NCBI GenBank assembly: GCA_028693195.1
Contig: JAQUVV010000003.1
Location: 1 to 42,282, forward strand
DNA from: Lachnospira sp.
GTDB taxonomy: Bacteria; Bacillota; Clostridia; Lachnospirales; Lachnospiraceae
Length of the DNA: 42,282 nt
Reading direction: 5' to 3'
This document shows, piece after piece, positions 1 to 42,282 of this stretch. How positions within the stretch are numbered: the first letter of the stretch is position 1; each line of letters begins with the position of its first letter. The notes under the pieces were generated by a model that ran no database searches, was not told the DNA's origin, and saw nothing but the letters and a program-made list of their open reading frames with translations. Both the position numbers and the translations under genes were made by a program.

Positions 1-50
1 CGTTTTGAGATTCCACAAAAAGCACTACCTTTGCAACCGCAATTAAGGAT

Positions 51-124
<74 letters not shown>

Positions 125-130
125 CTTGTA

Positions 131-170
131 AAAACCGCAAATAGCTGATTATCAGGCTTTTGCGGTTTTC
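131..170 (+). terminator. Rho-independent terminator downstream of tRNA-Arg
   Basis: AAAACCGCAAA ... TTTTGCGGTTTT inverted repeat ending in a T run. Confidence 0.85.
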
Positions 171-233
171 TTGTTCTAAAAATTGTCCCCGTTTTGTCCG
201 CATACTTATTTTCACGGGAATTCAGAACACTTT

Positions 234-679
234 CTATAGCCATCTTGCAACTCCACCATGATGTGAGCATGTTCCTCGTCGGCTTCTACTAAAACTATAC
301 GTTCCATCTCGGCAAAGAGCTGTTGCACCGGATGGGGGTGAGTTATAATGAGTAGGGGATTGCACTCTTTCACCACTTGAGTTTGTATAATACTTTATCG
401 GTGAGCTATAGGGGACTTTTATAGAGGTTTTCTCTTTGCTGAGGTATTTGGTAGAGACGTACCCTATTTGTCCGTTGTAAGTGACAGGAATCCACTTGCA
501 GTCGCAATCTTCGTCTATAGTAACAGATGTGCCTTGAGGAATAACCAATATAACTTCTGATGAAGTATTGGCTTGGGAGCGCATATTCAGGTTGCACGTT
601 GTGTACCTGATATTGTCTTGACCGTGTAGATTTAAGACAAAAGCAAATTGGAGTAATAGAAATAAAAGTTTTTTTCATT
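234..679 (-). pseudogene. SH3-like + DUF3761-like secreted protein, N-terminus out of frame after an A7 run
   Basis: Frame 234..584 reads SH3-like 'NLNMRSQANTSSEVILVIPQGTSVTI' then DUF3761-like 'GTYSFSRSRRGTCSHHGGVARWL'. The in-frame upstream sequence LLFLLLQFAFVLNLHGQDNIRYTTC looks like a signal peptide, but the only ATG (679..677) is one base out of frame because of AAAAAAA. Confidence 0.6.
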
Positions 680-700
680 TGAGTAGATTTTAAGGGTTGA

Positions 701-1459
701 TTACCAATCATCTTTTTTAATCATTTCAATATATATGTTTTCTAAAATTACTTTTTCAGTGTTTAATCCTGAATTTAGAATTGCTTTTGGGTTAAGTTCG
801 TTATAGGAATATTCATTTTTTATGAAATTATTCCATACTTTATTGAATTCCCAACTGCTTTGTTTATTAAAATAATTCTCTGAAATTGATACTATATCTT
901 GTAATTGAGATTGAATCGCGGTTAGTGTTGAAGTAGAAAGATCTTTTAGGTTTTCGCCTCTTTTTAATCTTATTTCAGATTTTCTTGACGATATTATATA
1001 TCTAAATTTTTTATCCTTACAATCAACTTGTATTGTAAATAAATAGTACAATTTTATGTGTCCAGTTCTCTCAGCGTCATTATCAATTGAAATAGGACAT
1101 TTGATTTGAAAATAAATTCTGCCGGTATCTTTATTTTCACTTATGATAGATAATCCATATTTGTTTTTATTTACAGAATACCAATTAACGATATTATTCC
1201 ATAGTATGTTTTTGGTATTATTGACTTCAAATGATTTCTCGTATGTGCTATTGTTGATTAAATCATATATAGTTAGTTTATAGTCATTTACTTCTTTGGC
1301 TCTATTTAGCTCTTCAGATTCTTTTTTTATTCTATTATCTTCATTCTGTATAGCCGAATTCATACCTATAGGTTTTGAATTGATGCTTGGCACTTTCTTT
1401 ATTTGTCCAAATACTATTACTGGGATTAATAAAAATATGGTAAATAGAATTTTTTTCAT
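701..1459 (-). CDS. Secreted DUF4468-like protein
   Basis: ORF with signal peptide MKKILFTIFLLIPVIVFGQ and a DUF4468-like body by eye. Confidence 0.6.
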   Translation of the reverse strand: MKKILFTIFLLIPVIVFGQIKKVPSINSKPIGMNSAIQNEDNRIKKESEELNRAKEVNDYKLTIYDLINNSTYEKSFEVNNTKNILWNNIVNWYSVNKNKYGLSIISENKDTGRIYFQIKCPISIDNDAERTGHIKLYYLFTIQVDCKDKKFRYIISSRKSEIRLKRGENLKDLSTSTLTAIQSQLQDIVSISENYFNKQSSWEFNKVWNNFIKNEYSYNELNPKAILNSGLNTEKVILENIYIEMIKKDDW

Positions 1460-1513
1460 AATATAATGTTAATTAAATGCTTTTCCTATTCGTTTCCCTA
1501 AAACTGAACCTTT

Positions 1514-1801
1514 TTAAAATTGGCAGTTCTTTGAATCTACAATATAAACGCCTTTTAGTCCTATAACACCTTCGCTTTTGGCTTCATCTAAAAACTGAGA
1601 TGCAAGACCATCATAATTTGACCCTTCAATAGCATCGATAGCTACAATTAAATGTCCGCTATTAGTTACAGCCGCTTTTTCGCATGTAAATCCAGTAATC
1701 GTTTTAATATATTTATCCGCACCAGCTACTGTAGTGTTACTTTTATCACTGCATGATACTGCAAAAATAAAAAATGTAGTTACAAATAAAATCTTTCTCA
1801 T
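1514..1801 (-). CDS. Small putative lipoprotein
   Basis: ORF with signal peptide and lipobox (FAVSC). Confidence 0.65.
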   Translation of the reverse strand: MRKILFVTTFFIFAVSCSDKSNTTVAGADKYIKTITGFTCEKAAVTNSGHLIVAIDAIEGSNYDGLASQFLDEAKSEGVIGLKGVYIVDSKNCQF

Positions 1802-1839
1802 AGTCTTAAATATTTAGTTTCTTTTTCAATTCATAGATA

Positions 1840-2970
1840 TTAATCATTAAGCATTTCTAAATGCCCGTTCTCGATCCATTTTTGTTGCCCAGTATTTTTT
1901 AATAAACCAAAGAGTTTTACATTTGCTCCGCTTTCAAAAGCAGTATTAACCACCGAGTAATATTTATTATAATCTAGTTTGGCCTGAATAGTAATTTTCT
2001 TAAGGTCATCTCCAATGGCTGCTAATCTAATTTGTATATATTCTCTATTTTCAATATCAGGATTTGCATTGATGTTATATATTTTTCCGTAAAATGGTCT
2101 TTTAATATTCTCTTCTTTTTTAGGTCTATACTTATCTGCGATAAAGCTCACTTTTTCCATAAATATAGGTTCTAATTTAATGGAGGATATTGGAGCCTCA
2201 CTAACGAATTTTACATCTTTGCACCAGTCAACAATTATATTCATCTCTGAATCTTTGGTTTCATCATAAATATCGACTAATGCATCTAGGAAATTTACGC
2301 TGTATAGTCCTTGATCTACGTCTTCGTCAACTTTGTTGTTGTTGTTATTTCCTAGTTCTTTTTGGATATTGTCTATTGAGGATAATAGCCGCATATTGAT
2401 TTTACGGTTTAATGGAATCTTTTGTTCTGTTGGATTGAAAAGAGTGTATTGATAATCTCCAAGAGGGCATAATATATTAAGAATATAACTTCCTATTTCA
2501 GTTTGTCCAAAAGAGCATTCTGAAATATTTTTGTTCACATCTGTTGTGTAGACTTTCCTGTGAAATTTTGCAGGGTTTAATGTGTCCAAGTAGGCAGCAG
2601 CTAAAACGTCTTTTATTTTTTCTATAGTATCTGCCATACTAAAAAATGGAATTTTCCCATCTGAAGTATAACTATTCGCTATGCGCCATTTTTGAATGTC
2701 GTACGATGGATTTAACATCCTATTGACCAATGCTTCTATGCTTCTATTTTCAAAAGATGCAATGGATTGTAAGGTGTCTCCCATTATTCTATAGTAATCG
2801 GAAAACTCTTTAACAAGTGGAATCAATGCTACGTATTCATCGTCAGGAGATACAAATTGGCGTACTCTTCCGCTCATTAGAACATTTAGTTCATGCCATC
2901 CTAAAAAAGAAAGAACTTTTTCAAGCTTTTCTACTGTAATTAGGTCTATAGCTTTTTTTAAGTCTTTCAT
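1840..2970 (-). CDS. Hypothetical protein (376 aa), second gene of a two-gene unit
   Basis: Long ORF; its start overlaps the stop of the upstream ORF by 4 nt (2967-2970). Confidence 0.85.
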   Translation of the reverse strand: MKDLKKAIDLITVEKLEKVLSFLGWHELNVLMSGRVRQFVSPDDEYVALIPLVKEFSDYYRIMGDTLQSIASFENRSIEALVNRMLNPSYDIQKWRIANSYTSDGKIPFFSMADTIEKIKDVLAAAYLDTLNPAKFHRKVYTTDVNKNISECSFGQTEIGSYILNILCPLGDYQYTLFNPTEQKIPLNRKINMRLLSSIDNIQKELGNNNNNKVDEDVDQGLYSVNFLDALVDIYDETKDSEMNIIVDWCKDVKFVSEAPISSIKLEPIFMEKVSFIADKYRPKKEENIKRPFYGKIYNINANPDIENREYIQIRLAAIGDDLKKITIQAKLDYNKYYSVVNTAFESGANVKLFGLLKNTGQQKWIENGHLEMLND

Positions 2971-3488
2971 AACTCTTCTTCCTTTGAGACTTTTATCATT
3001 AACTTTTTAAGGCATTCGCATGATAGAATATTTTCTTTGGGTATAACGACGCTTATGCTGCTTCCATTGTTAGTTGGTTGATGATTCTTAAGATTTACCC
3101 AATATGCACATTTGGCTATTTTTAAAGCTGACTTTGAATGTTTTACCCACTTTTTTCTATCCCTATCCATGTGCAAAACTACTAATATTATAGGAATCAT
3201 CCTATTACCCATGATAAGATTATGATAATTTTTAGTCTCCAATACAAAGATTAAATCCCCATTTCTTTTTTGTTTGAATTTTGCATATGATGCTTTTAAC
3301 TGTATATCAATGGATGGCGAGCATAATTTGCATGATGTGTCAATAGGATAACCTTTGCACTTAATAGTAGCATCTACACCGTCATTGTCCCTTTCTGCTT
3401 TTGATATAGTATAGCCATTATATGCACATAATCCTTGCATATAAGCAAAGCTAACATCCTCCATGCTCTCTTGTAATGTATTTGGCAT
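2967..3488 (-). CDS. DUF4365-like protein (possible PD-(D/E)xK fold)
   Basis: Motifs 'DNDGVDATI...SIDIQLKAS...GDLIFVLETKNYHNLI...PIILVVLHM...CAYWVNLKN' resemble DUF4365 by eye. Confidence 0.6.
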   Translation of the reverse strand: MPNTLQESMEDVSFAYMQGLCAYNGYTISKAERDNDGVDATIKCKGYPIDTSCKLCSPSIDIQLKASYAKFKQKRNGDLIFVLETKNYHNLIMGNRMIPIILVVLHMDRDRKKWVKHSKSALKIAKCAYWVNLKNHQPTNNGSSISVVIPKENILSCECLKKLMIKVSKEEEL

Positions 3489-3530
3489 GGCTATTTATTT
3501 TTTTTTATTCTATGCATATTGGAACCCATT

Positions 3531-4229
3531 TTACATTTGCGTTCTTGCTAACTTTCCAACAACTTTATATAAATGAAGTATTTGACTGCCATCAATCTCC
3601 ATATCAGGATATCTTCGACGTCCATCGGGATTGCATATTGGGTTGTACGAAACCAGCTTTAATCTTGTTTTTTCAATATAAACCAGTTTCAATAATCTAT
3701 CTTCCTTTGTTATTACTACATAAGGCTGTCCGTTATCAATTAATGTTTTGTCTTTTATTTCACGAACGAATATTGTGTCTCCTAACATGTATTTATCATG
3801 CATTGAATCTCCATATACAGTTATTCCATAGCATCCTGTGAAATCTGGAATGTTCACATATCCTACAACCTTATTTTCGTCTCCATCAAAACCTATTCCA
3901 TGCCCTGCGCAAACACGAATATCTAATATTTTGATGTCTTTTTCGGTTGACGGGTGTTCTAATATGATTGAAGATGGGCAATTGCTTTTTAATGGCTCTC
4001 CTCTTCCTGTTAAGATAAAATCGGGATTTACATTTTCAAATTGGGTGCAAAAGGGAGATAATATCTTAATGGACACTTCCTCTGTTTCTCCATTTCGAAG
4101 TTTTACCATCATGTTTTTTGTTATACCTTCAATATCTGTATAAACACGATAATCAGTCAATCCCAATATCTCCATAACTTTATGGAATCGTTCTCTTGCA
4201 GAATTATTCATAAAAATAGAATTAAACAT
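3531..4229 (-). CDS. S24/LexA-type phage repressor
   Basis: 'GCYGITVYGDSMHDKYMLGDTIFVREI' (catalytic Ser) and 'DRLLKLVYIEK' (Lys) of S24 peptidases; divergent from the early region. Confidence 0.88.
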   Translation of the reverse strand: MFNSIFMNNSARERFHKVMEILGLTDYRVYTDIEGITKNMMVKLRNGETEEVSIKILSPFCTQFENVNPDFILTGRGEPLKSNCPSSIILEHPSTEKDIKILDIRVCAGHGIGFDGDENKVVGYVNIPDFTGCYGITVYGDSMHDKYMLGDTIFVREIKDKTLIDNGQPYVVITKEDRLLKLVYIEKTRLKLVSYNPICNPDGRRRYPDMEIDGSQILHLYKVVGKLARTQM

Positions 4230-4234
4230 TTTAA

Positions 4235-4252
4235 GTTTCTAAAAAGATACCT
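4235..4252. promoter_or_regulatory. Putative repressor operator, 6 nt upstream of the repressor start codon
   Basis: GTTTCTAAAAAGATACCT; reverse complement AGGTATCTTTTTAGAAAC matches the operator at 4974-4991. Confidence 0.65.
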
Positions 4253-4259
4253 ATATTTG
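4252..4259 (+). promoter_or_regulatory. Bacteroides-type -7 box TATATTTG
   Basis: Matches TAnnTTTG next to the operator; -33 element weak. Confidence 0.45.
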
Positions 4260-4377
4260 CATCGAAATCAAGTTGCGGATGATTTCGACTAATAAGTTTA
4301 ACTGCTCCCGTAAGGGATTATATAGGCGATTTAACTTCAAACCGCAACTTTGGAGTTGGTCGCTTTACTTTATTGCT

Positions 4378-4575
4378 ATGATACAAGAACTAAAAGATGG
4401 TGGTCTTGAGTTAACAGACCCTGAGAACGATAGAAAAATAATTAATGAGATGCTCAATAAAAATAGAGCAAAGCTCAACTATTTAATAGGCAAAAAAGCT
4501 CTAAGAGCATCTTATATAGCCATTTCAGTAAGTATTGCGGCAATCCTGTTGCAGCTAATACGGATATTGCTATAG
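4378..4575 (+). CDS. Small protein with C-terminal transmembrane helix
   Basis: Internal start MIQELKDGG... in ORF 4273..4575; C-terminal YIAISVSIAAILLQLIRILL. Confidence 0.5.
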   Translation: MIQELKDGGLELTDPENDRKIINEMLNKNRAKLNYLIGKKALRASYIAISVSIAAILLQLIRILL

Positions 4576-4888
4576 CCCATTTGGATATCTTATTGGCATT
4601 GATAGCGGCATGTTTGCTATTATTATCCAGTTCTCTGTCATATTCTTCTTTTTCAATTCTTTCTATTTCATCTTTACATACTGCTTTGTAAGCAAGCATT
4701 GGTTTTGGGAATGGAGATGATGCGCCATATTTTCCATATTGAACATGGGCGTTTTCTGCCAAATCTTTTCTGATGATGTCCCAATAATCTCCAGTAAATT
4801 CTCGTGCTATTTCATCATCTATTTTTCTGTGTTCGATTAAATAATCAAGCACCTTAATAGTGTACTCTAACTGTTTTTTACTTTTCAT
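4475..4888 (-). CDS. Hypothetical protein with C-terminal hydrophobic segment
   Basis: 137-aa ORF, convergent with and overlapping the previous CDS by 101 nt. Confidence 0.6.
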   Translation of the reverse strand: MKSKKQLEYTIKVLDYLIEHRKIDDEIAREFTGDYWDIIRKDLAENAHVQYGKYGASSPFPKPMLAYKAVCKDEIERIEKEEYDRELDNNSKHAAINANKISKWAIAISVLAATGLPQYLLKWLYKMLLELFCLLNS

Positions 4889-4943
4889 CCATAGTCTTAT
4901 ATAATAAAGTATAAACTACTTCAATGGTTAAATAATGTTATCT

Positions 4944-4961
4944 AGTATCCAAAAAGATACT
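4944..4961. promoter_or_regulatory. Putative repressor operator
   Basis: AGTATC-CAAAAA-GATACT, perfect 6-bp inverted repeat. Confidence 0.7.
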
Positions 4962-4967
4962 AGATTG

Positions 4968-4998
4968 TTTGCTGGTATCTTTTTAGATAGTATTTTTG
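4968..4998 (+). promoter_or_regulatory. Bacteroides-type promoter (TTTG-N19-TATTTTTG), early rightward promoter
   Basis: TTTG 4968-4971 and TATTTTTG 4991-4998 with a 19-nt spacer. Confidence 0.75.
4974..4991. promoter_or_regulatory. Putative repressor operator between -33 and -7 boxes
   Basis: GGTATC-TTTTTA-GATAGT. Confidence 0.7.
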
Positions 4999-5082
4999 CA
5001 TTATCAATCAATCAAGTAATGCAGCAAAGGTAAGCAATGCTTATTTGAATTGCAATAGTATAAATCTATTATTTACACGATT

Positions 5083-5415
5083 ATGAGCACGAGTTTTAGA
5101 AATCAAATGAGAGAGGTTATGAATCTCGCTTGGCAAATGGTGAAAAAAAACGGTTTTTCAATGAGTGAAGCTTTAAAAACAGCTTGGGCGAATGTGAAGT
5201 TGAAAGCGGTTTTACACAAAAAGGTGGTGGAGTTTTTTTTCAAAAAAACTGATGGCACACTAAGACAAGCATTCGGTACATTGATGGCTGACAGAGTGCC
5301 TGAAACAAAAGGCAAAAAAAAGGCAGCTGATAATTGTCAAGTATACTTCGATTGTGAGAAAGAAGAATGGCGTTGCTTCAAGAAATGTAACCTTATTAAA
5401 ATAGTAGAAAGATGA
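5083..5415 (+). CDS. DUF2693-like protein
   Basis: 'VVEFFFKKTDGTLRQAFGTL...VYFDCEKEEWRCFKKCNL' resembles DUF2693. Confidence 0.65.
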   Translation: MSTSFRNQMREVMNLAWQMVKKNGFSMSEALKTAWANVKLKAVLHKKVVEFFFKKTDGTLRQAFGTLMADRVPETKGKKKAADNCQVYFDCEKEEWRCFKKCNLIKIVER

Positions 5416-5497
5416 ATGATAAGAATCAAAATATATGAGGCTTAATAGAGGTTGGGATGCCGAGAAAGCATTTTCAAAAAAGCGAACCTTTTAAAAA

Positions 5498-5749
5498 TTG
5501 TATGATATGACACGTTACGAATTAGAACAAGGACTAAATGCTCTCTATCGAGATTTGGAAAACGTCAATAACATGGATGAAGAAACTGCATGTAAAGTCT
5601 ACAATGTCGATTACAAAGCTGAAATAATAGAGGTGATTGAAGAAGAGATTAAAACTTATGAAGCAATTCTTCAACCAGAAGAGACGAACGATGACGGCAT
5701 GGATTACGATGCTCTTTGTGAAGTTCTAGGGCTAAGTAGGTATGCTTAA
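5498..5749 (+). CDS. Hypothetical acidic early protein
   Basis: 83-aa ORF in the early operon. Confidence 0.5.
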   Translation: MYDMTRYELEQGLNALYRDLENVNNMDEETACKVYNVDYKAEIIEVIEEEIKTYEAILQPEETNDDGMDYDALCEVLGLSRYA

Positions 5750-5755
5750 CTATAC

Positions 5756-6059
5756 ACCCCGTTGACGGATTGAACGCTAACTGTGAGCGAGACACAGGCG
5801 GGGTACTTTGATTAGTTCTTTGACATGCTGATAAAGCTTGTTCGGTGTAATTCATAAGCCGTGAACGAGTGAACAAAAGATAACGCACACAAGCAAGTCG
5901 GGGCTTGCAAAATGTGCAATGTATAACAATTAATAGAAAACACCGCAAAATCGTCTTTGAGCAGTAAGCATACGAGTTAGGCGTTCGTACTGTTTTCGAT
6001 CTAATATAACCCGTGCCGAGCTTGTGATAAGGGTTCTGCTCTTCGATGAGAGCACGGGT
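5756..6059 (+). ncRNA. Candidate structured noncoding region with several hairpins
   Basis: ACCCCG/CGGGGT enclosing CTGTG/CACAG (5756-5804); ACCCG/CGGGT enclosing TGCTCT-TCGATG-AGAGCA (6009-6059). No convincing ORF on the transcribed strand. Confidence 0.35.
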
Positions 6060-6080
6060 ACGAATTTTAATATCTACAAT

Positions 6081-6249
6081 TATGATTAAAAGAATGATTA
6101 ATTATTTCAGAAAGCGCAATGATATGAGGTTGCGCAAATGGTGTGCAGAGTTGGCGGTAAAAACATACGATGTTCATCATGAAGATATGTACAATGCCGC
6201 CAACAAAATCTACGAATGGGTTAAAGGGCTGCCTGAATCAAACCCTTAA
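6081..6249 (+). CDS. Small hypothetical protein
   Basis: ORF from internal ATG (MIKRMINYFRKRNDMRLRKWCAELAVKTYDVHH...). Confidence 0.45.
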
Positions 6250-6412
6250 TCTCTTCATAGGTTTGAAGAACTAAAAGGGAACGTGATTGATTTTCGCCTT
6301 GAGGTAAAAGTACAATTGTTGTTTTCTCTTTCCCTTGGTAGATGTAGCTAATGGTATTTACATTTAGTAAATATTTCTTTGTACTGGAAGTCACTTCAAT
6401 AAAATGTTTCAT
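6221..6412 (-). CDS. Small hypothetical protein
   Basis: 63-aa minus-strand ORF overlapping the 3' end of the preceding plus-strand ORF. Confidence 0.4.
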   Translation of the reverse strand: MKHFIEVTSSTKKYLLNVNTISYIYQGKEKTTIVLLPQGENQSRSLLVLQTYEEIKGLIQAAL

Positions 6413-6467
6413 ATTTCTTGATTTTTAGTTTGGCATCTCAAAGTTAAGAAAAACCCCTGATAAAGAC

Positions 6468-6689
6468 GTGATGTTGTCAATCGAATTGGCTCAGGGGCAC
6501 AAACAAATACATATCATTATGAAAGTAACATCACTATTGTCTATTTGGTGTATATCATTCGCTGTAATGGTTATCACCTGTATGAGTTTCAGTGTAGTCT
6601 TTTGGTTATCTTTTATTGCCTTTGTACTTACATCCTTATACATAGGGAAAAATTCTAAGCGACTTGAAAGAGAATTAAAGAATAAATAA
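6468..6689 (+). CDS. Small membrane protein
   Basis: Two hydrophobic segments; real start may be internal (6519). Confidence 0.4.
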   Translation: MMLSIELAQGHKQIHIIMKVTSLLSIWCISFAVMVITCMSFSVVFWLSFIAFVLTSLYIGKNSKRLERELKNK

Positions 6690-6782
6690 GATCCTACAAA
6701 AAGGTAGTCCTGTAATCCGACATAAGGCACCTACGATGTTCAGCGCTGATAGTAAGGAAAACCAGTCGGGTAGGTTCATCAT

Positions 6783-6818
6783 AAATGAGGGTATTTATTT
6801 AAGTATCCTCATTTTTTT
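6783..6818 (+). terminator. Rho-independent terminator
   Basis: AAATGAGGGTA...TATCCTCATTT followed by a T run. Confidence 0.75.
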
Positions 6819-6844
6819 AATGATAAATTATAAACTAAAGAGAT

Positions 6845-7087
6845 ATGATAAAAGAAGTAGTAATCGATGAGAAATTTCAGCCTACTAAGGTTTTTGATGG
6901 GTTGAATGTTGGGGATATGATTAAAATCCCGTATGAAAAGGGGAGGCATGCCTCTTTAAGGTCTATTGCATCTCGAAAAAATAGAGATGAAAGATTGATG
7001 AAAAATTTAAAGGGTAAGATGGATAAAATGTATTGTGTGTCTAAGGAAGAGTTTCCAGGCTATACCACGATAATGAAAATAAAATAA
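6845..7087 (+). CDS. Hypothetical phage protein
   Basis: 80-aa ORF. Confidence 0.55.
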   Translation: MIKEVVIDEKFQPTKVFDGLNVGDMIKIPYEKGRHASLRSIASRKNRDERLMKNLKGKMDKMYCVSKEEFPGYTTIMKIK

Positions 7088-7104
7088 CCCCTGATTATGC
7101 GATT

Positions 7105-7470
7105 ATGGAAAGGATATTAACAGAATTAACTCCTGAATGCGAAATTACCGCACGACTTTATGCACAGGGGTATGAGAAAAAAGAGATTGCAAGTATGAAA
7201 TGCAGGGCTGTAAGTACTGTAAATAATCAACTGCAAAAAGTCTTTGAAACTCTACGGATAAGAAACGGCAGAGAATTAACGACTATGATTTATGAGAGAG
7301 TTACAGGTGTGAAACTAATGGATCTCTCTCCTTCAATGCGTGCAGCTGTTGCCTGCTGTTTATTATGTGTGTTTTCTCTCACATTCTTGCACCAGCAAGA
7401 TGTACAAAGAGCAAGAAGAATCAATAATCGAACGGAGACAAGGTATGACTATAGAAGAAATATTAAATAG
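7105..7470 (+). CDS. LuxR-type HTH protein with C-terminal hydrophobic segment
   Basis: 'LTPECEITARLYAQGYEKKEIASMKCRAVSTVNNQLQKVFETLRIRNGRELTTMI' is a LuxR/GerE HTH; then MRAAVACCLLCVFSLTFL. Confidence 0.75.
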   Translation: MERILTELTPECEITARLYAQGYEKKEIASMKCRAVSTVNNQLQKVFETLRIRNGRELTTMIYERVTGVKLMDLSPSMRAAVACCLLCVFSLTFLHQQDVQRARRINNRTETRYDYRRNIK

Positions 7471-7735
7471 TGGGGCGAATATCACTTTAGCAATCAAGTC
7501 AAACGACTTGAAAGAGTTTGCCGACTGTCTTGTAAAGAGGACTGCCGGAACAATAAAAGAATCCTTTATCAGACAGGATGAAGATTACCTTACTGTACAT
7601 GAAGCAAGCAAACTTCTTCATGTTGATAAGTCTACATTGTGGAGGTGGTCTAAAAATGGTTATTTATCTCCTATAGAAATAGGAGGAAGGCGGTTGTATC
7701 GAAAAAGCGATGTAGATACATTGTTGAATAAATAA
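7445..7735 (+). CDS. Excisionase/MerR-like HTH protein
   Basis: 'LTVHEASKLLHVDKSTLWRWSKNGYLSPIEIGGRRLYRKSDVDTLL' is HTH_17-like; start refined to the internal ATG. Confidence 0.75.
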   Translation: MTIEEILNSGANITLAIKSNDLKEFADCLVKRTAGTIKESFIRQDEDYLTVHEASKLLHVDKSTLWRWSKNGYLSPIEIGGRRLYRKSDVDTLLNK

Positions 7736-7764
7736 TAGAATAATTAATTTATAATTATGCGATT

Positions 7765-8352
7765 ATGAGCACTCCAATGATTTATACTAAAATTGCTAAT
7801 ATATTGAAAGAGACGAAGGCTATTTCTAAGACTGAAAGAAATCAGCAGCAGGGGTTTAAGTTTCGTGGAATAGATAACGTAATGAATGAGCTTCACGAAA
7901 TATTTTCAAAGAACGAAGTATTTATTCTACAAGAAGTTCAGGCGTTTACGACAGAGAACCGAATTACCAAGAATGGTGGTACTAACACTTTTACCAGAGC
8001 TACCATTAAGTTTAAATATACCACAACAGACGGCTCTTTTGTTGAAACAATTAATGTAGGAGAAGCTATGGATAGCGGGGATAAGGGAATGAATAAAGCG
8101 ATGAGTATTGCCTTGAAGTATTCATTGTTGCAAATGTTTCTTATTCCAACAGAAGAACAAAAAGATCCGGATGCCGAAATACCTGAAGAAACTGATTATA
8201 TGGCGATGGCTATTCAAGAAATAGACGGTGCGCAGAGTATTCAAACACTTACTTCTATCTATAATAGCTATGCTATGTTTCAATCAAATAAGGATTTTGT
8301 CTCTCGATTAAGTGTGAAACGTAAAGAGCTGGAAGCACATGGAGCTAAGTAA
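7765..8352 (+). CDS. ERF-family single-strand annealing protein
   Basis: 'IYTKIANILKE...QQGFKFRGIDNVMNELHEIFSKNEVF...GEAMDSGDKGMNKAMSIALKYSLLQMFLIPTE' is ERF-like. Confidence 0.85.
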   Translation: MSTPMIYTKIANILKETKAISKTERNQQQGFKFRGIDNVMNELHEIFSKNEVFILQEVQAFTTENRITKNGGTNTFTRATIKFKYTTTDGSFVETINVGEAMDSGDKGMNKAMSIALKYSLLQMFLIPTEEQKDPDAEIPEETDYMAMAIQEIDGAQSIQTLTSIYNSYAMFQSNKDFVSRLSVKRKELEAHGAK

Positions 8353-9241
8353 ATCAAATGTCATTTTTGACCAAGAGGCACACACATATGAATTATGCGG
8401 AGTGCCTCTTTCCGGTATAACGAGTGTTATAACAAGACATTTGTTTCCAAGGAAGTATGATAATGTCCCGAAATATATTTTAGATAATGCAGCGCAAAGA
8501 GGTTCTTTCATTCATGAACAAATAGAATTGGCTGATAGTCTGGGCATTGTTCCACCTTGTGATGAAGCCCAAAACTATCTTGAGCAGATCAAGAAAGAAG
8601 GGCTGGTGGTTGAAGACAGTGAATACCTCGTTTCAGACAACAAACACTATGCTAGTTGTATAGATAAGGTTTTTCGCAAAAATGAGACGACTTTTCATCT
8701 GGGTGATATTAAGACTACATACAAGTTGGATAAAGAGTATGTCCGTTGGCAATTATCAATTTGCGCATACCTTTTTGAATTGCAAAATGCAGGTGCAAAG
8801 GTTGAGCGATTGCTGGGGATATGGCTCAGAGGTGACAAAGTTGATTTTGTAGATGTAGAAAGAATACCTAATGAAATAATAGTCCATTTATTGGCTTGTG
8901 ACTTAGCTGATACGCAATTTATTAATCCTTATGCTTTACCGGAGAAGGAAGGTAATTTACCTGCAAAATACCAAGATATGGAACAGGCTATTTTGGAAAT
9001 TGATGAACAGGCAAAGTTTTGGGCAGATAAAAAGAAAGAGCTTATTGAAGGCGTTATGAAAGAAATGATTGCTGCGGGTGTGTATAATTGGAAAGGTGAG
9101 AATATTCAATTTGTACGTAAAAAGGATAGCATCAGAAATGACTTTGATAAGAAGGCTTTTGAAAAAGACCATTCTGATTTGTATAAGAAGTATTTGAAGG
9201 AAACTCCTGTCGTTGGGAGTGTAACATTAAAGATAAGTTAG
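8339..9241 (+). CDS. PD-(D/E)XK nuclease-like protein
   Basis: 'CIDKVFRK...FHLGDIKTTYKLDKEYVRWQLSICAYLFE' resembles RecB/Cas4-type nuclease motifs. Confidence 0.75.
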   Translation: MELSKSNVIFDQEAHTYELCGVPLSGITSVITRHLFPRKYDNVPKYILDNAAQRGSFIHEQIELADSLGIVPPCDEAQNYLEQIKKEGLVVEDSEYLVSDNKHYASCIDKVFRKNETTFHLGDIKTTYKLDKEYVRWQLSICAYLFELQNAGAKVERLLGIWLRGDKVDFVDVERIPNEIIVHLLACDLADTQFINPYALPEKEGNLPAKYQDMEQAILEIDEQAKFWADKKKELIEGVMKEMIAAGVYNWKGENIQFVRKKDSIRNDFDKKAFEKDHSDLYKKYLKETPVVGSVTLKIS

Positions 9242-9243
9242 TT

Positions 9244-9555
9244 ATGAGTAATTTATTCGGCAGTATCTGTTTGAGCGAGATACCTCGTGAGCAGATGAAA
9301 AAAGTGATTTGCAAAGATGGTAAAGAACGCATCTTTGTGAATGTATGGGTGGGTGAGAGAAAAGAACCTGCCACATTTGGAAACAATACTTACACCCACT
9401 ATGTCTCTTGTGCACCGAAGAAATGGGAAAGAGTAGAAGGCACAAACTATTTCTTAGGTGATTTACAGACTTATAATCCACAGCCGAGCACACCGACGGT
9501 TGAACAGGTCGCAAATGCACCAAGTGTGTCACCGGAAGATGATTTACCATTTTAA
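9244..9555 (+). CDS. SSB-like protein (acidic DDLPF C-terminus)
   Basis: C-terminus PEDDLPF matches the SSB tail; located in the recombination module. Confidence 0.5.
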   Translation: MSNLFGSICLSEIPREQMKKVICKDGKERIFVNVWVGERKEPATFGNNTYTHYVSCAPKKWERVEGTNYFLGDLQTYNPQPSTPTVEQVANAPSVSPEDDLPF

Positions 9556-9574
9556 TAACTTAAAAATAATCAAT

Positions 9575-9886
9575 ATGGACTTTTTTAAAACAATTGAGAG
9601 CCAATCAAACATTCTCAAAAAGGAAGTTTTAGAGAAAGAGGATATATCATTTCTTACTGTAGCTGATGATGGTGAGCATGTTTTTTGCGCAGGTGCCGGA
9701 GATCCTAATAGGATAGCACGTTCGATATTGAATGTGCTGAAACGTGATAAGTTGCTACAGCGAGCATTTAGAGAAGAAATTGAAGTTGATAATCAGCGGA
9801 AGAGCAAAGTTAAAGTTATGGTTGTTAAAACGAATAATGTTGAAGATATAAAGAAAGTGATAGATGAGATTAAGAATAGCTTATGA
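9575..9886 (+). CDS. Hypothetical protein in recombination operon
   Basis: Internal start MDFFKTIESQ; overlaps the next gene by 4 nt. Confidence 0.6.
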   Translation: MDFFKTIESQSNILKKEVLEKEDISFLTVADDGEHVFCAGAGDPNRIARSILNVLKRDKLLQRAFREEIEVDNQRKSKVKVMVVKTNNVEDIKKVIDEIKNSL

Positions 9887-10320
9887 TTTTCGATTTAAGA
9901 AACGAATATCAGATACCCAAGTTTAAGGAATATGTAGATAAGCTGTTAGCAGACAAGTCGGTAGTTGAAATAAAGAAAAAAATACCAAACAGAACTTTAG
10001 CGCAAAATAGCTACTTACATCTGCTTCTAGGGTATTTTGGTAGTGAATACGGTTGCAGTCTTAATGAAGTCAAAATAGACTTTTATAAAAGGACTTGCAA
10101 CCGTGATTTATTTGAGAGAAAGTGTATCAACAAGAAGGGTAAAGAAGTAACCTATTTAAGAAGTTCAGCAGAGCTGACAACAGATGAAATGAAGCTTACT
10201 ATTGATCGCTTTCGTAATTGGAGTTCATCAGTTGCCGGTATCTATTTACCTGCGGCGAACGAACATCAAATGTTAATCTACGCCCAACAAGCAATTGAAT
10301 ATAATAAAGAATTTATTTAA
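9883..10320 (+). CDS. NinB-like recombination protein
   Basis: 'NRTLAQNSYLHLLLGYFGSEYGCSLNEVK...' resembles the NinB family. Confidence 0.6.
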   Translation: MIFDLRNEYQIPKFKEYVDKLLADKSVVEIKKKIPNRTLAQNSYLHLLLGYFGSEYGCSLNEVKIDFYKRTCNRDLFERKCINKKGKEVTYLRSSAELTTDEMKLTIDRFRNWSSSVAGIYLPAANEHQMLIYAQQAIEYNKEFI

Positions 10321-10371
10321 TAATTAGCTTATGGAAAAATTTTTAGGTCAAGCAATCTTGGAAAAAGATAG

Positions 10372-10701
10372 ATGGCAATTTTGAAGAATTTCAAAGCAAA
10401 AGTCAATCAGGACATTAAGAGGAATAAAGAAGAGAATGGGAGCAGGGTAGATAACTATTCGCAAGTTGTTGATTCTAACCTGCCAAAGTCTTTCAAACTG
10501 TTTATCCCGCTTTTTAAAGGCTTTGCCTGTGAAGAGATAGAAGTCGAGATTTATGCAGATGTAGACGGACGTAATGTTTCTCTGTCTCTAGTCTCTGCCG
10601 GTGCTAATGAAGCGATTGAGGAATATAAAAACAGAGTCATTGATGAGCAGCCTGATGCTATCAGAGACATTGCTCCTGATATTGTGATTATTGAAGTATA
10701 A
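10372..10701 (+). CDS. Hypothetical protein
   Basis: 109-aa ORF. Confidence 0.55.
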   Translation: MAILKNFKAKVNQDIKRNKEENGSRVDNYSQVVDSNLPKSFKLFIPLFKGFACEEIEVEIYADVDGRNVSLSLVSAGANEAIEEYKNRVIDEQPDAIRDIAPDIVIIEV

Positions 10702-10727
10702 AGGAGGTGTTTCCATTGAATTAGTTA

Positions 10728-10785
10728 GCAGCCCCGAAAATGAGAATTATAAAATGTAGAAGTATTACTTAGTACTCGGGGCTGC
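10728..10785 (+). other. Long-range hairpin (10-bp perfect stem)
   Basis: GCAGCCCCGA (10728-10737) pairs with TCGGGGCTGC (10776-10785), directly 5' of the tRNA-like element. Confidence 0.5.
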
Positions 10786-10789
10786 AAGC

Positions 10790-10870
10790 GGGCGGTTATA
10801 TTTTCGTTGGCTGAAATTACGGTGAGGTGAGCAATATTCCGTGAGGCTGGTTCGACTCCGGCACCGTCCA
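10790..10870 (+). tRNA. tRNA-like element with atypical anticodon arm
   Basis: Acceptor GGGCGGT/ACCGTCC, T arm GCTGG-TTCGACT-CCGGC, D-like TTTC-GTTGGCT-GAAA, anticodon-like stem TACGG/CCGTG with a 16-nt loop. Confidence 0.5.
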
Positions 10871-10887
10871 CACTATACAGATTTATT

Positions 10888-11352
10888 ATGCTATACAAGT
10901 ACAAGAAGAAAAAAGACAAACCTTTGTCTGATAAGGCAGGGGTGAGAGTTAAGAAGAAGCCGGATTATAAGAAGAAGCTGGATGAAGTTTTCTCAAAATA
11001 TATCCGGCTTAAATATGCAATGCCGAACGGGATGTGCAAGTGTATAAGTTGTGGCTCTTTCAAGCATTGGAAGGAAATTCAAAACGGGCATTATATGTCA
11101 AGGCGGTATATGTCAACCCGTTTTGATGAAGATAACTGCCGACCGCAATGTGTGGCTTGCAATATATTCAATCAAGGTAATGCGCAGATGTATAGACGTG
11201 GGCTTATAGCCCAGATCGGAGAACAGCGGGTGGACTTAGTAGAATATAAAGCAAAGAACACTTCTAAACATTATACATATTTTGAGTATAAGGAATTATT
11301 TAAATACTATTCCGTTTTAGTGGATAAATTAAGAAAGGAGAAAGGAATATGA
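10888..11352 (+). CDS. ninG: NinG/Rap-like recombination endonuclease
   Basis: 'CKCISCGSFKHWKEIQNGHYMSRRYMSTRFDEDNCRPQCVACNIFNQGN' matches the NinG family. Confidence 0.8.
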   Translation: MLYKYKKKKDKPLSDKAGVRVKKKPDYKKKLDEVFSKYIRLKYAMPNGMCKCISCGSFKHWKEIQNGHYMSRRYMSTRFDEDNCRPQCVACNIFNQGNAQMYRRGLIAQIGEQRVDLVEYKAKNTSKHYTYFEYKELFKYYSVLVDKLRKEKGI

Positions 11353-11546
11353 AACTAACAGATGAAAGCCCTATGCCTTTTGGAAAGTATAAAGGTGAGA
11401 AGATGGCCAATGTACCTGCATCATATCTAAAGTGGATTTATGACGAATGGACATTACCGAATCCGCGTTCTGGGTTTGTTAATAACGATGTAAAAGAATA
11501 TATTGAAGAAAATCTTGATGTTATTCAAGAGGAGATAATAGAGTAG
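11349..11546 (+). CDS. DUF3820-like protein
   Basis: 'MPFGKYKGEKMANVPASYLKWIYDEW'. Confidence 0.7.
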   Translation: MKLTDESPMPFGKYKGEKMANVPASYLKWIYDEWTLPNPRSGFVNNDVKEYIEENLDVIQEEIIE

Positions 11547-13759
11547 TGGGCATGTTTAAGCTTCGAGATTATCAGCAGGCTGCATCCGATAAGGCTGTAG
11601 CCTTTTTTATGGACAAAAAGAAAGACCATAACGCTATCATGGTTTTGCCTACAGGATGCCATGCAAAAGGTTCTAAAATCCTAATGTATGACGGTTCAAT
11701 CAAGTATGTTGAAGATGTAAAAGTCGGAGATGAACTTGTTGGCGATGATGGTAGTAAACGCACAGTATTGGAACTTCATAGAGGGGTAGATAAGCTTTAT
11801 GAGATTACACCAATAAAAGGTGAGTCATTTATCGTAAATGGAGGTCACATACTTTCTTTGTATAAAACGAATGAGGGTAAGAACTTCCCATCATGTATGC
11901 CGAGGGTTGACGAAATTTCCGTAGATGAATATCTTAAAACAAGCAACAATTACAAACATCTTCATAAGTTAAGAAAACCGGAATTTGTAGATTTCGGCAA
12001 CGAAACAAAGTCTGTGATTGAGCCTTATTTCCTTGGTCTTTATCTTGGTGACGGTTGTTCTGTTAATGGTATTGATATAACCTCTCAACGGAAAGAAGTG
12101 GAGGGTTTTCTATATTCTTTCGCTGCAAGGTATGGTATGAAAGTAAGAAAAGCCACAAAGAAAAATAATTTAGCTTCTACTTACAGCCTTTCAAATATTA
12201 AAGTCAGCCGTTCAAATCCTAACCCAATTATAGTATTCTTGGACGAATTGGGGCTTACAGGATTGACTTCTGCGTTCAAATTCATACCAACTCATTATAA
12301 GACGGCTTCAAAATGCGATAGATTAGAATTGCTTGCAGGATTGCTTGATACAGATTCCTATTACGATAACAACAAAAACACCTATGAATATTGCACCAAA
12401 TCAGAGCAACTGGCAGATGATATAATATTCTTATGTCGTTCTCTTGGTCTTTTCTGCGGAAATAAAACATGGAAAATAGTAAATGGTGAAACGTATTATC
12501 GTATGTCGATAACTGGAGAACTTGACATGATACCTACCAAAGTTAAAATCAGAAAAGGAAAGCCACGTTTACAAAAGAAAAATGTTCTTGTAACAGGATT
12601 TACAGTAAAATACTTAGGACGTGGTAATTATTATGGCTTTACGATTGATGGTAATCATTTATACTGCGATGGTCAATTTTTCATACACCATAACAGCGGA
12701 AAGAGCCTTATTATAGCAGATATAGCTTCTAGGCTTAAAGGTCACACTTTAGTATTTCAGCCGTCACGTGAAATTCTGGAGCAGAACTACAAAAAGCTAT
12801 GTTCTTATGGAATACTAGACTGCTCTATTTATTCAGCTTCTTTTAACTCTAAGCAAATAAATAGAATAACATTTGCCACGATAGGAAGCGTTAAAAGTAA
12901 ACCTGACCTGTTTACTCATTTTGAAGCTATAATCATAGATGAATGCCATTTAGTCAACCCTAAAGATGGAATGTATAAAACATTCCTAGAAACAGTTACA
13001 TGCAAGGTATTAGGGCTTACAGCCACTCCTTATCGTTTAAGTTCATCACAAGGATTTGGTTCAATGTTGAAGTTTATCACCCGCACCCGTCCGGCCATCT
13101 TCAAAGAGGTGATTTATCAGGTGCAAATATCTACCCTTTTGGATATGGGGTATCTCTCAAAACTGAACTATTATCCGATGAATCCGATTGGATGGAACGA
13201 ACTCAATTTAAAGGTGAATACTACCGGTGCCGATTATACGGACAAATCAGTACAAAAAGAGTATGAACGAATAGACTTCTATAGCTATCTTGTTCATATT
13301 GTCCAGAGACTGATGAATCCTAAAACAGGAGGAAAACGGAAAGGCATATTGGTATTTACTCGGTTTCTGAAAGAAGCGGAGCGATTAACGTGGTCCATAC
13401 CTGGTTGTGCTATCGTCTCAGGAGATACCCCTAAGGGTGAACGTGAAAGAATTTTGGAGGCGTTCAAATCAGGTGAAATACAGGTAGTGGCGAATGTCGG
13501 TGTATTGGTTTGCGGATTCGATTACCCAGAGCTAGACACAATTGTTATTGCACGTCCTACCATGTCATTAGCACTATATTACCAAATAGTAGGCAGAGCC
13601 ATTAGGCCACATCCGGACAAGAAAGAAGGCTGGATAGTTGATTTGGCCGGAAACATAAATAGATTTGGGAAAGTAGGAGATTTGAAGTTGGTAGATGGTG
13701 GTAATGGAAAATGGGCTGTTTACTCTAGGGGCAGACAGTTAACTAATATAAGATTTTAA
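11546..13759 (+). CDS. DEAD/DEAH-box (SF2) helicase interrupted by an intein
   Basis: Walker A split PTG^SGKS, 'IIIDECH', 'LGLTATPYR', 'QIVGRAIRP'. GTG start. Confidence 0.93.
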   Translation: MGMFKLRDYQQAASDKAVAFFMDKKKDHNAIMVLPTGCHAKGSKILMYDGSIKYVEDVKVGDELVGDDGSKRTVLELHRGVDKLYEITPIKGESFIVNGGHILSLYKTNEGKNFPSCMPRVDEISVDEYLKTSNNYKHLHKLRKPEFVDFGNETKSVIEPYFLGLYLGDGCSVNGIDITSQRKEVEGFLYSFAARYGMKVRKATKKNNLASTYSLSNIKVSRSNPNPIIVFLDELGLTGLTSAFKFIPTHYKTASKCDRLELLAGLLDTDSYYDNNKNTYEYCTKSEQLADDIIFLCRSLGLFCGNKTWKIVNGETYYRMSITGELDMIPTKVKIRKGKPRLQKKNVLVTGFTVKYLGRGNYYGFTIDGNHLYCDGQFFIHHNSGKSLIIADIASRLKGHTLVFQPSREILEQNYKKLCSYGILDCSIYSASFNSKQINRITFATIGSVKSKPDLFTHFEAIIIDECHLVNPKDGMYKTFLETVTCKVLGLTATPYRLSSSQGFGSMLKFITRTRPAIFKEVIYQVQISTLLDMGYLSKLNYYPMNPIGWNELNLKVNTTGADYTDKSVQKEYERIDFYSYLVHIVQRLMNPKTGGKRKGILVFTRFLKEAERLTWSIPGCAIVSGDTPKGERERILEAFKSGEIQVVANVGVLVCGFDYPELDTIVIARPTMSLALYYQIVGRAIRPHPDKKEGWIVDLAGNINRFGKVGDLKLVDGGNGKWAVYSRGRQLTNIRF
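11657..12694 (+). mobile_element. In-frame intein (346 aa) with LAGLIDADG-type homing endonuclease, in helicase Walker A
   Basis: N-terminal Cys38 (CHAKGSKILMYDGS), 'LGLYLGDG' and 'LAGLLDTDS', C-terminal HHN followed by Ser. Confidence 0.95.
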
Positions 13760-13907
13760 GATAAATGATTATAGCTGTTTGAATAAATGAAATTATGATT
13801 ATGGATTATCAAAAACAAATAAAGATACTATACGGGAGAAGAAAAGCATTAAAAAAGCCATACTTTGATAATATACAGAAAGAAAATAATGAAAATCCTT
13901 TTTGATT

Positions 13908-14804
13908 ATGGCAAGACCAACGAAACAAGGTCTTGAATACTTTTCATTTGATACGGATTTTTTTTCAGATGTGAAAATTCGAAGAATATCAAGGGCATGT
14001 GGCCCAGCTTCGACTTCTATACTAATCTGCCTGCTGTGTAATATCTACAGAGATAAGGGGTATTATATTTCGTGGGATGAGAATTTACCTTTTGTAGTGG
14101 CTGACACTGTTGGTACTACCGAGGGTGCTGTAGAAGAAGTGGTAAAGAAAGCTATACAGGTAGGATTCTTCGACAAAGAACTGTTTGATAAATACCAAAT
14201 CCTTACTTCAAACGGTATTCAAAACCGATTTAAAAGTGCAGTTACAAGACGTCAGGAAATTGAATATGTAGTAGATTATTTAGTTTCTGAACGCAAAAAT
14301 GAAGTTATTGCATACAAAAACGAAGTTATTGATGACAGAAGTACACAAAGTAAAGTAAAAGTAAAGAGAAAGAATAATATATCCCCCTCACCCCCTTTAA
14401 AAGGGGGATGTCGAATAAAAAAAAGCGATCCTAAGAAAATAAATTCTAAAGCTCGCTTTCTTTTTGAGGAACATTTTAAAAGTGTTTTTTCCGATACTTA
14501 CTACTGGACGGCTAAAGATGCCGGTGCAATGTCTCAATTACTTAAGAAACTTACATTCTCACGTGAGCAAAAGAACTTGCCCGTGGATGATGATTCTGTT
14601 TTGTACGCGCTTGAATACTTCCTTTCCCAAATCAAAGAGGGGTGGATATTTGAAAATTTCAGCGTAACTAATATCAATTCAAAGTTTAACGAAATCGTCT
14701 CGCAGGCTAAAAAGTCTCATTCTGCCAAGCCTGATGTCGGCATTGTCCTTAGAGACAATTCGGTTGACAAATATTCAAATGATGATGAAAAATGGAAACG
14801 ATAA
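13908..14804 (+). CDS. DUF4373 (Lin1244/Lin1753-like) replication-associated protein
   Basis: 'GLEYFSFDTDFFSDVKIRRISRACGPASTSILICLLCNIYRDKGYYI' resembles DUF4373. Confidence 0.75.
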   Translation: MARPTKQGLEYFSFDTDFFSDVKIRRISRACGPASTSILICLLCNIYRDKGYYISWDENLPFVVADTVGTTEGAVEEVVKKAIQVGFFDKELFDKYQILTSNGIQNRFKSAVTRRQEIEYVVDYLVSERKNEVIAYKNEVIDDRSTQSKVKVKRKNNISPSPPLKGGCRIKKSDPKKINSKARFLFEEHFKSVFSDTYYWTAKDAGAMSQLLKKLTFSREQKNLPVDDDSVLYALEYFLSQIKEGWIFENFSVTNINSKFNEIVSQAKKSHSAKPDVGIVLRDNSVDKYSNDDEKWKR

Positions 14805-15373
14805 ATTTTCAGCAAACATTAGAAAGTTTAAAGGATACAGGCTTTAATCCCGTACCCAATCTGGTGAATATCGGAGTTCCTAATGCAAAAAATAATCTTT
14901 GGCGTGGTATAAGCTATTTCTGCAAACAACCTGTATGGTTGTCTGAATACGATCAAATAGTAGCATGGCTTACGTCAAATGATGGGCGAGGGTTATTCTG
15001 TTACGGAAACTGTGGACTTGGCAAAACGCTAATTTGTGGGAAAGTGATTCCTGTACTTCTCAATTACTATTGTCACAAGATAGTTTCATGTTATGACGCC
15101 CAGCAAATGAATGCTAATCTTGACACTGTTAAGTCAAGGCATATCATTTACATTGATGACATTGGTACAGAAAACCTATCAGTGAAGTATGGAGAGAAAA
15201 GACTGGCTTTCTCTGAAATAGTGGATGAAGCGGAGAAGAGAGGTAAATTGCTTATTGCTACAACAAATCTTTCTTTAAACGAAATTAGTGAGAAGTATGG
15301 AGAACGTACTATGGATAGACTTGTAGCCATAACTAAGCGAGTTAATTTCATCGGTAAAAGTCTTCGAAAATGA
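14792..15373 (+). CDS. DnaC/IstB-like helicase-loader ATPase
   Basis: Walker A 'CYGNCGLGKTL', Walker B 'IIYIDDIGTE', 'LLIATTNLS'. Confidence 0.8.
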   Translation: METINFQQTLESLKDTGFNPVPNLVNIGVPNAKNNLWRGISYFCKQPVWLSEYDQIVAWLTSNDGRGLFCYGNCGLGKTLICGKVIPVLLNYYCHKIVSCYDAQQMNANLDTVKSRHIIYIDDIGTENLSVKYGEKRLAFSEIVDEAEKRGKLLIATTNLSLNEISEKYGERTMDRLVAITKRVNFIGKSLRK

Positions 15374-15564
15374 GAGTTACTATTTATTGGGGAAGAGAAA
15401 CACAACCAATCATCCGAAAGAAAATAAGAGAGAGATTCAATATCTCGGACTACTTGTCTGTGAATGGTGAAACTCCAGCAGATATACGAGAGGAAGATCT
15501 TCCGCTACTGAGAGAAACAGAGAAAAGAGGGTTTATTCAAATAAGAAATAAGCCTGAGAAATAG
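15370..15564 (+). CDS. Small hypothetical protein
   Basis: 64-aa ORF overlapping the previous stop by 4 nt. Confidence 0.55.
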   Translation: MRVTIYWGRETQPIIRKKIRERFNISDYLSVNGETPADIREEDLPLLRETEKRGFIQIRNKPEK

Positions 15565-15646
15565 TTGAAGTAAACCTTAAAACCAGCCACAGTAAAACAG
15601 AATATAAATCTTATCCGGTAACGGATAGCATAAAAAGAAGATAGCT

Positions 15647-15919
15647 ATGAAAGCAGAAGAATTAATAACGAAGAATTTATTAGGTATGCAAAATCTACCT
15701 GATATGTTGAAACCGGACGGAACAGTTCAAAAAGTAGTGTTTAAAGAGATTGCATTAGCAGCCGTCAAAATGGCACGCATTGAAGCCACTGAGACAACAA
15801 TCGAAGAGTTTACTCGTTTTGTAGATACGTATTGCAGGGGAGCCGGCCATCGTGAAATCTCTAAAGACGCTGAATATTATATCAAGGCATTCAAAAAACA
15901 ATTAAAAGTGAAGCAATGA
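15647..15919 (+). CDS. Hypothetical phage protein
   Basis: 90-aa ORF in operon. Confidence 0.55.
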   Translation: MKAEELITKNLLGMQNLPDMLKPDGTVQKVVFKEIALAAVKMARIEATETTIEEFTRFVDTYCRGAGHREISKDAEYYIKAFKKQLKVKQ

Positions 15920-16065
15920 AAGAGATTATTCAGAGATGGAAGTATATGTTGGCGATTGGATGAATAAAAAAACGAAGTGAACTGCATGGTTATTGCTATG
16001 ATTTGTGCTAATTCAAAAAAAAACAGTAATTCTGGACGGTGTATAATAGTAAAAATTATAAAGAT

Positions 16066-16824
16066 ATGAAACGTTATTATTTTACAGAAGTTTTATTTTC
16101 TCTAGTGATACTAGGAATTACTATTTGCGGATGTGACAATAAATCAAAAAAAACATCCGACGTTGACATTGCAGGCAACATGGGAATGTATGTTGCCACA
16201 TTGCCTTGTGCTGACTGCCCTGGCATCTTTACCCACCTTACACTGAATGCCGACAGCACTGCTTATCTGACCACGTTGTATATGGATTCTGACAACACGT
16301 CTGAAACAATAGATGGTAGGTGGATCTTTACAGATAGCATCTTTACTGTTAAGGCATCAAACGGTGAAGTTACAATGTACAAACTGTTATCTGAAAATCA
16401 ACTGGTACAGGTAGGCGAAACTAAAGAAGTGAAGAAAGAGTATATTCTTACCAAAGAAGCTGAGATGTTAGCCGATAGTTTTGTAGGAACTTACAGTTTC
16501 GGTTCAGACGAAAAAGGTGCTTACAGGCAAACACTCAAGATTGCCAAAGTAGACGACAGGCATGTAGAAGTTGCTATCACTAAAACAGGCGGCAAAGCCA
16601 AAGGGTGTGAATTCAAGGCGCAAGGTTATATCGTAAACAACCAGATCGAGGTCAACCTAAAAGATGTGAACCCTGATATGAAATCAGTAATGACCATTTG
16701 CCCGCTTAACAGTGGGGATGGCCTGAATGTCTTTACTTCTAAGTTTGATGATCGTTACGATCTGATGTTTTTCTGTGGTGGCGGTGGTAGCTTGGCAGGA
16801 GACTATATTAAAGAGAACCACTAG
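16066..16824 (+). CDS. NlpE-like lipoprotein
   Basis: Lipobox 'GITICGC' then NlpE-like 'MYVATLPCADCPGIFTHLTLNADSTAYL'. Start refined to internal ATG. Confidence 0.75.
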   Translation: MKRYYFTEVLFSLVILGITICGCDNKSKKTSDVDIAGNMGMYVATLPCADCPGIFTHLTLNADSTAYLTTLYMDSDNTSETIDGRWIFTDSIFTVKASNGEVTMYKLLSENQLVQVGETKEVKKEYILTKEAEMLADSFVGTYSFGSDEKGAYRQTLKIAKVDDRHVEVAITKTGGKAKGCEFKAQGYIVNNQIEVNLKDVNPDMKSVMTICPLNSGDGLNVFTSKFDDRYDLMFFCGGGGSLAGDYIKENH

Positions 16825-16879
16825 CTGAATTATCAGTTGTGATTTGCCTACAGCCGCTGGCTGGATAGGCTATAAAGGT

Positions 16880-16912
16880 AGAGTTCCTTACATACAATGA
16901 GGAACTCTTTTT
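16880..16912 (+). terminator. Rho-independent terminator after the lipoprotein gene
   Basis: AGAGTTCCT...AGGAACTCT + TTTTT. Confidence 0.85.
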
Positions 16913-17053
16913 GTATATAGGCGCTATCTGTTTTGCAATGGTGTGGGGTAGGGTATTGGTGAAAAGAATAATAGATTCAGGAGAGAGGATAGATATGTAA
17001 AATAAAAAGGGAACACCATCCGCACGACCAGATTAGTATTCCCATACACGATT

Positions 17054-17530
17054 ATGATACAAATATACTATTTATTTTTTATAAATCGTGCTATGGTGAA
17101 AGATTTTTCTACTATTTCGGAGCTAAAAACTATTCGTGAACAAAAGTCAAGACTTTCAGAACGTGAAAGTGAATTATCAATCCCTATATTGGAAGATTTA
17201 GGGCTTATCCCAGAACTTTATAAATGGTTTGCAGATATACTTGCAGGTATGGATTTCCCACCCAGTTTAGAGAGCGTTACGCAGCGAAAGAAGTTCTTAT
17301 TTATTATTCTCTTTCTATACTGCCCAAGTGTACTAGCAGGTGGTAGAATGCCCAACGGAGTGAGAAAGGCTTTAGAGGATGTTTTTTCTAATATTAGTCC
17401 AAGTCGAATATCGCACAATATCGAAGATGTTACCTTTTCATATCAAATATACAAGGACTTTCGTAAAGATGTTGACTATCTTTACACAGAAGTTATAAAT
17501 CGACTTAGAGTCAAAGAGCTAATCAAATGA
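17054..17530 (+). CDS. Hypothetical phage protein
   Basis: 158-aa ORF with CGATTATG start context. Confidence 0.6.
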   Translation: MIQIYYLFFINRAMVKDFSTISELKTIREQKSRLSERESELSIPILEDLGLIPELYKWFADILAGMDFPPSLESVTQRKKFLFIILFLYCPSVLAGGRMPNGVRKALEDVFSNISPSRISHNIEDVTFSYQIYKDFRKDVDYLYTEVINRLRVKELIK

Positions 17531-17581
17531 ACGTGCTACAATAGCACAACAATAAAGCCGGGAGAGGCTATTCGATTTATG

Positions 17582-18277
17582 TTATTCTTTATTTCTATTA
17601 ATAATAACATTCATAAGCCCTACAATTTCATTTACTTTTGCTCCATCTGCCTCAAGAGGGATTTTTAATATCGGTTCTGATAAGCTATTTATATTAATAA
17701 TAACAGTATAGTCATGTATAACTTTGTCATTCTCTTGTTTAACGCTGGTCTCTTTTCTCGCAGTAGCTCCACCTACAACAGCACCGACACCACCAGTTAA
17801 GACGCCTCCAATAATTGCACGCTTAGCCATATTGCCTGTGCTTGTTTTAGTTTCATAAGAAACACTGCCTTTTTCAATGCGTTGGTTATCGTTGAAACTG
17901 CAACTTAATACATCGCTCATTGGCAAATCTTTTCCTAAAAGCCAGATGCGATTTACTTTTCCAAAGACAATTATTTCTTTCTGAAGATTAAGTTCTTCAA
18001 AAATGATAGTTTTGTCTGGCTCCCCATATTTGGATATAAGATCGTTGCGAGAAGTGTTGTAAATAGAGATTTTAGCTTCTTTTTCAGCCATTTTCCTTAT
18101 AACTGCTTTTTCTCTTATCTGCTTTCTGTTTTCTTGTTTCTTTTGATTCTCATCGTATGCCCATATAAGAGCAATTCCAACGGCAACGAAAAATACTACT
18201 AAAATCCATCCTAATATAGTCCATCCTGACATGAAAGATATGATACATAGAAATATAAGAAAAAGAACCCATCCCAT
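17582..18277 (-). CDS. Membrane protein with glycine-zipper-like segment
   Basis: N-terminal TM segments and 'AIIGGVLTGGVGAVVGGATA'. Confidence 0.65.
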   Translation of the reverse strand: MGWVLFLIFLCIISFMSGWTILGWILVVFFVAVGIALIWAYDENQKKQENRKQIREKAVIRKMAEKEAKISIYNTSRNDLISKYGEPDKTIIFEELNLQKEIIVFGKVNRIWLLGKDLPMSDVLSCSFNDNQRIEKGSVSYETKTSTGNMAKRAIIGGVLTGGVGAVVGGATARKETSVKQENDKVIHDYTVIININSLSEPILKIPLEADGAKVNEIVGLMNVIINRNKE

Positions 18278-18373
18278 GATCGTATGTTTTTAAAGGTTAA
18301 ACGACACACAAATATATATACTATTTTAACCACTCAATTGTTTTTAAGCAATTTTTTAAGTCAGAACGTGATT

Positions 18374-18628
18374 TTATTCTCCTTTCTCTATTTTTATTTT
18401 CTTGCCACAATGAGGACACGTTATTGTGTCTGAATTTCTTTTGAATAGATCAGGAATTTCCACATCTAGAGCATCCGCTATATCAGCAAGTCTATCAATA
18501 CTAAACTTATTTCTTGCAATAGCCTGTGAAAATGAAACAGCCTGTATGCCGAGTCTGTCAGCAAGTTGAGCTTGTGTAACACCTTTCTCTTTACAAAGCT
18601 CTTTAATTCTTAATTCTGTATTTACCAT
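18374..18628 (-). CDS. XRE-type HTH regulator with C-terminal CxxC motif
   Basis: 'ELCKEKGVTQAQLADRLGIQAVSFSQAIARNKFSIDRLADIADALDV...CPHCGKKIKIE'. Confidence 0.8.
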   Translation of the reverse strand: MVNTELRIKELCKEKGVTQAQLADRLGIQAVSFSQAIARNKFSIDRLADIADALDVEIPDLFKRNSDTITCPHCGKKIKIEKGE

Positions 18629-18657
18629 ACTCCATCTATTTTTTGCAAATATATATA

Positions 18658-18756
18658 ATTTAGCTTATGTGCGAAATAATGTATGATAAAACATTTATTT
18701 ATGCTATGTTTTTGTAGATGAGTGTGGATTTAGCGTTTGTGTTATGAAATAATCTA
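18658..18756. repeat. Two imperfect direct repeats in a divergent promoter region
   Basis: ATTTAGCTTATGTGCGAAATAATGTA (18658-18683) and ATTTAGCGTTTGTGTTATGAAATAATCTA (18728-18756). Confidence 0.5.
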
Positions 18757-18861
18757 AAATATATCATTTGTGCTATATAAATTTATTATAGTTTAGTTTT
18801 TATGCTTATATTTGTGGTGTCAAAATCAAACTAATTAATAGCTAATTAAACATATACTATT

Positions 18862-19503
18862 ATGAATACATACGTAAAATATGTGCCAAACGTGTTTTTG
18901 GCAAAGTGCGAAGAAAAGCATGAAAAGGGTGAAGTCATTGACGTAACAACAAAATACGGCAAAGAAAATGAGAGCATAGTCTTTAATCTCATGTTTGAGA
19001 AAGATGGTTTTTACTACTACTCAATAGTTCGTGCAGACGGTTTCAATGTACAAGAATGGGCAAAGCAACGAGCAGAGCGCAGACTTGAATGGGCAGCTTC
19101 AGCAGAAAGAAAAAGTGAAGAGTACTTTAATGCTTCAAACAAGCATGCTGATTTTCTTTCGTTGGGTGAACCTATTAAAATCGGGCACCATAGCGAAAGA
19201 CGTCACAGAAGGATCATAGAAGAGGCTCATAATAACATGGGTAAATGCGTAGAATTTAGTAACAAAGCAGAAAAATATGAGAGTAAAGCTGAATATTGGG
19301 CAAGAAGGGCTAACACAATAAACCTGTCTATGCCTGAAAGTATCGAATACTATGAGCATAAATTAGAGGTTGCAAAAGAACGGCATGAGGGGTTAAAATC
19401 AGGCAAATACCCACGTGAACACGCTTATTCTTTGACTTACGCTAAGAAAGGCGTAAACGAAGCTCAAAAGAACTTCGATCTAGCTAAGAAATTGTGGGCG
19501 TAA
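18862..19503 (+). CDS. DUF3560-like protein
   Basis: 'RKSEEYFNASNKHADFLSLGEPIKIGHHSERRHRRIIEEAHNNMGKCVE' resembles DUF3560. Confidence 0.75.
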   Translation: MNTYVKYVPNVFLAKCEEKHEKGEVIDVTTKYGKENESIVFNLMFEKDGFYYYSIVRADGFNVQEWAKQRAERRLEWAASAERKSEEYFNASNKHADFLSLGEPIKIGHHSERRHRRIIEEAHNNMGKCVEFSNKAEKYESKAEYWARRANTINLSMPESIEYYEHKLEVAKERHEGLKSGKYPREHAYSLTYAKKGVNEAQKNFDLAKKLWA

Positions 19504-19518
19504 TGTAATAATAACAAT

Positions 19519-19548
19519 TCATGGCATATCAAAGTTGGTATGTCATGA
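19519..19548 (+). other. Intergenic hairpin, 12-bp stem
   Basis: TCATGGCATATC-AAAGTT-GGTATGTCATGA; no T run. Confidence 0.55.
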
Positions 19549-19644
19549 AAATCATCTAAATAGCGAACAATTGGCAAAAGGTGCGCTATGCACGTTTTAA
19601 TAATTAGCCCTTGGGCTTGGTATGTAGTATCTTTGAGGTACTAT

Positions 19645-19717
19645 CGCGGGGTAGAGCAGTGGTCAGCTCGCTACTTTGACTTGGTAGAGGTCGGTGATTC
19701 GAATTCATCCCCCGCAA
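19645..19717 (+). tRNA. tRNA-Val-like (anticodon GAC)
   Basis: D arm GAGC-AGTGGTCA-GCTC, anticodon arm CTACT-TTGACTT-GGTAG, T arm GGTGA-TTCGAAT-TCATC, acceptor (C)GCGGGG/CCCCGC(A) with 1:72 C-A mismatch. Confidence 0.75.
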
Positions 19718-19747
19718 CTATTAAATTATAGACTAAATATCACGATT

Positions 19748-20113
19748 ATGGAAATATTGACCCTCTCAATAAAACAGAAGTTTTTTGATGAGATTTTAGC
19801 AGGCACCAAGAAGCAAGAGTTTAGAGAGATTAGGCCTAATTCTCAATCTAAATATTGTGAGCTTGATGAAGACGGCTATGTGAAAGAGATTGAAGGCGTT
19901 TTGCAACCTCGCAAATATGATGCTATTAAATTCTTAACAGGCGAATATAAGGGCAAAAGACCTTTTATTGTCGTAGAGGTCAAAGACGCTAAAATAGAAC
20001 TCTTTGAAGATGAGAATCATGAATTAGTAACCTATACCTATCAAGGTGAGCAGTATATAGCCGCTCAGGTGGTTTATGATCTAGGTGAGGTCTTAGAGAG
20101 ACATATAGATTGA
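19748..20113 (+). CDS. ASCH-domain-like protein
   Basis: 'MEILTLSIKQKFFDEILAGTKKQEFREI...YDAIKFLTGEYKGKRPFIVVEVKD'. Confidence 0.75.
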   Translation: MEILTLSIKQKFFDEILAGTKKQEFREIRPNSQSKYCELDEDGYVKEIEGVLQPRKYDAIKFLTGEYKGKRPFIVVEVKDAKIELFEDENHELVTYTYQGEQYIAAQVVYDLGEVLERHID

Positions 20114-20145
20114 TTGTTTAATTAAAATTGATTTGCTGAGTTAGA

Positions 20146-20283
20146 ATTAAAGTAGGTACAAGCGCAACGTCAAATAAAGGCGTTGTTGGTCGCAGAAGTT
20201 TTACTGGTGGTAACGGCCAGTTTATGAACCGTAGACAGAAATACGGTGAAGTTCGTAGGGGATTAGGTTTATCCGGAGGTTAG
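20146..20283 (+). CDS. Possible small basic protein with non-ATG start, not in the ORF track
   Basis: Frame reads IKVGTSATSNKGVVGRRSFTGGNGQFMNRRQKYGEVRRGLGLSGG*; stop overlaps the next start. Confidence 0.35.
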   Translation: MKVGTSATSNKGVVGRRSFTGGNGQFMNRRQKYGEVRRGLGLSGG

Positions 20284-20957
20284 TGTCTATGCTAATCGAG
20301 GATACATATCGCAGCATTGACCGAATTCGTGAAAAGACGAGTTCGGCTTTGCTGTTTTTATCTTTTGGTAAGGATAGTCTTGTTTTACTAGATCTCATCT
20401 ACCCGAAGTTTGACAGGATTGTATGTGTCTTCATGTATTTTGTCCCCGAACTGGGGCATATTGAACGCTGGATAAAGTGGACGAAAGCAAAGTACCCGAA
20501 AATAGAGCTCGTCCAAATACCGCATTGGAATTTAACCTACATACTTAAATCAGGCATGTACTGTGTTCCTAATCCCAAAGTAAAGCTATTGAAGCTTGCT
20601 GATGTAGTTAAATCCATGAAACTGAAATACGGTATTGATTATGTCTTTTTAGGTATGAAGAAAGCTGATTCCATGAATAGACGTTTGATGTTGAACAGAA
20701 TGGGTTTTCCGTATGAGAAAAACGGGATTGTTTACTCTCTGGCTGACTGGACGCAAAAGGATATTCTTGCTTATATGAAGCAAAAAGGACTACCTGAGCC
20801 TGTAAGGTATTCCAAGAATGCCAGTGGCGGGGTTGGCTTTAATCCCGAATGCTTTTTATGGTTAGAAAAGAACTACCCTGAAGATCTTGAGAAGATTTAC
20901 GGGGTATTTCCTATGAGTAGAAGAATATTATTTGAGCACTATAATGGAACTAAGTAA
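20283..20957 (+). CDS. PAPS reductase-like protein
   Basis: 'SALLFLSFGKDSLVLLDLIYPKFDRIVCVFMYFVPEL' PP-loop motif SFGKDS. Confidence 0.75.
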   Translation: MSMLIEDTYRSIDRIREKTSSALLFLSFGKDSLVLLDLIYPKFDRIVCVFMYFVPELGHIERWIKWTKAKYPKIELVQIPHWNLTYILKSGMYCVPNPKVKLLKLADVVKSMKLKYGIDYVFLGMKKADSMNRRLMLNRMGFPYEKNGIVYSLADWTQKDILAYMKQKGLPEPVRYSKNASGGVGFNPECFLWLEKNYPEDLEKIYGVFPMSRRILFEHYNGTK

Positions 20958-21684
20958 GTATATAACATCGGAATCGGTAGAGCTTAAACGCTCTGTGATT
21001 CATCTAGCAGGGTATAATCCCCGTAAAATATCCGAAGAAGCGAAGAAAACGCTTAAACGAGGGATAAAGAAATTCGGGCTTGTAGGCGGTTTGGTCGTAA
21101 ACAAGCGTACAGGTATGACACTTGTATCGGGGCACCAGCGTTTATCCGTTATGGATGAGCTGAATAAGTATCCGGATAATGATTATCTAATTCGCGTTGA
21201 GCTTATTGATGTTGACGAAAAACGGGAAAAGGAACTAAACATCTTAACGAATAATCCAAATGCTATGGGCTCATGGGATTATGACGCTTTACGTGAGCTT
21301 ATTCCCGATATAGATTGGAAAGATGCCGGACTGACAGATGTAGATTTGAATCTCATCGGCTGTGACTTCTTACTCCAGACAGAAGAGGAAAGCTCACTCG
21401 CTGATGCACTAAGTGATATGATGGCACCTGTTACCGAACAGAAAGAAGCCGAGAAAGTTGCTAAGCAATTGGAAAAGGCGGAAAAGGTCGCTCACATGAA
21501 AGAAGTTAAAGAACAGGTAAAGCAGTCAGCACAAGAAAAAGCAAACGATATGGATGCCTATCTGATGTTATCCTTTTCTTCCTATGAGGAGAAAGCTGCT
21601 TTCTGTGAAAGGTTTGGATTTGACCCCAACGAGAAGTTTATAGTAGGTTCAGTATTTGATGAAATGATAGAAAGGATAGATTGA
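20932..21684 (+). CDS. ParB-like nuclease domain protein
   Basis: 'AGYNPRKISEEAKKTLKRGIKKFGLVGGLVVNKRTGMTLVSGHQRL'. Likely start at internal ATG 20944. Confidence 0.75.
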   Translation: MSTIMELSKYITSESVELKRSVIHLAGYNPRKISEEAKKTLKRGIKKFGLVGGLVVNKRTGMTLVSGHQRLSVMDELNKYPDNDYLIRVELIDVDEKREKELNILTNNPNAMGSWDYDALRELIPDIDWKDAGLTDVDLNLIGCDFLLQTEEESSLADALSDMMAPVTEQKEAEKVAKQLEKAEKVAHMKEVKEQVKQSAQEKANDMDAYLMLSFSSYEEKAAFCERFGFDPNEKFIVGSVFDEMIERID

Positions 21685-22220
21685 TTATGGCAAGAAGTGA
21701 ATCTAAAGATACAGCAAAGAGCAATAAGGGAAGAAAACCCAAATTTGATTACACAGGAGAAGAGTTCCTTTCCTCTGTGGAATCATTTGCAAAGAAAGGA
21801 TTCACGGATAAAGAGATTGCTTATGCTTTGGGTATAGCTCCGCAAAGATTTTGTGAGAAGAAGAGTTTGCACCCGGAATTACGTGAAGTCTTAGCGCGCG
21901 GGCGGGCGACAATTAACGCAGCGGTAAGGGCAAAATTCCTTGCAATGGCTATTGGTGGTATTAAGACAAAGAGTGTTACTAAGCGTAAACTGAAAGATAT
22001 TAATGGGGATTATACGGGCGATGAAGAAATCCAGAGTGTAGAAAGTGAGCTGGCTCCAAGTCTTCAGGCTATGTCGGTCTGGTTATACCATCATGACGAA
22101 GAGTGGAGAAAGATTGAACGAAAGCAGGATGAAGATGCCAGCGATATTCCTACAGATATAAAGCAAGGCGTTGATATTGATTCTTGGATTAAGGAGCAGG
22201 TGAAAGGAGACGGAAAATGA
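21681..22220 (+). CDS. Terminase small subunit-like protein
   Basis: HTH-like 'FAKKGFTDKEIAYALGIAPQRF' immediately upstream of the large terminase. Confidence 0.6.
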   Translation: MIMARSESKDTAKSNKGRKPKFDYTGEEFLSSVESFAKKGFTDKEIAYALGIAPQRFCEKKSLHPELREVLARGRATINAAVRAKFLAMAIGGIKTKSVTKRKLKDINGDYTGDEEIQSVESELAPSLQAMSVWLYHHDEEWRKIERKQDEDASDIPTDIKQGVDIDSWIKEQVKGDGK

Positions 22221-24511
22221 TTACCCCACAGGCAATTTACCATCCGTTATACAATGACAAGGAGAAGTTTATAATTCTTATTACCGGTGGTCGTGGGTGC
22301 GAGACTCCTACGCAAGAAATCATAATGTCTGATTTGACAATAAAGCAAATCAAGGATATTAAAGTTGGAGATTGTGTCATGGGTGACGATGGAACACCTC
22401 GCAATGTTCTTGCTACTATAAAAGGAAGAAGTGAAATGTTCCGTGTCAGACAAACAAGTGCAGAAGATTACCTTGTAAATGATGCGCATATCCTTAGTTT
22501 AAAGAAAAGCCAAGCATCTATAAACCAAGGGAGATACAATGAATTTAAAGAATACACAGATATGCGTGTTACTGACTATTTAAATCGCAGCAATCGTTTC
22601 AAGGAGCACTTTAGAGGGTACAAGGCAAATTCAATTCCTTATGAGGAGAGATTAGTTGAATTAGATCCATATTTGCTCGGCTTATGGTTGGGTGACGGTA
22701 CAAGCATATTTCCGCAAATAACAACACCGGATGTTGAGATTGAACAATACCTTAGAGAGTATGTAGAAAATCACAATCTACATCTTTCAATCAACGGAGT
22801 AAAAGGTAAAGCAAAGACATTCCGACTTGCTAAAAACGGAGGACTGACGAATCCTATCATGGAAATTCTTCGCCATTATGATTTGATTGGGAATAAACAT
22901 ATTCCACAAGAATACATATCAAATAGCGAAAAAGTACGTCTTGAATTACTTGCAGGGCTGCTTGATACCGATGGAACAATGTCTTTTAATGGGTACGAAA
23001 TTACGCAAAAGAGTGAAAAACTTGCAAGGCAAATAAAGTATGTTGCAGATACTCTTGGCTTCAGAACAAGCATCAACGAGAGGAATGCGCGTTGTAACGT
23101 GAAAGATTGTGGTAAGGTTTTTCGTGTACATATCAATGGTGATACATGGAAAATACCTTGTAAGGTGAAAAGGAAAATTGTGAATAAGACTGATGTTCAC
23201 AAGAATAAAGATTGGCATTTATCACAATTAACGATAGAATATGCAGGAATTGGAGATTGGTGTGGTATTTATCTTGACGGGAACCAACGCTATTTGCATT
23301 CTGATGGAACAGTCACGCATAATTCAGGCAAATCATTCAATGCATCTACCTTTATCGAGCGTCTGACATTTGAAATGACTCCTGCCGAGAAGATAGTTCA
23401 TCAGATTCTTTATACCCGTTACACAATGGTTTCCGCTCACATGTCTATCATCCCCGAAATGATGGAGAAGATAGAGCTGGATGGAACAACGAAATATTTT
23501 AAGACTACCAAGACGGATATAGTCAACAGAATGACTAACAGCCGTATCATGTTTCGGGGTATCAAAACCTCATCAGGGAATCAGACGGCAAAGCTGAAAT
23601 CCATTCAAGGCATAACGACTTTTGTCTGTGATGAAGCGGAGGAGTGGACTAATGAGGAGGAATTTGATAAGATCATGCTCTCCATTCGTAAGAAGGGTAT
23701 TCAGAACCGGATTATCATCATAATGAACCCTTGTGATTCCAATCACTTCATCTATAAAAAATACATTGAGAAAACTCATAAACAGGTAGAAATTGACGGT
23801 GTTCAGGTGCAAATCTCCACTCATCCAAACGTATTACACATTCACACCACTTACCTTGATAATATGGAGAATCTTTCTCCTGAGTTCTTGAAAGAGGTTC
23901 AGGATATGAAGGTGAGCAACCCCGAAAAGTACGCCCATGTGGTTATCGGTCGTTGGGCAGATGTTGCCGCGGGTGCTGTGTTCAAGAAGTGGGGTATTGT
24001 TGATGAATTTCCACCTTATGCGAAAAAGGTTGCTATAGGTCAGGACTTCGGTTATACGCACGATCCGTCGGCTTCCATTCGTTGCGGTATCGTTGACAAT
24101 GCTTTGTATCTGGATGAAGTTGACTATCGAACTGGATTATTGTCTTCTGACATTATTAAAACGCTCCGTCCGTGGGGATTGAAAGTATATGCAGATAGTG
24201 CCGATCCCCGGCTGATTCAGGAAATACACAACGGTGGTATTACCATCTATGCAACGGAGAAAGGTGCCGGATCAATCAATGCCGGTATTGACAAAATGCA
24301 AAGCATGGAGATATTTATCACTAAGAGGTCTTATAATCTGATAAGAGAGTTTAGAAACTATGTATGGGCAAAGGACAAAGACGGGAACTATATCAATGAG
24401 CCGGAGGATCACGATAACCACGGGATCGACGCTGCCCGATATTATTGTTTGTGTGCCCTCTTAGGTAAGATTCAGAAGCCTAAAGATTTAACAGGAATAT
24501 TCACACATTAA
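22217..24511 (+). CDS. terL: Terminase large subunit interrupted by an intein
   Basis: Walker A split GGRG^SGKS, 'FVCDEAEEW', 'ALYLDEVDYRTG'. Confidence 0.9.
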   Translation: MITPQAIYHPLYNDKEKFIILITGGRGCETPTQEIIMSDLTIKQIKDIKVGDCVMGDDGTPRNVLATIKGRSEMFRVRQTSAEDYLVNDAHILSLKKSQASINQGRYNEFKEYTDMRVTDYLNRSNRFKEHFRGYKANSIPYEERLVELDPYLLGLWLGDGTSIFPQITTPDVEIEQYLREYVENHNLHLSINGVKGKAKTFRLAKNGGLTNPIMEILRHYDLIGNKHIPQEYISNSEKVRLELLAGLLDTDGTMSFNGYEITQKSEKLARQIKYVADTLGFRTSINERNARCNVKDCGKVFRVHINGDTWKIPCKVKRKIVNKTDVHKNKDWHLSQLTIEYAGIGDWCGIYLDGNQRYLHSDGTVTHNSGKSFNASTFIERLTFEMTPAEKIVHQILYTRYTMVSAHMSIIPEMMEKIELDGTTKYFKTTKTDIVNRMTNSRIMFRGIKTSSGNQTAKLKSIQGITTFVCDEAEEWTNEEEFDKIMLSIRKKGIQNRIIIIMNPCDSNHFIYKKYIEKTHKQVEIDGVQVQISTHPNVLHIHTTYLDNMENLSPEFLKEVQDMKVSNPEKYAHVVIGRWADVAAGAVFKKWGIVDEFPPYAKKVAIGQDFGYTHDPSASIRCGIVDNALYLDEVDYRTGLLSSDIIKTLRPWGLKVYADSADPRLIQEIHNGGITIYATEKGAGSINAGIDKMQSMEIFITKRSYNLIREFRNYVWAKDKDGNYINEPEDHDNHGIDAARYYCLCALLGKIQKPKDLTGIFTH
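22298..23323 (+). mobile_element. In-frame intein (342 aa) with LAGLIDADG-type homing endonuclease, in TerL Walker A
   Basis: N-terminal Cys28 (CETPTQEIIMSD), 'LGLWLGDG', 'LAGLLDTDG', C-terminal THN followed by Ser. Confidence 0.95.
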
Positions 24512-24522
24512 GATATTGGATT

Positions 24523-26016
24523 ATGACATTAGAAGAAATATTAGCATTGGAGGATATTGATAGAAAGATTCAGTATCTCAAGAAAGGGAGAAAAACCGAA
24601 CTTCCAGACAGGAGAAAATTATGGGAAGATTGGAATCCGGATCTACATGAGATAATGACGGATAAGAATAAATATCCCGACCGCAAAGTGCTAAAGGAAG
24701 AAGCGAAAAAGGAGTTTGATGAGAAGACAGGTAAAACCTACAATATTGAGGCTAAATACGAAACAGAGCCTGTAAATCGTATTGTCATTCCTCTGGAGCA
24801 GGATATTGTGAATATCCAAACAGCCTTCACGGTAGGCACTGAGCCATCAATGGATTGTACTCCTTCCGATGAAGGTGAAAAGAATTTGTTCGCTGCTTTG
24901 AAGTCTGTCTTGCAGAAAAACAAAATCAAATACCAAAACAAAAAGATTGTTCGTGCCTGGTTGAGTGAACAGGAGGTGGCCGAGTATTGGTATGTGACCG
25001 ATGATGATTCTTTTTGGGCTAAATTTTGGGCAAAGGTAAAGATAACTTTCGGGGGTAAGGTAAAGCCTACAAAGAAACTAAGAAGCGTTATATGGTCTCC
25101 GTTCAGAGGGGATAAGCTCTATCCGTTCTTTGATGATTATGGCGACTTTGTTGCAATGTCTCGCGAGTATAAAAAGAAAGATCTGGATGATAACGAGATA
25201 GATGTTTTTATGACAGTGACTAAGAATGCCGTTTACCAATGGGAGTTAAATAAAACGTGGAATATGCCTGAAGGCAAGACTTTTAAGCACGGTTTTACTA
25301 AGCTTCCTGTTATATACGCCTACCGGCCTGAAACATATTGCCATAAGATTAAGACGTTTCGGGTAAGGTTGGAGAAACTTCTATCAAACTATGCCGACTG
25401 CATAGATTATCATTTCTTCCCGCTTCTAAAACTCATTGGTGATGTAAGCGGTTTTGCAGGCAAGACTAAGGATAGAATGGTAAAGTTGGAAGGAGAGGGG
25501 GCAGACGCTCAATACTTAACGTGGTCTCAGGTGCCTACAACTATTGAGCTTGAGATGAAGACACTCTTTGAGAAAGCCTATTCTATGACTAATACACCTC
25601 AGATTAGCTTTGAGAGCTTGAAAGGTGCCGGTAATGCTTTATCGGGTGTCGCTTTTGATTATGTGTTCTTATCTACTCATTTGCAGGTCGAAAATCATGC
25701 AGAGGTGATCGGAGACTTTATGCAACGAAGAGTTAACTTCTTAGTTTCTGCATTGGGAGCTATCAATCCTTATGAGTTTGATAAAGCATCCAAAACGATA
25801 GATATAGACGTGGAGATTGTTCCATACCGATTGGATAATGTAGATGATAAAGTCTCTACCGCAGTGAAAGCTGTCGAAGGTGGGGTCTGGTCTCAAAAGA
25901 GAGGCGTAATGTTTGCTGGTATAACAGATCAGATAGAAGAAGAGCTGGCTCAAATTAAAGAAGAGCTAGAAGAAAGACAAAGTCTTGAGACACAGAAACA
26001 AAATATGAAGAAGTAG
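24523..26016 (+). CDS. Phage portal protein
   Basis: SPP1-type portal-like sequence downstream of TerL. Confidence 0.8.
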   Translation: MTLEEILALEDIDRKIQYLKKGRKTELPDRRKLWEDWNPDLHEIMTDKNKYPDRKVLKEEAKKEFDEKTGKTYNIEAKYETEPVNRIVIPLEQDIVNIQTAFTVGTEPSMDCTPSDEGEKNLFAALKSVLQKNKIKYQNKKIVRAWLSEQEVAEYWYVTDDDSFWAKFWAKVKITFGGKVKPTKKLRSVIWSPFRGDKLYPFFDDYGDFVAMSREYKKKDLDDNEIDVFMTVTKNAVYQWELNKTWNMPEGKTFKHGFTKLPVIYAYRPETYCHKIKTFRVRLEKLLSNYADCIDYHFFPLLKLIGDVSGFAGKTKDRMVKLEGEGADAQYLTWSQVPTTIELEMKTLFEKAYSMTNTPQISFESLKGAGNALSGVAFDYVFLSTHLQVENHAEVIGDFMQRRVNFLVSALGAINPYEFDKASKTIDIDVEIVPYRLDNVDDKVSTAVKAVEGGVWSQKRGVMFAGITDQIEEELAQIKEELEERQSLETQKQNMKK

Positions 26017-26154
26017 AATATATTTTAAAATTTATTTCTCTGTATAGGCGTTGTTTATATATTTATTTTTACTTTTGTTTTGCGATCTGTAGATATGGAC
26101 TAAAGTCTGCGGAGGATATAAATAAGTTAGCTGGAAAATTATAATTTGGAATAT

Positions 26155-27093
26155 ATGAAATTAGAAATAAAAGCTATCATAAAGGGGGACTTTGTTTTAG
26201 ATAAACCTGTTAAAGCTATGTTTCCACCTTGCGAATGTGTAATTTATGAAGAAAAGGGAACATATTATATTAGCATTTTCAAGAAAATTGTTGATTATAG
26301 AAATTACATACCTCGATATTATACTGATAGTGGTAATACAATATCTGGTTTTACCGTTACTAAAGTTGAAATATATGAAGATATGATTAATCTACTTCAG
26401 TATATCGAATCAATGGGAGCTTTTAATTTTGGTATTCATAGCATTAGTTGGGATGAACCTCAAATTATATGGATTCCTCAGGCAGATGAAGAAAGAGGTA
26501 TAATGCCTATTTTATCTCATCAAAAAAAATACCGTCGTGATAGTTCCTCTAAAATCTTGAAAGATTCTAATTTAATGAATTTGTCAATATATAGGGAAGG
26601 GTTAAATGGTGTTTATATTCCATTTACATATTATAGGCAGGGGAGAATTTTATTTGATTTGAGGCAATATTATTTTGCATATATCAATTTTTTTATGATG
26701 CTAGAATATTGCTTTGCTAACGGAAAATTCAAAAAAGATACAATGTTGCGTGAATTTACTTCTTGTCATATATTAAGGCAATCTATAGAATCTACTCTTA
26801 AAATGATAAAAGAAGACACAAATAAGACTCATTTTGAATGGCTAAAGCAGGAGTGTGAAAATCGTCATAAAGAAGTTGATGTAGAAGGTATATTATATGT
26901 TCTTGTTGAGTTTAGAGGGCTTTTATCTCATGCAACAAAACTATCCGAAAAATATTTATTTCATAGCAATGAACTTTTTTCTTTGGCATTAATCATTAGT
27001 TGTATTTGTTTTTATGTATGTGGTCATTTGCAAATTGGTAATTGCTTATTTGGAAAACAGAAGGAAGAGTATTTATTTGGAACAGGCCGTTAA
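26155..27093 (+). CDS. Accessory protein with possible C-terminal HEPN-like region
   Basis: 'LVEFRGLLSHATKLSEKYLFHSNELFSLALIISCICFYV' contains Rx4H (RGLLSH). Confidence 0.5.
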   Translation: MKLEIKAIIKGDFVLDKPVKAMFPPCECVIYEEKGTYYISIFKKIVDYRNYIPRYYTDSGNTISGFTVTKVEIYEDMINLLQYIESMGAFNFGIHSISWDEPQIIWIPQADEERGIMPILSHQKKYRRDSSSKILKDSNLMNLSIYREGLNGVYIPFTYYRQGRILFDLRQYYFAYINFFMMLEYCFANGKFKKDTMLREFTSCHILRQSIESTLKMIKEDTNKTHFEWLKQECENRHKEVDVEGILYVLVEFRGLLSHATKLSEKYLFHSNELFSLALIISCICFYVCGHLQIGNCLFGKQKEEYLFGTGR

Positions 27094-27138
27094 AAACAAT
27101 TAAATCGGAAATAAGAAATAGGCAAATAGGACATTAAG

Positions 27139-27172
27139 GCGGTGATTCTTCGGGGTTACCGCTATTTTTTTT
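27139..27172 (+). terminator. Rho-independent terminator
   Basis: GCGGTGA...TTACCGC followed by T8. Confidence 0.75.
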
Positions 27173-27201
27173 GCATTTAATTATAATTATTGGAATTTAA
27201 T

Positions 27202-27232
27202 TTTGAAAAATAGAATTTAGTTATTATCTTTG
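27202..27232 (+). promoter_or_regulatory. Bacteroides-type promoter for higBA
   Basis: TTTG (27202-27205) - 19 nt - TATCTTTG (27225-27232). Confidence 0.75.
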
Positions 27233-27254
27233 TCACATGAAAATTGAGTAAGCA

Positions 27255-27548
27255 ATGAGAATATTTACAGAACAAGCTTTAAAAGAATATGCTGAGAATC
27301 ACCCTGATTCAAAGGTGGCTTTGCAAGAATGGACTATGATTGTTAAGAAAAGTGAGTGGGCTTGTTTTGCTGATGTCAAGAAAACCTTTAATAGTGTTGA
27401 CAATGTAGGTAATCAGCACTATGTTTTCAATATCAAAGGCAATAATTATCGCTTAGTAGTCGTTATAAAATTTACTGTAAAGTTTGTATATGTTCGTTTT
27501 ATTGGTACTCATAAAGAATATGATAAAATAGATTGCGCTAATATTTAG
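27255..27548 (+). CDS. higB: HigB-like toxin
   Basis: 'ALKEYAENHPDSKVALQEWTMIVKKSEWACFADVKKTFNSVDNVGNQHYVFNIKGNNYRLVVVIKF...FIGTHKEYDKID'. Confidence 0.88.
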   Translation: MRIFTEQALKEYAENHPDSKVALQEWTMIVKKSEWACFADVKKTFNSVDNVGNQHYVFNIKGNNYRLVVVIKFTVKFVYVRFIGTHKEYDKIDCANI

Positions 27549-27553
27549 AGCTT

Positions 27554-27919
27554 ATGACAAAGATAGAAAATCAAGCCCAATATGAATGGGCAGTGAAAAG
27601 AGTAGAGGAGCTTCTTCCATTAGTGAAAGATGATACCCCTTTGAATGATCCTAACAGCATAGAGTTAGAGCTTCTTTCCAATCTTGTTGCTGATTACTCA
27701 GAGGAGCACTTTGCTATTGGAGAGCCTTCATTAGTGGATGTTCTCAAACTTCGTATGTTTGAAATGGATCTGAATCAGAAATCTCTATCTAAGTTGATTG
27801 GCGTTAGCCCTTCACGTCTTAGTGATTATATTTCTGGCAAATGTGAACCGACATTGAAAGTTGCTCGTGAGATTAGTCGAAAGTTGAATATTGATGCTAA
27901 TATCGTGTTAGGGGTATGA
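27554..27919 (+). CDS. higA: HigA-like antitoxin (XRE HTH)
   Basis: 'DVLKLRMFEMDLNQKSLSKLIGVSPSRLSDYISGKCEPTLKVAREISRKLNID'. Confidence 0.88.
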   Translation: MTKIENQAQYEWAVKRVEELLPLVKDDTPLNDPNSIELELLSNLVADYSEEHFAIGEPSLVDVLKLRMFEMDLNQKSLSKLIGVSPSRLSDYISGKCEPTLKVAREISRKLNIDANIVLGV

Positions 27920-28287
27920 TAGATATTAAAGAACTAAGAATAGGAGACATAGTCCGTTGCGAATCAAGAGTTTTGCGTATAGAAGAAATAAATAACGATG
28001 TTATAAAAACAATATGGGGAGAGTATTCTATAGGGGATATAAAACCTATAGAAATAGGAAGTGGGTGTGATGCGAATATTATCTTGAAATCACGTATCCC
28101 TATAATGGCTACTTATGTTAGAGATGGAGATCCTATACCTGTACATCAAGATTATTATTTCATGCGATATAGAATTGATGATATTGACATATCAACTATT
28201 GTGGAGAAGAACAATATAAAATATGTTCATAAACTTCAAAGGTGGCTTGAAGATAATATGCCAGATTACTATTTATATACTTTTTAG
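27916..28287 (+). CDS. Hypothetical protein of a Bacteroidales 'IKYVHxLQ' type
   Basis: 'MIDIKELRIGDIV...IKYVHKLQRWLEDNMPDYYLYTF'. Confidence 0.6.
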   Translation: MIDIKELRIGDIVRCESRVLRIEEINNDVIKTIWGEYSIGDIKPIEIGSGCDANIILKSRIPIMATYVRDGDPIPVHQDYYFMRYRIDDIDISTIVEKNNIKYVHKLQRWLEDNMPDYYLYTF

Positions 28288-28318
28288 GCGTGATTCCATT
28301 CGGTTTCACGCCTTTTTT
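28286..28318 (+). terminator. Rho-independent terminator
   Basis: AGGCGTGA...TCACGCCT + T run. Confidence 0.85.
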
Positions 28319-28321
28319 CTT

Positions 28322-28348
28322 TAATAACGCACCTTTCCCTACTTGTTA
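28322..28348 (+). repeat. Intergenic repeat copy 1
   Basis: TAATAACGCACCTTTCCCTACTTGTTA; near-identical to 38957-38983. Confidence 0.5.
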
Positions 28349-28440
28349 GCTTTCCCACCTCTAAAAAATTCCCACAGCAATACACTATAAGTACTTTTAT
28401 ACCACTGAATTTCAATTTAACAATTTAATATTCATACGGT

Positions 28441-29073
28441 ATGAAAGAAAAAATCTTAGCAGCATTGAAAACGAAATTTGTCGGTGTCGATGATGCTATT
28501 CTTGACCGGATAGCGACCAAGAAAGCTGAAGGTCTAACGGACGAGAGCCAAATACCTGCCATTGTGGAGGGAGTTAGTTTTTCGTACGTGTTGACAAGTT
28601 ACGGTGATTTCCGTGCCGGGGATGCTACTCAATCAGCAATCAGAAACTATGAGAAGAAGCATAACCTTAAAGACGGTAAGCCAATCGAGAATGCCAGTCC
28701 TAATCCACAACCAGAAGAAAAGAAAGATGATGTTCCCGCATGGGCACAGGTGTTGATTGAGTCCAATAAGGCTCTCTCAACTGAACTTTCTACTTTGAAG
28801 CAAGAGAAGTTGCAGGCCACACGCCAAGAGCAGATTCTTGCAAAGGCAAAGGAGTATGGTATTCCTGAGAATTACGCTAAGAGATGCGCCATTAAAGAAG
28901 ATGAGGACTTGGATGTCTATTTCAAGGACTTGAAACAAGACTTTGCTAATGACGGATTCAAAGGCGTACAAGCTCCCGAAACACCGGAGCAAAAGCTTGA
29001 GAAAGAAAGTACCGAAATCGCCAATATGATTAATAAAGGTACTGAAGAGATTGTTGAACAAAACAAAAAGTAA
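28441..29073 (+). CDS. Putative capsid scaffolding protein
   Basis: Coiled-coil, charged ORF directly upstream of capsid genes. Confidence 0.6.
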   Translation: MKEKILAALKTKFVGVDDAILDRIATKKAEGLTDESQIPAIVEGVSFSYVLTSYGDFRAGDATQSAIRNYEKKHNLKDGKPIENASPNPQPEEKKDDVPAWAQVLIESNKALSTELSTLKQEKLQATRQEQILAKAKEYGIPENYAKRCAIKEDEDLDVYFKDLKQDFANDGFKGVQAPETPEQKLEKESTEIANMINKGTEEIVEQNKK

Positions 29074-29075
29074 AA

Positions 29076-29663
29076 ATGAGTGCAGGATTTAAGTACAACT
29101 TAACCCCAGAGCCATCGATAGAGGAAAGATACGATGTAAGTACGGGTATTCGTCGTAGAGGGCCGTATAAACTCGATACGACAAATCTGAACGTAGGGGA
29201 TGTTCTTCCTTCATTTATTCCAATAGCTGCCGATTTGAAATACAAGACATGCAAGGTAGTGAGAAACGTGAAGGTGGTAGAAGCCTATACCTCGGGAGGC
29301 ACGAGCCTTAAAATCCAGAAGGGATCTTATGCTTATTCTGGTATGTTTTTAGGTAATGGAACTAAAGGTACCACAGTTTCAGGAGTTGATAAGTCGAATT
29401 CTGATTATGATGTGTTGACCATATCAGACTTTGGTACCAGCATCGCAAAAAATGCCGTTCTTTTCGAGGCTAGTGAAGTTGGCGGAACAACCCCTAAGAA
29501 CGTTGCAAATTCAGCTCTTTATGAGAGCAGGAAAGTAGAGGATGGTATCAATCTGGTTGCGCTGTTATCGGCAGCTCGTGAGATTGAACCGGATAAGTTG
29601 GTAGTTCCTTTCTCCGATACGGACAAAGCGAATTTGGGTAAAGATTTTCAATTTAACGAATAG
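29076..29663 (+). CDS. Putative head fiber/decoration protein
   Basis: Position between scaffold and major capsid. Confidence 0.5.
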   Translation: MSAGFKYNLTPEPSIEERYDVSTGIRRRGPYKLDTTNLNVGDVLPSFIPIAADLKYKTCKVVRNVKVVEAYTSGGTSLKIQKGSYAYSGMFLGNGTKGTTVSGVDKSNSDYDVLTISDFGTSIAKNAVLFEASEVGGTTPKNVANSALYESRKVEDGINLVALLSAAREIEPDKLVVPFSDTDKANLGKDFQFNE

Positions 29664-29675
29664 GAGGATTAAGAT

Positions 29676-30776
29676 ATGATGTTGACTATTGAAACTCTTT
29701 TTAATGATGCGAATATAATCTCCGCTATCATTAATCGTGTCTCTCAGACGAGAGACGATAAGATATACTGGCAGCAGTATCTTGACTTCCGTCGTACTAC
29801 TACACGTGTGTTCAAGGACTATATAGGTTCTGTAACTGGGGTCATGGCCGGTTCTATCAATTCACGCTATGGTGAGAAACCTATCCGTGAACGTCGGAAC
29901 ATCGGTTCTGGGTATGGTGAAATAGCCTATCTTGGTGATGCCTACCAAATATCAATTGACCGTTTGTCTGAGTTACAGGACCTGATTGATAAATTCAACG
30001 CAGCCAAACCCGCTAATCAAAATACTGCTTTGAATGAGATTATCAATTTCGTTTATGATGATTTCCGTCAGGTGATGTTGGCAGCTCACAAGCGTATGGA
30101 CTTGGTTGTAGGTTCTTTGTTGATGACGGGTTCTGCAAATGTGAAGAACAAAGATAATCGCTCAGACATAAACACTCCGGATGTGTTAGAAATTGATCTT
30201 CCGTTCAAATTTATCACTCCCGAAGCCGCTGTAGCAGATAAGCTTATTTCTTATCTGCAAGCACAGATCAATTCTTTGAAGCCTCAATACGGTGCGTTTC
30301 AAAAGATGGTTATGTCTCGTGGAACGTTCGTTAAGTATATCGTGGGCAGTCCCGAATTAGGAGATAAATTCAAGATGATTCTTGGGCAGCGTGAAGTCAT
30401 GGCAAGTGCCGCTTTGGTTACTTCCGATCTTGCATCGCAAGTGTTCACTGGCATTGGGCTTCCTGCTATTGATATTAAGGAAGATTACGTTGAGGATCAG
30501 CAAGGTATTAACCATCAGGTTTATGCCGATGGTCGTATAACTCTGCTTCGTCAGGACAAAATCGGATATATGCGCTTCCATACTCCGTATGAGGCTACCG
30601 ATCCCATACCAGGACGTGCTTATACACAATCAGACGGGAACATGCTTATCTCACAATACAGGGATAAAAATGGGCGTTATCTGGAGTACACAGCTGAGTG
30701 GATTCCGCAGATTAGTAATCCTACGCGGATTGTGAACTTTGATTTATCACTTATTAATGCAGTTCAGGAGGGCTAA
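29676..30776 (+). CDS. Major capsid protein
   Basis: 366-aa ORF in capsid position; capsid-like sequence. Confidence 0.75.
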   Translation: MMLTIETLFNDANIISAIINRVSQTRDDKIYWQQYLDFRRTTTRVFKDYIGSVTGVMAGSINSRYGEKPIRERRNIGSGYGEIAYLGDAYQISIDRLSELQDLIDKFNAAKPANQNTALNEIINFVYDDFRQVMLAAHKRMDLVVGSLLMTGSANVKNKDNRSDINTPDVLEIDLPFKFITPEAAVADKLISYLQAQINSLKPQYGAFQKMVMSRGTFVKYIVGSPELGDKFKMILGQREVMASAALVTSDLASQVFTGIGLPAIDIKEDYVEDQQGINHQVYADGRITLLRQDKIGYMRFHTPYEATDPIPGRAYTQSDGNMLISQYRDKNGRYLEYTAEWIPQISNPTRIVNFDLSLINAVQEG

Positions 30777-30778
30777 AG

Positions 30779-31111
30779 ATGAAAGTAAAAGTTATTGGTA
30801 TTTTTCGTGATAAGTTCACCAAAGAACTGTATCAGGTTGGCACAGAGCTTGAGATGACTGATGAGGATCGTGTAAAAGACTTAGTGTCTCGTGGTCTGGT
30901 TGAAGCTCTTGAAGAGAAGAAAGAAGAAAGCAAAGAAACTCTTTCTCTCTTTGAACAGGAGTTTGAGAAAAAAGCAGTTGTTGATGCATTGAAGGCTATT
31001 GGTGAAAAAGCAACGATGAACATGAAAGGGGAAACTCTGATTGCAAATATTGTCGCTTTGGATGAAGAGAAGACAATGACTCTAAAAACAGCTTTGGGAA
31101 TTGAAGCATGA
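30779..31111 (+). CDS. Head protein, hypothetical
   Basis: 110-aa ORF in head cluster. Confidence 0.5.
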   Translation: MKVKVIGIFRDKFTKELYQVGTELEMTDEDRVKDLVSRGLVEALEEKKEESKETLSLFEQEFEKKAVVDALKAIGEKATMNMKGETLIANIVALDEEKTMTLKTALGIEA

Positions 31112-31410
31112 TAGTAGGTGACTACATAAAACAGAAGTTTCAGACCTTCGGCATTCAGTTGTCGGAGGCTGACCTTTTGGATATTTCTCTTGAAGTGGAT
31201 GATGAAGTAACCGAAGATAATAAGCTGAAAATCAGTGTGTCGATTGCGAAGTTTATTCCTTCTCTCTTACTCCGTGCGCAGTCCATCTCAGAAAGCGGGT
31301 TTTCAATGTCTTGGAACATTCAGGGCGTTAAGGACTACTATTCATGGGCTTGCAAAGAGTACGGATTAAAGGATGAGTTAAGCAATAAACCTAAAGTAAC
31401 ATTCTTATGA
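31108..31410 (+). CDS. Head-tail connector-like protein
   Basis: Position and overlap in structural operon. Confidence 0.45.
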   Translation: MIVGDYIKQKFQTFGIQLSEADLLDISLEVDDEVTEDNKLKISVSIAKFIPSLLLRAQSISESGFSMSWNIQGVKDYYSWACKEYGLKDELSNKPKVTFL

Positions 31411-31730
31411 TTTTTTCCCCTCATATATTGCAAGTTAAAGTCATTACCAAACCAAAAAAGGATGAGTTTGGCAGACCTATTCCAAATACAGGTAGAGAAG
31501 ATTGGGAAACGGTATGCGGATGTCGGTGCGATGATAACACTACAAAAGAGTTTACCTCTGATAATGGTTCTGTGTTCAGGCCAAACTATCACGTTGTATG
31601 CGAGAAGAAAGTTTTTCTGAAAGCGGGTGACGAAGTCAGATGTATGGATGGCGAAACGGTGAGGGCATGTGGGACGATTTACACTGTGAAATCTACAAAT
31701 TATTTTAATTATTCAGAGTTATGGATGTAG
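31407..31730 (+). CDS. Head closure-like protein
   Basis: Position in structural operon. Confidence 0.45.
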   Translation: MIFSPHILQVKVITKPKKDEFGRPIPNTGREDWETVCGCRCDDNTTKEFTSDNGSVFRPNYHVVCEKKVFLKAGDEVRCMDGETVRACGTIYTVKSTNYFNYSELWM

Positions 31731-32017
31731 ATTTTGACTTTTCAGATGTGGCTTCTTGGTTTGATGACGAGAAATCCCGTGTTCTTGCAAAAGAGCATGA
31801 AATAGCTAATGAATCAGTTCAATACGCTAAAGATAACGGTAGTTATCAAGATCGTACAGGCGTTCTAAGAGCATCCAATGAGGGAGAAGTTGACGAAGAG
31901 GGGATATTGCTGAAGAATGAAACAGAATATGCTTCATATGTGGAATCCAAAGAGTTTGATGTTTTAAGTGGTGCCGCTCTACATGCGGAAAAACGAGCTA
32001 AAGAAGAATTTGAATAG
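31721..32017 (+). CDS. HK97 gp10-like head-tail protein
   Basis: 'EHEIANESVQYAKDNGSYQDRTGVLRAS...YASYVESKEFDVLSGAA'. Confidence 0.55.
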   Translation: MDVDFDFSDVASWFDDEKSRVLAKEHEIANESVQYAKDNGSYQDRTGVLRASNEGEVDEEGILLKNETEYASYVESKEFDVLSGAALHAEKRAKEEFE

Positions 32018-32410
32018 ATGATAGTAAGTAGCGACATAGCGAACATCCTTTATCGTGATTGCAAGGCTTTCGGGATTGATAGAGTACCTGACGGAGAAAC
32101 TCTTACGGGCGAGATTACAACCGAAAGAATTGTCATTCATGCCAAGAAGCAAGAAGCGGGTACTTATTGGAAGAAAGGTTTTGTAGAGGTGAACCTATGT
32201 GTTCCTGATTCAAGCAAGAATTCCGCTAATTTCACTCGTTTGGGTGAACTTGAAAGACAAGCTCAAGAACTACTGGATGATGTGGTAAGTTCTTACGACG
32301 GTACTACCTATCGCTATGGAATTTCTTCTATCGGGCGAGAGAAAGACGTTTATTTGAAGTGTCATTATGTAAATGTAAGAATTTTGTTTGAAGTTTTAAA
32401 TGTGAAATAA
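32018..32410 (+). CDS. Tail completion-like protein
   Basis: Position upstream of major tail protein. Confidence 0.45.
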   Translation: MIVSSDIANILYRDCKAFGIDRVPDGETLTGEITTERIVIHAKKQEAGTYWKKGFVEVNLCVPDSSKNSANFTRLGELERQAQELLDDVVSSYDGTTYRYGISSIGREKDVYLKCHYVNVRILFEVLNVK

Positions 32411-32412
32411 TT

Positions 32413-32955
32413 ATGAGTAAGAAGTTTATCGGAATTAAAAGGTTATGGTATGCTGATCCTATAACTAGTATTGCAGGGACTTCCTTAACCGGTGCTGAAA
32501 TTAAAACTCTATTAGCTAAAGAAACTACCAAAGAAGTTAAGAATTCCCATCAGGATACATGGGGATATACGGAAGATGATCCATCTGTTACGAATTACAT
32601 AAATGAGTTGACAGGCCAGATCTATTATAAGGATATAACCCAAGCCGGAGCCGTGTCTATCGCTTTCACTTTAGGTGAATATGAATATGCAGACAAGGCA
32701 GCCTTGCAGGGTGGTACAGCCACTACAACAGGCTGGGACAGGGGAGACGTTCAGAATATCAACAAATGTATCATTGCTCAAACCAATAGCGGAAACTACA
32801 TTGTATTTCCAAACGCCTCTATTGTGGGCAAAGGGAATTTTGTCGAGAAGAATATCGGTTTAGGAGTAACGGCCGTTGCCATGGAAACTGGTGTTGCCAA
32901 TTTAGCTGCCGAGGTATGGAGAGATCAAGCAGAAGTAGAGGCCGTAGAGGGGTAA
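32413..32955 (+). CDS. Major tail protein
   Basis: 180-aa ORF upstream of chaperone and tape measure. Confidence 0.65.
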   Translation: MSKKFIGIKRLWYADPITSIAGTSLTGAEIKTLLAKETTKEVKNSHQDTWGYTEDDPSVTNYINELTGQIYYKDITQAGAVSIAFTLGEYEYADKAALQGGTATTTGWDRGDVQNINKCIIAQTNSGNYIVFPNASIVGKGNFVEKNIGLGVTAVAMETGVANLAAEVWRDQAEVEAVEG

Positions 32956-32981
32956 TATAAGGTAGAAAGATTGTATAACGT

Positions 32982-33018
32982 AAAGGGTGGAGTGGGTGAT
33001 ACCACCCCATCCTTTTTT
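32982..33018 (+). terminator. Hairpin/terminator after major tail protein gene
   Basis: AAAGGGTGG...CCATCCTTT + T run. Confidence 0.65.
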
Positions 33019-33031
33019 AATTTAAAATCGT

Positions 33032-33448
33032 ATGAATGAAGCTGCTAAACTAGTATCTGACAGCGTGTTAGGTGAAGATTTTATCACTATAAAAATCGGA
33101 AAGAAGGCCTATACAGTCTATCCTCCGGCAATAAAAACGCTTTGTCGGGCTGTTTCCGAGTTTTCAAAGATAGGCATGGATGGAGAATACAATCAGTTAA
33201 CCGTTTTAGCCGAACTACCAGAAAACGTACCTCATATAATTAAGGGCATTTCTACTTTGATCGTAGGTGACGTGAAGTGTTGGCGCTGGAAATCTCACAG
33301 GGTAGGAAAGACTCTTAAGTCATTAAACCTTCACGAATTAAAGAAAGTCATTGAGGATGTTCTTCCACTGTTAGGAGGAGATGCTTTTTTCGCCTGTGCC
33401 GCTTCTCTGAAGTCCATGTCAAAGATAGCGGCACATCCCAAGTTGTAG
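33032..33448 (+). CDS. Tail assembly chaperone, short (0-frame) form
   Basis: 138-aa ORF between major tail protein and tape measure. Confidence 0.7.
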   Translation: MNEAAKLVSDSVLGEDFITIKIGKKAYTVYPPAIKTLCRAVSEFSKIGMDGEYNQLTVLAELPENVPHIIKGISTLIVGDVKCWRWKSHRVGKTLKSLNLHELKKVIEDVLPLLGGDAFFACAASLKSMSKIAAHPKL

Positions 33449-33642
33449 GTAATGATACACTTTTAGGGCAGATAGCCTCTTTTATGGAAAATCTTCATTT
33501 AAACTATAAAGAAGTGATTGAAGTAATACCTTATAGAAATCTCATTATCATGCAGAAAGATAAACTTCATACTTTAAGTGGTGAGGTGATGGAAGAAGTG
33601 TCAGAAGAAGAGTATTTTAAGAATAAATCAAAAAGTAGATAG
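33032..33642 (+). CDS. Tail assembly chaperone, predicted -1 frameshifted long form
   Basis: Slippery heptamer T_TTT_TTC at 33385-33391; -1 frame stays open to TAG 33640-33642. Confidence 0.65.
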
Positions 33643-33644
33643 AT

Positions 33645-36600
33645 ATGCCTAAATTATACTTTCGTGTAGAATCAGACTGGGAAAAAGTTCTAAGACTTCG
33701 TGAAGAGATTATTAAGTTAGAATCTCAATTAAAGTCGATGGATGCCAATAAAGCACCTGCGGCTGTGGCAACGTTAAACAGACAGATTAACGAGGCTCAA
33801 TCACAACTCAAGGGAATGGTCAGCGAGGCTGCAAAAACGGCTGTAATGATGGATGGAGATTTTAAAAGTAAGATATATAAAGGCTCTCAGGCTGTTAATG
33901 ATTTCACGCAAAAAATAATCAGCCAGAAAGCAGTAGTCAAGGATGTAGAGGCTGATGTAAGACGGCTTACCGATGCTTATCGTTCCGTCCGTATGAATCC
34001 TTTGAAGGGGAACAATGCGCTAGGTGAACTAAACGCAGCTAAACGAGTACTCAACGAAGAGAGAGCGGCTCTATTCGACCTTACTCAGCAACAAGCAAAC
34101 GCTCGTTTATCGGTGAAAAAGCTCAAGGACGAATACGCATTATACAATACAGAAATAAAGGATAGCACATCCTCTACATTCTCACTAGGAAAAGCATTGG
34201 GCATTATCGGTGGGATAGCGACTCTTAGACAACTAGGCTCACAAATACTAGATGTTCGCAGTCAGTTCCGTTCTGCAGAAGTATCACTAGAGACAATGGT
34301 AGGCGAAGAGCAAGCTAAAAAACTCTTATCTAAGAATAAACAGTATGCCAAAATATCTTCTTTGGAGTTCATGGATATACAATCCTCAACCGAGATGATG
34401 ATAGGCTTTAATATTGAAGCTGAGAAAGTGCCTAGATACATAGAGGCTATTGGGGATATATCAAGGGGAAACAGCCAGAAATTTCAGTCTCTTTCGTTGG
34501 CCTTTAGTCAGATGTCGGCAGCGGGTAAGCTTATGGGGCAGGACTTGAATCAGATGATTAATGCCGGTTTCAACCCGCTACAATTTATAGCAGAGAAGAC
34601 GGGCAAAACAATTGCGCAACTCAAAGATGAGATGTCAAAAGGTGCTATCTCCGCAGAGATGGTACAGCAAGCATTTATCGATGCCACAAGTGCAGGAGGG
34701 AAGTTTTATGGCATGTCACAGAAGCAAAGTGAAGAGGTAGCCGGACAGATGTCTATCCTTTCAGATACAATCTCAAACAAATTGAATGAGATTGGAGAAA
34801 GCAATGAAGGGCTTATAAAAGCAGGAATCAAGGGAGCTACTGCTTTAGTCAATAACTATGAAGAGATTGGTAAAGCTATCACTATTCTGATAACAACTTA
34901 TGGCACGTATAAAACCGCTCTGGTGTTGAGTACCCTATTGGAAGAGGGAGGTAGCAAGGCGTTATGGGGTAAGATAGCAGCTACGAAGGCAGCTACAGTC
35001 GCACAGGCCACTTACAACAAGGTTTTATTAATGAATCCTTATGTGGCCGTTACGGCTGGGGTAGTAGCTCTAGGAGTAGCTTTATATACCTTGAGCGATT
35101 CAACAAGCGCACAAGAAAAGGAATACAAAAAACTGATAGACAGACAAGAAAAATATGATAAATATTTAGAAAACGAGAAAAGAAGGATAGATGATTTATT
35201 GTCAATTTTACAAGACGAGCTATCTACCAGAGAAGCCAAACTTAAAGCCTTTAACGAACTTCAAAAAATATCTCCATCTGTTTTTGGCACGTATGAAACA
35301 GAGAAGCAACTTGTAGATAACTTAACAGAAGCGAGGAAAAAAGAGAACGAACAACTTCTTATAAAGCAAAAAATGACGACCTCATATAATCAGATCAATG
35401 ATATAAATAGTCTGAAAGGTCTTAAAAGATTGCAAGAATTAGAGCGTGTTGGTGAAGCTGGCAGGATAAGGCAGGGTACGCAGGCTGAATATCAGTCGCT
35501 GTATCAGCAATTCAATGTAAGAAGAGACAAAGGGGCATTTGAAACTGATGCAGAGGTGATAAAAGGTAAAATCAGGGCTATCACATCCATAATTGGAGCT
35601 GATCAAGAAAAGATGCGTCAATCTCAACAAATAGCATGGGCTTTATCACTGGAAGGAATGACTAAAGAGTCTGCAAAGGCCTATCTGAAAATGTACGAAG
35701 GGTATAGGATAATATTAAGAGATTCAGGTAAGGAATGGCTTCAGATACAAGGTGAAGAGGCACCATTAACAGATAAAATGTTAGTAAGTAGAATCCAATC
35801 TCTTAATGATAAAATTATAAATATCGAGGAGAAATCAGCCAAAGATTATATCAATGAAGCTAAGTCTGCATGGGATAAGGCCAAAAAAGATGTAGAGGAT
35901 ATAAAAACATCCGCTAAAACATATACATCAGCAGATCAGTATGAGAAAGAGCTTAAAAAGGCAGATGATGCAGAAAAGGCAGCAAAAGAACGGTATGAAA
36001 AACTAGGCGGCAGTACTACTAAGAAAGAGACTGAATCCGAGAAGCTAAGGAAAGAGACCGAAAAGTATAACGTTCTCCTCACTAAGCAAGCCTTAGAGGA
36101 AAAACGAAGAGCCGAAGACTTACAAATGTCAGTTGTAGAAGATCGTATTAAAGCAATGGATGAAGGCTCAAAAAAAACAATCGCTCAAATGGAATACAAC
36201 TTCGAAAAGGAGATGCAAACCATTGACAGAGAAAAAGAGGATGCTCTAAGAAGGAAGATAGAAGATGCGCGCTCTGCTTTTGAATCCAATCCTAAGAATA
36301 AAGGCAAATCTTTTGATTCATCAGGCATCACTTTATCCGATAAAGATATTGAGATGTACGACAGTCGTTATAAGTCAGCCATATTGAGTTTTGAGAAAGA
36401 ACAGGCTGCTTTCAAGCAGAGATCAAAAGATTCATGGAATAACTATTTAAAAGAATGGGGTACAGTGATGGAGAAAAGGAAAGCTATCACTGAATCTTAT
36501 TCTGATAAAATTGCTAAAGCGGAAACAGAGGGGGAAAAGGAATCTCTTAAAAAGCAGATGCAAGAAGAACTGTCTAATATAGACCTTAGCGAGTTGAAGC

Positions 36601-38540
36601 AGTCTATCAATTGGGAGGCTATATTCGGGAACTTATCTGCTTTGACTAAGAAGCAACTTCAAGATGTAAAGAAGCAACTGGTTGCTTTTAAAAACAGTCC
36701 TGAATTCAAAAAGAATGAATCTCCAGAAAATGTGAAGATCATAGAAGAGGCTATTAATAACCTTAATACGGCTATTGCCGACAAAGGCGGCTTATTTGGT
36801 GGAATTGAATCCTCATTAATGGAATACAAGAGGGCTGTAGACAGTGTTACCGAAGCTCAAAAGAAGCTAGAGGAAGCTCTAAAGTCTGGCGATGATGCAG
36901 CGATTGAAAAGGCGAAAAAAGACTTGAATAACGCTAAGAACTCACAAGTTAACGCACAGGGTAACGTAAATAAGTCACAAGATAAGGCTATTGATAACAT
37001 TACCTCAATCACTAATGCCATATCTCAACTAGGGGAAGCCGATGTATCATTGACTAGTTTTGGTAATACAGTAGGTACGCTGGTAGATGCGCTAAGTGAA
37101 TCAGGTAGTCAGGTAGGCGGGATCATTTCTGCTCTTATCGCTGTTATGGATCAGATCGGGCAGAAAGGTTTGGGTAATTTCGTAGGAGATATATTTGACG
37201 CTAGTTGGCACTCAACGGGTGGAATTTTAGATACCGTCGGAGAAATATTCGGAATAAAAGGAGCCGGAGGATTCTTCAAAGGTGCGGACTATTCCAGTTA
37301 TAACGAGATGGTTGCTCAATATGATAGGTTGAACGATATATGGGATGAACTTATTGATAGCAAGAAAGAGTATATCGAAATGTCATACGGTGAAGAAGCG
37401 TACAAGGCGAGCAAAGAAGCCGAGGAGTTGATCAATAAAAGCATTGCAAGCTATCGTACTCTAGGTGTCGAAAGGCTTAATTCAGGTGCTAGTACAGGCT
37501 CTCATAGTATTGGTGTAAGACAAAGGAAAAGAATGTCTTCATCTGATTGGGAAGAAGCGCAAAAAGCATTAGGTTCTGCTTACGATAAAGCGACAGAAGG
37601 GCGAATGGTAGGGCTGTTTGATTTATCAGTAGAACAACTAGAGAAACTAAAGTCAGAAGCTCCGACTTTCTGGGCTAAACTAGATGATGATGTACGTGGG
37701 TATCTGAATAGTATTATTGAAGGTCAGGAACGTATTGAAGAGATACAGGAAACACTTAAAGAGTCAGTTACAGGTATTTCTTTTGATTCCTTTTTTGATG
37801 GAATACTGGATTCACTGTACGATGTTGAAACTACATACGAGGATATAGCCGATAATATGTCTGAGTATATAAGAAAATCTCTCATTAAGGCATTCGTTAT
37901 TGAAAACTACAAAGATGATATAAGGAAGTGGTACGATATGTGGGCTCAGTCGCTTGAAGACAATACTATTTCCTCAGACGAAAGAAAAGCCCTTGATGAT
38001 TTAAAGAGTAGTATTATAACCGGTGCCGTAGAATCAGCCAAGCTGATAAACGATCAATTTGATACAGCTGCTTCATCTCAAAAAAACACATCTAAAGGTT
38101 TCAACACGATGGATCAGGATACTGGGAATGAACTTAAGGGTCGTTTCACTGCTTTACAGATTTCAGGTGAAGAAAGTAAAACTCAACTAGTCCAACAAAC
38201 GGCTTTACTTGCTTCAATTAATGAGAAAATGTCTCTGCTCAATTACATGAAAGGTGAAGCGATTTTGTCTACTCCAAGTGCTCCTGATATTGCAGATCAG
38301 AACAGAGCTGTTATCTCAAACAGTTATCAGCCACATATAAACATCAACTTTCCTACCGATAAGATCGATTCGTTAGCGTCTGATGTTTTTGCTATGAAAG
38401 GAATAATTGACGAGATGCGTACTTTGCAAGTTGAGCATATTCCGGATATTGCAGGTAATATTTCAAGAGTAGTGAAAAACTCGCCTAAAATAAACGATAA
38501 ATTAGACAATATAAATGATAACATTAAAAAAGCATTATAG
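33645..38540 (+). CDS. Tape measure protein
   Basis: 1631 aa; '[29 protein letters not shown]' tape-measure-like N-terminal region. Confidence 0.92.
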   Translation: [1631 protein letters not shown]

Positions 38541-38542
38541 CT

Positions 38543-38959
38543 ATGAGAGGAGAGTTAATAATAAACGGTAAAGATGCTTTCGATACATGGGGCGTTAATA
38601 TGGGTAGTGGTTTTCTGAATAATATTTTAACACCTCCACCTGTGAAAGATTATATAGAAAATAAAAGCAGGTTGGAAAATGGAAAGAGGGTTATTCTGAA
38701 TAATAAAAAATATGACGAAAGGGAATTCAATCTTATTTTTACCATAAAAGGTTCAAGCCCAAGTGATTACATATTAAAATTCAAAGCTTTTATGTCTGAA
38801 ATGTCTTCTGGCTTGGTATCTATTAATATTCCATCTATCGGAAATGAGATTTACCGCGTTTACTATAAGAATTCCACATCGTTTGCTTTTAGCTTTGATC
38901 GTACTTTTTCTAAGATAGCCATGAAAGTTTGTGAACCTAATCCGGCAAACAGAGAATAA
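38543..38959 (+). CDS. Distal tail-like protein
   Basis: 138 aa, between tape measure and tail tip gene. Confidence 0.5.
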   Translation: MRGELIINGKDAFDTWGVNMGSGFLNNILTPPPVKDYIENKSRLENGKRVILNNKKYDEREFNLIFTIKGSSPSDYILKFKAFMSEMSSGLVSINIPSIGNEIYRVYYKNSTSFAFSFDRTFSKIAMKVCEPNPANRE

Positions 38960-38983
38960 ATAACGCACCTTTCCTACATTGTT
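38957..38983 (+). repeat. Intergenic repeat copy 2
   Basis: TAAATAACGCACCTTTCC-TACATTGTT; compare 28322-28348. Confidence 0.5.
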
Positions 38984-38989
38984 CGTTTT

Positions 38990-39021
38990 GGAAGTCCATA
39001 GAAATTGGGCTTCCTTTTTTT
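38990..39021 (+). terminator. Rho-independent terminator
   Basis: GGAAGTCC...GGGCTTCC + T7. Confidence 0.75.
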
Positions 39022-39042
39022 ATCTCCGAACTTTGGTGTGTT

Positions 39043-42003
39043 ATGGTAGACATTAAAGACATACAAGGTAATATAATTCTTTCCACTCCTATCAATGAGG
39101 GATCAAAGAGAAAGTTCACGCTGCAAAAAGAAGATTATGTAACGTTGAAATTCTCGTTGGATGATCCGATCTATTTTAAACTGGGTAATTGGGTTGATAC
39201 AGACTTCGGCCTGTTTGAACTCGTGGATTTGTATAAGCCAAATTATAATCAGTCAACGGCAGCTTATGATTACGAGCTGAGACTAGATGCGTATTACTGG
39301 AAGTGGAAGAATAAGAAACTAAAATACTCTCCTGAAAGCGCAGCTAAAGAGACTTCATTCAACTTAACTGCAACACTGGATGTGCATGCAGGGATCGTAT
39401 TGCGCAACCTGTCCGCACTCGGATATAAGTATAGAGGGGTGGATTTCACTTTCTCTATTGACTCCACGGTGGAGAACAAACCGTTTTTAATGACTTATGA
39501 CAACATCAACATACTGGACGCCTGCTTTCAAATGGCGAGTAGTGCAGGTTGTGAATGTTGGGTGACGGATAATATTATTCATTTCGGGAGATGTGAATTC
39601 GGGGATCCGGTAGATTTCGAGCTAGGTGTCAATGTCGATACCATGAAGAGGTCAGACAGCCAGACGGAATACTCTACAAGAATAATTGCGTTCGGTTCTA
39701 CCCGAAATATCCCCACTAACTACAGGCCGACCGATGATAGTATGATTGTCGCAGGTGTGGTACAGAAAAGGCTTATGCTTCCCGTTGGTACTTCTTATGT
39801 GGATGCTTACGAGAACATGGCAGAGGAAGAAGCGGTAGAAGATGTTGTAGTATTCGACGATGTTTATCCAAGACGAATAGGCACAATGTCGGGTGTTACA
39901 ACTAAACAGTACATTGATAAGATAGAGAACGCAGACGGAACGACCACAAGTGAGGTCTGGAACGCATACCGATTCAAAGACAGCATTAACTTCTCAAAGG
40001 ACTATGTAATATCAGGGCAAGACCTGAAAATCAAATTTGAATCTGGACTTCTTAACGGGATGGAGTTCGGGGTAACATTCAACCCTGATGGTAAGCCCGA
40101 AAAGATAAATGGAGATTGGAATCCTGAGGCACAGATTTGGGAGATAGTTAGAAACTCAGACTATGGAGTCAATCTACCCAATGACACCCTAAAACCTGTA
40201 AATGGTGATAAGTTTGTGTTGAGCGGTTTTGATATTACATTCGTTTCTGACACATATATTCCTCTGGCCGAGCAAGAACTACTCCAAAAAGCTCAGGAAT
40301 ATGTAGCAAAGACAAAGATAGATCCGTCCACATACGACAATAAGATGATGCCAGGGGGAGCTTTGTATGAGGTTGGCGATAGAGTGAACCTTATCAATCC
40401 GGGCTATTTTGAAAATGGGCGTGTATCAAGGATTATAGGTTTTGAGTATAACCTTGACATTCCAACCGACAGTCCGATATATACAGTTGGCGAAACAGCT
40501 GCTTATTCCAGAATTGGGGATATTGAAGAGAAGCTGGAGACTATAACCTATAAAAGTCAGACATATACAGGATCAGGGGGAAGCGGTGTGTACGTAATCC
40601 GACTTAACGATAGTACAACTGCTTCCAATAGTAACGTCTTCTCTTCATTACGTCAATTGGCTATGTTCCTTCGCAAAGATATACCGGATAAGGCTTCCGA
40701 AATAATAGACTTTCTAAAAGGCTTAACGGTAAACGGAGATAAAGCCTCCATAGATAAAGACGGTATAGCAACTGTGCAGGAGCTTATTGCTTTGGTTAAA
40801 GCCCAATTAGCTGCATTGGAAGTAACTGGAAATGCAAAAGCTAAAACGGCAACTATCACACATAAAGTCACTACTCTGAATCTGCTCGTTCAAAAGCTTG
40901 CAGAAACATACGATCTGAACGTTTCCAACGTTGCTACACTTTTCCGCACGATAATCAGGGATTATGTAAGCTCCGAAACATTTATCCACGGACTCACAGG
41001 TGAAGGTTTTAAACTGTATAAAGCCCTGAACGGTGATTGGAATTTAGAGCTTGATAACCTGACCATCCGTAAGGCCATGACTATTTTCGAGCTGATCATC
41101 TCAAAAGTTCGTGCTGTTAACGGTGGTTTAGTTGTTTCTTTGGCAAACGGTCGGGTTAAGTCTGTAAGTGAAGATTCAACGAGTTATGTTTTAGGCATAG
41201 AGGGCGACATGACTTTTGTTGCCGATGACTTGGAACGCTGTCTGGTATTTAGCCCTTCCGGTGCAAAATATTACTGGGTACGTATCCTTTCGGTATCGGG
41301 GGATGCAATAACCATTCCTAAATCAGAGTTTCCGGTTGGGATTGTGCCCGCCGTTGGTGATGACCTTGTACAGATGGGTAACAAAACGTATACAGCCCGA
41401 CAAGGCGTTTTGTATCTCACCGCATCCGAAGACGGTAAGCCCCGTTTCTCTGTTTTGGACGGTGTTAACTCAACCGATATGACAGATAAATCCAAAGTGG
41501 TACTGGGTTGCCTTGACGGTATCACCGATTCCGATTTTCCGGATGGTCTGCAACCTGACGGATACGGCCTGTATGCTCAAAATGTCTTTCTCAAAGGCTT
41601 GTTTGTCCTGCGTAACGGTAAATCGGTGGAAGATGAACTAAGCACTGTTAAGACGGAACTTTCCGTCATACCGGGACAAATCAGCTCGGCAATCACCGAA
41701 AGTAAGTCATATACGGATGCAAATGTGACCATTCGTACTGAGGTGAGCAGTTCCAACGGTACGATCTTCCGCAATGACGTAATAGACTCAACGCTCACAG
41801 CGAGGGTTTACAAGGGTAACGTAGATATAACGGACACAATCAATCAATCCTGTTTTAAATGGAAAAGGAAAAGCAACAATCCGGAAAAGGATGCTGCCTG
41901 GAACCTGAAATATTCAACTTACGGCTCGAACATCATCAACATCACCAGTGAAGATGTTGACAGTAAAGCCGTTTTTTCATGCGATGTTACAATTAATTAT
42001 TGA
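39043..42003 (+). CDS. Tail tip/tail-associated protein
   Basis: 986 aa, large tail-tip-like ORF after distal tail. Confidence 0.7.
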   Translation: MVDIKDIQGNIILSTPINEGSKRKFTLQKEDYVTLKFSLDDPIYFKLGNWVDTDFGLFELVDLYKPNYNQSTAAYDYELRLDAYYWKWKNKKLKYSPESAAKETSFNLTATLDVHAGIVLRNLSALGYKYRGVDFTFSIDSTVENKPFLMTYDNINILDACFQMASSAGCECWVTDNIIHFGRCEFGDPVDFELGVNVDTMKRSDSQTEYSTRIIAFGSTRNIPTNYRPTDDSMIVAGVVQKRLMLPVGTSYVDAYENMAEEEAVEDVVVFDDVYPRRIGTMSGVTTKQYIDKIENADGTTTSEVWNAYRFKDSINFSKDYVISGQDLKIKFESGLLNGMEFGVTFNPDGKPEKINGDWNPEAQIWEIVRNSDYGVNLPNDTLKPVNGDKFVLSGFDITFVSDTYIPLAEQELLQKAQEYVAKTKIDPSTYDNKMMPGGALYEVGDRVNLINPGYFENGRVSRIIGFEYNLDIPTDSPIYTVGETAAYSRIGDIEEKLETITYKSQTYTGSGGSGVYVIRLNDSTTASNSNVFSSLRQLAMFLRKDIPDKASEIIDFLKGLTVNGDKASIDKDGIATVQELIALVKAQLAALEVTGNAKAKTATITHKVTTLNLLVQKLAETYDLNVSNVATLFRTIIRDYVSSETFIHGLTGEGFKLYKALNGDWNLELDNLTIRKAMTIFELIISKVRAVNGGLVVSLANGRVKSVSEDSTSYVLGIEGDMTFVADDLERCLVFSPSGAKYYWVRILSVSGDAITIPKSEFPVGIVPAVGDDLVQMGNKTYTARQGVLYLTASEDGKPRFSVLDGVNSTDMTDKSKVVLGCLDGITDSDFPDGLQPDGYGLYAQNVFLKGLFVLRNGKSVEDELSTVKTELSVIPGQISSAITESKSYTDANVTIRTEVSSSNGTIFRNDVIDSTLTARVYKGNVDITDTINQSCFKWKRKSNNPEKDAAWNLKYSTYGSNIINITSEDVDSKAVFSCDVTINY

Positions 42004-42020
42004 CTAATAGATTATAAATT

Positions 42021-42282
42021 ATGGGAGATTTAGTAACCACAGGTCAGATAACCATCGTAGATAATAACGATGCCAGACCTATCACAGCGTTTATCACCGC
42101 TTCAAACGGTGTACAACAGATTTATTCAAAAGATGAGAGCACTATCACCTCAGTACCTAACTGGGCAACATCAAACAATATTCTGACCGCCAAAGTTTAT
42201 GTCGGCGGTACGAGTGAAGCCACTGATGTGACGGATCAGCTGACCGGAAAAAAATGGTCGAATGACCTGAGTACATCCATCG
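42021..42282 (+). CDS. Tail-associated protein, truncated at window end
   Basis: ATG at 42021, open to the edge: MGDLVTTGQITIVDNNDARPITAFITASNGVQQIYS... Confidence 0.7.
   Translation, partial: MGDLVTTGQITIVDNNDARPITAFITASNGVQQIYSKDESTITSVPNWATSNNILTAKVYVGGTSEATDVTDQLTGKKWSNDLSTSI

Follow-up and report, generated by a model that had tools for sequence, protein, structure and literature searches.

Two related inteins at the same P-loop position in a helicase and a terminase of one phage

A single phage of a gut bacterium carries an intein at the same Walker A position in two unrelated ATPase genes, one for a RadD-like SF2 helicase and one for the large terminase subunit. The two inteins very probably reflect two acquisitions of related P-loop-targeting intein lineages, one for each gene.

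Intein anatomy and empty alleles

The interrupted genes lie in the window, by which we mean the whole 42,282-nt stretch of DNA that was analysed. Their features, in window coordinates, are as follows.

11546..13759, + strand: RadD-like SF2 helicase gene with intein; 737-aa precursor, 391-aa extein
11546..11656, + strand: helicase N-extein, final residues VLPTG; identical boundary in BS-TP2
11657..12694, + strand: helicase intein, 346 aa, Cys1...His-Asn, site PTG^SGKS (from the sequence and an AlphaFold model)
12035..12058, + strand: helicase intein LAGLIDADG motif 1, LGLYLGDG, at about intein residues 127-134 (sequence reading, alignment)
12323..12358, + strand: helicase intein LAGLIDADG motif 2, LELLAGLLDTDS, at about residues 223-234; Ser replaces the final Gly
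12695..13759, + strand: helicase C-extein, first residues SGKS
22217..24511, + strand: terminase large subunit gene with intein; 764-aa precursor, 422-aa extein
22217..22297, + strand: terminase N-extein, final residues TGGRG; identical boundary in BS-TP2
22298..23323, + strand: terminase intein, 342 aa, Cys1...His-Asn, site GGRG^SGKS (from the sequence and a PDB match)
22676..22699, + strand: terminase intein LAGLIDADG motif 1, LGLWLGDG, at about intein residues 127-134 (sequence reading, alignment)
22940..22975, + strand: terminase intein LAGLIDADG motif 2, LELLAGLLDTDG, at about residues 215-226
23324..24511, + strand: terminase C-extein, first residues SGKS

The preliminary description of this DNA had proposed two Walker A inteins of 346 and 342 aa, each with a Cys start, His-Asn before Ser, and LAGLIDADG motifs; we find these sites, lengths and residues as described. 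In each gene the extein and intein share a single open frame, with junctions VLPTG^C...HHN^SGKS in the helicase and TGGRG^C...THN^SGKS in the terminase, and the splice residues are C1, H345-N346 and Ser+1 in the former and C1, H341-N342 and Ser+1 in the latter. Both inteins score above the Pfam cut-offs for LAGLIDADG_3 and Hom_end, and the Hom_end_hint scores are 62.0 bits (helicase) and 57.9 bits (terminase) versus a cut-off of 32.1. Alignment indicates that both retain the acidic residues of the two LAGLIDADG motifs. Motif 2 of the terminase intein keeps LLDTDG; that of the helicase intein ends DTDS rather than DTDG, a change that could weaken the endonuclease. When the PDB was searched with the AlphaFold model of the helicase intein (pLDDT 79.5), PI-SceI ranked first (E 2.9e-23), ahead of TliVMA, Prp8 inteins and I-DmoI; phmmer also matches this intein to PI-SceI by sequence. 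The model of the terminase intein is less confident (pLDDT 67.9), and its sequence matches PI-SceI in the PDB with an E-value of 1e-12 (phmmer). Judged by these sequence features, the two segments are complete class-1-type inteins with LAGLIDADG endonucleases.

The host proteins are assigned from their exteins, which match the Pfam domains ResIII/Helicase_C in one case and Terminase_3/Terminase_3C in the other. RadD is the nearest NCBIfam model for the helicase, with a score well below that model's cut-off; since the protein is of the RadD/SF2 type, assigning it to replication is only a guess.

Bacteroides phage BS-TP2 (PQ571275, host B. salyersiae) has the same gene order around both loci, and neither its helicase (390 aa) nor its terminase (422 aa) is interrupted at the same codon positions. 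The C-exteins of the window and BS-TP2 are 84% identical in the helicase and 92% identical in the terminase. When each intein is removed in silico, the alignment of the window to BS-TP2 continues in frame across the joint in both genes and shows no base duplication. These uninterrupted alleles and clean in-frame joints indicate that the segments are insertions, rather than parts present at this site in all homologues, which the preliminary description had named as the observation that would count against inteins. The terminase sites of two gut phage scaffolds, MT838676 and MT835636, are also empty. We looked in the flanks for signs of co-conversion; the SGKS codons of the window terminase differ synonymously from those of BS-TP2 at all four positions, and match neither BS-TP2, pYD38-A nor ST44.

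Relationship between the two inteins

The sequence motifs that the two inteins had been said to have in common are real: BLASTP aligns the inteins over their full lengths with 32% amino acid identity (E 6e-45), which excludes a chance likeness. At the DNA level, by contrast, they show no similarity beyond short chance words. We sampled relatives from annotated phage records, from one scan of genome contigs and from genome searches; nearer relatives may lie beyond this sampling. Intein relatives were found in 640 and 722 phage records; P-loop inteins are common in helicases and likewise in terminases (hundreds of phage records). The best matches to the helicase intein in annotated phage records are the helicase inteins of phiHSIC (41.9%) and YX3973 (41.6%). 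For the terminase intein, the best phage-record matches include both terminase inteins (pYD38-A, 38.1%) and helicase inteins, and the genome-contig scan yielded six bacterial DnaB P-loop inteins that are closer to it than the phage matches (39-42%). Among 195 relative genomes searched with Hom_end_hint, only the genome of the window has a match above the family cut-off, and we saw no terminase inteins in host relatives, where terminase frames span 316-443 aa.

Junctions among the relatives fall at two Walker A positions, G^SGK[ST] and GK^T. The helicase inteins of phiHSIC, YX3973 and PJ16 and the terminase inteins of pYD38-A and ST44 have the G^SGK position found in the window, whereas the helicase inteins of SETP3, JD001 and related phages, and the DnaB inteins, have the GK^T position. 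We built one tree of 22 rows and a second with DnaB inteins added, so covering phage and cellular P-loop inteins. The helicase intein forms a clade with those of phiHSIC, YX3973 and PJ16 (support 100/98, also 100/99), around which the 22-row tree places an 11-row phage-helicase clade (95/93), while the terminase intein groups with its counterparts in the pYD38-A and ST44 terminases (85/87). Addition of the DnaB inteins preserves the split into two clades, one of helicase inteins (99/95) and one of terminase and DnaB inteins (91/86). Forcing the two window inteins to be sisters costs 54.7 and 56.9 log-likelihood units in the two trees, and the AU test rejects this arrangement (p-AU 9.9e-10 for the 22 rows, 2.3e-4 with DnaB added). 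The splicing domain alone gives the same tree pattern; the endonuclease part by itself gives poor resolution. A tree in which all G^SGK inteins form one clade, whatever the gene, was also rejected (p 7e-4). Within its own clade the terminase intein is placed weakly (support 81-91%), so its source could have been either another terminase or a DnaB gene. P-loop inteins of terminases, SF2 helicases and DnaB interleave in the tree; judging from this pattern, inteins must have moved from P-loop to P-loop among different ATPases on the time scale of the family as a whole.

Origin and retention of the pair

We propose that the helicase intein came from a lineage that occupies PTG^SGK in phage helicases, and that the terminase intein came from a lineage common to other phage terminases and bacterial DnaB P-loop inteins. 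Each endonuclease would cut the intein-free allele of its own gene, such that the intein would be copied in during co-infection. The identical position would then reflect the family's preference for conserved P-loops, and not copying within a genome. Each intein would be translated within an inactive precursor, from which its Cys1, last Asn and Ser+1 predict self-excision; the first serine of the loop (G-S-G-K-S) would serve as the +1 nucleophile, and joining of the exteins would yield an intact G-x-x-G-S-G-K-S loop.

The preliminary description had suggested instead that one intein may have reached the second gene by ectopic homing. Within this phage lineage, such copying would have run between the similar P-loop DNA sequences of the two genes. 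The inteins are indeed homologous, at 32% identity, and occupy an equal loop position, and the two BS-TP2 genes are identical in the first 11 bases past the insertion point, AGCGGAAAGTC. Those 11 matching bases are largely forced by the peptide SGKS, which both proteins have, and the two sites differ in their upstream halves. Moreover, closer relatives of each intein occur in other phages or bacteria (42-43% versus 32%), the inteins have no DNA similarity to each other, and their sisterhood is rejected by the AU test. We therefore regard copying within this phage as extremely improbable; equal position and common motifs are no evidence of recent copying from gene to gene.

A different question is why the pair persists, and here the preliminary description had also raised a shared post-translational control point. 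Neither ATPase should work while its P-loop is unspliced, and splicing could thus be a joint control point that times replication or repair together with packaging, for which both inteins have been retained. The P-loop intein of Mycobacterium smegmatis DnaB can be stress-responsive, and P-loop inteins have been proposed as stress sensors in mycobacterial DnaB (PMC6195587). Nonetheless, the two inteins have no recent origin in common, BS-TP2 is closely related yet has neither, the closest sampled relatives (phiHSIC, YX3973, PJ16, pYD38-A and ST44) carry one such intein each, and homing accounts for persistence without regulation, all of which makes retention for joint control very unlikely. The narrower idea that the pair is kept while splicing of both answers the same host condition, leaving the helicase and the packaging motor active together, is extremely improbable; if it were true, a joint splicing response would switch on both at once. 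It is also highly improbable that one or both inteins have decayed, with poor splicing or dead endonucleases. The DTDS of helicase intein motif 2 would fit decay, as would block F of the terminase intein (DGNQRY) and its less confident model, but the frames are open, and Cys1, His-Asn, Ser+1 and the acidic residues of both LAGLIDADG motifs are intact. The corresponding block F residue also varies in DnaB inteins (S, R, N, H).

Two separate acquisitions would make this a clean two-site P-loop invasion, in which two lineages of one family occupy an equivalent point of the loop in two unrelated ATPases. The cultured relative BS-TP2, being empty at both sites, is a natural double-empty partner; between them, the two phages offer one phage system in which homing specificity, cross-cleavage and the costs or benefits of carrying P-loop inteins could be measured.

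Phage context and comparison with known inteins

The phage may be a prophage, as the preliminary description called it: the contig is phage throughout the part that was read and encodes a CI-like S24 repressor, but a search of it for tyrosine-integrase domains gave none. A gene for an NlpE-domain lipoprotein-like product (16039-16824), possibly cargo, separates the replication part of the phage from the packaging part. Candidate mobile DNA was seen in a gut phage scaffold and in BS-TP2. In the scaffold, MT838892.1 (2757-4745; record marked UNVERIFIED), an insert of ~1.8 kb orphans the helicase start, a 54-aa fragment with PTGSGKS. Within the insert are HTH and WYL_2 genes, a NUMOD4-HNH endonuclease and a divergent helicase start (PTGAGKS) that replaces the old one and is fused to the old helicase 3' part, whose identity to BS-TP2 is 99.3%. 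It looks as though a free-standing endonuclease cassette has hit the P-loop region used by the intein, unless the scaffold is misassembled. A similar set (NUMOD4-HNH, SH3/DUF2693 and a regulator) lies downstream of the portal gene in BS-TP2 (35510-37241), and this recurrence suggests that the set is a mobile cassette.

The intein family itself is known, and inteins in TerL and other genes have been reported from gut phages (PMC7886860); a limited literature search found no paper describing this intein pair. Among helicase inteins, those of Listonella phiHSIC, Klebsiella YX3973 and Escherichia PJ16 are in the same gene type, have Hom_end_hint and LAGLIDADG domains, are 39-42% identical to the one in the window and occupy the same G^SGK site (CGK in phiHSIC). 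These three phages, like SETP3 and JD001, infect proteobacteria, and the inteins of SETP3 and JD001 lie three residues further on, at the K/T junction. Vibrio phage PS65A.1 apparently has two inteins in its helicase gene (frame from 1375), namely a GK^T P-loop intein and, downstream and adjoining a DEAH-like motif, a second Hint-like segment (CFPAGTLITM...VVHNC).

The terminase inteins of Vibrio pYD38-A and Salmonella ST44, at GGRG^SGKT, have the same function and insertion point as that of the window, although the likeness is distant (38% identity) and each record has one such intein. The top identities to the terminase intein (39-42%) are instead those of DnaB P-loop inteins from Saprospiraceae, Cytophagales and Sulfurospirillum, which differ in belonging to cellular genomes and in their DnaB insertion sites, GMGK^T or AMGK^T. 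Besides the P-loop intein, DnaB of Saprospiraceae and Sulfurovaceae has a second intein-like segment after DLRE. Mycobacteriophage inteins TerL1-a and TerL1-b are also inserted in the terminase Walker A motif; five mycobacteriophage terminase inteins spliced efficiently, and TerL1-b and TerL1-c cut solely their own empty target (PMC5050341). The terminase intein of mycobacteriophage Contagion is a distant relative (30% identity) that starts with Ala. PI-SceI, the yeast VMA1 intein, is the best PDB match by sequence and, for the helicase intein model, by fold, but it is in a eukaryotic host gene and is ~20% identical over the fold alignment. The precedent for a two-intein phage is Vibrio phage 489E54-1 (OX241561), which has inteins in the P-loops of both its terminase (1-2865, Ala-start) and its helicase (36886-39654, Cys-start). 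It differs in that both sites are GK^T and the terminase intein is of a distant Ala-start type; the main interest of the present phage is a two-site case with a double-empty partner.
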